Part shown: one piece after another, positions 1-64,000 of the stretch
How the letters are laid out: each line of letters opens with the position of its first letter
Position numbering within the stretch: the first letter of the stretch is position 1
Source: Icerya purchasi
Lineage: Eukaryota > Arthropoda > Insecta > Hemiptera > Monophlebidae
NCBI GenBank assembly: GCA_039619475.1
Contig: CM077116.1
Coordinates: 100,299,164 to 100,363,163 of the forward strand
Direction of reading: 5' to 3'
Length of the DNA: 64,000 nt
The notes under the pieces: model-generated
Seen by the model: only the letters and a program-made list of their open reading frames with translations
Databases searched by the model: none
Told to the model about the DNA's origin: nothing
Translations under genes and position numbers: made by a program

Positions 1-432
1 TTAACACAACATTTATTGGTTCTAGGGCGGTACGAAGTTCGCCAGGTCAACTAGTATTATGTATGTATTAATGGCGTGTCATTCTTTCGTTAGGAGTAAT
101 AAGAAAATCCTGTTAGGTTTTGCATCATGTTTATAAGATATTTATTGTTTTCTTCTGTTTTTATCGCTTCTAATCTATATTTTTTGCAAAAGAAAAATAG
201 AGAAATATATTTTAAAAACAGCAAAATAATTTTCATTTTGTTAAGAATGACGCAATTAATTGGAATCAGTTTTTCTATAAATATTAATCGAACTAGTAGC
301 TAGACATCCAGACAGTTTTCCTTTCATGAAAGGACCTTGAGTTATATGTATAAGCGCATAAGCGATTATTCAGTTAGCTTTAAGGGTATCCAATTTTGTA
401 CAATTTCATAAATATACTTTGATTTGATTTGA

Positions 433-471
<39 letters not shown>

Positions 472-1016
472 TATGAATACGAATATGGATGTATGTATAT
501 CTTGACATTTTTTTTGCAAATTATTTTGGTGGGGACAGTTATCTGCATTATCTACATCAGTAGGTGACCAAGAGGAGAGGGACATCAGAGAAATTTCCCT
601 GAAATTTTGTACACTGTTATTTTAGTATGGAATTATTGATACATGCTATTTTATAACTTTAAAAGAGGACAAAAAATATTGAAGACCAAATGGTTGACTA
701 TCTCGCGTTAATTAGCCTTGAAGGAAATTAATTGAAAAATATTTTGCAATGAAAGTGCCTAAACGTATTCCGCCATCGAAATAAAATTTTCAAAAAAACT
801 ATGCATGAAGGTAAATTAAGTACGAATAAATTAAATATTAACTTAGAGAAACATAGTATGAGGTAAAATTCGCATCTAAATTATTAAAATTTTTGAAAAT
901 TGTCTTATGTGTAAAATAACAGTTTTCAATGTTATTCATAAATATGCTAAAAAAGGCAATTTAATAATCTAACAATTTCAATATTAAAATTTTTTTAAGA
1001 TATTCCGGATTTTTTT
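1..1016. other. AT-rich spacer with a (TA)n run
   Basis: No gene is visible. The stretch is AT-rich with short homopolymers and a (TA)n microsatellite at about 437-470. Open frames across it only translate the TA repeat. No terminal repeats or coding-like composition were seen. Confidence 0.6.
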
Positions 1017-1440
1017 ATGAACATTTTATCGTCCTTTTCAAATTGTTACTTTTACTATTTATATCTACCCAACCTTATCTACCACGTTATTCGTCGTTTT
1101 CAGACTTTTCACGTTTTTGTCATTTCGTTATTTCTTCTCTATGTCCTTTACGTTTTAACGATAGTAGCCGGCTCTTTTTCGCCTTCCACTACCGTTTTTC
1201 TATTGAGACTTTTCCGCTCTGTCTTCTTTTTCATGATAACTCTTTTTTCATGCAATGTAGATCATCTTTTCTTTAATTTTTCTTTTTTCTCAAACGTGCT
1301 CCACTCAAAACTTCTCTCTGCCCGCATTTCTACTCATTGTCCTTCTTTCATACTTCTAGGTCTTTCTGTTTCAGTCGTTCCCATATTGGTTCATTTATTA
1401 AATTCATATTTTATAAGTGTAACAGTCTGATCAAACGTTA
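1017..1440 (+). mobile_element. LINE 3' fragment (RNase-H/zinc-tail type), copy 1
   Basis: A pyrimidine-rich block whose plus-strand frame stays open to a stop near 1430. It contains CNVDHLFFNFSFF near 1255-1290, matching the C-N-x-D-H-x-F-F pattern seen at about 7,175 and 20,110. In many non-LTR retrotransposons a C..H..C motif of this kind closes ORF2, so I read it as the 3' end of a 5'-truncated LINE. One expected cysteine is replaced by Asn, which fits decay. The family assignment is inferred from the three-copy comparison. A chance open frame is possible. Confidence 0.4.
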
Positions 1441-4400
1441 AAAATTAATAATTTAACTTTTATTTAATTTATTTCATAAATGTTGCTTATTCCGCTATAG
1501 GCATTCAACGGTGGCCATGACTTCGCTAAATTATCTAACTCTGGCAGTGACAGTGTGTGTTCTATCTAATCAAATGGTGACCATACTGTTCGCTCACTTA
1601 CTCTTTGTCATTTACTATTATATTTTTAAGATATTACAGATATTGCTAAATTACGACTTTTTCCTTTTCCCTCTTTTTGGAACAGTGTCTATTTTGACAA
1701 ATCCGATAGAAAAAAAAGAAGCATGCTCTCGTTGCAGCTTTCTTTGCTTTTGTGCTGTTTCATTGAACGACCATGTCTGCCAAGTTTTAGCAATAATAAA
1801 TTATTGCGTTGCCCGAAAATTTTGCTGAACTGATATTGAGTTTAATATTTTCAAAATACAATTAGAGTTATTCGGTTGTTTGTAACAGTGAAAAAAATAC
1901 ACCTGAAGACATGGCTTAATCCCTTACACTTAATCGATAAAATGATTATTTAAAGAGAGAAATTACGCAGTAAATAAATTGGAAATTATCATATTTATTC
2001 GTATCTTCCGCTTTCAGTTAAATATTGACGATAAACCATGCAAATTCTGTAGGAATCTCTTGTTGTTTTTTTTACAGTCATAAAACGGCGGTATTTGAGC
2101 AACAAGAACGTGAGTTAAAATAACGGTTACTGTGCAGAAACGTTCGAGATTCTCGGATAAATTTTGTTGGCCAATTTTTAGACTACTACTCATTTACCAT
2201 ACTTTGCTTTATGCCATTTTTTTTACTAAAATGTTCGCTTTCATATTTATTCTCCGATTAATAGTTATGACAATGTCCGAGTGCAATCCGCAGTATCTCG
2301 TGCATCCTTGACTAAATTAGGAGATGTCGAATCTATTCATGTTTTTTTTTTTTTTTTAAGGATGGGTTCGAGATTGCGCATGGTAGAAAAGCTCTGGATA
2401 TTAAAAAATTACGAATGGAAGTGTTATCAAAGTGTGTTGGAGGGGGGGTTTCGGAATAATTACCTCTATAAATTACTTTTCAAGCCTGATGTAATGATAC
2501 TATACTAAAGGAGACACTTTAGTAGTAAATCCCAACAACAAAATTCGGAAGCACTGAATCCCCGTGTTAGGAGGCGGTTGCTTTTGATCGGTAGTGGCTT
2601 CAAACTGCTTAATGATAGGTTGCGTGAAAAATCAACTACTACGAATCAAAAATTCACAAGGACAATTTTTTTCAAGAAAATTTTGTCTGGAAATGCTTCG
2701 TACTTACTCGAATTCGACTGGCATCATTGTTAAACGTAAGAAATCGGCCATTTCTGAATTGTTCAGCTCCGGAAATGTACGTATGACTTCTGTCAAAAGT
2801 TTCATTTTGGTACCGTTCATAGTTATCCCAACTATCAGAGAAAAAAAGAAAAAAAAAAGGTGGAAAAATAAAATTGTTCATTTGGAAATTGGCAGTTAAA
2901 AAATAATGTTTTTTAGAAAATTTTAATCCGATTTGCTAAAAAGTAAAAATTTCGATAACAAAATGAATCTAAAACAAGTGTATGTTTTCGATAGTATTCA
3001 ATCGAAGGGGGGACATTTTGGCCCTAACGGAAGGTAAATCAATTCCTAATATTAGATTACATATTCACTCCTTTTTAATATGTAGTTTTTTTATATTCAA
3101 TATTTAAAGTTCAATATTTTTTTTTTTTAATATAAAAAAAAACAACCTGAAAAGAGGTTAGTTTTAATTGCTGCCTCTACAAATGAAACGTATTACTTCA
3201 GTAATTCAAATATTTAATTTTGAAACGGAAAAACGAAAGGGCTATATAAAAGGAAAAACTGTTATATTTCATTTAAAAAAAAAAAATATTATTTATAGTT
3301 TTTTAAATTATGGAAAATATATACTTATCAAAATTTAAAAGAACAAAAATTAGCAACTAATAAGAAAATATCATTAATAGTTGAAATTAAATAATTCTCT
3401 ATATTATACGTTAAAAATAAAAGTTTGTTTATATTTTTGTCTCGTAAATTGTTTATCAGAAAAAATTTACTCCGTAGTATTAATTCACTCGCTTAAAAAT
3501 CCAAATATTTAGAAATAAGTGTGTTCTTTAAATTTTACAATAAAATTCAAAAAATACAATTACTCTTTTTATTTTTTTTTGAATATGTTCGCCTGTAGAA
3601 TCGTTTTACATTATATACATTCCGAGAATAATTATAATTATCAACAAAAAAAAAAAAAGGTAAACGCATAGAAAATAATAAACCGGTTAATATTACCTCA
3701 TTCCTTTACCGAAAATAGTTCGATCATTGAAAAGTATACCGATAATTAAAATATGAGAAATATACAATTTAAAACTCATTACTGGAAATGTAAAAATATT
3801 TATCACAAAGCCGCAGCGCGTCTAATAATAAAAACGTGACAGCATTATCGGAACTGGAATTGTTGAATGAATATGAAAAAATTAACGTTATTTTGTGAAA
3901 TCCAGACGAGCAATTGCGTAAGATCTGATCTGCTGATAAGTTTTCGGCCGCTGAAGGCGATGTTATCTGCGATGTGAATTTTAATACTTACCACATTATA
4001 AACTCGTTAAAACAATAGAGCATTTCTGGTTCTGATCAACAGGTAAGTGTGCAGACGATTCCATTGTGTTTGCCACTCCACATTTTGTTACACTTTCTAA
4101 ATTTCTTTGAAATCAACGGAAGTCTGCGAAAACACAAACTGTTGTCATCAACTTCACTAATAATGGAAATGGTTTCGTAATAACACACTATCCTCACGCT
4201 GCGAATATGTTATTGTAAAATACATAGTTTTGTTTATTCAAATTTAATCGTCCGCTTCCAAACGCAAAGATTAATTTGTAGTAAAATAACAACGAGCGAT
4301 CGACCAAGCTGTACGTAACCGTAACCAGAAAGATAGTCCCGGCAAAAAAGAAAAGAAAAAATCAGTGCATTTAAAGAAATACTTAAAGATTCATCAATAA

Positions 4401-6237
4401 AGTATCTCTTTTCTTTAATAACAGTACAACAAAGAGTCGAAATGTTTAATTATTGCCTGATCGTAGAGCGCTAATTTTCGATTAAACGTAAACGACATTG
4501 AATTTTATTCCAACAAATAGTAAATATGCACTAATCATTTGTAACAAAATTACTTGCTTTTAAATCAATACATTGCTTTTTTTTAAACTTTTTCAGAATG
4601 ACAAATTCATTAAAGATTTATTTTTGTATTGTTTTTTTTTCGTAGTAGGTAAATAAAATGTTTTACTTTCACCATTAAACTTTTTTAAACTAAATTACTG
4701 CAAAAAAATAAATGAATTAGAAAATTATTAATTATGTGGATAATGTTTAGTAATCTCTAAGGAAATTGTTTCTTCAAACTCTGATAAAAATTAGGCTTGG
4801 CTAACCCGCTCCGTCAAATTTTGTACTTTTAATATGTTCAACTACTTGTATTTATGCGAACCAAAATAAAATAAAAAAATCGTTTAAAAATTTCGCAAAC
4901 GAAATTTCTAGCCTTTTCATTTTTTGAATATTTTCATTGAAAGTATCATTGTTCTTATTTTTTAGTTCAATTAATGAGATATGGACAATGCCTTAACTAC
5001 AAAAGGCGAGGAAAGCAAAATAGTTGAAAAAAAATCGAATAAAACTGTCAAAATATTACTCCTTTTTATTGTTAAATAATCTGATAATTTAGTGTTCGGA
5101 CAAAATCAATTTTAAAATTTTCATATGTTTCTTCAAGCGAACATCGCGCTTCATTCTTTTTAAACCAGCGACTTGCGGGGTAAAATTTGATACTGGACCG
5201 TTCTTAATCGGCTAATGATTTAATACTTTAACGGTAAATTTGAAAAAATTTGCAAAAGATTTTTTTTTGGGGGGGGGGGCGTCAACTGTGTAATTTCGCG
5301 CAAATGAAATTTTTAAAGTGTCAATGTGCAGCAGGATCCAGGTCCTACTCGAACGAAAAACTACCGTCTTATCAACTGCGTCACGCCACGGCAAAAAACA
5401 AGTAAAGGAGATAATAGAAAAAGTACTGTTTAGCAGAGATGAAGAAGAAGGGCTGGTCCCTTTAAAATTAAATTTAAAATGTAAAAGCAGCTTCGGCGGA
5501 ACACTAAAAATGCGTTCGCGGAATAATTTCATATATTTCCTTCGATGATAAATGATTGGGATTTGTATCGTAACAATCAACGGTCGTCCGGTCTTCAGAT
5601 ATCAAAAGAGATACTTATTAATGTGAGCAGGGAGAGAAAAATAATATTAACTGATCTGAATCGACCAGTGAATTCGTACAGTTCGAAAACATATCAATGT
5701 CCTCGGTGAAGAGTGAGCCAACCAGGACTCTCGTTTGGCAGTGATACCTCTTACCAACAACACTAGAATTCATTCTCTTTGCCATCTTAGATATCACCTT
5801 TTTAATTCACATTACACCGCTGCTGGAATGCACAAAACTTCAGATATTAAAAATTCCCCGACGGGGGATAACCACCACAAGGAAAGTAATTCCGACTTTT
5901 TAGTCGTATTAATTCATAACCCCTTTTTCCAACAATCACCATTCAACTTTCTGTTTGACATACACATTGCGTCATTAGTCCTACAGGTACTCTTGATTTC
6001 CAGCAGTTCACTATGCCGTCAACTTCTTTATGTGAGAAGAAGTGTAAGCTACGGTGGTCGACACAATAAACTGATAGCACCGATGCAAACAAACCCGGAT
6101 TCACTACTTTTTTTATGCAAAAAAAACAGAAACAGTTGCAAGCGGGAAGCAGAAAGCAAAAATTAAATAAAAAATACTTTTTAGGTAATAGTTGTTTTTT
6201 CTTGTTTTTCGCGTGGACGATTACTGAAACACAGGAT
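1441..6237. other. Spacer without recognisable genes
   Basis: AT-rich DNA with many poly-A and poly-T runs. At 1690-1830 there is a stretch (gacaaatccgatagaaaaaa onward) that resembles 26840-26900 and may be a dispersed repeat. At about 5262-5290 a T-run followed by a G-run and GTCAAC resembles 18329-18350. Open frames here are short and lack coding-like composition. Confidence 0.5.
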
Positions 6238-6590
6238 ATTTGAAAAGGGTGGGGTTTTGAAAATTTCCTTCGCACATTTATTTTATAAATAACAATATAT
6301 TTTTCACTAATATTCATACTATTAATAATTTCCATAATTTTGATTTGTATATTAATAATTTACATAAATGAATTAACGCATAAACATTAATAAAAATTAC
6401 ATATGTTATTTACTATACTCGTAATAAAAAATTTTGCATAAAATATTAATGAAGTATCTAAAAATATAGAGCGTATTTTATCTCTTTTTTTTTTTTTGAT
6501 GTAAGAATACTCTAAAAAATCATCAATATTTATTTTAAATTTTTGATTTTTTTCAAATTTTCGTGTATTTACAATAACTATTCCAGTTCT
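6238..6590 (+). repeat. Dispersed repeat, copy 1 (pair with 24.9 kb)
   Basis: Starts with TTTGAAAAGGGTGGGGTTTT and runs colinearly with 24944-25300 for roughly 340 bp, including shared tracts such as CACTAATATTC and TACTCGTAATAAAAAATTTT, and ends in a long T-run. Divergence is a few to ten percent, with small indels. The second copy is preceded by a hAT-like end (cagggctgtgcccag), so both may be non-autonomous hAT remnants. No transposase is encoded. Confidence 0.7.
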
Positions 6591-6919
6591 AATGCCCTCC
6601 CCATCCCCTTGTGGACACGGCCCTGCTCAAACACGCTGTAACAATGTGTACGGAATTCAGAAGATTACGGAAAGGGAAAAGCGGAAAGAAAAATAAATGC
6701 GAAGGAAAGAAGAGAAAAGAAAACGAAAAAATCTCGGAGGCGATTCCGTAAGTTCCCTTCAGTCTATTTTTCAATCCATTTATTCTCACTGCTGTGACTT
6801 AATCATTCTTCGTATACAATTATTTATAATCTTCCTTTCTATCGCTCGGTTCACGTAAGGGCACCTTCGATGAGTAATGAAATGGCTGATATGTTTCGGC
6901 TAAAGTTGCTCCTTTAGAG

Positions 6920-7378
6920 AAATGCCAAGTTCTAGCCTTCTACCTCTATGTAAAAAAGTACACTCCAGATTTTGCTCGGATATTTACCCTTCCTCCTTCA
7001 CGAATAATCCTTCTATTTTTCCATTTAACCCAATAATTTTTAGTCTTTGGTTCTTAAAGTTGTCCCTATCATTCGCCTACGCTTTAATCATACACTGGTC
7101 TTTTCGTCTCGCTATCGATTTCCCTCTTAGTTTCCGTTCTCTATTGTCCTCTATAGTAGAGCAGTGTGTGTAATCCTAATCATGTTTTCTTCAAATGCTC
7201 TTCTCTTTCTGCTGAATGTTTTTTATTCGTATTTATTGAATCTCGGACTTAATGTTCTTCCTTCTCTTTCTTTTACATTGACAATTTCTAATCGAATTAA
7301 AATCTGTTTAACTACTTCTTCCGTCTATAATTTTTGTGCGAAGGTCTCCGCGATTGACTAGCACAATTTAAAAAAAAA
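6920..7378 (+). mobile_element. LINE 3' fragment, copy 2, with A-rich tail
   Basis: Pyrimidine-rich like copies 1 and 3. Near 7172-7215 the plus strand reads CNPNHVFFKCSSLL, a C-x3-H-x4-C motif almost the same as CNADHIFFECTALL at 20.1 kb, so both belong to one LINE family. The block ends in an A-rich run (from about 7367). It is 5'-truncated with interrupted frames, so it is dead. No target-site duplication was identified. Confidence 0.5.
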
Positions 7379-8588
7379 AGACAAAATGCTGAGAAAGTAA
7401 AGGAAAGTAAAGAAACAACATAAAATTCCAGACTGACACCTTTTTAATTTATTACAAGAAGCACCGTCGTTCTAAAAAAAAAAAGGGGGGCACAAGAGGT
7501 AAAACAAAAATAACGATGGAATCGGAATAAAAACCAACAAATTTGAAATTTTGATCATTGAAAGAGAAAAATGTAAAAAAATAAAAGCTGAACATAAACG
7601 GTCAATTTTAACAGGAGAGAGTAATAGCATTAAAAAGTTTTCCTTCAAACCAGCAGTGATATATGAAATATAGGACTTTTACAGCCCTCCCCAAAGCAAA
7701 ATACGAGTACTACAGCCATATTTATTTTCCATTTAAAAAAATTATAATTCGCAAGAGAATAATCATTGTTACATTTAGCGCTAAAGATAAGCAGACTGTA
7801 TTGATTCATAAGTTAATAGCAATTTACACGTTGCCACTGATAAATCGAGCACTCAAATTAAACATTACCGTACTCTGCTGGAAAATTCGGAAGGCAAACA
7901 CATTTTATTGCGATATAATTAGTACTTCTGAAGCTACTTTCGAAATATCTTCAAGAACTATCCAATCTATGTGGTTGATTTTGAACTTAATACTACAAAT
8001 TGCTGTCAGTACGCTCCAACGTAAACATAGCCAAAGAGACGCCAATATTTTGTACTGCATTAAAATGTGCAGCCATTTTTTAGCTTCGCTGATGAAACTT
8101 ACGAAAGGGTAAAAATAATAGCGCTTACAATATTGGTTTTACTTTAGATTCCAAAAAATTGAAAAAAAAACCCAAACAATAGCGCGCTTTCTGATTATTT
8201 TCCCTTTTCCTCAAAGAAAATGATTCAGATCCCTAGGTCTATATTTCTATATTGACCGACCGGCATATCTTACTTGTTGCTTGGTCAAAGTGTGTTGGTT
8301 GTATTATTGTGATTTTCGTAAAATAATTCGTTCGTTATGTAGATATAAAATAAACAGGGAATTTCTTAAAGACGTTTCGGTTCGTAGCTAGCGACAATCG
8401 CGACAATCATTTATTGTTATTTCATATTCTAATTGCAAACGAAAATTTTCCTTCGTGCAATCTTAATTTCATTTCCCGCCATTGTTACCGCAGCTGTTTC
8501 ATGTCGAGACTGTCGCTGTATTCGCTTTCTTCAACAGGTTGTCATTATCACCATCCTGCGTGCATACGCATTGTGTGCAGCATATACC

Positions 8589-8626
<38 letters not shown>

Positions 8627-10312
8627 TCACAATTAATAATATGGTCGTTTAGTTATTCGTGCGCCTTTGCTGTTGAACTTATTTTTCATCGTTCGTGTTT
8701 TAAATGTTCATCATTTTTGAGTTATGCGCTAAAATATTTAGCGAACTTAAACTGATTTTCTGCTTTTGATGATATTTATTGATTTCAATTTTTCTTTTAA
8801 AATTACTCCGAAATGGTAAGTAAAAATCGAATTAAAAATCATTATTGTCAGTCACGAATTGTCGCTATTGATTATTTTCGCCGAATCTCCCGGACAGAAA
8901 TTAAACAAGTGAAGCTTTTCATTCATTTGCATGTTACCTTTTTATTATATTCTCGATAAATGTAATGTTTTTAATTTTAGTGAAGGACGTTTGTTCTTTG
9001 CTAAAGTTGTTCAACGAAAAAAAAAAAAAAAAGTTTGAAAAGAGCACACACGAATTGCGCGCTAAACATTTACAGGTATAAACCATAAAAAGCGGACGAA
9101 AATAGCACTCGACTAATTGCTGTCTATTGGATATTCCAAAAAAAAACTGATGGCCGCTGCATTACGCTATATTTTTAATGTTTAACGGCTTTCAAGAGTT
9201 TCACGTGCCGTATTTTTATCATATTTTTAAAAAACATTTTTAATCTGGTAACTAAAAATAATATCAGTTTTTTATTTTAAAAAAATACAAAATTGTTTAA
9301 ACTTTCAGTTTCATTTTTGGTTACAAAATACAAATCATATCTATGTTCTCATTTATTTTTCTCAATAATTAAAAATCTAGCTTTTATGCCGGTTAGCTTA
9401 GTTTGCAATAATTTAACGCATTACTAATTTTCTACTTACATCTTTAATTATTTTTTAGCTCACTAGTTTCAAAAGAATCATATTTATGATTTTAAAGGTG
9501 TACTCTTCCCAGCTGACGCAACGACAGTTAACATTTTTCTTTATTTACAAGTTACCGTTTTTAGTTAAATATATTAAACTTTCATACATATATTTTGATG
9601 TTCAAGTTCTGCGCTATTAATAATACTAAGCATTAATCGTTGTTGACCATTTCAACTTTCAAAAATTCTTCGATGGAATTAAGCCATTGTAAGAATTACA
9701 ATTTTGTAACATCTTTTTGTTTTTTCCTCTTTAAATAATCAGATTAATATGATTTACCAATGGCACGCCAGATAATTTTTGATAAGATAGGCTTTTTTTT
9801 TCAAGTTCGATAGCCGTCGAGCTATCACTTACGAAAAAATTTTTTTTTTTCATTGTTTTTGACTAAAGTAACAGGAAGAGGGGCTAATTAAATTAGTTAT
9901 CGTAAAAGTTGTAAATTTTAAAGGGTGATTTTTTAGGTAGTTTTAAATTGTATTTAATGTAATCTTGACGGGTTTTTTTTTCCAGTTAAGTAACTGACTA
10001 TCTCCCAATTATGGCGCTGTCTTAAAAGAGTGTTTTAATTGTGATACTTATGTGTACAATTTTGATTTAACGTGTTTAACTGTTCCGAAATGATCGAGTT
10101 TCAAATTTTATACGATTTCTAAACCATCTTAGTAGGATTATTTATATGACACGCTGAACAATCTAATATTGGAAGTAATGAGAGATAAATTTGGAAACCA
10201 CCGTTAAGAAAGCGGCTTTTATTCATTCTTAATTACTTCACGGATTTTATAAAATTCGACCATTTCTTTAAGTAGTGCGAAATTTTGGTTTCCAGCAGGT
10301 GGGCTATTTAGG
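7379..10312. other. Spacer; one 149-codon open frame of unknown meaning
   Basis: Mostly AT-rich. An open frame at 7663-8112 (plus, 149 codons) starts MKYRTFTALPKAKYEYYSHI and is rich in Ile, Lys and Ser. I recognise no domain, signal peptide or splice context, and at this base composition such a frame can arise by chance. A (TA)n microsatellite lies at about 8586-8628 and an A-run at 9019-9034. Nothing else was supported. Confidence 0.4.
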
Positions 10313-13255
10313 GTTTATTATTATTATTATTATTTTCTTTATTTAAAGACGCTCGACTGGACGGCCATTTGCGTCTTTTATGTAATTACATACGATAATT
10401 ACTATAAAGTATTATGAAAATTGGTTCATTTTAAAAAGGTAAATAAATTATTAATATTACTGATATCGTTATTTAAGATGATGTCTAAAGTAGCATTCCC
10501 GAAGTACATTTGTCGTTGCGTAGTATACTTCCCGCATTCGGACAGCATGTGGGTATGGATAGCTAACATCGACATTAAGTACGTATTAGCAGTTTGTCCT
10601 TTTCAAAGATATAAGCGTGCGAATATTACTTCTTGTCAGCGATTTCGATGGTAAAATGTATACCATTCGGAAAGGATTGGTTTTATTGTATACAGCTTGT
10701 TAAATGTTCCCATTCGGACTGCACACGATGACTTTATGATTTCATATAATTTAGCAGCGATGTTTTTAATGCTGATTTAGTAGTGGTCACATATGGATTT
10801 TCATGAGTGAGGCTCCGCGGAGCAATCTGCAATGCACGCCTAGTGGTCTTCGTGAACGTACTCTTAAGCTATAAAGCGCAGTGTAGGTTGTAGAATTTCT
10901 AATTTTATCGTAGACAGGATTATGGGAAAAATGGCATATTTTAAAAAAGTACTTCAGCGAAAGTAGATTTCTTCGATCGCTAAGTCGGAGTAAGTTAATC
11001 CACTAGAAGACTAAATATGGGACTGGTTTTTAAAGCTCCTGTGGCACGTCGCATTGCGATGTTTTGTATTGAGTCCAGTTTTTTGAGTGTGTTGGAATTT
11101 GCATTATTATATAAAATACATCCGTAATCCCCATTTTTGAAAGAACCAGAGTTTTTGTAAAGGAGTAGTAGAGATTTCCTGTCCGCGCCCCATTTTGTGT
11201 GCACTACCATCTTTAGAATGTTTAACGCTTTGTGGCATTTCACCAGTAAAGATTGGATGTGATTTACCCACGGCAATTTCCTATCGAACGTCATTCCCCT
11301 AGTATCTTCAACGACGTTGACGTCTTCACGGCTTCGTTGTATAGCGAAATATTGCACGTGGGTGAAAGAGACCGTTGAATACCGAATGTGATACATACTG
11401 TCTTTGCTGCCGAGAAGGTTAGTCTTTCAGTCATTTGACAATTTTATTGACTGTGTGTTGAAGTGTTATTTCGATATTTTTGATATTTGTGCCGGAAAGG
11501 TAAATGATCAGATCATCCGCTAATAGGCTATACTGAGCAGGTGCTTTAATCATTTTTGATACTTCATTAATGCCGATAACGAACAGTGTTGGACTAATTA
11601 CAGACCCTTGGAGGGTTCCATTTTCTAACATTTTCGTCTCGGAAGTGGTACTATTTAACCTCACTCGGAATGATCTATCGTGTAAAAATTATTTTATGAA
11701 CATTGCCGGCTGACCACGTATTTTCCATTTTGATAAATTTTATAGAATTCTATATCGCCAGATACGGTCGAAGGCCTTCTGAAGATCGAAACTAATGACC
11801 ACTGTATATTGTCTGTTCACGAATCCATCACATATATAGTGGTTGAAGTTTGACTAAAGAATCTATTTCTGTTTGATCGGAATCCAAACTGCATCGAATT
11901 TAGCAATCTGCGTTCTTCGAGAAGTTGTTTTAGCTGTTTGTTGACCAATTTCTCCATTAGTTTACTCACTGAACTGGTCAATGAAGTGGGTCTGTAACTA
12001 CTAATTTCAAAAGGATCTTTAGCGGGTTTAAGTAAGCGGTTTTCCAATTGTCCGGTATTTTACTGGTATTCCAAATCATTAGATTATAGTATTGCAAGAA
12101 CGTCTGTTGAGAAGACGAGTTCATATGTTTAATCGTAAGTGCGTGGATATTATCGGGTCCAGCTGTTGCGCATTTCATAGATTTTAATGCCGATTCGAAT
12201 TCTTTAAAGGTGAAAGGAAGATTATATTCCCTGTCCATGTTAGTAGATAATTCAGTGGGCTTTTTCTCTTTTTAACTTGGTTTGTTGAAATTTGTCTGGT
12301 GAAGCAGCGTAAAAATAGTTGGAAAAGGCATTAATACACTGATCTGTTGTTAGAACACTCGAAATTTTGATGGTTGAAATCTTATTTAAGGCTGGTCTAC
12401 CTGTGATACGTTTTACTTGATTCCATATCGTAGTAATTGGAGTGAACACATTTATTTCCGATATGAATTTAATCCACGACTTTTTCTTGGCATCTCTGAT
12501 AGTGCGCTTACATTTCTTGCTATTTTAAATAGTTTTAAGTTATCGTCCGATGGGTGTCTTTTAAATCTTGATAGGAGCCTATTTTTTTGTTTGACTGTAT
12601 CTTGACGTTGGTCTGACCAGCATACCGTTTGTCTCTGCGAGAGGTTAGTTTTCTTCAGGATAGGGATCGAGTTCTTCACAATTTTATATATTTCATTTAT
12701 GATGAATTGATTGATTTGGTTAACATCTGTGGTATTATTTTCCAATCTTAAGGTTAGTTGCGATGAATACAATGACCAATTTGCTTTTTTCACATTCCAG
12801 AATGGAAGTCTCTGGTTTAGGTGCCGAATATTCTGAATGGAATCGATATGGATATGTTTCGAGGAAATAATCGCTCCCATGCAAACCGTTGAGTATATCC
12901 CACTTTGTTAAATGTGCTAAGCTGTGACTACATAAGGATAGATCAATTGCAGAAAAACTTCCTGAGTATACATTAAAGTGTGTCGGTTTACTGTTATTTA
13001 GTAAAATTAGATGATTTCCATTTTTCGATTTCTCTCCTACGTGCATTCGTATTCTTCGAGCTCTCTAATTGATTGCGAGCATTGAAATCATCGCTAATTA
13101 TAAATGGTCTTGACAGTTACGTTATGAGGTTGTTGAGAATATCTGCCGAAACTACGTCATCTTTATGTAAATATATAGTGCAAATCGTAATGCGGAATGG
13201 AATTTTGATTACAATACCAATTGCTTGTAGTCCGGTTTGTAGATGCAATATTTCT

Positions 13256-13329
<74 letters not shown>

Positions 13330-13950
13330 GTGTGTGGTTTTTATGGGCAATTAATACATCTCTACTGGCTATCGAGTGATAAGGAAAATCTTGTCTGTCT
13401 GTATTATAGTTTTTCAGATGAATATTATCAGCTGGTTTTAGTTTAGTTACCTGTAGGAGTATAACATCCGCATGATCGTTTTAAGCGAGTACTATTTGAA
13501 GCTCGGGCAATTTACTTTTTAGTCTGTTAAGATTGCAATTTATGATTTTGGCCATGGTGATTTATTTTTTTTTACGATGTATTTCGTAACTTATTAGCGA
13601 GTTTTGTAAATTTATATTTTGCTTTGCTGTTGGATAAGAATGTGTGGTTGTCTCGCAACATTCTAATTAGACCCACAGTGTCTTCCGTGAAGTTTTTAGA
13701 AATTTCGAACACATTTGTTGAACTTTTGCACATATCAAAGTCTATCATAAAGTTTTAGAAAATGTTAGCACGTGGGTATTTTGTTCTGTGTTATCGCAGA
13801 GGGGAAGGAATTTTAAAGACGTGGGTGCGCAATTCGGGTTGTACTTCCCGCTGCGTTTTCCATTCCGGTGCTCCATTTTAAAAACCCCTAATTCAAATTC
13901 CAAAAAAGAAAAATAATCAGCTACGAAAATACAGTAGCTGATTAGAAAAC
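10313..13950 (-). pseudogene. I-clade-like non-LTR retrotransposon, decayed
   Basis: Read on the minus strand. ORF2 starts near 13554 with MAKIINCNLNRLKSKLPELQ, the usual opening of an apurinic-type endonuclease. DDFNARN follows near 13070, then an endonuclease tail with SAIDLSLCSHSL (about 12940). Reverse transcriptase pieces cover 12450-11430, with catalytic LLADDLIIY near 11515, then an RNase-H-like region and a degenerate C-terminal tail to about 10425. A preceding ORF1 end is visible at 13750-13570. The 3' end carries a (TAA)n run (10316-10337 on the plus strand), as in I elements. Stops, frameshifts and a TA/TG microsatellite (13257-13335) break it. The 5' end is not defined. Confidence 0.75.
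13257..13336. repeat. Compound (TA)n(TG)n microsatellite
   Basis: About 36 bp of TA followed by about 42 bp of TG, inside the endonuclease region of the dead LINE. The long open frames across it are artefacts of the repeat. Confidence 0.95.
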
Positions 13951-15927
13951 GTGTCAACTGGCATGACTCAATAAATATATTGAACGTAGCTTTTTTACTT
14001 ATTTATTTATTTTTTTACTTATTTTCTTATTTATTTATTTATTTATGTACTCATTTATTTATGTACTCATTTATTTATGTACTTATTTATTTATTATGTT
14101 TATTTAAAATACGCTATATTTAGAAACATTCAGTTTTATAAAATTGTTTTTCCGATATAAATCAAATATGAATTAAGCGTTTATTTTTTCTTTTGATACG
14201 CCGAATGATTCAAATCCAGCATAACATGGTAATTTAAACACCTACGAACTAAGGTACATCCCATCCAAAATGTAATCAGAACAATTCCAAGAAGTTTAAA
14301 TTTTGAGGGAGTGTGAAGTTTATAAATGTCGATTATATTGATTTCCTTTAAACTTTCCAACTCGATATTACAACTTGTACTTGTATTCATTATGTGCGGT
14401 TTATTAAAAGAACAAAATTAAAAATCAAAACAATCCTCAAAACTCGAGAGTTAACAGATATTATGTTTAGTAAATCTTTTGATCGAAACCGAAATATCGT
14501 TGAAAATCGAAACAACTAAAACTCAGATCGTTTCAAAAATTAAAAATTGAAAACTAAATCTATATTTCAGAATTTCTCAAAAATCACGTCCTCGAATGTA
14601 ATCAAAGTGATCGTCAGAATGTTAACTGGTCAGAATTCAAATGAACCTCATAAACATCATGATTTTTTGAGTTTCGTCAGATATGAAAAAACTGATCGCC
14701 GGCGTCTTTCGTAAGAAACACAAAAACTTTTTGTTCCTTAGAAAAGTTGCCATATTTTCTTACGTCGAGGCTGTATTTTCGGTATTAAGACTATAAATAG
14801 TCCGCGATACGCTGAAAGCATCTGGCTCACGAAACTCGCAACCGACCGGCAATCAAACTGTTGTTACCTCGAGCAATCTTTCTGAATATAAACGGAGAAT
14901 TACATAAAAACACATTTCTTTAAGAAAATTTCTGAAATTTTCAGTGGTAATTTTTTTTTTTTTGTTTTTTTTCCCCTTTATTTCACTCCACTTCTGTCGT
15001 TTCTTTTTTTCTTTTTATTTCACGGTAGGCACTGCAATTTTAAATGTTTAATATAACCGCTGCGGACGTAGAAAGAGAGTTACCGAATGCATTTATAAAA
15101 CAGGCACGAGAGGTGTGTATTGAAAATAATAATAATTAAGCCAAAAGTATCATTTCGTATCTTTATCCTCTAAATATGTTGTTTCAGAAATCAGAAAAAC
15201 GAAAAAATGCAGTATCCATATCGTACCGTATTAGAATCTGTCTCTTAACCGGGGAAGTATGCTGTCCAAACTTTTAGCTATAAAAGAGTTCATAGTAAAA
15301 TTAAACACGTTTTATTAAGTATAAGGGAATAGAAAGAACTGTTAGGCAAAAGTACACCTGTAAGCATTAAGTAAAAGTGATACTTTGGAACACCGAGTGA
15401 ACGGAAAGAGAAATTTTTCCGAAGAAATAAAGGTGCACGAGCCGAACGAATCGATTCGCGGAAGTGACCTAATCTCTCCGACAAGTTCAGATATTTATTA
15501 CGGAAATGAGACTTCGAGTTAAGCTGGTTAATAGCAGAAAGAGATTAGTATACATCGATTTAGGCATTTTTTCAGATTTGCGGAGATGGATAGGCGCCCG
15601 CAAACATTTGCGGCCGTTTACCGCGGAGAAAAAACATTAAAGCGGAATACTGGTGAAAATAAAAATAGTTTTACTTAATAATAAATTCTGTCCAACTCAG
15701 GAATTTAAAGAAAACTTACCTTATTTATTTATTTATTTTCTTAAAATAATTTCTTTATAAAATTAAAAAAAGCAAATGTTAATTTTCGGTAGAATTCACT
15801 CGGTTTATCATCATGCGGTCGCTAAAAGCCGTCATTACGGGCTGACTAATGGGCAGCTTGATAGAGTATTCGTTGAATTTGGCTTGTTGTGTGTTTTTTG
15901 ATGCGGTATTGACACGTATGTAATGGT
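13951..15927. other. Spacer with a 16-bp minisatellite and a TATA-like site
   Basis: At about 13995-14097 a short array repeats ATTTATTTATGTACTC and variants. At 14792 a TATAAATA box is followed about 30 bp later by a C/T-rich possible start. A short frame from ATG 15044 runs to a possible donor at 15113, but its phase does not fit the candidate exon at 17122. No gene is called. Confidence 0.4.
14792..14799 (+). promoter_or_regulatory. Candidate TATA box
   Basis: TATAAATA in a less AT-extreme context, followed 25-30 bp downstream by gcatctggctcacg as a possible start region. It lies upstream of the spliced gene on the same strand, but nothing links it to that gene directly. TATA-like words are frequent in DNA of this composition. 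Confidence 0.2.
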
Positions 15928-16500
15928 TAAGGCCTATTCAGACAGAACGCGGTACGGTACAATGCGGTACAACAGTGAAATTATACAGTATTAGACGGCG
16001 GTAGTGATACAGAGAACGGTCTACCGCAGCGGTAAAATTATACCGCAACCTGATGCGGTACAGATGTACAATTTTACATTTTGTTACGCGATAACGGATT
16101 GTTGAAAATAGTGAACTGTAGTATTTCTATACCAGAAATTCAAAAAATTTTACCGGATTATAATTTTAGTTTAGCAATTGTTTGTTTATTATATTTAATA
16201 ATGTCAAATAAAGTAGTAATTGGGGGGGGGGGTGTAAAAATCGCGAATTAATTTATAATGTTGGAAGTTGCTGTAAACAAACAAAAATGTATACATTAAC
16301 AATGAATGAAAGTAATATACATATATTCCTTTTTTCTTAAAAACACATATAGACATTGTACGCAATGTAAATAACATAACGTGCACGATGTACCGGATTG
16401 TGTGTGAATGCATTAATTCGTTTACCATTGCGGTATTTGTTCTGTGTGCAGAAGCTTTACACGAATATGCGATAATCGACATCGCTGCAGTCTGAAAGAA
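15928..16500. mobile_element. MITE candidate, PIF/Harbinger-like
   Basis: Begins ttaaGGCCTATTCAGACAG with TTA/TAA flanking, then carries repeated GCGGTAC words (about 15951-16060: gcggtacggtac, gcggtac, ccgcagcggt, gcggtac). It ends near gctgcagtctgaaag, whose complement partly matches the left end (TTCAGACAG against TTTCAGACTG). GC-rich subterminal words of this type and a 3-bp target are typical of PIF/Harbinger MITEs. No transposase is encoded and the right end is degraded, so the boundaries are tentative. Confidence 0.45.
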
Positions 16501-17121
16501 GGAATGATCTCCGGATTTATTTCTTTCTTATACATTTGTCAGTGTCAACTTATAGTTTATCGGAAGTGTTGATGAAATGACTATTTTAATAAAAGATGAA
16601 ATCGGTGAAAAGATTCATCATTATTTCGGATAGTACTCGAACTGTTATCGATTTATTAGCGTCTTGTGAAAAACGCTAAGCCGTTCTTGTTTATATATCC
16701 AGTTTTATATCACCACCGTGAGAATAACTCAGCAACCCTTCTAGTCACGAGAAAAATAACTCTACCCGGACTTTAATGATTCGCACGATGCGGCTACGAC
16801 GTATGCAGTTCCGCTAACCAAATTTTGCAGCGCGACCCGTTGTACGGTGAAAGGAATAGTTAGATGTTATTCCTTTGCCGCCGTGGGCTAGTTGAATTAA
16901 TTTAATGGGCATGTCATTTTAAGGTCAGCTGTTTTGTATTTTAATTTTCACACTGTAGAACTATTCGAACAGTGACGTATATTTTTGCGTTTAAATATGC
17001 GCTACAAGTACGGAAAATGTTAGTAGTAGTGGTTGAAGAATCACGATACCAACTGCTTGATGCCTTGCTTTGTTTTTTATCTGTATGTATATTAAAACAT
17101 CGTTACCTTTTTATTTAACAG
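16501..17121. other. Spacer upstream of the spliced gene
   Basis: No open frame of note. It ends in a pyrimidine tract and AG (acctttttatttaacag) that forms a splice acceptor in front of the candidate exon at 17122. Confidence 0.4.
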
Positions 17122-17290
17122 TTCGGTTAGTTGTTCAGTTTCGGCCACAACCGCGTCTTATTTGCCGGTCAATATACGATTTTTGGGATTCCGTACACAC
17201 ATCTAATGTGCGGAATCCTAATAATAAGATGGTTCAGAAACAACAGGCATATCAAAAATTAAATTATCCAATAGCTCAGCAACGATTTAA
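17122..17290 (+). CDS. Candidate upstream exon of the DM4/DM12-like gene
   Basis: Opens after a good acceptor (tttttatttaacag) and reads VRLVVQFRPQPRLICRSIYD and onward to LNYPIAQQRF. A weak donor (AA|gttata) leaves two bases, exactly what the next exon at 22972 needs (one base before GAG). Residue usage (Asn, Gln, Pro) resembles the next two exons. Against it: the donor is poor, the intron would be 5.7 kb and contains a Jockey element, and no similarity is known. It would also need an upstream exon ending with one base. Confidence 0.35.
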
Positions 17291-19439
17291 GTTATAAACA
17301 TCAAAATTGGAACATAAATTACATTTAAAATTCTCTTTAAGGCAATCTATGACTTCAAGTTAAGTAAAAACCAAAAAATGATATGTGTATTATTATAAAA
17401 AAAAAATTAACCGATTACCCTAGGTGGCAAAAAACCGTCAAGAATATAAATTATTATAGGGAATTTAAAGCGACCTCAAAAATCACCCTTAAAAAATTCG
17501 TAACTCATCACCAAATACTTCCTTTAAAAGGGAAATTCAAAATGTAAAACAAAACGCGAAAGCTCTTTCATAAAATTAAAAAATTAAAAAATTATTTAAC
17601 ACCTCTCTTTGGGACCAAAAACAGCAAAAAAAAAAAAATATGTTTACATAAGTAATAGCCCGAGTACAAAAGTTGAAGAAATCAAAGCGTATCTCTAAGC
17701 ATAATGAAAGACCGCTTTACAGGAAAATTATAGCCGAGCTTACAACTTTATATTTAGGCCTCCAAGGCGTTGAAAGCTCGAAATTTTTGAAAAAAATACT
17801 TTTTTTTTCCAGGTTTAGTAGATATATCTTTGGAAAAAAGGCTATTTCTCGGGAACGAAACCATATTTCATTTCCTTAACAAAACTTTCGTAATTGAGGA
17901 AAAGTTCAAAAAAGCGCGAAAAATGACGTTTCTCTCTCTCTTTGTGACGCTAAAAAAAAAAAAAAAAAAAAAAAAAATTTGTTTTAAGTTTATGTAAACA
18001 TAAATATTATAGTTACCTTTAATTTAATATACAGAATCCTCAGAGCTTGAAAAATCATGTTTGACTGACTTTTTATAACTAACGAACGTATCAAAAGTAG
18101 TGCACAATTTTTTACCTGTTATAATGCTAGATATTTTTTTTCTTTTCTTTAGAATTTCAACGCAAGAATTGACTATTGTATCGTTACAATTATTTACATA
18201 ACATTTTCCGACGCATACGAAATATCGCCGAAGTGAGTATATTACTTTGATTAAATTAATTATAAATAAAACGCTGGGTTGTAGCGGTTTTAAGATGATT
18301 AGCTACCACCACAGCGTAGTTTGTTTTTTTTTGGGGGGGGGGGGACGTCAACAGTGAAACTTACCCAGCGCAAAGAATTGTACATTATATGAGGAAAAGA
18401 TTAGAAATTGAGGAGATAAAGAAGGCCAACAAAGGAACTATATTGAGAGAGGGGAATGCAAGGTTAGCCGGAACTATTTCATTCGATTAAAACCAGCCCG
18501 AATTCCGCACAAAGAAGGTTTAGAAATATCATCATTCCGTTCCATTAATAATATACATTTTTTTTCGAGCGAAGATTTATGAATAATTTTTTTTTTGTTT
18601 GTTTTTCTTCCAACAAAGCGTAATTATATTATAAATAATTATTACATTTAAATTCTAAAGAAAACGGTTAAATAGCGACGTTTTGATATGTAAATAATGA
18701 AAAAGTAATCCCGGCTCAGACGGTGATTTTACTTTACAAATATTCGGGATTCTTTGAAATTAACCTAGACTTAACGTCTACCTCGAAAAACTTTAGCTAC
18801 AATATAACGGTTAGCTCATCAGGATCTTGGAACTGTTGTTTTTATCTTTCAAACGGGATTATATACATCTATCTGTTACGCTAACTGAAAATTACACACT
18901 TTTTTCTAAAAAATCGCCAATACTAATGAAAATACATATATAAGTATATGTATTATTTTTTTTTTCACATGTCCTATGTCAGATGTTACTTGTACTGCAA
19001 ATGTTTCGCGGGATCTTCCTTTATTGTTTCTAGATAAACAGTTAGATTATCGCTTCATAAAGTTTGAGAAGTTTTTTTGTAAATTATTTAAATATAATTC
19101 TGTTACAAATTTTGCAATCAAAATTTGCGCTTGTGGGAAAGTTAATTTTTCTGATGAAACGTTTATGCAACTCGGATTTATTTATTTCATCATTTGTTTT
19201 TGTTTTTTTGTTTGTTTTTTTTTCCTTGCTATTTTACACCTAGTCTTACCAACTATTTGGTAATGTATGAAATAAGTTAAAATGACATGAATAAGCAACC
19301 CATCCAATGAAGGGTGCTAAAATCAACTTGTATACGTATACACAAAATGCATACACACCATCTCACATACGTGTATGCATAACCATACATACACGTACCC
19401 GCAATCACACATCACGCGCACACACACACATATTTATAA
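17291..19439. other. Spacer with homopolymers
   Basis: AT-rich with a 27-bp poly-A (about 17951-17977). A T-run/G-run/acgtcaac motif at 18329-18350 is shared with 5262-5290. A CA-rich stretch lies at 19330-19432. No coding signal was seen. Confidence 0.5.
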
Positions 19440-22145
19440 CTTATACAAGGTCTTGAGGCTGTTTTCTATTTAACCTACGTCTCCTGCTCAGGGGTCCCTC
19501 AGCAGGTCTTTTGTTGTACTGTTTGGATGCCCTTTCAATCTAGCAGCATATCATCGAGCAGCAGTTGCTGTTTCATTCCTCAAAAAATTTAACTCCAAGA
19601 TCCTCATGGATTGTGGTGTTGGTTATGTACCCTGGAGCGGAGATGATCATGCGTAGTAACTTATTCTGGACTCTTTGCGTAATTGAAATGTTACTGTTTT
19701 TGGCACAGCCCTATAAAACTGACAGCCATCTTACCAGACCGGTTTTAAAATATTTTGTAAAGTAACAACTTGTTTTCAAGAGATTTATTGATCTCTTACC
19801 CAACAGACAGTACAGTTGCCGCAGTTTGATGTTCAACTCATTTCGCTTTGTTATAATGTGCTTCCTCCAAGTCAAGTGTTTGTCAAGACGTATACCAAGA
19901 TACTTTACATATTCTTTCTGAGGAATTTCCACACCATTCATAATTATATTTCCGGATGAATCGATTCGTTAGTGAAAACTACTTTCGGTCATCGTTCCTC
20001 CATTATCTCCCTAATTCGTCTTCGGATCAATCATTCTCTACTCCCCCTCTTCTCGCTTTCGATTTGCTCTGTCGCCGTCTCCTTATTGTGATCCTCCTCG
20101 TATATGTAATGCTGATCATATTTTCTTCGAGTGTACTGCTCTTCTTAATGAACGCTCCCTTTTAGACGGCCAGCTCTTGACATTAGGTCTCTCTATAAAG
20201 CTTCCTTTATCCTCTCCTTTCCTTCATCTTCTGTGGTGCCTGCACTGTTGTCCTTTGTTGCGTCCATTTCTGACCGCCTAGCTATTTAGTTTTATAGCTG
20301 TGCTTTTCCTGTTGTTGAGTCAATACCGCTGGCACGCCTACACAACAAAAAAAAAAAAAAAATACTTGAGATGATTTACCTTTATTGATCTTTATCTTCC
20401 ATAATCTGCACCATGATGTTACTTTATTAACTACTGCCTGCAGGTTTTTGCGCGCAACTTTCGGACATCTATTTGTGTCATCAGCAAAAGTCGCTATATC
20501 AACGTGCGATGTAATAGGAATATCCGCTGTGTAGATAAGGTAGAGAAGCGGTCCAAGTACACTCCCCTGGGGAACTCCTGCTCGAACCGGATATATACTT
20601 GATTCGTCATCTCCGTATTTAACGTAAAAATATCTTTCATTTAAATACGACCGGAATAAATTCAGTTAGTTGATAGGGAAAATGGCGTCGATGTTTTTGC
20701 AATAGACCATCTTGCCAAACTTCATTGACTGCTTGGCTTACATCTAAAAATACGGTATCGCAAACCATTTTTTCATCCAGGGATTTTTCAATTTGATGAA
20801 CAATCCGATGCACCTGCTCTATTGTACTATGTTTTGCTCGGAAGCCAAACTGATATTCAGGTATTATCTCTTTGCATTCAACTATTGACATTATTCTTTT
20901 TAACAGTAATTTTTCGTACAATTTAGAAAGTACCGGCAAGATTGTGAAATTGGTCGATACGTTGATGGTTCCATTGGAGGTTTTTGTGGTTTTTGACTAC
21001 GGCAATTTGCGACAATTTTAGTTGTTCCGGAAAGTATGTTAATCGCAGCATTGCATTAAATATGTACACTAGTAACACTAGTTCTTTATTAGGCAATTCC
21101 TTTTTAAAATTTTTGCTGTTATTAAATCGTAAACTGGTGCTTTTTGTCCGTATTGTACTGTTAATTTCACTTGATGAGAACATCTTGACAACCGAAGTCA
21201 AAAAGGAATGATATATCAACAGGATGTGATTTGAATCTATTTTGCCAAACTATTCGCCAAACAGTTCCGCTTTTTCAGCGTCAGCACGAGTCCAGCTACG
21301 ATCCGGTTTCCTTATAGGGCAAACGGATGGCTTTGGTCCTTTATGGTTCCGCACAGCTTTCCACAAAAAGAAAAATGTTGTTGCGCTAAAGGGGATAAAT
21401 TGATCAGTTGCTCATTGAGTAATTTATTCTTTAAATCCTGCAACAAACGTTTAACGAGTTTCGTCAGTTTGTTCAATGCAGTTTTCTGCGCAGGATTTCT
21501 GAATATTTGCCACTGCTTTCTCAATTTTCTTCGTAGATTTACCTCTGCTTTGATGTGTTGGGGCTAATAGATCACCGGTTGACATTTATTAATTGTTGTT
21601 GTAGCCTTTCAAGCCGACTGTTGAGTGACCTTAATGAAGTAATCCACTGCATTATCGATATCATTGGTAGTCTTAAGTGGTATTTTTAAATTGATATCAT
21701 TTCCGAAGTATTCTCTAAACAGTTCCCAGTTTGTAGATCTGTTGAATAATTTTGGTTTAGGCACTTTTTTTTACTGATAGACAGTATAACTGACGAGTGA
21801 TCTGATGGTAACTCATTATCTGCTTTAACATCAGTGAAGATTGTTGGAATACCTTTAATAATATCTGTAGGCCAATAAGTTTGAAATCCAGGGGAACAGA
21901 CATCACTATGCGTTTCATCAATAGCTGATTCGGGTTATTAATCTCTTGGAACAGAAGGTCCACGGCAACACGGATGATTACTGTCGGAATGAATGATTTC
22001 GAAATTTTCCGATCGTTTACTACTCCATTCGTTTATTAAATTAAGCAAAAAATTCAAAGTTCCTTTATCATCTGCCGTTCCGGAGTAAATAACACGGCGG
22101 GAGGAGATTTTTGTTATTAGTATAATAAATCTTTTTCTGTTCATT
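19440..22145 (-). pseudogene. Jockey-type non-LTR retrotransposon, decayed
   Basis: On the minus strand, from 3' to 5' of the window: an endonuclease tail with a SDHSS-type end (about 21790-21830), then a linker (21524-21312), and RT segments PEYQFGFRAKHSTIEQVHRI (about 20850), PQGSVLGP (about 20560) and FADDT (about 20480). KYLGIRLDKHLTW follows at about 19880, then a C-terminal part with TQRVQNKLLRMIISAPGY (about 19640). This order is that of Jockey ORF2. Frameshifts and stops break it into many pieces, and a foreign LINE tail splits it at about 19966-20362. The first part near 22144-21960 is not recognisable and may be other DNA. Confidence 0.8.
19966..20362 (+). mobile_element. LINE 3' fragment, copy 3, nested in the Jockey element
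   Basis: The minus-strand Jockey frame stops after NIIMNGVEIPQ (near 19960) and resumes beyond a 16-bp poly-A (20347-20362) with [13 protein letters not shown]. The insert between them reads on the plus strand CNADHIFFECTALLNERSLL (about 20109-20168), an RNase-H/zinc tail, then a stop, a short 3' UTR and the poly-A. It is therefore a 5'-truncated LINE insertion younger than its host. It belongs to the same family as the 1.0 and 7.0 kb tails. A clear target-site duplication was not found. Confidence 0.75.
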
Positions 22146-22426
22146 TTGTAAAATATTTTGAAAAATTTTCGGGGCGTGTTTAAGCCCCCTCCCGTCTTCC
22201 GTAGCTGCGCGATAACATTTGATGGAGAAAAAAATTAGTAAACTAACTGATAGCGGGGCAAGCTTGTCGCGATTAAATTTTCGACACTTGCAATGTTGAC
22301 TGCTATTACGAAAGTGGGCTTAGATTTATTAGCCGTCGTTAACGCGGGCACTTTTTATTTTAACTTTTATTTAACGACGCGATAAAAAATAACTGTCGAA
22401 TATTGCTTCCTTTTATGTTTTATTAT

Positions 22427-22431
22427 TGTTA

Positions 22432-22500
<69 letters not shown>
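22427..22500. repeat. (ATT)n microsatellite
   Basis: About 70 bp of ATT/GTT triplets, nearly pure ATT from 22437 to 22498. Confidence 0.95.
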
Positions 22501-22971
22501 TATATTGTTATTATTTCTTCTTCTTCGACCCGAAATCCAGGTGGCCCCCATAAAAACTCAGCAACAGAGTTAATGAAAGGGGAAAAAGTAAATTAATAAA
22601 TAAACGAGAGAAAGAAAAAATAGAAATCGCTTCTCCTTTCTCCTCAATCAGCTTTAAATATATGTATATTCGGCATTAGCTTCTTTATTTTAATTTACAC
22701 CTTTTTAAAATAATTAACGACTTTGTGAGTAACGGTTTGTGTTTTTCCCGACCGCTGGAACAACCCGATTTTCTTAATCGCTGCTATATTTTCTTGCTCA
22801 GTTGTTAGATTTTGGAAGAAAATTGTTAACGTTAAAGAACGTGCTGAGATTTTGTTAAAAAAACCCGCCGCTAGAATAGTACTCTATACAATGATTCATA
22901 ACGAGAACGGGGTAATTTATTGATTTTTGCAACGCGCGAGATAGATTAAATACAATTAATTATTTTTCTAG

Positions 22972-23105
22972 CGAGCCTTTACCGAAGCCGGTTAATTATT
23001 TCACCACCAATTTACTGAACCAAGAACCGTCTAACGCCTCCGAACGTAACCAAGATGTAAGATTTAATAATCAGTTAGCTTCGACTAGCAACGTGCTCGA
23101 TGTAC
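22972..23105 (+). CDS. Exon A of the DM4/DM12-like gene
   Basis: Acceptor tatttttctag before 22972; frame C|GAG CCT TTA giving EPLPKPVNYFTTNLLNQEPS. Consensus donor GTAAGT at 23106 leaves one base (GTA C). The incoming phase requires two bases from an upstream exon. Confidence 0.65.
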
Positions 23106-26100
23106 GTAAGTTATCCATTCGTTAATTTATTCGAATTAATTAATAATTACTATATTATTAATAATAATTAAAAGAAGGTTAATATTTGTCGATGTTGTAA
23201 TATTTTACCTTTCATTACAAGTTTTAATTCGTTCACGACACTGCTGAAGAAGTTATGTTCAATAATCAGATACCCCCTCTCGTTCTTGTTTTTAAGTAAC
23301 GAAATCGAAAGGCACTTCAGAAATGTTCACCAAATTTTCGACTATTTCGCAATCGCCTATTTTTCGAAAATTTCGGCACATTTTGCATAGTGTCATTCTT
23401 CCGGTCAACTAACGTCGTGCCTTCGAGCCGTATTAATTTAACCGACACGCTCATCGGATAGCGTCGGATATTCCGAAAAACCACGATATAGCATTACGTC
23501 ATTTTTTGTTATAATACTAATGTTATAGTCGCGTAAATTTAAAATAATACCTTTTAGGGCGGTAAAACTACTGGTTTAAAAAAATAAATAAATAAAGATT
23601 AACGCGTCAAACGCCGATTTCACCGTAATGTTTCGTTAATATCTTCTAACCTTAAAAAGTTAATCGTTTCCATTTTCAGTTTAACTTTTCTATACTAATA
23701 TTATAAAGAGGAAAGATTTGATTGTTTGTTTGTTTGTTTGCATTGAATAGGCTCCGAAACTACTGGACCGATTTGAAAAATTCTTTCACCGTTGCGAAGC
23801 TAAACTATCTCCGGGTGACATAGGCTCTGTATTATATTTTCAAAAAAATTACGGATCCTTACTAAAAGTCCAATAATGTAACTCAAGGTGTAAAAAAATG
23901 ACCTAAACAATTCATTACATCGTGTGTGCTGCAAAAATTTTTTTTATAAAATATTAAAGTATCAATGTTAATTACCATGGGGAAATGGAAATTCGGATAA
24001 ACATCGCCTTAGCATCGTTTTTACAAGCTCATCACCAATGGAAATAGTGTGTTAACGTAAGGAATGAAAATTTTCGAGCGTTACCGTTATCTTTTGTAAA
24101 AGGTACAAACTGCCCAAAAGATTAAGATCTCAACTATCTAGAAATAGTTCCCAGGCGAGGGCATCAAAACTACGTCGTAATGGAGAATCTTCATCAGAAA
24201 TTGATAATCGTCTTGCAAGTCAGAGAGAATACGCGTCGCAATCGCGTGCCAGAGAATCGAGTATCGAGCGTTCGCAGCGGCTTGAAGAGCAAAATATTAG
24301 AAATATACAAGCTCGCACTAGGGAATCGAGCTCTGAGCGTTCCCAACGCCTTCGAGATCAGAGAGAAAGACAATAGACGTCAACGGCTAGAGTTCGTAAT
24401 CGAATTTTAGCTCACAGTAACAGATCGGCTTTCAGATACGATCCACAGATTGATTATGCTCAACAGTCTTCCGTCCAAATCGGAGCCATGAATAAGATCT
24501 GCTCCAAGTGTTCTGCCAAAAAATGAGCCAATGAACCTAATGGTATGTGCTGTGCTTCTGGAAAAGTTAGTCTCCCCAATATTCACGAGCCGCCACGGTC
24601 AATAAAAAATCTTTTGACAAATAATCATTTACTGATACTCTTACACAGTTATGAACTGAATTCCGCGCGGGTGTAATTTAACAAATAAAGTAATTTTTTA
24701 GAATCATAATTCACGCGGGCACAGCTAGTTCTAAAAGTTATTGGTAGCTTCTACTACTACTTTTGTTTGACATTATTACATAAAGTTTTTCATACGGATA
24801 TGAAACGATAGAGATGTGTCCCATAAATTGATCATACCTTATGTTAAATTCATCAAACAAACAAATATAAATAAATTTACTCCGCTAGAGCGCGAACAGC
24901 TTTGCCGAAAACGAGAGCCAACAGCCAGGGCTGTGCCCAGAATTTTGAAAAGGGTGGGGTTTCGAAATTTTCCTTCGCATATTTATTTTGTAAATGACAA
25001 TACATTTTTCACTAATATTCGTACTATTAATAATTCCCATCATTTTGATATATATATATTAATAATTTACAGAAATGAATTACCCCGTATATGAACATTA
25101 ATAAAAATTACACATATGTTATTTGATAATACTCGTAATAAAAAATTTTGCATGAAATATTAATGAAGTACCTAAAAATATGGAGCATATTTTTTCTTTC
25201 TTTTTTTTTTTTTTTAATGTAAGGAAACCCTAACAAATCATCAATATTTATTTTAAATTTTTGGTTTTTTTCAGATTTTTGTGTATTTATGATAACTATT
25301 TCAAATTTAATGAGGGTTCAATGCAAACAACGTTATCGGAAAATTAAATATTATATGAACATTTTTTCGATTGATACTGATGGAAAAAATTTCTCGCCAA
25401 ATTTCCATTGTAAAATCTCACGCATCGCAATCGGTTATTTATTTTAGTATTTCTCCCGCAGCTCGTAATTTTCGCGTGCTAAGCAATAATCTAAAATTAC
25501 ATAGGTAATGCTCGCTTTCTTTAAATACCGTTGGCCGCGCGATAAGGCGGTGGTCGTTACTAATTATACATTTTTGTTTTTATTTATTAATTTTACGCAA
25601 GTGTACACTACCGGTTATTCCACTCTATTGGCACTAGTAGGCAACCTTTAAAATTTGACATTAATTAAAAGTTTATTAACTTCGTAACCATATTTTCTTT
25701 TTTACCGATCAGCAGGATAAAAGGGCTTAACTCGGGTTCTTTATTCGATGTACTCGTTCAATGTGTGTACTACTGTTCTATTCGAATCTTATCATGTTGT
25801 TGACAATGTTCCGATGACCGGTTTATTTTAAATCACTTTCTGATATACTTTTAATCACTTTTGAATTAGCCCATATTCACATACATGTCATTTATTTCCA
25901 ACTTTCTTTCCGATATAGCCGTATTCATAAACAACAACGGTAATAACGGTGAAGAAAGTAATAACGATTTCGACATTGACAATCCTAGAAACACTAATCA
26001 AAACTGTAATAAGTGCGCACAGCTATTAGTAGCGGTCTGACTATAAATGTATTGGTGGGAAAAAAGTGAGTTCTGATTATATCGGAGCGCATCCGTTAAA

Positions 26101-29100
26101 AAATTTCCCCAGATGTTACGTCACAATTAAGTTAGCGTCGAGATTGAAAACGATTTTTGTTAGAAATGCAGTCGTTATCCACTTTTACGAAGGACAATTT
26201 ATGTTTTGCAACTTTTTATCTGCACCAGTCCCGTTTGCATTCAACATCCGTGTCACAGGGGTAATCAGGAATTCCGATCTAGAAACATCACGAGCGATTG
26301 TAACTTAGAATCGACTAAAAGATCACAGATAGTAGAAAAATAAAAAGTTCTTAATTGCTGCTTTCGTTGACATATTAATTGCTATTGGTAACGTCCACCT
26401 CTTGACATAATGTGTTCTTAATTAAAAATTCCTGTCGTCCACTTTGATTCTCTTATTATCAATCACTCACTTTCAATGCAGAACCGTAATTCTTTCCTCT
26501 CCTCTCGACTCTTTCTTCGCAGGTTAATCTTTCGAGGGTTACCTTAAGAATGCTGCCATAGAACCTTCGACGCTCTTTAATATTTATTTACTTTATCAAA
26601 ATGCTTCTATGCCTCTTAACTCTACTTCACTTTTCTTTGCTGACGACATGCTCATCTGATCACAATATCTCCTTAGTTAACTCCCGTTTTCAAAGTTTTT
26701 TAATGTTACTAGAAAATGCTCTTTCTAATATTCATCTTTTTATCTCTCCCCCTAAAAATCTTTTCATCCTTCCTTGATTATTCTTACCTTAAATAGCGGT
26801 CCAATTTCCCTCGTAAACCCATTTCTTGGGCTAATGCCCTCGTTGACAAACCCATTGAAAAAAAAAAGGTAAAGCATGCCCCCGGTAAGTATTCTTCGTT
26901 TTCGTCACCTTTAAAGGACAAAATCTTCCTTTTTATTGCGAAGATTTTCCTGCATGTCAAAGTAAGTGTGGTCATGCCGCATGTTTAAAGACACGCGTTG
27001 TTTTTAACTGCACGGGAAGACTGAAGTGTAATACGTGCGGAGGAGGTGAGCATAACCTATGTCTCTGGTACGAGCGTTTATTTTTTTTTTCCAAAAAAAG
27101 GAATTATCACGATGTAACTTATCAAAAAAAAACAAAAAACAAGCAACTCTTAACGAGGGACGGCGATTTTAGTTAAGGAATAAAGGTCGGGTTAAATATT
27201 AGCCGCTTCAGCGATTGTCGGCAGTTTCGCGGATATTGCCAATTACTGCGCATCCTAATGGTAATGTTGGTTGTCGAAGCCGCTGCACACCTCTAAACTT
27301 AACAGTCTGTCAGCGGCGATTTTAATGCCGGGCGCCGGGTTACGGGCATGTGATCTTTGAGTGTTACCACTGCCGACTCTAGTTCATATCTTCTTAATGA
27401 TGGCAAACCGAATATAATGCTGAAACAAGTTGGCCGTCTATTTCTTGACGCAGTATTCTCTCTTGTTTTCTCGGCTGCGATCCTCTTCCAATGTTTGCCG
27501 ATATTAACGACTCGGTTAGAGAATAACAATAATTCATTGAAAATTTTTAATTGGTAACTGGAGCAAATTTCGAAATGCAGTTAATCAGAACACTTGAGAT
27601 TTATTGAAGATGTTAACTGTGTCCCACTGAACAGTAATTCAGTTTTACAATTATCCGTGCTCAGAGTACGATGAGAGTCAGAATAAAATTAAGGGAAAAA
27701 ACTTAAAGATTCGTTTGCAACGTACGGCAGCATTGTAATCCTGAGACAAAATCGGCTCCTGAAAAATGGAAAATCTCGCAGAAATTTTCGCGCTAAATTT
27801 AGTTACTTCCTTCTAAAATAAATGTGGTCTTTGGTCGAACAACGTAAAGGTGATCTCGCATAGAGTTTTAAAAGTAGCCTGGATTTTCCTGAACTTCTCG
27901 ACCACTCATATTCCAGCTGATCACTCCGCGTATTGCTATTAGCCTCATGTTTCGCACTGCGTTTTAATTTTCTTCACGTGTTACTCGTCTTGTCGTGCAC
28001 GTCTCCTCGGTCAGCCCAGCGACAATAATGCTATCGAAGATTAATAACCATTTGGGGCTGGTCGAGTTTTGCGCTCTATTTTATTTTATTGTCACCTTCC
28101 TCTTTAAGTATCATTTTGTTTTTAATTTTATTTTATACAGCGGAGCTTGTCCAATATTTTCTGAATGTGGAGATTGAAAAAATACTCGTAGTTTTAGGAT
28201 TAATGGTTGAATCCGAGCCAAGAAAGAAAAAAAAAGAAAAAACAAAAAAGTGTTTTTTGTCTGCAGATACTTCATTCAGCATTTATTACTTTGTTGCTTT
28301 TATTTTACAAAGTTGAAAGCGACATTATCATCTTCTTTTCTAGCACTGAATTTAAATCGTTAAATTGGATTGTTCATAATTTTCGATTCGTTAATGATTG
28401 TAAGGTCAGCACTTCAGAGCGTTTTTGTGAGAAGTTAATATTAAAAAGCATAACCGCCGCTTGTCGATCAAAGTTCATTTTATTTATTTATAATTTTTTC
28501 AAATGCGTATGTATAACTCAGTGTATAATAAATAATTATGATTTCCGCTAGGGTTTACCGATGAATTTTCTAAATACAGGCGTATATCCGTTTAAAATTG
28601 ACCTCGGCGGATTGTTACTGGGAGCTGTAGTTGGCTTGGGCGCATTGGTCATCATACCAAAGTTGGTGCATCTTTTAAGTAGCGAATTAACGGGATATGG
28701 GCAATCGTACCATGGAACTCCATTTGGTAGAGGTAATTATAGAGCGATGTAACAAAATTCTATAATTCTTCTTACTTCATCCATATATATATACTTGTAT
28801 TTATATCTGATTTTGTCACTGGTACTTCCCTAAAACAGTAAAATGTTGAAAAGAGATTATTAACTCACTACTAAATAAACAAAATCAATTTAGGAAGCCA
28901 CTTGTTTTTTGAATTTCAAAAATAATTAAATTAACGTAAAATAAAATTAATATTTAAATTTCGATAAAGGAATTCTGTCATAATTTTATATGTTCGTGAT
29001 TAATGACAATACAGAAAATAGAAAAGAACAGCTATAATCTAAATTTAAAGAAATAATTCAACTAAACAACAAAAAGAAATAATGCAAAATGAATTTTAAA

Positions 29101-31147
29101 AAAATAAATAAACAAATAAAAATGATTATTAAATCACATAGCAGTAAAACTGTACAGCGAAATATATACAACGTTTTCGTCTTATAATAAAAAAAAATTG
29201 AAATATCTTATTTAAAGGAAAATTACAAACATTTTAAGAAATCTACATGTATTTAAAAGTGTCTGAATACGCCTAGTCATATTAATAAACTTTTCTGAAC
29301 TGCTAATCTGATAACTGTTAGTTCGTTGCTCTACCGCTTCTGTACCGCTTTTTGTTTATCACAGTCGACAGAGTTTATTTTGCCGAGCATATATTTATAA
29401 ATTAGGCGCATGAATTTCGTTGCGGTAAAATAGCGGTAACACAGTCACAGTTTCGCGGCGAAGTACCTGGTTCCCGTAATACGCTTCGACCTGTTCGCTG
29501 GTGTACATCGTTGCGTATATATATGTATATATATGTATATGCTTCTCTATGCTCTCTTGGTACCTCGCTATTATCGCGGTAGTACTTGTACCGCCTGGCG
29601 AACAAGACACGAAAACCAGAAAATCACCAAATACCGGAATTCTTCCATTACTGAACACAGGTCACTGGGGTCCTCCTACACATTAAGCATTTTTCTTCGC
29701 ATATCGAAAAACTGTCTCTTTAGCCAGGTTAATCTCTGCTGCTAGAAGGAATACCGACAGATTTTTATCTTTTTCAATTTCCTTTGGTACTTTGCCGCAT
29801 GACTAAGTACTCAAGGATTCATCACTGATATTACATATATATTACTGTAAGTAAGGCCAGTTTTCTATTTAAATCTCACAAATAAATTTTTTTTCTCAGT
29901 TGGCAACACTGTGACAAACATCTGTGCCGAATTTCACATCATAAACGTCATTTTGTTCGACGCAGAAAGTGAGTTCGACGATTTTTCCGATGTCTGATTT
30001 TGTTCAGCAAAAAAGTTGTATTCAATTTTGTTTACGAAATAGAATTTCTGCTGCGCAAACGTTTAGCATGTTGCAGAAGAAGACCTTCGGTAAACAGACA
30101 TTGTCTCAAAGAAATGTTTACAAATGGCATAAACGGTTCAAAAAGGCCGACAACGAGTTGAAGACGAAGAGCGCCGTGGACGGCCATCAACCATTACCTA
30201 GGTGAAAGTCACGTCCAACAAATCCGAGATTTAATGCTCGAAAATTGTCGATTAACAATTCGGGATCTTTCTAATGATGTCCGCATTTCAAAAGGATCAG
30301 TCAACGCCATTTTAAGAGATATTTTGGGCCTCAGGCGCGTCTAATCTCGATTGGTACCAAAACACTCAATTTTTTCGAGAAAGGTCGTCGCGTTAAAATC
30401 TGTGAAGAAATGATTTTTGACTACCAGCACGTTATAAAACGTATCATTACGAAAGATGAGACTTAGATATATATGCTTATGATCCGGAAACAACCGACCC
30501 CAATCGAGTAAATCTTGTGTCAAAAATGAAGCAAGACCGAAAAGATCGCGCCAAAGTCGCTCAAAAATCAAGGTAATGCTAACAGTTTTTTTTCGATTAT
30601 CGTGATGTTCTGCATTATGAGTTCCTTCCGCCGGGCCAAAATGTCAACGAAGAATATCATTTGAGTATTATGCGACGTTTACGCGAAGGTATTCGCAAAA
30701 AGAGGTCGGATTTATGGACAGGCAACTCTTGGTTTTTACATCACGATAATGCGCCAATTGGTTCTTCGTGAGTTTTTTTACCAAAAAACCAACTAATATC
30801 GCTCCAAAACCACTATATTTACCTGATTTAGCGCCGTGTGACTTCTGGCTATTTCCTATACTCAAAAGGTCGCCCCGGGGACACGTTTTGAATCGATTGA
30901 AAAGATTTAACGTAAATCGAAGCACGTTCTGAAGGGTATGTAAGGTGACTATTTAACATGATTCGAGAATTTGAAAAAACGTTGGCATAGATGTATTGTG
31001 TCCGGGGGGGGATTACTTTAAAGATGATGAAATAGATTTGGAAGAATAAATAAAGATTTTTTGAAAAAAACAAAAACTGGTCTTAATTTTTGGACACAAC
31101 AAAGATATATATATATATGTGTGTGTGTATATATGTATATATGTATG

Positions 31148-31235
<88 letters not shown>

Positions 31236-32435
31236 AATAAATATACATATGTGAGAACGTAGCATACAAATGTACCAGAAATTATAAATGACTGGGCGAT
31301 AATGTAAATTGTACTCATAGATTGAGCGTAATGCTTGTTACTTTTATGTTCATTTTACAGTAGAAAAACAGCTACCGGAAGGAATTTCTCAGATGATGTC
31401 TCAAATTACAGATATCTTGGATAAGAACAATGTAAACTCAACAGTCTGTATGCAGAAGGCTATCTGTTCGTACGTTCAGTCCTCGATAAAACCGGTAAAT
31501 AGGAATTCGGAAGTGGATCCGCTTTTAGAACGATTAACCAGGTAGAGTAGAAAGCTAAATTTTATTTTCATTTAATCGCACATTATTTATTATTTTTTAT
31601 AAAAATCGTTAAAAAAAAAAAATTAAAGCAAGAAAATTTCGATTACACCTGAAAAATGTCACTGTTTTTCGAACATTGTGAGCGCTGCTCAAGGTGGCGG
31701 CGATATTGCCGGTGGATATTCCTTCTTTTCTCTCTTTTGACTGTATAACACACCATTTTGTACAGCTGCAGTCCATCCCGAAGTACATAAAGTGGCTAAC
31801 AAGGACATAAAAACCCTCCAACCGTTATCTTAACTACCGGTTCTGCAAGCTCTAAATAAAGTAAGTCCCATACCCTTAGCAGGGCGTCGGAAATTGTGAA
31901 GTTCACAGTGACTTATACGCCTTTTTCAATCCTCTCAACGGTTCTTGTCATTTCTTTCTTCTTTGATTTACTCCTCTTGCGATATCCTTTTTTTTCTTCT
32001 CCTGCGCCATTTCGTTAACGATGGGTAATCGTCTGATGAACCCGATAAAATGAAATAAAAAACCAAGTCAACTTAACTGCGCGAGAAAAATCCTGTCCTG
32101 AAGTTATTCATAATTATCCGCTTTTCATTTATATTAAACGAATACTCGACAATGCAGTTAATAACATTCCGAAAATATTTTAATGAAAAAAAATAAAGAA
32201 AGAAGGAAAATCGTGGCGGCTCGTGGTTCGAATACTCGTAAAATTCTTCGTAATATCGATTTAATATAATATGTAACGTAAATAATCGGTTCTGAAATTA
32301 TTCCATCAGAGGTGAGATTAATTTTTAAACATTCTTTTACAAGATGTGTACGGGGATAGGTTTCTCGGCTATTGAAGTTATAATTTTCGCAGTTCTTGGC
32401 ACAAAGTAGGCCGAAAACTTTCTCCAAATTGTTGT

Positions 32436-32471
<36 letters not shown>

Positions 32472-32905
32472 GTAATGTTGATTATATTTTTCTTTATTAA
32501 GTTTTTTGTTTATCTCGTTTAAATTTGAACGCAACATTGAACGAAAAAAAACAAAAAACAAGTATTTATTATGTATTTTAATGGTTTGCTACAATTTTCA
32601 TTCGCTTATTGTCAAAAATTTGTATTTTAATTTTTTGTTCTAGCAATAGCGTGGTTGATTTTTTGATCGATGGATCAAAATTTAAGTCAGCTGTTGCAGA
32701 CGGCTTACAAGGAATAAACTGTGGTACATTATACAATCAGTGTCCGTTTACAAAAGCCAGTATAGTAAATGGTGTACGGCAAATGATTTTAAATAATTTA
32801 AACGGAATGATAAATGCTGATAAAACTCACGATAATTTATATGATAATAATAATAATAATAATAATAGTTACAACAAAGACGTAGAAAATAATGTTGAAT
32901 TTTAA
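22972..32905 (+). CDS. Spliced host gene, DM4/DM12-like membrane or secreted protein (5' end incomplete)
   Basis: Five exons (22972-23105, 25919-26028 or 26034, 28552-28732, 31361-31541, 32644-32905) join in phase with GT/AG borders into about 290 codons. The protein has an Asn/Ser-rich N-terminal part and a hydrophobic Gly-rich segment (LGGLLLGAVVGLGALVIIPK), likely a membrane span. A cysteine domain follows, with C-x4-C in VCMQKAIC, later GINCGTLYNQCPF, and an Asn-rich tail. Paired cysteines ending in C-x3-Y-x2-CP resemble insect DM4/DM12-family proteins, whose function is poorly known; similar spacing in other insect families is possible. No signal peptide is visible because the start lies upstream. 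Introns contain a Helitron, LINE pieces and a mariner. Confidence 0.75.
23689..24728 (+). mobile_element. Helitron, internally deleted
   Basis: The left end TCTATACTAATATTATAAAG, followed by gaggaaagattt, is a typical insect Helitron 5' terminus. The right end is cgcgggcacagCTAG at about 24714-24728. Inside, the plus strand keeps an Arg/Ser/Glu-rich repetitive region (24200-24400), then RYDPQIDYAQQSSVQIGAMN and a cysteine motif with NEPNGMCCASGKVSLP (24445-24580). That motif is the zinc-finger region preceding the Rep/helicase in autonomous Helitrons. Rep and helicase are missing, and in-frame stops are present. It sits in the intron between exons A and B. Confidence 0.75.
24944..25320 (+). 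repeat. Dispersed repeat, copy 2
   Basis: Colinear with 6238-6590. The copy starts after agggctgtgcccagaattt, a hAT-like terminus (about 24928), and ends after a poly-T run and taatgtaagg. It lies in the intron between exons A and B. Confidence 0.7.
25919..26034 (+). CDS. Exon B of the DM4/DM12-like gene
   Basis: Acceptor ctttccgatatag before 25919; the two bases CC complete a codon with the single C left by exon A. It reads VFINNNGNNGEESNNDFDID, then NCNKCAQLL. Two donors keep the phase: 26029 (GTAGCG, exon end 26028) or 26035 (GTCTGA, exon end 26034); neither is strong. Both give phase 0 into exon C. A stop follows at once in the unspliced frame. Confidence 0.6.
26460..26840 (+). mobile_element. 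LINE reverse-transcriptase fragment
   Basis: In a pyrimidine-rich block the plus strand reads LNSTSLFFADDMLI near 26610-26660, with the catalytic F-A-D-D motif of non-LTR reverse transcriptase. The next frame gives DHNISLVNSRFQSFLMLLEN, the usual helix after the ADD motif. A stop and a frame change separate the two. Composition matches the LINE tails at 1.0, 7.0 and 20.0 kb, so it may be the RT part of the same family. It lies in the intron between exons B and C. Confidence 0.6.
26841..27070 (+). other. Cys/His-rich coding-like fragment
   Basis: The plus strand reads CQSKCGHAACLKTRVVFNC, then CNTCGGGEHNLC (about 26955-27062). The spacing of Cys and His is suggestive of retrotransposon zinc-knuckle regions, but I cannot place it. 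Its first part resembles 1690-1760. A LINE or BEL-like gag fossil is possible; a chance match is not excluded. Confidence 0.3.
27300..27450 (+). mobile_element. Possible LINE endonuclease scrap
   Basis: Plus strand reads SGDFNAGRRVTG near 27310-27345. GDFNA is a hallmark of the endonuclease domain of non-LTR elements. The following residues are open for about 65 codons but otherwise unrecognised. Confidence 0.3.
28552..28732 (+). CDS. Exon C: hydrophobic segment of the DM4/DM12-like gene
   Basis: Acceptor tttccgctag before 28552, phase 0 (GGT TTA CCG ATG). Residues GGLLLGAVVGLGALVIIPKL form one strong hydrophobic stretch. Donor G|GTAATT at 28733 leaves one base. An ATG at 28561 could act as an alternative start if the upstream exons were absent. 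Confidence 0.75.
29290..29690. other. Intronic stretch with ACCGC words
   Basis: Contains scattered taccgc/gcggta words (29332, 29347, 29420, 29433, 29575, 29588) similar in flavour to the MITE candidate at 15.9 kb, plus a small TA/TG repeat at 29516-29541. Possibly a worn relative of that element; no termini were defined. Confidence 0.25.
29851..31100 (+). pseudogene. Mariner transposon (irritans-like), decayed
   Basis: Transposase starts at ATG 29990 (MSDFVQQKSCIQFCLRNRIS) and keeps the N-terminal helix-turn-helix part for about 72 codons to a stop at 30203. Later parts show DET-stop-IY (first catalytic Asp near 30455), HHDNA (30738-30752) and LPDLAPCDFWLF (about 30818-30855), the mariner D,D34D signature. 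The second and third Asp are about 80 nt apart instead of about 105, so residues are missing. Imperfect terminal repeats share taagRccagtttt at the left (29852) and inverted near 31078-31088. It lies in the intron between exons C and D. Confidence 0.85.
31103..31238. repeat. Compound (TA)n/(TG)n microsatellite
   Basis: TA and TG runs with about 50 bp of pure TG (31160-31214) flanked by TA. Long frames translated from it are not genes. Confidence 0.95.
31361..31541 (+). CDS. Exon D: first cysteine pair of the DM4/DM12-like gene
   Basis: Acceptor gttcattttacag before 31361; TA completes a codon with the G from exon C. It reads EKQLPEGISQMMSQITDILD, then VCMQKAICSYVQ. Donor AG|GTAGAG at 31542 leaves two bases. 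The two Cys are four residues apart. Confidence 0.8.
32644..32905 (+). CDS. Exon E: last exon of the DM4/DM12-like gene
   Basis: Acceptor ttttttgttctag before 32644; C completes AGC with exon D. It reads NSVVDFLIDGSKFKSAVADG, then INCGTLYNQCPF. An Asn run encoded by (AAT)n at 32844-32865 (slippage-prone) follows, then the stop TAA at 32903-32905. Confidence 0.8.
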
Positions 32906-33063
32906 TGTCTATATTTTGCTAATTTACCGCTTGTTTAAAAAAGAAAAAAATGTGTTCAAAACTTATGTATAATTTATGTGGAAACTTAATTATATGCTTA
33001 TAAATCTTCGCAGTTATATAATTGTACTATAGTTAATTCTTTTTATAGATTTTAAAACATTCG

Positions 33064-33069
33064 AATAAA
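33064..33069 (+). terminator. Poly(A) signal of the DM4/DM12-like gene
   Basis: AATAAA about 160 bp after the stop codon, in AT-rich DNA. Position suits a short 3' UTR; several similar hexamers exist further on. Confidence 0.4.
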
Positions 33070-35475
33070 ATATAATAATGAATCAAAATGAAAACATTTA
33101 TCGAGCAGTTAAAAGAAAATAAAGTAAAATAATTTAATAGTAATGAAGTATTCGACGGTTGACCTTGTACTAACAAACTACATTAAACTTAAACGATTTG
33201 TTTAGCAATGTAAAGAACATACTGAATCAATCGATGGATGTATCTCTCTAAGGTGAATCGACAGGGCAGTTACTTCCTTTGGATTTTTTATGTTCTTTTA
33301 CACCATAACCTATTATTTGAGGTCTACAACTTTGATTATAGTAAAAGATCTGTAAATATTTTTTTCATATTTTTTCGTCGTGAACTATTTTTTTACCTTT
33401 TTAATTTTAATATTTAAATTGCTCTTCGTTCATTGCCGTCATTTAAAAAAATCTAATTTCGTCCATGAATGAATTAATTTTTGAAATATTTTTATAAAAT
33501 GTAATTAAGTTACTATTAATGAGAAAAGAATAATTTGCCAGAACAAAAATTTTTAATAAATTATAAGTATTTTGCATATAACTAAGAACAAGAAACATTA
33601 GTACTGCTTTCATCCGAGAACGGAAATATTATAAAGTATGAATTATTTTAGTTTTAAGAATTCAGCTACAATAAATGAATCGAAATTTGGAGAATATTTC
33701 GGATAATTAAATAACATATAATTTTTAAAAATATCACCACGTTATATCGTGTCAAAATATAATTTATGTATAAAATTATAGGAATAATTAAATTAAATCG
33801 AAAGTACAAAATAAATAAAAAAACTAATTTCAAAATGTTATAAGAAAACTAAAAACAGAAAAAAACTTCAGTACTCGAAATGTTTCTTATTGCTCTAATT
33901 GCCGCAGCTGATCTAAAAATTAAAAATCTTATAACATTGACTTTAATCGATTTAATTATAAAATTAAGATATAAAAATATTTCATTAATAAATTTAACTG
34001 AATAAATTAATTCAAAATGTAAAAATTTTCCCGTAAAGATACTAAATCATTTTAAAGTCGTTTGTACAATTTTAAATGCGAATTTTTTGTAATGTAGAAA
34101 TAACATTGGACGTCGAAAACTAATATCCAAAACAAACATAAATACATTTAACATTCCTTAATAAATTCATATATGTGATCAACATAAATTTACAATTTGA
34201 AAAAATTAAACCTACCTTTAAGTTAAAGAACTTAAAACTAAAAATTATTTCCACATTAATAAAATCAAACGGAATCAACTGTCTAAAAATAAGTTGTTTC
34301 TTTGTGATTTTATTGCAATTAATTTCATAAATAGATTTTGAGACTTGACGAATAATTCTAAAAAGACCGCTAGAATTTTTCCAGTTTCGATATGTACTAA
34401 TTATATTCTTTTCTATTTTTATTACTATGTGTAAAACTTTTTATTAAATTTTCCGTAAATTACTATTTTGTTTTAAATTTTGTTTTTTTTTTGAATGAAA
34501 TTCTTTTAGCATAATTGTGTAATTTGAACTGTTCATCGGATGTAATGTAAAAAGTGTTGTAACATCTCGTATTGTTTAATTATATTCTTTTATGTATTTA
34601 GCTGCTATTTTTTTCCCCCTTCATTTAACAGTGTATTCTACTTAATAATGTTGACATTTTTATTTAAGCTACTAGATTTGCGTTATCAGCGAAGTAAAAA
34701 TTTTATATTCATCTTTGTTAATAAGTTTTTAGTCCTCTCAAGTTATTACCATTATTAATCGGCTTAAATTATTTTCATCCAGTGTTTTTTAACTATTGAA
34801 CCGATTAACTTAATAGAATTTCTTGCACTTTTCATCAAAAAATATATCCCAAAAAATGGTATTCAAAAATATATAAATACCTTTTCGAAGATCGATTACC
34901 TCCAGATCCTTTGACCGAATCGAAAGACATTTCATACTACGAGACCCAATTTTGATATCAAGTCTTTTTTTTACCGCATCGGCGAGTTTTAACATTTGTG
35001 ACGAAACTGATTATGGCCCGCATGCGCATAGGAAATTATTATGATAATCACGGCATCAATTCCGAAGTACATTGTACTTCTACACTTTTCAAAATTTTCT
35101 CCGTGTGACATTTAGACAACGCTTCCAAGGGAGGGGGGGGGCAACCACTAGCTACGTCCATGTATTTATCTCTATATATAAAATAATAAGAAATTTTCGC
35201 AATTATGTATGCGTGCTGTGATTGACTTAATAATTTGAAAAAGGGGCTGCAAATCTTTATTTTTTTTTTTAAATAATAGTAAGATGTAAGTTTTTAATTT
35301 TCTCATTTAAGATATCTTAATGCTGCGTAATTGTTTTACTGGTTCAAATTTAAAGACACAGTTTGGAAGAAATATTCTTTTTTTTTCTTTTTTTTTTTAT
35401 TTTATTTTATTTACAGAAGTACTTATTGCTTTTCGGCTATAACCACTTAATTAGCATTGATTTAAAGATAACGCA
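33070..35475. other. AT-rich spacer
   Basis: No gene seen. A G-run followed by gcaaccactagctacgtccatg at about 35130-35162 looks like a hAT-type terminus, but its partner was not found. Open frames are short. Confidence 0.5.
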
Positions 35476-36150
35476 TTAGCTTCTTTCTTGGTATGTGTGT
35501 AATTTATGTGTTATTAGAATATCATTCTGGAGAACATCCTTTAAATTTTCCTTCGGTACCTGCAATCCACAACCCTCGTACTTTTTACATTCGATTAACA
35601 GGTGATGTGTGGTCCTGAGTTCATCACAGACTTCGCAGACTAGAGGATCCGCATCTCCGAAGATGTGCGCATGCGCCAGCAGGGTATAACCGATTCTGAG
35701 CCGGGCAAGCATTTAAGGGATAGATGTTGCTCTTGACTTTCCGCAATTTATTTCCTGCTGCAGTACTTATCCAGCTTTCATTTCATTTTTGTAGGTCTAT
35801 AGTAATGGAGCCAATCTTTTCTCGCGGCAGGTGTTGCAATTTGGTTATTTCAAGGTTCAGATATGCTAGATTTGCTTGGAACCTAGCTGCCATAGAGTTC
35901 ATGCCTGAGGAGTCCACTATCGGTAGATTAGGATGATTTGTCTTTGTCAGCATTGTTGCACCATAGTTTATAGTTAGCATCTGCTTTCGGACTTGTAGAG
36001 GCGGTTCACTTGCCAACGTTAGTATGCTGGGTGAGGAGTTAGTAGGATAAGCATCTAGCAAGTACTTAAAAGAGTCAAAGAGGCTGGTTTTTTTATGGTA
36101 TTGGCAAACAAAATTCAAGACATATGCCGGCGAAAACAACTAACGTTATG
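35476..36150 (-). pseudogene. Non-LTR retrotransposon 3' end, 5'-truncated
   Basis: Minus strand: a C-terminal part with RKQMLTINYGATMLTKTNHP (about 35930-35990), then LARLRIGYTLLAHAHIFGD and CEVCDELRTTHHLLIECKKY (35700-35590). That is the RNase-H/zinc tail (C..C, H, C) of I/Jockey-type LINEs. It ends near 35476, with T-rich DNA beyond 35400 (an A-rich tail on the minus strand). There is one frame change between the two parts. Confidence 0.75.
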
Positions 36151-36159
36151 TTTATGATA

Positions 36160-37430
36160 CGTAGACTGCTCACTTGAAAAATAAGTTATCTGGGAGCATT
36201 TTCTTGAATTTATCTACGTAGAAGATGTTTTAGCTCAAACATTGACGTCGGAAATTATAATGCATCTCTTATCCTATAAGTTGGATACAGATAAAATATT
36301 AGACAAGGCTTTGATGGCGCTGCAGTACTGAGCGATCGATTACGAAGCGTAAGAACAATAATCATAGGGAAATATTTGAGAGCGTAACTCGTGCACTGTG
36401 TGGCTCACATTCTCAACTTAGTTCCAGCGTATTCATGTGGGGTACCTACTGTATAAGGATCATAAAACGTGCAATAAACTTTTTTCTAAAATTTTCCCTT
36501 CGAGACAGCGTCTGATCAGATTAATTCATCTCATTCAACGTTTGTTTTTCTTTGTGAGATGCGGTGACCGAAATGATTCCCGTAATGCGCACGACACTGA
36601 AGGCACCGCAAGAAGTTGCTGGTAGGGATATCGCCACCCAAGCACACCGACTGCAACTCGCCATAGAAAATAGCTATTTTGTTTTGTCGCTAGTTATATT
36701 GAGAAAATTTATCTCATATACAACAAGCCCAAACAAAGCAATGAAAAAAGTTAGTATCGATTTGACCAACACTTGCAGTTATGCAAAAACTATAAAAACG
36801 GCATTACAAAATATTCAGAATGAAAGTCAATTCTCAGTCCTTCTTGAGCAAACAAAGCAAATGAGTTCAAATGTCACAGGTGTTCCCTAAACGAACAAAT
36901 AGAATACTCTGTATAGTAATGTACCGAGAGAAACTGCCGAAATATATTACCGTTGAAATGTATCTTACCCCTTTGATAACCATGTCATTACAGAACTCGA
37001 TGTCCACTTTAAACCACATGAAAAAACGATCGAAGGGATTCAAATGCTTCTACCTAAGAAGACGAGTAATGACTCTAGCACACAAGAAAATCTGAAAAAA
37101 TAATACAAGCATTTCTTGGTGAAAATGAAGGCACGATATTTCTAAGTGAATATAAAATACCCCACAATCACTGGAAATCTGCTACACGAAAACCTGTCAC
37201 TGCAGTAGAAGCTATTGATTATTAGGATAAACCGTTTTTTCCTTTGATAAAAAAGCTTCTTATTATATTAACCATACTTCCAGTGTCCACTGCAACCCCA
37301 GAAAGATGTTTCTCCACTCTAAAGAGATCAAGAACCTATATTAGGAATCGACTGGGTGGCGAAAAAGCATTGGTCTTATGAACATGCACCGTGACCCAGC
37401 GGTAAAATTAGATTGTAAAGAAGTAAATAA
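36160..37430 (+). pseudogene. hAT-family transposase, decayed
   Basis: Plus strand fragments in order: EHFLEFIYVEDVLAQTLTSE and LDTDKI (36200-36305), resembling the DUF4371/ZMYM1-like part of hAT transposases. SPNKAMKKVSIDLTNTCSYA lies near 36730-36790. The hAT dimerisation motif STATPERCFSTLKRSRTYIR comes near 37285-37345. Several stops and frame changes separate them. The C-rich stretch at 37638-37690, ending tatacgtccgtg, could be its right terminus. No matching left end or 8-bp target duplication was identified. Confidence 0.8.
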
Positions 37431-37723
37431 GTTGGCAATAAGACGTAAACGACTCAATTTTAAATTTGAAATTACATTCCTAATATGTTATTATAATAAT
37501 ACTATTGTATAAAAATGTAACCAAAGAATGAAATAAGATTGTATTATTTAATAAAATAAATAATAATATAATACGAGTATAATAACATCCTACTGTTTTA
37601 TTTTGCTTTAAAAAAAATTATGAAAATATTAGATTTCACCCCCCACCCCACCCCACCCAACCGTTGAAAAGCTGTATATACGTCCGTGAGTTTAGTTATA
37701 AAATTAGTCCTCCCCTTTAACAA

Positions 37724-37783
37724 TTGTTTTCAGATGAATCTCATTTAAAAACCGAATATACAGATATAAGTATAAGTATAGAA

Positions 37784-37826
<43 letters not shown>

Positions 37827-38026
37827 CGTTTGGCACTGATGCGCCTCCGAACGCTACAGCATTAAGAAGAAACCGCCTCTGTTTGCTATGCGAAATTTTG
37901 CCAGATGACTTAGAAAATCATGAATTGCTTTTTGGCCAAATTTTACTCAGAAGCAAAAATGACCCCTCTACACATACGAAGATTCACTTAGGTTCCAAGG
38001 AATTTCAACAGACTTCTCTGTTGTAG
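37724..38026 (+). other. Short open frame containing a TA repeat, unknown
   Basis: About 100 codons. The first third includes a (TA)n microsatellite (37788-37821). The last 60 residues (ALRRNRLCLLCEILPDDLEN onward) are coding-like, with two Cys three residues apart. It begins after a pyrimidine/AG junction (caattgttttcag). No family is recognised; it could be a transposon fragment or an exon scrap. Confidence 0.25.
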
Positions 38027-38927
38027 AATACACATCCCCCGCCCCCGCCATTTAAAAATATGCAAATAGCCCTTTATTAATTCTGATACATGAATAGCTC
38101 GTTTCCGCCTCTATATAATGTGTATAATTTCACCAACTTTTTTTCAGAACAAAATACATTCAACTGACACATATGTATTTAATTTCCAGAGTCAAAATGA
38201 GTACGAATATATACTGACTGTATACAGATATACTTTCTTATTTAACTTATCTTTCCCTTATGTTTGCAGACACAGCGTACCTAAATAGTATTACAATAAA
38301 AAAAGGTTATTTAAAAATTATGCTAAAAATAATTAAATTATTATTACCGAAGTAAGTACATCAAATACTTTAATATTCGGAAAAAAATATTTAAAAAATT
38401 ATTTTTTACTAATATTATATTTAACAATAAATTTTGTTGGAAGTGAGAACAAACAGAATCTGTGACAGATTATCACAAGAAAAAATCTTAAGAAGGAAAC
38501 TTAACATAGCAATTAAAAATGAATATTAAGCTAGAACAATTTATGATAAAATAAAACACACATTGAAATGAGTTATTAAATTTATTTCCAAATTAAAAAA
38601 TTATAAAAAATTTTTAGATACGTAAATACAGAAATATAAGGCATAACAAAGCAATATCTGATTTTAGAATATAAATAAAACAAAAATTTCATTTAAACAT
38701 ATGTATAAAACAAAATCTAATAATGTAGCACTGAATAAAATCGAATTAACCTGTCCTAAAATAGTCAACATTGCTGATTAGTGATTACATGCTCTAACTT
38801 GACACATATATGCATATATATATATAAACTCGGCCATTTTGGCCTCGCAAGGGGTTGTGCCCCTTGACCCCTCTTGCTTTCATTTCTGTCTCTTTCTCTT
38901 CTAAACTTTGTATAAAATGATCAAAAT
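38027..38927. other. AT-rich spacer
   Basis: No coding signal; a (TA)n patch lies at 38805-38826. Nothing further was seen. Confidence 0.5.
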
Positions 38928-39207
38928 TTACAACGTAATTCTTACTGGCATCAACACACACAAAAAATAGCATAACCACAAAAATCCTATTATTCTAACA
39001 TTTAACTTCCGTTATATAAAACTAAGACATTTTTTCGTTACTTTTTTCGTTACATATTTCATTACATAAAATTGTGACATTTTTTAAATGACAATAACAA
39101 AAATCCTACAAAATATAACAAACGTTACATAAAATTGGGATATTTTTCTGGGACATCTTTTTGGGACATTTTTTCGAATGGGGGGTAGCCTAAGAATTAC
39201 GTTGTAA
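38928..39207. mobile_element. Small foldback/MITE candidate
   Basis: Perfect 17-bp inverted repeat: TTACAACGTAATTCTTA at 38928-38944 and its complement at 39191-39207, enclosing 280 bp in total. Inside are direct repeats of gacattttttcgttac type. No coding capacity. No target-site duplication was defined, so the superfamily is unknown. Confidence 0.55.
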
Positions 39208-39394
39208 TTAATATATATATGTACATAAACCAGCACTACTTTTTTTTTATTTTAAAAAAAAAAATTAAATATTTCAAAATGAAAGGCAAACCATATTTTA
39301 TTGTTACGAATAGACAATTATTAATAGTTTCTTGCATAATAGTAATAATAATAATCAAATAAAATCAAATTAAATTGCGTTTTTACATATTTAC

Positions 39395-39720
39395 ATCAAT
39401 AACTTATAAAAATCGCTACATAAAACAATAACTGAAACAATAAAAATTCCTTAAATGTATAAAAGAAATATTAAACGGATATCGAAATTATAAACCCAAT
39501 TCCACCCAATAACTTCTGAAAATCACTACATATACAAATAACTAAAACAATAAATATTTCCGAAATGTTTAAAATAAAATATTAACAGGAAATTAAAATT
39601 ATAAACCAATTACATTCAATAATTTCCAGAAATTGCTACATATAAAATACTGAAACAATAAAAATTCCTGAAAAGTTTGAACACTGACGAAATATTGAAA
39701 TCATAAACCAACGCACCGGT
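39395..39720. repeat. Degenerate tandem repeat, about 104-118 bp period
   Basis: Three units, each with a ctacata...actgaaacaataaaaattcc core (near 39415, 39533 and 39637), followed by an attataaaccaa segment. Divergence is moderate. Confidence 0.6.
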
Positions 39721-39959
39721 CTAATACTACCATTTTGAAACAGGCAAGTTCTATTTCACAGTCCAAAAAATAAAATAAAATCCGCTTAATTTGTTGTCGC
39801 ATTACAGTTATTCAAGAGTAATGATCAAAGGAGCAAGCAATTGTTACCTGAAACGATATGTATTCGAAGGATAATTTTGTAACTAGAAGTTAGCTGAAGA
39901 GATATTTCAAATGCTTACGGCGCCGCATATAATTTAACAAGTGATACCTTGTTTGAGGT

Positions 39960-40860
39960 AGAAGAGATTTGAAAATAGTAGCACCTGAATATCTCGCTTA
40001 TAATCTTGTATGGTATTTACTTTGGAATTGAAGCAGAATAAGTATTCGAGAATCTAGTAAAACTCCTCAATAGAGAAATTTGAAATTTATCTTTATTATT
40101 AATTAAAAAATACAACAAATTTGTTTTATACAGGGTTTCAAAATTCAAGATGCCGTTCTCCTTTACACTGATATCTCGAAGTTGTGTCTTTTTAAGCACT
40201 GAATTTTGCAGGATTTTTATAGGTCTGATAAGATAATTAGCTGCACCACTCCACAAATTTATGCCGTAAGAAAGAATAGGTTAGTATAACACAAGGTATA
40301 ACCACCGTAGATGTTGCGGGGAAAAATACTGTTGTAAGTAATAGAACAAATAATTTAATCTTCTCAGCTTAGTAGCCAGATATGCTAGGTGCCTACCCCA
40401 CATCAACTTATGATCGGTCACTATTCCTAAATATTTTATTTCATCGCAACTATATTATTGTCTGATAAGTTTAGGAAAAAATTTATAAATTTATCAATAT
40501 GTTGAAAGCTATAGATTATGTATTTCGTCTTATTTACATTTAGTACTAATTTATTTTTACCCATCCAGTCTACAATTAAATCAATCCTACTTTGAGCTAA
40601 TTCTATTAAGGTAGTAGGGTACCGAGAGTTTACTAACACGACCGTATCATCTGCATAACTAATTAACTTCCCCTGCACATCCAAATTACAGAGTTCATTA
40701 ATGTAAATTAAAAACAATATGGGACCCAAGATAATCCCTTGAGGAACACCAAAATATTGCTCAATTTCATTACTGAAAATATTATTTATTTTTGTGACAT
40801 ATCTCCTGTTATTAACCCAGCACAAGTGAAATTTTTGGAAGTTTCAGTGTACGTGAGCGG
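39960..40860 (-). pseudogene. Non-LTR retrotransposon fragment (RT C-terminal half)
   Basis: Minus strand: FGVPQGIILGPILFLIYINE (about 40700-40760) and LISYADDTVVLVN (about 40625-40670), which are RT palm motifs with the catalytic YADD. The thumb region KNKLVLNVNKTKYIIYSF follows, then LGIVTDHKLMWGRHLAYL (about 40380-40430), and further pieces to a stop near 40017. It is 5'-truncated near 40860. Two frame breaks make it non-functional. Confidence 0.8.
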
Positions 40861-41324
40861 GATATCAGATATTAACCTGAATGAAACATTACTGCCTAGC
40901 CAACTGTGCTACGATAACTGTTATTATCATTATATTTATTTATTCTTCTGGTTCCCAATGAATTGTATGCCTTATGTTGTCAGCTATTGTTTTTGGAGGG
41001 AGTCATATAAGCCATAAGGAAGAAAGGGAGACTATTCCTGATAGCTTCGAGCATGCCTTTTGCTATGTCTTTCGTCTAATTATTCATTTATTTATTATAT
41101 TGATTCGATCGAGTGTGCTCGGATTTGGAGAATTTTAGGAGGAAATATTCTCCGCCCAATCCATAGGCCAGAAAGAGATATTGTGTTTGATTTTTGTTTA
41201 TTGATCTCACATTTTCTCCACTTGTCGAACATGAATCCGGAATTAGTTTTTTATGTTTTATACGGCCATTGATTTAATTATCCGTCATATATTGTGACTT
41301 CTGATAGTCATTTCAATGTTTTCT
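40861..41324. other. Spacer between transposon fossils
   Basis: No recognisable coding segment; T-rich with a few ATTTATTT words. Confidence 0.4.
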
Positions 41325-42410
41325 AATCAAACCAAGGCGCGTTCAATAAGTGAGGTCCGACCCCTTCGAAAATCATAATTAGGTAACCAAACAAACAGAT
41401 CAATATACTCACGAATTTCTGAAGGTATATTCTATAAGCACTGATTGTAACGATAAACAAGTTTATTGGTGCCTTCAGCCAAGAAACTAGCGCCCTGTTG
41501 CGTAAAAAAAGAATGCACGGCTTCTTGCACTTCCGGTTTGGTTTCAAAACACCACTTAAAAATGTTTTCAAATGCGGGAAAAACTTGAAATCTGACCGGA
41601 TCAAAATTGGTGATCACATTTGAACCATCCTAGTAGAGTTTTGATTATGCTTGCGTTATGTGATTTTGCATTGTCGCACAGAAGATTGATGTCGCGGTTC
41701 AGAATTCCCCGGTATTTGTTTTTAGAGGCTGAGCATAATCTTGACAAGGTTTCAGTGTATGACGCAGCAGTATCGTGATTCTTGCAGGAATATACTTTTC
41801 CAGAATAACACTCTGGGCATACCAGAAACAGATCAGTATGACCTTTCCCGCTAACCATACTGTTTTGAATTTCCTAGACTTTGGTTCGCCCTTCTTTTGC
41901 TAAACTTTCGATTGCTCCTTCATCTCAGGCGAGACGTGATAGACCCAACTTTCATCCCAAGTAACGAATCGCGAAAGAAATCCCTGAATTTCACATTCAT
42001 AACGGACCAAAAATTCGAGCGCAGTGAACACCTGCAATCTGAATTCCCGATGAAACATCATGTGCAGCGTACTTCACCATAACTCAGTAAAATAATCTTT
42101 ACACAAAATTCAGAAATTTCCTCAAACGTAAATTGTTCATCTTCATTGAGAATAACGCGTACAGCAGTTATTGAATCGGCATTAACGCTCTCAGTCAGGC
42201 TTCTTGAGCGTGCAACATTGTTCGTCTTCTCCCTTCCCGCACTGAATTCATTTACTCATTTTTTGATACTTACCGACCACCGATGATGTAGAGTAGGCGA
42301 CACAACTTCTTCGGCCGTTAAAATTTTTCGTTGTTCTCACCCATTTCATATTTGGATGTAGTCAGTAAATGGAACAGCTGGAGACTCTGAATTTCACTTC
42401 AAAGCTCTGT
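41325..42410 (-). pseudogene. Second mariner-family transposon, decayed
   Basis: Minus strand: TWDESWVYHVSPEMKEQSK (about 41905-41965) with the first catalytic Asp. Then ILNRDINLLCDNAKSHNASI (about 41640-41700) supplies the second Asp in CDNA context, and ETKPEVQEAVHSFFTQQGAS (about 41480-41545) is the usual mariner C-terminus. The third Asp motif (SPDL) is not visible after DHQF, where the frame breaks. The low-coordinate edge caaggcgcgttcaataagtg resembles a mariner end. It is not the same lineage as the copy at 30 kb. Confidence 0.75.
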
Positions 42411-43333
42411 ACACATGCCGAAAATTGAGGTAAATATTCTATCCAAGGGGCAAAAACTAATCCCATTTCCTGTACCGGCGCTCAGAAACTAATCTAAATT
42501 TTCTTCCAGGATTCTAGAATTCACTCTAATCACTCCATCCTAAATATCCAGTAATCCGGCAAAATTTTCAAAATTTAATCAGAATTACGGTCCTGAGACC
42601 TAATATTCATCTAAGCTTAAAGCCCCTATTGATGTAACCGACCGGTAAGCTGAACACTAGCCTCTGGAAAGTGGGCCCCATTCTCCTGTTGCATTTCCAA
42701 AATGTAACTCAAGTGCATAATTTCGCTATTGAAAATTAACCCCAAACTCTGTTACAGCCCCTGGAAAATAACTTCAGCCCTCAAGGATGTGCTGTATGCT
42801 TTTGGTAACCCGTTTTTCATAATTCGAAGCTTAATATTTCGTCCGATCCCTGAAATTATCTCTAACCCTATTCCAGCCGGCCACCGACCGTATTTAATTT
42901 TTAATTTTTGAACTCTATATTACTAATTATTTTAATTAGTATTATTTTTGAACTAATCACTTAACAGTTATCGTTACCAACACACACACATACACTTCAC
43001 ATTGATATAATAATTTAAATCTCTGATCCATAAATTACTCTTATTTTTAATATTATTTCCATCTCTACAAATGTAATTTCTTAATTAATAAATGATCGTA
43101 TGAATATCTCCGCCTCCCGTTGGGCCACACAGCATCGTTATAACATCTTCTGTCTGCATGGAACACGCTTCTTCAAGGCCACTTATGTGCTGCCACCTGC
43201 CCATTAATTACCGCTATTCGGCAAAATAATATTTTCCACGATCGCACACGTACGCAAACGTACGTGCTTACACACATGCAAAGATCACCATCATCATTAT
43301 TGTCTACTATCTAGATACAGACATCACACTGGT
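42411..43333. repeat. Left flank of the palindrome, degenerate repeats
   Basis: Short diverged repeats of cctggaaaataac / ctgagaccta type. From about 42960 the sequence is a diverged copy of 45900-46400 inside the arm: compare cttcaaggccactt at about 43172 with cttcaagaccactt at about 46222, and the following cgctattcggcaaaataata. The arm repeats therefore continue outside the palindrome. Confidence 0.6.
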
Positions 43334-44196
43334 GAGTAGCTTATTTTTAGGTACTTTGGCACATAGTTCCATTTTTCTCCACTAGAAAATGTAGGAGCGC
43401 TAGTGTCGCATCTGAAAACACGATCCGCTCGCAGAAACTAACATATGTATTTTATTTGGGAAGCAAAAGTAACCAAATTTTTTTTGTTCCAACAGTGCAA
43501 ATTCATCCAAGTTTCTTTGTGGTTCACCAAATTTCCCCCAAATTCCTCCATGCGGTCCCCACGCATCTCCAATAATTTGGAGCATTTAAAAATTAGCCTA
43601 AGAATAAAATTTATAGCCAGAAACCAAGCTCCGATCGACCACCTTTTATCATTCAAACATATTTTTTATTTTATTTATTCCGTCCGTAAGTATTTATGTA
43701 TGTTTTCCCCGGTTCTAAAAATAAATCCATCGATGTCTCGCCCCTCAATGAATGCGCACCGTCCGATCCCACGCACATTCTGCTCTCATTAGTTTCCCTA
43801 TCGTTCATAATATTTTTTCCGGAGCCTAAGTATTATAAAATAAGTCAAAATATATTTATTCAATTTCTACGGTTCCAAAAATTTTTTCCTTATTCTCCGA
43901 TCATTGCAAAAGTGTACTGTCAAATCACATGCTTATTTCTATCATAACATTAGCCGTTGCAAAAGCATACCATTCGATCCTGCACACACTCTGCTCTCGA
44001 TAGTTTCCCTATTGTTCATAATATTTTTTCCGAAGCCTAAGTATTATAAAATTAGTCCAAGTATATTTTATTATTTTTCTCATTACGATTCTTTTTCCAT
44101 CCATAAGTATTATAAAATTAGTCTAAGTATATTTCTCATTTTCTATGGTTCCAAAAATTATTCTTTATTCTCCGATCGTTACAAAAGTGTACTGAC

Positions 44197-44575
44197 TAGT
44201 GATGGGCAACTTCGAAATGTTTCATTCAAATTATTCGATTGTTCGACAACTTCGAATGCATTCGATTGTTCCACAGTTGCATTCGAAATGTTATTTCATT
44301 CATATAAATCATTCGTATTCACAACAATCATTCGAATTAAAATCATTTGAATCAAAATCATTCGAATCAAAATCATTTGAATCAAAATCATTCGAATCAA
44401 AATCATTTGAATCAAAATCATTCGAATCAAAATCATTCGAATTAAAATCATTTGAACCAAAATCATTCGAATCAAAATCATTCGAATTAAAATCATTCGA
44501 ATCAAAATCATTCGAATCAAAATCATTCGAATCAAAATCATTCGATTGTTGTTTTTTTTGACGATTGCTAATTGT
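44197..44575 (+). mobile_element. hAT-type MITE copy 1, right end lost
   Basis: Starts TAGTGATGGGCAACTTCGAA after GTACTGAC, the same left end as copy 2 at 44815. It carries a longer 15-bp minisatellite. The sequence after gacgattgctaattgtttcg jumps straight to aaagtgaaccattcgatccc of the surrounding array, so the right terminal repeat and target duplication are deleted. Mirrored at 61597-61975. Confidence 0.7.
44328..44545. repeat. 15-bp minisatellite in MITE copy 1 (about 14 units)
   Basis: Units of ATCATTCGAATCAAA with C/T variants (TTCGAA or TTTGAA). In frame it would encode a repeated SFESK or NDFDS pentapeptide, but no gene context supports translation. Mirror at 61627-61844. Confidence 0.9.
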
Positions 44576-44814
44576 TTCGAAAGTGAACCATTCGATCCCG
44601 TGCACAATCTGCTCTCGATAGTTTCCCTATCGTTCATAATAATTTTTCAAAGCCTAAGTATTATAGAATTAGTGCAAGTATATTTATTATTTTTTCTCAC
44701 TTACGTTTATTTTTCCACCCGTAAGTATTATAAAATTAGTCTAAGTATATTTCTCATTTTCTACGGTTCCAAAAATTTTTCCTTATTCTCCGATCATTAC
44801 AAAAGCGCACTGAC

Positions 44815-45141
44815 TAGTGATGGGCAACTTCGAAATGTTTCATTCGAATTATTCGATTGTTCGATAACTTCGAATGCATTCGATTGTTTCACAGTTGCAT
44901 TCGAAATGTTATTTCATTCGAATAATTCATTCATATTCACAACAATCATTCGAATTAAAATCATTCGAATCAAAATCATTCAAATTAAAATCATTCGAAT
45001 CAAAAACATTCAAATTAAAATCATTCGAATCAAACTCATTCGAATCAAAATCATTCGAATGAAAATCATTTGATTGTTTTTTTTTTTTGACGATTGTTGA
45101 TTGTTTCGATTGTAAAAACATTTCGAAATCGCACATCACTA
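44815..45141 (+). mobile_element. hAT-type MITE copy 2, complete, with 8-bp target duplication
   Basis: The element runs from TAGTGATGGGCAACTTCGAA to CGAAATCGCACATCACTA. Its ends are inverted (TAGTGATG / CATCACTA and CTTCGAAATG / CATTTCGAAATC). It is flanked by GCACTGAC at 44807-44814 and 45142-45149, the 8-bp duplication expected for hAT transposons. The paralogous unit at 43914-43921 has a single GTACTGTC followed directly by the same downstream sequence (aaatcacatgctta), an empty site. It is non-coding, 327 bp, and contains about 8 minisatellite units. Mirrored at 61031-61357. Confidence 0.85.
44945..45070. repeat. 15-bp minisatellite in MITE copy 2 (about 8 units)
   Basis: Same ATCATTCGAATCAAA unit as in copy 1 with more A/T variants. 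Mirror at 61102-61227. Confidence 0.9.
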
Positions 45142-46672
45142 GCACTGACAGATCACATGCTTACATCTACCATAGCGTTAGCCACTGCAAAAGCGAACCA
45201 TTCGATCCCGTGCACACTCTGCTCTCGATAGTTTCCCTATCGTTCATAATAATTTTTCCAAGCCTAAGTATTATAGAATTAGTCTAGGTATATTTATTAT
45301 TTTTTTCACTTACGATTACTTTTCCATCCGTAAGTATTTATGTATGTTTTCCCCGGTTCTAAAAATAAATCTATCGATGTCTCGCCCCTCAATGAATGCG
45401 CACGTGTCATTCGTTCGCGTTACCACTTTTTTTCAAAATTAGTCAAAGTATATTTTATTATTTTTCTCATTACGATTATTTTCAGTCTGTAAGTATTTCT
45501 GTATGTTTTCTGAGGTTTTAAAAATGAATCCGAACAGACATCCAGACTGTTGTGAAAGCACACTAACCTTCTACATTATTCGTTACTCTATTACAAGTTC
45601 TTCAAAAATTGATTCGAATATTTTTTTCATTTTTTTTTTTCAATCCTAAAAATTCATTCTTTCTACCTCCGCCCCTCCCTGATAAAATTACCGATCTTTC
45701 GTAATCTTTATTTATTTTATCGATTCTAAAAATTAATCAATGGTTCACTCGAAAGCGTACCATACATTCCCACACACATATCTTCTATCACGAATTTCCC
45801 TACTGATCATGAACATTTTTCAATGTTAGCCACAATAGCATATCACACTGGTCTCGCATACGCACCACATGCAGTTCTATATGTTTAATTTTTTATTAAC
45901 GATCTTTATTTTTTGTACTGGTATTACTTTTTCCTACACAGTCATATCATCATATACACTTAACATTGTCAAAATAATTTTAGCCTTTCGAGAAGGAAAA
46001 ATCTCCGATCAATAAAAAGTGTTTATCAACATCACAATTATTTTTAATATTAATCGTTTCGCTACAAACATAATTTTTTTATTTAATAAACTCATCAACA
46101 TCATCAATCGTTTCAAGACATTATTGTTTCAAACATCAATTCCTCTTTTCCAAAAATTGATAACCTCTGCAGGTATATATCTCGTCGTCGCAACAACCTT
46201 TACCTGCATGACTCGCATACCTTCAAGACCACTTGTACATTGCTCGCACACTATTTACCATTATTCGGTACAAGAATATTTTTCACACTCCCTCACATAC
46301 ATATGCGCATACACTCAAAGTCCTCGATTACTTTGTTCGTATACAAATATATCAGCTTTCTCCAACAGAACAACATTTTTCTGACGTAACATTTCCACTG
46401 CCACAACCGATTCAAAGGTAGCTAATGAGATAGACTATCGAACGGAATCATTCAAGCAGTCAGTATTAGTTTTATGTTAAACATGTGTATTTTCTCAAAT
46501 CTGTGTTCACGCATTATTAAAAAATTTACGTCAACGTTAAAGAAAATAATTTCCTACGTTTTTTCTCTTTTTTTCTCTATCATTTTTTTTCTGTCTTTTA
46601 TCTTTTCTTTTTCTCTTTCTTTTTCTCTGTCTTTTTTTTTAGTGAAAAGTTTGAAATACATATTATTCAATC

Positions 46673-47176
46673 ATGAACGCTAATATAGTTAATGTAAGCA
46701 GCAACTCAAAATCAATTAAGGACGCCAAATTTATTCAGAATTCATTTTCGAGTGATATTGTCTCGCATACAACTTCACCACCTCCAACACCGCAATTAGA
46801 TTATGGTTATACAGCAGAAGAATCAAAATCTTTTGTACGTAATAACATTGATCCTGTATTATTATTAGAACAAGCAGATATATCGGAATATTTTGTAGAT
46901 ATCAGCATCCATATAGATTGTGATTATGATTTTCAAGTAACTAAACTAGCAATGATTGATATGTCTGGCGGGAAGTGTTTGCATATACTGTGTAAGCCAA
47001 GCAGAGCATGGCATGCATCAAAAATGCCGCATTTACAATGTTCTTCGATGAGTCATTACTTGAAAAACCCTTCATTATTTCCCTGTCGGGAAGAAATATT
47101 CATGGCACGCAATATATTCACAATATTGTCCCAAAAAACCGAGAGCTCGCATATATATTTTAACAGTATATGCTAA
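46673..47176 (+). pseudogene. Arm coding block A, first frame (167 codons), unknown
   Basis: Starts at ATG 46673 (MNANIVNVSSNSKSIKDAKF) after a long pyrimidine tract and AG (about 46610-46641) that could be a splice acceptor. It has a Ser/Asn-rich start, then EYFVDISIHIDCDYDFQVTK with an acidic motif. Later comes LHILCKPSRAWHASKMPHLQ with Cys/His residues. The layout faintly recalls short nuclease-like ORFs with a D-x-E start that accompany insect mobile and viral DNA. That is recollection, not a match, and the expected Glu is Ser here. The downstream end probably leaves the true frame near 47100-47160. Confidence 0.5.
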
Positions 47177-47186
47177 ACTTACACTA

Positions 47187-47693
47187 ATGGAACTTAATGA
47201 AAAGTCTGAATTGTTGCGTGACTTAGACTATGAAATCGTTAATATGGATCAAGTCTTTCGACTATATAGTATTGAGAATCTATATGAAGAGTATTTTGGT
47301 ATAAGCAATTTGATAACCTGTAAACATCTTAATGAGAATGTTAGTTTTCATTGTGCAGTGAAAAACGTTATGGTGATGAAGGCCTGGTACGATCATGTTA
47401 TCCATCCGCTGAAGCTTATGATTAATCTCAATATAAATGATTTAAGACAGTTGTTCATTATAGCCACCAAAGAAATGATAATTACATTATTTCCAAGTTG
47501 TGTTGGAGACATTTATACATTTCTACCAGATAGATTAAAACAGGATGTTACGATAAAATCACTTCTACCATGTTACGAGCATGAGCATGATGAAGAATAT
47601 TATATCGATAATGATACATTGCAACAGAGTACTCGAAATTGTATGAAAGTAAAAGATTGTATCGATTGTCAATATACAATTCGCGTGAATTAA
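47187..47693 (+). pseudogene. Arm coding block A, second frame (168 codons), unknown
   Basis: Ten bases after the preceding stop, in another frame. The frame is open upstream of its ATG as well, to about 47100, and gives coding-like residues there (IYILTVYAKLTL). One protein of about 335 residues split by a single frameshift is therefore more likely than two genes. It contains KHLNENVSFHCAVKNVMVMK (a C/H-containing stretch), a hydrophobic middle and an acidic tail with EHEHDEEYYID. No family is recognised with confidence. It is the best-preserved coding sequence in the arms. Confidence 0.5.
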
Positions 47694-50220
47694 AAATTCA
47701 TTATTTCAATCGTTTAACAATTTTGTGTATATTTGTATATATTTTGTATATTAATGTATATATTTTTCCCCAATCATCCGCTCGTTCGTTTTTTATGTTT
47801 TGTTAATCATTTTGTAAATATATTTTTATACATATGAAAATTTTGTTTGTATATATTTGTGTATATTTTCCCCCCTCAATATGTTTCGTTCTATTATATA
47901 TATTTTTCCTATTTATTTTTCATCTTTTTACACTCCTTTTCAATTCCGTTTATTTAATTATTTCTATATCTCTCTTTCCCCCTCTTAACTTAAAGTACTG
48001 GTAATGATGAATATTACAAAAATCTGAACCAGTTGTGTAAAGTGTATATATAATTATTGTCTAATTTTCGAATATAATCCCACATAATTTGTTCACATCT
48101 TTTTAGATTAAAAAATTATATTTTTGATTCTTTCTATAACAAACGAATCTAACTGTTCAAGTTTTTCATGTACATCAAGTATTTCTGGAACTGTGTGAGT
48201 TTTCATTAATTTGTAAGACTCAACCTAAGACCTGGAGAGTTCTCTCAAATTTTTTAAAATCTTTTATAATCACATTTTTATAAAAAATATGTATTAAGTT
48301 CACATGTTACTTAATATTTTTTTTATTTCATAAGTATTTTTCGAGGTATATACGAGATCGTCTATGAGGTGTGTTGATCAATAGAACAACAGGTAGAAAA
48401 CCTAGTAGTTTACGAGACACAGCATGTTCAAAGAAAAAACGAGCTAGCACAAGCTGATCAGGGTTACAATGTGCGAGTGAGAGATATATTCTCGAGAGCA
48501 ACAGCTTGATTATAAAAAACGTCGAAGATACATGCTTCTATACGTGAACAATTATCACATCAAACATAAAAAGGGTTGACTAAAAGAATATTAATATTAT
48601 TTTCTTTTTCATTCATTCTCGCTACTATTACTGCTCGCACCTCACTGTCAAGACCTCTGAACATACATTACTAACGTCGCCAACACTATAATATTTTTGC
48701 TCTGTGTTATTAAATTAACCCAGGTATATTTTTATTCGTTCATTACACAAACATTTTTTTCAAATCTTTTGTAATATGTCGTGCACACATTTATAGCCTG
48801 CAGACACTACTCGCTTCATTACCATGAAAACATCTCTTTCATTGGTACTTATCATAACATAGTTTTCCTAAAATTGTAGAAAAATTCTCTTTGCTCCATT
48901 CTTCCAAGGTGATTTATTTCCAAATTTCAAATCATGCATAATTATTTTAGAATCAAATTAAGTATATTTTGTCATTTCCAAAAAATCAAACATCTCTGTA
49001 CAGGGCATTAACTCATTTTCACATCAAACATATTATTTTTTTTTAATCTACCATACATATTATTTTTTATCATTTAAATTTTTCCTTAATTCACAAGTAG
49101 CTAACCTATAGAAAACATATTATTGTAAACATGCATGACGAAGTTACTCCTTGTAATTACATCATGAATTAATTTTTTCTTCATTTTTTTTTTTTACCAT
49201 CATGAAATTGTAGTAGTGTTTTTAATTTTTTTTATTTCCCATACATGACAAAAGCAATAGAATCACGGCATCTATGAATGTGTACACTGTACGCCTCCAA
49301 TAACCTATCAGGCATTTTTTTTAAATTAGTCCAAGCATAGTATTTTTTCAATATCAAAGCCGATCATACATAATCTTTTCTTCTATATAATCACTAACCT
49401 ATGAAAACACTTTGTTCGTTTTACTCATACCGAAGCAATCACTCTTTTTCCCTCATGCTAACAAACTTCAAAAATTAATGATATAACACGAAATTATTCT
49501 AAATATATGTTCATGCTATTAAAATTAATATATCAATTAATCTTTATATTCTTTTTGTACATTTCTGAAAAAATCCTACAACATGTTTTAAAATTAGTCG
49601 AAGTATACTATTTTATTACCTAAAATCAATTATTCTCTCATACAGTTTTTCCAATCATACATAATTTTTTTCCATATTATCATTATTTGCAAAGTCATAC
49701 AAAACAACAACATAATTTTAATCATAATTAATCCTTCATTCCATTCCTTTTATGCTATACACCATTATCGTTCAATTCAACGTTATGAAATTAGTCTAAA
49801 TATACATTCATGCTAGCAAAGTTATTATCTTACCCTTTGCATTGTTTCAAGATGATTTATTTTACATTTTTTCTTTAAATTTCCCTCATACTATTATTTT
49901 TGAAATGTAGGATGATGACTATGTTTAGAATTCATGATTATAAAGAGAGAGACGCATGCTGAAATTGTCATTGTATATGCGAGATGATATGTGATTGTGG
50001 GTGAGTATACATGCATGTAAAATATATGAGTGTGTTAGTAGAAAACATCCGTTCAAGCGTGAACACAGGTACAGATATAGTTATAGAAGGAGAGAGATAA
50101 AAATATATATTTTGTTATGTTTGATATGTGTATGATAAAGAGGTGAACAATGAATAATCACATTACCCTCACAACTTAGACATTGAGTTATACCTTTACA
50201 GTATTTTAGATGTAAAAGCA
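47694..50220. other. Arm spacer with a small coding-like block
   Basis: AT-rich with many TATATTT words. A GC-richer block at 48340-48506 (plus) reads SIEQQVENLVVYETQHVQRK onward for 43 codons between stops (48375-48377 and 48507-48509), with one in-frame stop before it; its mirror is 57666-57832. The opposite strand is also open there for 69 codons, so the coding strand is uncertain. Confidence 0.4.
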
Positions 50221-51250
50221 GTGACATTGACATGTAGTAAACGTTTTCATCACTTTTGACTAATTATAACCAATTTTCCAACATTTCTCATAATTTTCTT
50301 ACATTTTAATACTTTTACACCGTTTTAGTTAATTTTTGCTATTTAATGCCATTTTTCCAGTGTTTTTACCACCTTTCACACAATTTTCATCATTCTTTCA
50401 ATATCTTTGTTAGGTTTCTTCTTACAACTCATTACCATTTCGATCGTCATTATTGATATCCATCATTATTTATGCTTTCAATCCTTCTGCTTCATCTATG
50501 CACACATACAGCTTAGCAATCGCCACAGCCATTGAACACTGTAGAACCGCAATCGCGATCTCCATTTGATTATTGGGATTTAAAAGTCACATCTTTGAGC
50601 GCTTGATCTAATGCATCAACATGATCTTTGTATTCGCCCACCCACTGTTGGAGGTTCCACTTGATATCTTCAACAGACTATCATACAGTCGTTTAATAAG
50701 AGAATCCGTAATACCCGAGACATTTACTTAACGTTTTCCCAACACATTCACAGACCTACCCTGTACACTAAGGAAATCTTTAAACATCTCTGTAACCATT
50801 CCTTTTAAGCTGGTGGGAGCAAGGGACTCCTATAAACGTTTGTCAATCAACACTTCATTGTTCATTGCCCTGGTTTCACTCGCCATTACACAGTCATGTA
50901 ATAAACATTTTCTTCTTGTACAATTTTCTTATGCTTTAACACTATTACAACATTTTTCCTCATTTCTAACTAATTGTAACCAATTTTCCACTAATTCTTA
51001 GCACGTTCTTCTATTTTAGGACCTTTTTTGCGCTATTTTTTCATCAATTTATATTATTTCACATCGTTTTTTCTGATGTTTTTAGTGCCTTTCACACAAT
51101 TTTACTAATTATCTTCGATTATTTCTTAACATGTTCTTCCATTTTAGGACCTTTTTGCGCTGTTTTTTCATCAATTTATAATATTTTCCATCATTTTTTC
51201 TAGTGTTTTAGTACCTTTCACACAATTTTACTCAATTTTTTCACCATCTT
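50220..51250. repeat. Degenerate direct repeats flanking block C
   Basis: Segments such as ccaattttccaac, acctttcacacaattttact and ttaggacctttttgcgct recur at about 50235-50400, 50890-51110 and 51120-51245. Two units are 128 bp apart (gttcttc at 51005 and 51133). They lie on both sides of decayed coding block C. Mirror at 54922-55952. Confidence 0.55.
50470..50886 (-). pseudogene. Arm coding block C, decayed, left copy
   Basis: Mirror of 55286-55702; see there. Minus-strand start MASETRAMNNEVLIDK near 50886, with four in-frame stops and a frame change. Confidence 0.45.
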
Positions 51251-51490
51251 TGAAGATTTTTTCATTTATCTCATACATTATATGTCTGAATTTGACGATA
51301 GCTTTCCTTTTAAGTACATTTTATAATTCGATATAATGATAGATAATAACGAAAGATCTAATTCAATTTTGTTTAAAATTTATTCAATAATTTTTATGAC
51401 ATTCATCATAATCAATAAAAATGATCATTGCTTCAATGCTAAATTATATCAGTTAATTATTAAATATTCATAATATACAGCATAAAAAGA

Positions 51491-52712
51491 TTAATTTAAC
51501 TGATTATATCCTTCTTCTACCAACTTTTCTTGTATCATCCAAATTCCAGCATCTACATCAGTATTTTCCAATTGTTTAGATGTGTGTAGTATCAATAATC
51601 ATTCAACCACTTCATTAGGTTAGTCAGAATAAATTTATAAGAGGATCTTCAAGATATACTTTGTGACAAGTGCTATAAGTATGTTTCTTTTTTTGTTTCA
51701 CCAGGATAAACTTTTATACTATGTATGTTAGATTGAAATGGAGAACATATTTTTTTCTGTATTTAGGAAGTGGAGTTCCCTTTAATACACCAGTAACACA
51801 TACATGAGATCCAGTAAATTCCAGTATTTGTTCATATAGTGCTAAATCATTATTTGTATATATATTCTTATCAACATTCATTTCCATCAGTAAATGAATC
51901 AAACCTTCCGTGTAAGGAAATTTGGTTAGAGTTCTTCCTTTTCCAAAATAAATTTCATCACATTCACAATTCCATAGAAACTGGTCTTGATCTCATCATA
52001 TACTCATGAGTATTAGCATTATATAGTATTCAATATACTTGATCATTTATACAGATTCATCACCAGATATTTAAAATAGATCCATTTCACATATATTAAT
52101 AGACTTATATCCAGACTTATTATCACTATTGTTCATAATCTTCTTAATTTTCATCATTATTTTCATAATCATCTTTCTTACTGACACAAGAAAGTTTGTG
52201 ACGTTTTACTATTGCCATATCACTTATTCCATCAGAATCCTTTTTCATCGTTTTAGATATTTGTATTGTTTCCAGAATATCCAACATATGTTTTGTATCA
52301 GGTTCAAACACATCAGATGAATTATTTGTAATGGATTTCCAGAACTATATTTGCATTATATTTTTCATTATATCACTATACATTCTTTCCCTCTCACTTT
52401 TAAGACATGGTTCAGTATTTATTCCATTATTATTAATATTAAACATCACTTTACTCGTTGGCATCATTATTACATGTAATTTAAAAGTTCATCAAAACTC
52501 ACATATAAATCTTCTCTATATACACATTTCAGCATCTATTTTGTTCATAGAGATTTCATGATTATTCGTCAACAGTAATTTATAGAAAGTTTTTTTAATG
52601 GCTTAAAGAAATATTCAGTTCTATCATTCTTATTATATACATAATGTATTTCAAACTGTTCCCTAAATATTATATTCATGAAACAAATCTTTATAACAAC
52701 TATAATAAAATT
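51491..52712 (-). pseudogene. Arm coding block D, decayed, left copy
   Basis: Mirror of 53460-54681; see there. The hydrophobic plus-strand frames at 52129-52561 are antisense shadows of it. Confidence 0.45.
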
Positions 52713-53027
52713 GATGTGATTTAAGCTGAAAATAAGGTATTTTGCAGTAAAATCGTGGTTTTTGCATTTTAGGTGCTAATATTTTTGAGGTAAAATGGTA
52801 TTTTCCCTTTAAAATTTGATGTTTTGTCAAAATATTGATATTTTAGTCCTAAATGATGTAATTTCTGCATGAAGAGTACTTTTTAGCCTGAGCTGTATAC
52901 TTCTTGATGTGGTATTCCATTCATTGTGAAGCTATGTTTGAACGGGTTCATGTCTAGTTATGGGAGGTTTACAGAACTTTTCTACTGTATCAGTTATAGT
53001 AGAATGGTTGTTGTATGTTAGTGAGAT

Positions 53028-53144
53028 GATGGTGTTTGATTGTGAATAATAAATATGGGTAAGAGATGGAGTGTGTCCCTTTCAGAAATCTAAAAACCCC
53101 AAATTTTTTATTATGTACCTCTTTTTGGGGTTTTTAGATTTCTT
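53028..53144. other. Asymmetric centre of the palindrome
   Basis: The 117 bp between the arms. A 20-bp inverted repeat (53084-53103 with 53124-53143, agaaatctaaaaaccccaaa and complement) surrounds a 20-nt loop (53104-53123). Its axis (53113.5) differs from that of the arms (53086). The 56 bases at 53028-53083 have no counterpart on the right, where a single T (53144) stands. Confidence 0.9.
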
Positions 53145-53459
53145 ATCTCACTAACATACAACAACCATTCTACTATAACTGATACAGTAGAAAAGTTCTG
53201 TAAACCTCCCATAACTAGACATGAACCCGTTCAAACATAGCTTCACAATGAATGGAATACCACATCAAGAAGTATACAGCTCAGGCTAAAAAGTACTCTT
53301 CATGCAGAAATTACATCATTTAGGACTAAAATATCAATATTTTGACAAAACATCAAATTTTAAAGGGAAAATACCATTTTACCTCAAAAATATTAGCACC
53401 TAAAATGCAAAAACCACGATTTTACTGCAAAATACCTTATTTTCAGCTTAAATCACATC

Positions 53460-54681
53460 AATTTTATTATAGTTGTTATAAAGATTTGTTTCATGAATAT
53501 AATATTTAGGGAACAGTTTGAAATACATTATGTATATAATAAGAATGATAGAACTGAATATTTCTTTAAGCCATTAAAAAAACTTTCTATAAATTACTGT
53601 TGACGAATAATCATGAAATCTCTATGAACAAAATAGATGCTGAAATGTGTATATAGAGAAGATTTATATGTGAGTTTTGATGAACTTTTAAATTACATGT
53701 AATAATGATGCCAACGAGTAAAGTGATGTTTAATATTAATAATAATGGAATAAATACTGAACCATGTCTTAAAAGTGAGAGGGAAAGAATGTATAGTGAT
53801 ATAATGAAAAATATAATGCAAATATAGTTCTGGAAATCCATTACAAATAATTCATCTGATGTGTTTGAACCTGATACAAAACATATGTTGGATATTCTGG
53901 AAACAATACAAATATCTAAAACGATGAAAAAGGATTCTGATGGAATAAGTGATATGGCAATAGTAAAACGTCACAAACTTTCTTGTGTCAGTAAGAAAGA
54001 TGATTATGAAAATAATGATGAAAATTAAGAAGATTATGAACAATAGTGATAATAAGTCTGGATATAAGTCTATTAATATATGTGAAATGGATCTATTTTA
54101 AATATCTGGTGATGAATCTGTATAAATGATCAAGTATATTGAATACTATATAATGCTAATACTCATGAGTATATGATGAGATCAAGACCAGTTTCTATGG
54201 AATTGTGAATGTGATGAAATTTATTTTGGAAAAGGAAGAACTCTAACCAAATTTCCTTACACGGAAGGTTTGATTCATTTACTGATGGAAATGAATGTTG
54301 ATAAGAATATATATACAAATAATGATTTAGCACTATATGAACAAATACTGGAATTTACTGGATCTCATGTATGTGTTACTGGTGTATTAAAGGGAACTCC
54401 ACTTCCTAAATACAGAAAAAAATATGTTCTCCATTTCAATCTAACATACATAGTATAAAAGTTTATCCTGGTGAAACAAAAAAAGAAACATACTTATAGC
54501 ACTTGTCACAAAGTATATCTTGAAGATCCTCTTATAAATTTATTCTGACTAACCTAATGAAGTGGTTGAATGATTATTGATACTACACACATCTAAACAA
54601 TTGGAAAATACTGATGTAGATGCTGGAATTTGGATGATACAAGAAAAGTTGGTAGAAGAAGGATATAATCAGTTAAATTAA
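53460..54681 (+). pseudogene. Arm coding block D, decayed, right copy
   Basis: A chain of plus-strand frames with coding-like residues. 53499-53603 reads REQFEIHYVYNKNDRTEYFF. 53705-54028 starts MMPTSKVMFNINNN with one internal TAG at 53825 and later VFEPDTKHMLDILETIQISK. 54180-54458 reads CECDEIYFGKGRTLTKFPYT, then GSHVCVTGVLKGTPLPKYRK. A C-terminal piece DAGIWMIQEKLVEEGYNQLN ends at the stop 54679-54681. Stops and frameshifts separate the pieces, so the gene is dead. Hydrophilic composition and Asp/Glu/Lys usage argue for former coding. No family is recognised. Confidence 0.5.
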
Positions 54682-54921
54682 TCTTTTTATGCTGTATATT
54701 ATGAATATTTAATAATTAACTGATATAATTTAGCATTGAAGCAATGATCATTTTTATTGATTATGATGAATGTCATAAAAATTATTGAATAAATTTTAAA
54801 CAAAATTGAATTAGATCTTTCGTTATTATCTATCATTATATCGAATTATAAAATGTACTTAAAAGGAAAGCTATCGTCAAATTCAGACATATAATGTATG
54901 AGATAAATGAAAAAATCTTCA

Positions 54922-55952
54922 AAGATGGTGAAAAAATTGAGTAAAATTGTGTGAAAGGTACTAAAACACTAGAAAAAATGATGGAAAATATTATAAATTG
55001 ATGAAAAAACAGCGCAAAAAGGTCCTAAAATGGAAGAACATGTTAAGAAATAATCGAAGATAATTAGTAAAATTGTGTGAAAGGCACTAAAAACATCAGA
55101 AAAAACGATGTGAAATAATATAAATTGATGAAAAAATAGCGCAAAAAAGGTCCTAAAATAGAAGAACGTGCTAAGAATTAGTGGAAAATTGGTTACAATT
55201 AGTTAGAAATGAGGAAAAATGTTGTAATAGTGTTAAAGCATAAGAAAATTGTACAAGAAGAAAATGTTTATTACATGACTGTGTAATGGCGAGTGAAACC
55301 AGGGCAATGAACAATGAAGTGTTGATTGACAAACGTTTATAGGAGTCCCTTGCTCCCACCAGCTTAAAAGGAATGGTTACAGAGATGTTTAAAGATTTCC
55401 TTAGTGTACAGGGTAGGTCTGTGAATGTGTTGGGAAAACGTTAAGTAAATGTCTCGGGTATTACGGATTCTCTTATTAAACGACTGTATGATAGTCTGTT
55501 GAAGATATCAAGTGGAACCTCCAACAGTGGGTGGGCGAATACAAAGATCATGTTGATGCATTAGATCAAGCGCTCAAAGATGTGACTTTTAAATCCCAAT
55601 AATCAAATGGAGATCGCGATTGCGGTTCTACAGTGTTCAATGGCTGTGGCGATTGCTAAGCTGTATGTGTGCATAGATGAAGCAGAAGGATTGAAAGCAT
55701 AAATAATGATGGATATCAATAATGACGATCGAAATGGTAATGAGTTGTAAGAAGAAACCTAACAAAGATATTGAAAGAATGATGAAAATTGTGTGAAAGG
55801 TGGTAAAAACACTGGAAAAATGGCATTAAATAGCAAAAATTAACTAAAACGGTGTAAAAGTATTAAAATGTAAGAAAATTATGAGAAATGTTGGAAAATT
55901 GGTTATAATTAGTCAAAAGTGATGAAAACGTTTACTACATGTCAATGTCACT
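54922..55952. repeat. Degenerate direct repeats flanking block C, right copy
   Basis: Mirror of 50220-51250, here read as gtgtgaaaggtactaaaaac and tggaaaattggttacaatta words. Confidence 0.55.
55286..55702 (+). pseudogene. Arm coding block C, decayed, right copy
   Basis: Frame from ATG 55286: MASETRAMNNEVLIDKRL, stop, ESLAPTSLKGMVTEMFKDFL, stop, SGITDSLIKRLYDSL. A shifted frame gives VEDIKWNLQQWVGEYKDHVD, and the first frame then returns with MEIAIAVLQCSMAVAIAKLY up to the TAA at 55700-55702. Four in-frame stops and two frame changes make it a pseudogene. It is less AT-rich than its surroundings, which supports former coding. The protein was probably small and helical; no family is recognised. 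It sits between degenerate direct repeats, on the strand pointing away from the axis. Confidence 0.45.
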
Positions 55953-58478
55953 GCTTTTACATCTAAAATACTGTAAAGGTATAACTCAATGTCTAAGTTG
56001 TGAGGGTAATGTGATTATTCATTGTTCACCTCTTTATCATACACATATCAAACATAACAAAATATATATTTTTATCTCTCTCCTTCTATAACTATATCTG
56101 TACCTGTGTTCACGCTTGAACGGATGTTTTCTACTAACACACTCATATATTTTACATGCATGTATACTCACCCACAATCACATATCATCTCGCATATACA
56201 ATGACAATTTCAGCATGCGTCTCTCTCTTTATAATCATGAATTCTAAACATAGTCATCATCCTACATTTCAAAAATAATAGTATGAGGGAAATTTAAAGA
56301 AAAAATGTAAAATAAATCATCTTGAAACAATGCAAAGGGTAAGATAATAACTTTGCTAGCATGAATGTATATTTAGACTAATTTCATAACGTTGAATTGA
56401 ACGATAATGGTGTATAGCATAAAAGGAATGGAATGAAGGATTAATTATGATTAAAATTATGTTGTTGTTTTGTATGACTTTGCAAATAATGATAATATGG
56501 AAAAAAATTATGTATGATTGGAAAAACTGTATGAGAGAATAATTGATTTTAGGTAATAAAATAGTATACTTCGACTAATTTTAAAACATGTTGTAGGATT
56601 TTTTCAGAAATGTACAAAAAGAATATAAAGATTAATTGATATATTAATTTTAATAGCATGAACATATATTTAGAATAATTTCGTGTTATATCATTAATTT
56701 TTGAAGTTTGTTAGCATGAGGGAAAAAGAGTGATTGCTTCGGTATGAGTAAAACGAACAAAGTGTTTTCATAGGTTAGTGATTATATAGAAGAAAAGATT
56801 ATGTATGATCGGCTTTGATATTGAAAAAATACTATGCTTGGACTAATTTAAAAAAAATGCCTGATAGGTTATTGGAGGCGTACAGTGTACACATTCATAG
56901 ATGCCGTGATTCTATTGCTTTTGTCATGTATGGGAAATAAAAAAAATTAAAAACACTACTACAATTTCATGATGGTAAAAAAAAAAAATGAAGAAAAAAT
57001 TAATTCATGATGTAATTACAAGGAGTAACTTCGTCATGCATGTTTACAATAATATGTTTTCTATAGGTTAGCTACTTGTGAATTAAGGAAAAATTTAAAT
57101 GATAAAAAATAATATGTATGGTAGATTAAAAAAAAATAATATGTTTGATGTGAAAATGAGTTAATGCCCTGTACAGAGATGTTTGATTTTTTGGAAATGA
57201 CAAAATATACTTAATTTGATTCTAAAATAATTATGCATGATTTGAAATTTGGAAATAAATCACCTTGGAAGAATGGAGCAAAGAGAATTTTTCTACAATT
57301 TTAGGAAAACTATGTTATGATAAGTACCAATGAAAGAGATGTTTTCATGGTAATGAAGCGAGTAGTGTCTGCAGGCTATAAATGTGTGCACGACATATTA
57401 CAAAAGATTTGAAAAAAATGTTTGTGTAATGAACGAATAAAAATATACCTGGGTTAATTTAATAACACAGAGCAAAAATATTATAGTGTTGGCGACGTTA
57501 GTAATGTATGTTCAGAGGTCTTGACAGTGAGGTGCGAGCAGTAATAGTAGCGAGAATGAATGAAAAAGAAAATAATATTAATATTCTTTTAGTCAACCCT
57601 TTTTATGTTTGATGTGATAATTGTTCACGTATAGAAGCATGTATCTTCGACGTTTTTTATAATCAAGCTGTTGCTCTCGAGAATATATCTCTCACTCGCA
57701 CATTGTAACCCTGATCAGCTTGTGCTAGCTCGTTTTTTCTTTGAACATGCTGTGTCTCGTAAACTACTAGGTTTTCTACCTGTTGTTCTATTGATCAACA
57801 CACCTCATAGACGATCTCGTATATACCTCGAAAAATACTTATGAAATAAAAAAAATATTAAGTAACATGTGAACTTAATACATATTTTTTATAAAAATGT
57901 GATTATAAAAGATTTTAAAAAATTTGAGAGAACTCTCCAGGTCTTAGGTTGAGTCTTACAAATTAATGAAAACTCACACAGTTCCAGAAATACTTGATGT
58001 ACATGAAAAACTTGAACAGTTAGATTCGTTTGTTATAGAAAGAATCAAAAATATAATTTTTTAATCTAAAAAGATGTGAACAAATTATGTGGGATTATAT
58101 TCGAAAATTAGACAATAATTATATATACACTTTACACAACTGGTTCAGATTTTTGTAATATTCATCATTACCAGTACTTTAAGTTAAGAGGGGGAAAGAG
58201 AGATATAGAAATAATTAAATAAACGGAATTGAAAAGGAGTGTAAAAAGATGAAAAATAAATAGGAAAAATATATATAATAGAACGAAACATATTGAGGGG
58301 GGAAAATATACACAAATATATACAAACAAAATTTTCATATGTATAAAAATATATTTACAAAATGATTAACAAAACATAAAAAACGAACGAGCGGATGATT
58401 GGGGAAAAATATATACATTAATATACAAAATATATACAAATATACACAAAATTGTTAAACGATTGAAATAATGAATTT
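55953..58478. other. Right-arm spacer (mirror of 47694-50219)
   Basis: AT-rich; contains the mirror of the small coding-like block at 57666-57832 (minus strand). Nothing else was seen. Confidence 0.5.
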
Positions 58479-58985
58479 TTAATTCACGCGAATTGTATAT
58501 TGACAATCGATACAATCTTTTACTTTCATACAATTTCGAGTACTCTGTTGCAATGTATCATTATCGATATAATATTCTTCATCATGCTCATGCTCGTAAC
58601 ATGGTAGAAGTGATTTTATCGTAACATCCTGTTTTAATCTATCTGGTAGAAATGTATAAATGTCTCCAACACAACTTGGAAATAATGTAATTATCATTTC
58701 TTTGGTGGCTATAATGAACAACTGTCTTAAATCATTTATATTGAGATTAATCATAAGCTTCAGCGGATGGATAACATGATCGTACCAGGCCTTCATCACC
58801 ATAACGTTTTTCACTGCACAATGAAAACTAACATTCTCATTAAGATGTTTACAGGTTATCAAATTGCTTATACCAAAATACTCTTCATATAGATTCTCAA
58901 TACTATATAGTCGAAAGACTTGATCCATATTAACGATTTCATAGTCTAAGTCACGCAACAATTCAGACTTTTCATTAAGTTCCAT
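58479..58985 (-). pseudogene. Arm coding block A, second frame, right copy
   Basis: Translated sequence identical to 47187-47693. Confidence 0.5.
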
Positions 58986-58995
58986 TAGTGTAAGT

Positions 58996-59499
58996 TTAGC
59001 ATATACTGTTAAAATATATATGCGAGCTCTCGGTTTTTTGGGACAATATTGTGAATATATTGCGTGCCATGAATATTTCTTCCCGACAGGGAAATAATGA
59101 AGGGTTTTTCAAGTAATGACTCATCGAAGAACATTGTAAATGCGGCATTTTTGATGCATGCCATGCTCTGCTTGGCTTACACAGTATATGCAAACACTTC
59201 CCGCCAGACATATCAATCATTGCTAGTTTAGTTACTTGAAAATCATAATCACAATCTATATGGATGCTGATATCTACAAAATATTCCGATATATCTGCTT
59301 GTTCTAATAATAATACAGGATCAATGTTATTACGTACAAAAGATTTTGATTCTTCTGCTGTATAACCATAATCTAATTGCGGTGTTGGAGGTGGTGAAGT
59401 TGTATGCGAGACAATATCACTCGAAAATGAATTCTGAATAAATTTGGCGTCCTTAATTGATTTTGAGTTGCTGCTTACATTAACTATATTAGCGTTCAT
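58996..59499 (-). pseudogene. Arm coding block A, first frame, right copy
   Basis: Translated sequence identical to 46673-47176, including the frame break before the next segment. Confidence 0.5.
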
Positions 59500-61030
59500 G
59501 ATTGAATAATATGTATTTCAAACTTTTCACTAAAAAAAAAGACAGAGAAAAAGAAAGAGAAAAAGAAAAGATAAAAGACAGAAAAAAAATGATAGAGAAA
59601 AAAAGAGAAAAAACGTAGGAAATTATTTTCTTTAACGTTGACGTAAATTTTTTAATAATGCGTGAACACAGATTTGAGAAAATACACATGTTTAACATAA
59701 AACTAATACTGACTGCTTGAATGATTCCGTTCGATAGTCTATCTCATTAGCTACCTTTGAATCGGTTGTGGCAGTGGAAATGTTACGTCAGAAAAATGTT
59801 GTTCTGTTGGAGAAAGCTGATATATTTGTATACGAACAAAGTAATCGAGGACTTTGAGTGTATGCGCATATGTATGTGAGGGAGTGTGAAAAATATTCTT
59901 GTACCGAATAATGGTAAATAGTGTGCGAGCAATGTACAAGTGGTCTTGAAGGTATGCGAGTCATGCAGGTAAAGGTTGTTGCGACGACGAGATATATACC
60001 TGCAGAGGTTATCAATTTTTGGAAAAGAGGAATTGATGTTTGAAACAATAATGTCTTGAAACGATTGATGATGTTGATGAGTTTATTAAATAAAAAAATT
60101 ATGTTTGTAGCGAAACGATTAATATTAAAAATAATTGTGATGTTGATAAACACTTTTTATTGATCGGAGATTTTTCCTTCTCGAAAGGCTAAAATTATTT
60201 TGACAATGTTAAGTGTATATGATGATATGACTGTGTAGGAAAAAGTAATACCAGTACAAAAAATAAAGATCGTTAATAAAAAATTAAACATATAGAACTG
60301 CATGTGGTGCGTATGCGAGACCAGTGTGATATGCTATTGTGGCTAACATTGAAAAATGTTCATGATCAGTAGGGAAATTCGTGATAGAAGATATGTGTGT
60401 GGGAATGTATGGTACGCTTTCGAGTGAACCATTGATTAATTTTTAGAATCGATAAAATAAATAAAGATTACGAAAGATCGGTAATTTTATCAGGGAGGGG
60501 CGGAGGTAGAAAGAATGAATTTTTAGGATTGAAAAAAAAAAATGAAAAAAATATTCGAATCAATTTTTGAAGAACTTGTAATAGAGTAACGAATAATGTA
60601 GAAGGTTAGTGTGCTTTCACAACAGTCTGGATGTCTGTTCGGATTCATTTTTAAAACCTCAGAAAACATACAGAAATACTTACAGACTGAAAATAATCGT
60701 AATGAGAAAAATAATAAAATATACTTTGACTAATTTTGAAAAAAAGTGGTAACGCGAACGAATGACACGTGCGCATTCATTGAGGGGCGAGACATCGATA
60801 GATTTATTTTTAGAACCGGGGAAAACATACATAAATACTTACGGATGGAAAAGTAATCGTAAGTGAAAAAAATAATAAATATACCTAGACTAATTCTATA
60901 ATACTTAGGCTTGGAAAAATTATTATGAACGATAGGGAAACTATCGAGAGCAGAGTGTGCACGGGATCGAATGGTTCGCTTTTGCAGTGGCTAACGCTAT
61001 GGTAGATGTAAGCATGTGATCTGTCAGTGC

Positions 61031-61357
61031 TAGTGATGTGCGATTTCGAAATGTTTTTACAATCGAAACAATCAACAATCGTCAAAAAAAAAAAACAATC
61101 AAATGATTTTCATTCGAATGATTTTGATTCGAATGAGTTTGATTCGAATGATTTTAATTTGAATGTTTTTGATTCGAATGATTTTAATTTGAATGATTTT
61201 GATTCGAATGATTTTAATTCGAATGATTGTTGTGAATATGAATGAATTATTCGAATGAAATAACATTTCGAATGCAACTGTGAAACAATCGAATGCATTC
61301 GAAGTTATCGAACAATCGAATAATTCGAATGAAACATTTCGAAGTTGCCCATCACTA
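61031..61357 (-). mobile_element. hAT-type MITE copy 2, right-arm copy
   Basis: Inverted duplicate of 44815-45141, including both target duplications. It was carried along by the palindrome rather than inserted independently. Confidence 0.85.
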
Positions 61358-61596
61358 GTCAGTGCGCTTTTGTAATGATCGGAGAATAAGGAAAAATTTT
61401 TGGAACCGTAGAAAATGAGAAATATACTTAGACTAATTTTATAATACTTACGGGTGGAAAAATAAACGTAAGTGAGAAAAAATAATAAATATACTTGCAC
61501 TAATTCTATAATACTTAGGCTTTGAAAAATTATTATGAACGATAGGGAAACTATCGAGAGCAGATTGTGCACGGGATCGAATGGTTCACTTTCGAA

Positions 61597-61975
61597 ACAA
61601 TTAGCAATCGTCAAAAAAAACAACAATCGAATGATTTTGATTCGAATGATTTTGATTCGAATGATTTTGATTCGAATGATTTTAATTCGAATGATTTTGA
61701 TTCGAATGATTTTGGTTCAAATGATTTTAATTCGAATGATTTTGATTCGAATGATTTTGATTCAAATGATTTTGATTCGAATGATTTTGATTCAAATGAT
61801 TTTGATTCGAATGATTTTGATTCAAATGATTTTAATTCGAATGATTGTTGTGAATACGAATGATTTATATGAATGAAATAACATTTCGAATGCAACTGTG
61901 GAACAATCGAATGCATTCGAAGTTGTCGAACAATCGAATAATTTGAATGAAACATTTCGAAGTTGCCCATCACTA
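61597..61975 (-). mobile_element. hAT-type MITE copy 1, right-arm copy
   Basis: Inverted duplicate of 44197-44575, again without its second terminus. Confidence 0.7.
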
Positions 61976-62838
61976 GTCAGTACACTTTTGTAACGATCGG
62001 AGAATAAAGAATAATTTTTGGAACCATAGAAAATGAGAAATATACTTAGACTAATTTTATAATACTTATGGATGGAAAAAGAATCGTAATGAGAAAAATA
62101 ATAAAATATACTTGGACTAATTTTATAATACTTAGGCTTCGGAAAAAATATTATGAACAATAGGGAAACTATCGAGAGCAGAGTGTGTGCAGGATCGAAT
62201 GGTATGCTTTTGCAACGGCTAATGTTATGATAGAAATAAGCATGTGATTTGACAGTACACTTTTGCAATGATCGGAGAATAAGGAAAAAATTTTTGGAAC
62301 CGTAGAAATTGAATAAATATATTTTGACTTATTTTATAATACTTAGGCTCCGGAAAAAATATTATGAACGATAGGGAAACTAATGAGAGCAGAATGTGCG
62401 TGGGATCGGACGGTGCGCATTCATTGAGGGGCGAGACATCGATGGATTTATTTTTAGAACCGGGGAAAACATACATAAATACTTACGGACGGAATAAATA
62501 AAATAAAAAATATGTTTGAATGATAAAAGGTGGTCGATCGGAGCTTGGTTTCTGGCTATAAATTTTATTCTTAGGCTAATTTTTAAATGCTCCAAATTAT
62601 TGGAGATGCGTGGGGACCGCATGGAGGAATTTGGGGGAAATTTGGTGAACCACAAAGAAACTTGGATGAATTTGCACTGTTGGAACAAAAAAAATTTGGT
62701 TACTTTTGCTTCCCAAATAAAATACATATGTTAGTTTCTGCGAGCGGATCGTGTTTTCAGATGCGACACTAGCGCTCCTACATTTTCTGGTGGAGAAAAA
62801 TGGAACTATGTGCCAAAGTCCCTAAAAATAAGCTACTC

Positions 62839-64000
62839 TGGTGCAGGCGCTAATCTCTGCATTTTCAATAATTGCGAAGATTTTATTGGTAAATTTCACC
62901 CCACAGTCACGTACCTGTCATTATATCCCTCTCTGTTTGATATACCATCATACACGTCTATATTCATCCCACTCTCACACCCCTCGACTGATATTCTATT
63001 GTCTAAATAACTCGCCAAACTATTACGCACTATGTGTACCGCGCACGATTCGCCCTAGCCCGATACACACGAAATCCCGCTGGATCCACCGTGCCGAGTG
63101 GAATTTAATATTTTAAATTATTAATATTACGAAATATTACTTTTATCAGCATTATTTTTTCGTTGCACAATTATGTCATCACTTGCGCTTTACAATGGCA
63201 AATAATTTCAACCCTTTATATAGGGAAATCTCCAGACAATAAACATTTTTATCGCATCATTATTTCTAACATTAATTATATCGCTACCCGTCATTTTAAT
63301 CAATTAATTAATTAAAGTACGTGAAAATACTAGTAAACCATCAATCTATCCCTGATGCGAATATTTTCGGTGGCATTTTTATGTATCATACACGCTCAGG
63401 TGCATTCATAATATTTTTTTTCTGCGTATGTTGTAGCCCCGACCGCTGCAAGAGCGCCCCAAGGTACACACGCACGGGTGTTGCCGGTCAATCGCGTATT
63501 ATCGCCGCTGCGAAAGCGCACTGTCCGTTTCCATACATGTACACCCCTTCCAGTAACCGTCACGATTTTTCAAAAATTTCGAGCGTAAATATTCAACATT
63601 TTTTTTTTCAAATTCCAAAATTTTTCCAACCTTTTACAATATATTTTCCCCCGAATAAGTCAAAACCTTAATTGCTGCGGAAGTATACCAACCGTGACGA
63701 CGTCCATCTCACGTTTCTGTCACCATCACTGCCAACATGAAAGCACGCCCGGCCGCTCCCGCGCACGCAATCATCACCACTACTGTGGAATGCACTGTCC
63801 GCTCGGTATATGCTGTATATCACCGAAAAGCCACTTTAAAAACTCCGAGTACATGTATTAAAAATAAACCAGAGGCAATATTAATTTTTACCAATTCTAA
63901 AAATCACCCTCTTCTCCTTTGAACTTAATCTTTGCTTCTACCACGAAAGCGCACCATCCGTTTTTGCACATGCAAGCGCCGTTGAAATCGAATTTGACGG
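62839..64000 (+). repeat. Right flank of the palindrome, diverged array units
   Basis: Not a mirror of the left flank. 63120-63300 (aatctccagacaataaacat, then a tatcgctac stretch) is a diverged forward-orientation relative of 45900-46080. Units with gaaagcgcac-tgtccgttt recur near 63510, 63740 and 63945, about 205-235 bp apart, like the arm array. No gene was seen. Confidence 0.55.

Follow-up and report, generated by a model that had tools for sequence, protein, structure and literature searches.

The genome assembly of Icerya purchasi contains a 19.5-kb palindrome whose two arms are almost identical. It lies in the 64,000-nucleotide stretch of DNA that we have analyzed, called the window below, and its presence in the assembled sequence is confirmed. 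As assembled, the second arm looks like a nearly identical mirror copy of 9.7 kb of putative animal DNA. The origin to which we give slightly better than even chances is a local inverted duplication, produced by fold-back or template switch inside an old, diverged array of repeats in the same strand. Gene conversion has perhaps kept the arms identical.

The original prediction described arms of 9,694 bp around position 53,086, with no length difference and two mismatches. All of this is confirmed by pairing the mirrored positions base by base and by an independent repeat search, which finds the same arms and a spacer of 117 nt. The mismatches correspond to positions 43352/62820 and 43383/62789, both in the outermost 50 bp of the arms (P about 2.7e-5 if they were placed at random); the inner 9,644 bp contain neither a mismatch nor an indel. 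This agrees with the suggestion in the same prediction of either a very recent inverted duplication or an identity kept by conversion. The borders of the palindrome are sharp: When the left flank is compared with the mirrored right flank, the match beyond the borders is at chance level (86/328 and 142/500 positions), and no homology in inverted orientation is detected outside them (score 26, against a shuffle maximum of 35). A chance origin is negligible, and the sequence suggests that extrusion of a hairpin or cruciform is plausible. The features discussed here are collected in Table 1.

Table 1. Features of the palindrome and of its flanks (positions in the window).
Feature	Position	Strand	Basis	Remarks
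Left-flank unit	42870..43253	+	Alignment	Likeness of about 59% to 63073-63328 (right flank) and 45882-46300 (arm), forward
TGGT directly outside left border	43330..43333	+		Both borders together: P 0.007 (4-bp direct repeat) or 0.010 (any of 4-10 bp), borders fixed
Left arm, 9,694 bp	43334..53027	+	Mirror pairing and repeat search	Probable native copy, orientation agrees with right flank
Left arm, outer 50 bp	43334..43383	+	Mirror pairing	Mismatches 43352 and 43383
15-bp tandem array (AATCATTCGAATCAA)	44326..44545	+	Repeat search	Second array 44944-45070; mirrored in right arm
Left-arm unit	45840..46130	+	Alignment	64.7% identical to right flank 63072-63350, forward
Probable arm gene	46673..47693	+	ORF list	ORFs of 167 aa (46673-47176) and 168 aa (47187-47693), different frames
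Left-only 56-bp stretch	53028..53083	+	Alignment	Asymmetric central deletion in right arm or insertion in left arm
Innermost 20-bp stem, left strand	53084..53103	+	Folding	
20-nt loop	53104..53123	.	Folding	True turn of the palindrome
Innermost 20-bp stem, right strand	53124..53143	-	Folding	
Right arm, mirror of left arm	53145..62838	-	Mirror pairing and repeat search	Probable inverted duplicate
Right arm, outer 50 bp	62789..62838	-	Mirror pairing	Mismatches 62789 and 62820
TGGT directly outside right border	62839..62842	+		P values as for left border
Right-flank copy of left-arm unit	63072..63350	+	Alignment	In the orientation of the left arm
GAAAGCGCACCATTCGATCC-like motif, right flank	63512..63531	+		5 mismatches; second copy 63945-63964, 4 mismatches

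The center of the palindrome had been described as a unique core. The 117-bp spacer does exist, but it is more than a simple unique core: It holds a further 20-bp stem around a 20-nt loop and a stretch of 56 bp which is found only on the left side, opposite a single bp on the right in the alignment. The stem-loop has a DNA folding energy of -18.9 kcal/mol, compared with a mean of -7.4 for shuffled sequences (z -5.1), and none of 200 shuffles folds as well. The effective turn of the palindrome is thus about 20 nt, and one side of the axis has probably been trimmed. The two inverted copies meet at a short stem-loop, as in a fold-back inverted duplication, and such a structure is what fold-back priming would leave. 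In yeast, events in Mre11- or Sae2-deficient cells start at inverted repeats of 5-9 bp with 3-12 bp spacers (cited in PMC7999016), and in the wild type two of three events had 5 bp with a 35-bp spacer (PMC10622511). The one-sided central gap resembles a change described in PMC4689423, where two yeast SUL1 amplicons, out of some two dozen, show asymmetric deletion of one palindrome arm.

The orientation of the flanking DNA gives further evidence. The right flank aligns with the left arm with a score of 416 forward and 165 in reverse (best of 60 dinucleotide shuffles, 241). This orientation bias of 251 is well above the largest value, 118, of 35 control tiles. The two flanks also align with each other, with scores of 248 forward and 101 in reverse: The best of 60 shuffles is 175, and 27 control tiles compared with the right flank give at most 188 forward and 206 in reverse. 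A first sign of a shared array was a match outside the borders in direct orientation (score 39 against 34). Using real tiles of the window as a control shows that raw scores and BLAST E-values from comparisons with the AT-rich arm are weaker evidence than they seem. The raw score of 416 is reached in 3 of 70 control tile orientations, all of them from AT-rich tiles which score alike both ways. Sensitive BLAST against the arm gives E-values of 3.8e-19 for the right flank and 1.1e-9 for the left flank, both inflated: AT-rich stretches give matches of 52-58% and E-values as low as 1.9e-26, simple-repeat stretches reach 61-65%, and the arm matches the far flank in reverse with E down to 2.3e-11. 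For this reason, our argument rests on the orientation bias and on the match between flanks.

Other comparisons complete this picture. In k-mer sharing with the arm, the forward bias of the right flank exceeds that of every one of 36 control tiles at k = 8, 9 and 10, though not at k = 11 (29, control 31). The left flank shows no such bias beyond controls at any of the four k values, and its direct match to the arm is weak: The score of 287 compares with 272 for the best shuffle and is reached by 9 of 35 control tiles forward and 9 of 35 in reverse, and the orientation difference of 114 is inside the control maximum of 118. The relation of the left-flank unit to the right flank is supported, its direct relation to the arm is weak. 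The GAAAGCGCACCATTCGATCC-like motif, which was picked after the sequence was seen, has five copies in the + strand of the left arm (starting at 43750, 43961, 44579, 45189 and 45751), two in the right flank and none in either strand of positions 1-43333; in the left arm it precedes the 45840 unit instead of following it. It seems that the left arm shares a diverged array, and its orientation in that array, with the right flank and, by way of the right flank, with the left flank, which makes a local origin of the palindrome probable. The hint in the original prediction at a transposon-like object fits less well with such flanks.

Base composition was also analyzed. In the adjoining 1,162 bp, GC skew is -0.27 in the left flank, -0.28 in the outer left arm and -0.28 in the right flank; none of 821 overlapping windows up to position 42171 is as extreme, and 35 non-overlapping tiles range from -0.17 to +0.19. 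In 500-bp bins the negative skew runs across the left border (-0.386, then -0.246). The skew of the whole arm, -0.20, is outside all 34 overlapping flanking windows of 9.7 kb (-0.067 to +0.072) and suggested a foreign insert, an idea which was rejected when finer bins gave the same sign in both adjoining flanks. Skew is uneven within the arm, with positive values at 46834-47833 and 49834-50333. In a Markov test, which separates arm from flank weakly, the right flank is flank-like and not arm-like (-0.017, -0.060 forward; -0.059, -0.106 reverse).

We infer the following history, in which we deduce the single array, the fold-back step, which of the arms is the duplicate, whether DNA was lost or gained at the center, and any gene conversion. 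The ancestral locus would have been formed by left flank, arm, central turn and right flank, in one orientation throughout. While the DNA was being repaired or replicated, the 3' end of a growing strand would have folded back at the short inverted repeat that surrounds the 20-nt loop. From there it would have copied the arm in reverse as far as 43334, over about 9.7 kb, before being rejoined to the downstream array at 62839. About 56 bp beside the loop would later have been lost from the new arm. The arms would be too young to have diverged, or would have been corrected against each other, with differences surviving at the outer edge and at the center. No microhomology for rejoining was identified at 62839, and the TGGT found at both borders is left unexplained by this model.

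An artefact of assembly, library or polishing is a rather unlikely explanation, though one to be taken seriously. Fold-back reads or a mis-joined repeat might have created the second arm, or polishing might have erased differences where reads were not anchored in unique DNA. The 9,644 bp without differences and the placement of all differences near unique sequence, at the outer edges and center, where short reads anchored there could have corrected the consensus, would fit such a process. Fold-back artefacts are documented in long reads: In PMC12870357 they affect at most 0.61% of ONT gDNA or cDNA reads, some of them are nearly perfectly palindromic, and they can tangle assembly graphs. On the other hand, the mirror symmetry expected from a simple fold-back would continue past the arm into the left flank, but the flanks differ at mirrored positions. 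The window contains no N characters, the 56-bp one-sided stretch and the two edge substitutions are not expected from a copied read, and the right flank is plausibly a true neighbor, given that its likeness to the left arm has the orientation to be expected.

A mobile element is very improbable. Either its terminal inverted repeats would have grown to 9.7 kb, or two copies of a linear 9.7-kb element would have joined as an inverted dimer; it would have been inserted as a unit, and TGGT would be the 4-bp target duplication. This motif does adjoin both borders, with P about 0.01, the borders are sharp, and with so weak a direct match between left flank and arm there is still room for an insertion. 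Nevertheless, an insertion does not suit the forward-oriented likeness between right flank and left arm or the negative skew that persists across the left border, the mismatches sit at the termini and not inside, and the terminal 18 bp have no further copy in the window (up to 3 mismatches) besides the two ends. Transposase, integrase and polymerase families are also absent above cut-off among the arm ORFs scanned with Pfam. That scan covered ten arm ORFs and could have missed spliced genes; no family is above cut-off, and the best hit is DUF2299 (E 0.067).

Other searches are also negative. Protein database searches with two arm ORFs give no homologue; the 168-aa ORF has no relative in the protein database or in viral contigs, nor has the 167-aa ORF in viral contigs. 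A PDB sequence search with one arm ORF only reaches E 0.72, one 32-base terminal pattern has no relative in viral contigs, and the gene region has no match in phage records. A giant transposon or viral element was rejected after the Pfam, PDB, protein, viral-contig and phage searches gave no relative. In the window, Rfam at its gathering threshold and a tRNA scan with the bacterial code are both empty.

Just as improbable as the mobile element is an ampliconic palindrome like those of sex chromosomes, long-lived and under selection, whose paired gene is preserved by conversion between the arms. The mirror copy of the probable gene is found at 58479-59499 in the - strand, so that the two copies converge on the axis, and differences limited to the arm ends would fit conversion failing near edges; but in each arm the probable gene is broken into two frames, and the identity would follow just as well from a young duplication. 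Sex-chromosome ampliconic palindromes, whose spacers usually measure kilobases, have in common with this one arms kept alike and possible gene conversion. Conversion between arms of the human Y is mentioned in PMC1803023.

PMC1803023 also describes the Caenorhabditis F44E5.4/F44E5.5 inverted repeats. As in the present case, their long arms are nearly identical, are separated by about 120 bp and carry an inverted gene pair. At 9.7 kb, the arms found here exceed theirs in length more than fourfold and are identical inside, and the gene pair converges, whereas it diverges in Caenorhabditis. The fold-back-primed inverted duplications of yeast, as presented in PMC10622511 and PMC7999016, are also centered on a short stem and a short loop. 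In the yeast route a dicentric chromosome breaks and captures a telomere, while the palindrome found here is interstitial and is flanked left and right by array-like DNA. ODIRA amplicons, as described in PMC4689423, are interstitial and inverted, with a short inverted repeat at the junction and occasional asymmetric deletion of one palindrome arm. They are triplications or have 2n+1 copies, the central one inverted, and here two copies are seen: In the 1,162 bp of right flank adjoining the right arm, all that lies in the window, no near-identical match to the arm is found, only a resemblance of about 58-65%.

Should it prove an artefact, the palindrome would be a useful reminder not to trust perfect palindromes in assemblies without the support of reads. 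We consider it quite unlikely that an animal genome stably carries a 19.5-kb palindrome with an effective turn of 20 nt, kept identical by conversion between its arms. If this were true, very long double-stranded RNA could arise from the convergent gene copies or from read-through transcripts, and the case would run against the expected quick loss of long, tight, perfect palindromes. If it is real, the palindrome keeps traces of its origin: the stem-loop at the turn, the one-sided trim and the differences confined to the edges. Provided that the flank argument holds, the direction of copying may be deduced from the sequence alone. In any case, a real palindrome would offer a natural test of the time for which a germ line can retain a palindrome of kilobase scale whose turn is tiny.

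Setting every base in 43334–62838 against its mirror position pairs the two arms with only two mismatches in 9,694 positions and no indels. There is no difference at all within the inner 9,644 bp, and an independent repeat search recovers the same arms and 117-nt gap, which confirms the near-perfect palindrome of the original prediction. Outside the borders, the left flank agrees with the mirrored right flank no more often than expected by chance (86 of 328 and 142 of 500 positions). The description of the arms stands; it has to be refined at their edges, where the mismatches lie, and at the centre. The central gap forms a stem-loop with a 20-bp stem and a 20-nt loop (z -5.1), and none of 200 shuffles is equally stable. 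A stretch of 56 bp to the left of the axis corresponds to a single base on the right. Therefore, the palindrome extends as far as a turn of 20 nt, beside which it is asymmetric.

Features of the palindrome and of the remaining window
Feature	Position	Strand	Basis or details
Left arm	43334-53027	+	mirror pairing
Right arm	53145-62838	-	mirror pairing
One-sided central stretch	53028-53083		alignment of the two sides
Central stem	53084-53103 / 53124-53143		folding
Putative array unit	42870-43253, 45840-46300, 63072-63350		alignment
Probable gene, ORFs of 167 aa and 168 aa in different frames	46673-47693		ORF search
MITE-like element	44815-45141, mirror 61031-61357		ends TAGTGATG / CATCACTA, read from sequence
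Tandem duplication in the arm	44083-44382 / 44701-45000		spacing 618 bp, identity 93%
Non-LTR-type reverse transcriptase fragments, broken	11434-13064, 20285-20996, 40439-40843	-	domain search
Mariner transposase fragment, Mos1-type HTH domain	29945-30202	+	PF17906, E 3.4e-06
Dispersed repeat, two copies, left part of window	6239-6594 / 24944-25312		86% identical
Tandem 110-bp units	39397-39678		2.6 copies

The 1,162 bp on each side of the palindrome have a GC skew of -0.27 (left) and -0.28 (right), negative as in the left arm and opposite in sign to the right arm. Neither value is matched in the 821 overlapping windows up to 42171, the lowest of which has -0.248; in 35 non-overlapping tiles the skew lies between -0.17 and +0.19. 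Alignment scores are 416 forward and 165 reverse for the right flank against the left arm (top of 60 dinucleotide shuffles, 241), 287 and 173 for the left flank against the arm (top shuffle 272), and 248 and 101 for flank against flank (top shuffle 175). The AT-richness of the arm called for a further control, which used 35 real tiles taken from 1–41800. The arm score of 287 is reached by 9 of these tiles forward and 9 in reverse, so the left-flank score is ordinary, and the apparent direct relation of this flank to the arm does not stand alone. A score of 416 is reached in 3 of 70 tile orientations, by tiles which score alike both ways. Against the arm, the right flank scores 251 higher forward than in reverse and the left flank 114 higher, compared with a difference of at most 118 in control tiles, and the flank-to-flank score exceeds all 54 tile orientations run against the right flank (best 206). 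The forward relations of the right flank to the arm and of flank to flank are therefore upheld. BLAST E-values in these comparisons are inflated through composition, and a Markov composition test did not group the right flank with the arm.

A 20-base motif, picked after the sequence had been read and counted at up to 6 mismatches, has five forward copies in the left arm, each of them mirrored in the right arm, two forward copies in the right flank and none in 1–43333. At least two copies appear in 4 of 1000 right-flank shuffles. The left flank plus outer arm present the array unit followed by the motif, the same order as in the right flank; within the left arm this order is reversed, with motif copies before the 45840 unit. 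On balance, the left flank, left arm and right flank appear to be remnants of one old single-orientation array, in which the right arm would be a flipped newcomer.

Coding is sparse in the window; the reverse transcriptase fragments include four RVT_1 matches and one endonuclease match under the cut-off. Together with the Mos1-type HTH domain, these features point to eukaryotic and probably animal DNA. The probable gene has a copy in each arm, both pointing toward the axis. Its frames differ alike in both, which may reflect decay of the gene, the presence of an intron or an error of 1 base in the consensus. Searches of viral contigs yielded a relative for neither ORF, and a protein database search yielded none for the second (168 aa). 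Two 15-bp tandem arrays are likewise mirrored. Judged from the sequence, the MITE-like element is hAT-like, with the duplication GCACTGAC, 8 bp long and perfect, flanking it as in hAT elements. Being mirrored, it either predates the inverted duplication or has been copied through conversion.

Both arm-to-arm mismatches lie in the outermost 50 bp of the arms, for which random placement gives P about 2.7e-5. Together with the central asymmetry, they are confined to places where the arms border unlike DNA, an edge clustering that is not expected of a young duplication alone. It would follow from gene conversion failing near its edges, and also from consensus polishing, with reads anchorable only near unique sequence. 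Zero differences in the inner 9,644 bp give an upper 95% bound on divergence of ~3.1e-4 per site, therefore the duplication is very recent if there was no conversion. The arms fit the two alternatives first proposed, a very recent inverted duplication or one whose arms stay identical through gene conversion.

The main competing account is an assembly or polishing artefact, given the problem of fold-back reads documented in PMC12870357. Against it, the two flanks are unlike each other at mirrored positions, the 56-bp stretch is on one side of the centre only, substitutions occur at the arm edges, and the right flank seems native to the locus. A long-lived palindrome under selection may be considered by analogy with a C. 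elegans precedent, whose reported arms are 2,207 bp with a 126-bp spacer (PMC1803023), as against 9,694 bp and 117 bp here. TGGT adjoining both borders (P 0.007 to 0.010) suggests a transposon with inverted repeats of enormous length; the ten ORFs scanned include no recognisable transposition gene.

In yeast, fold-back priming is described as beginning where short inverted repeats are separated by short spacers (PMC7999016, PMC10622511), and one palindrome arm is reported as asymmetrically deleted at a junction in 2 of about two dozen SUL1 amplicons (PMC4689423). The geometry of the palindrome studied here, its stem-loop, its asymmetry and the orientation of the right flank are direct observations; how far the array extends, the replication step, the conversion and which way the centre changed are inferred. 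The best-supported origin of the Icerya purchasi palindrome is a local inverted duplication within the array: A fold-back or template switch would have produced the inverted second arm, a small deletion at the centre would have followed, and arm-to-arm conversion may possibly have acted afterwards.
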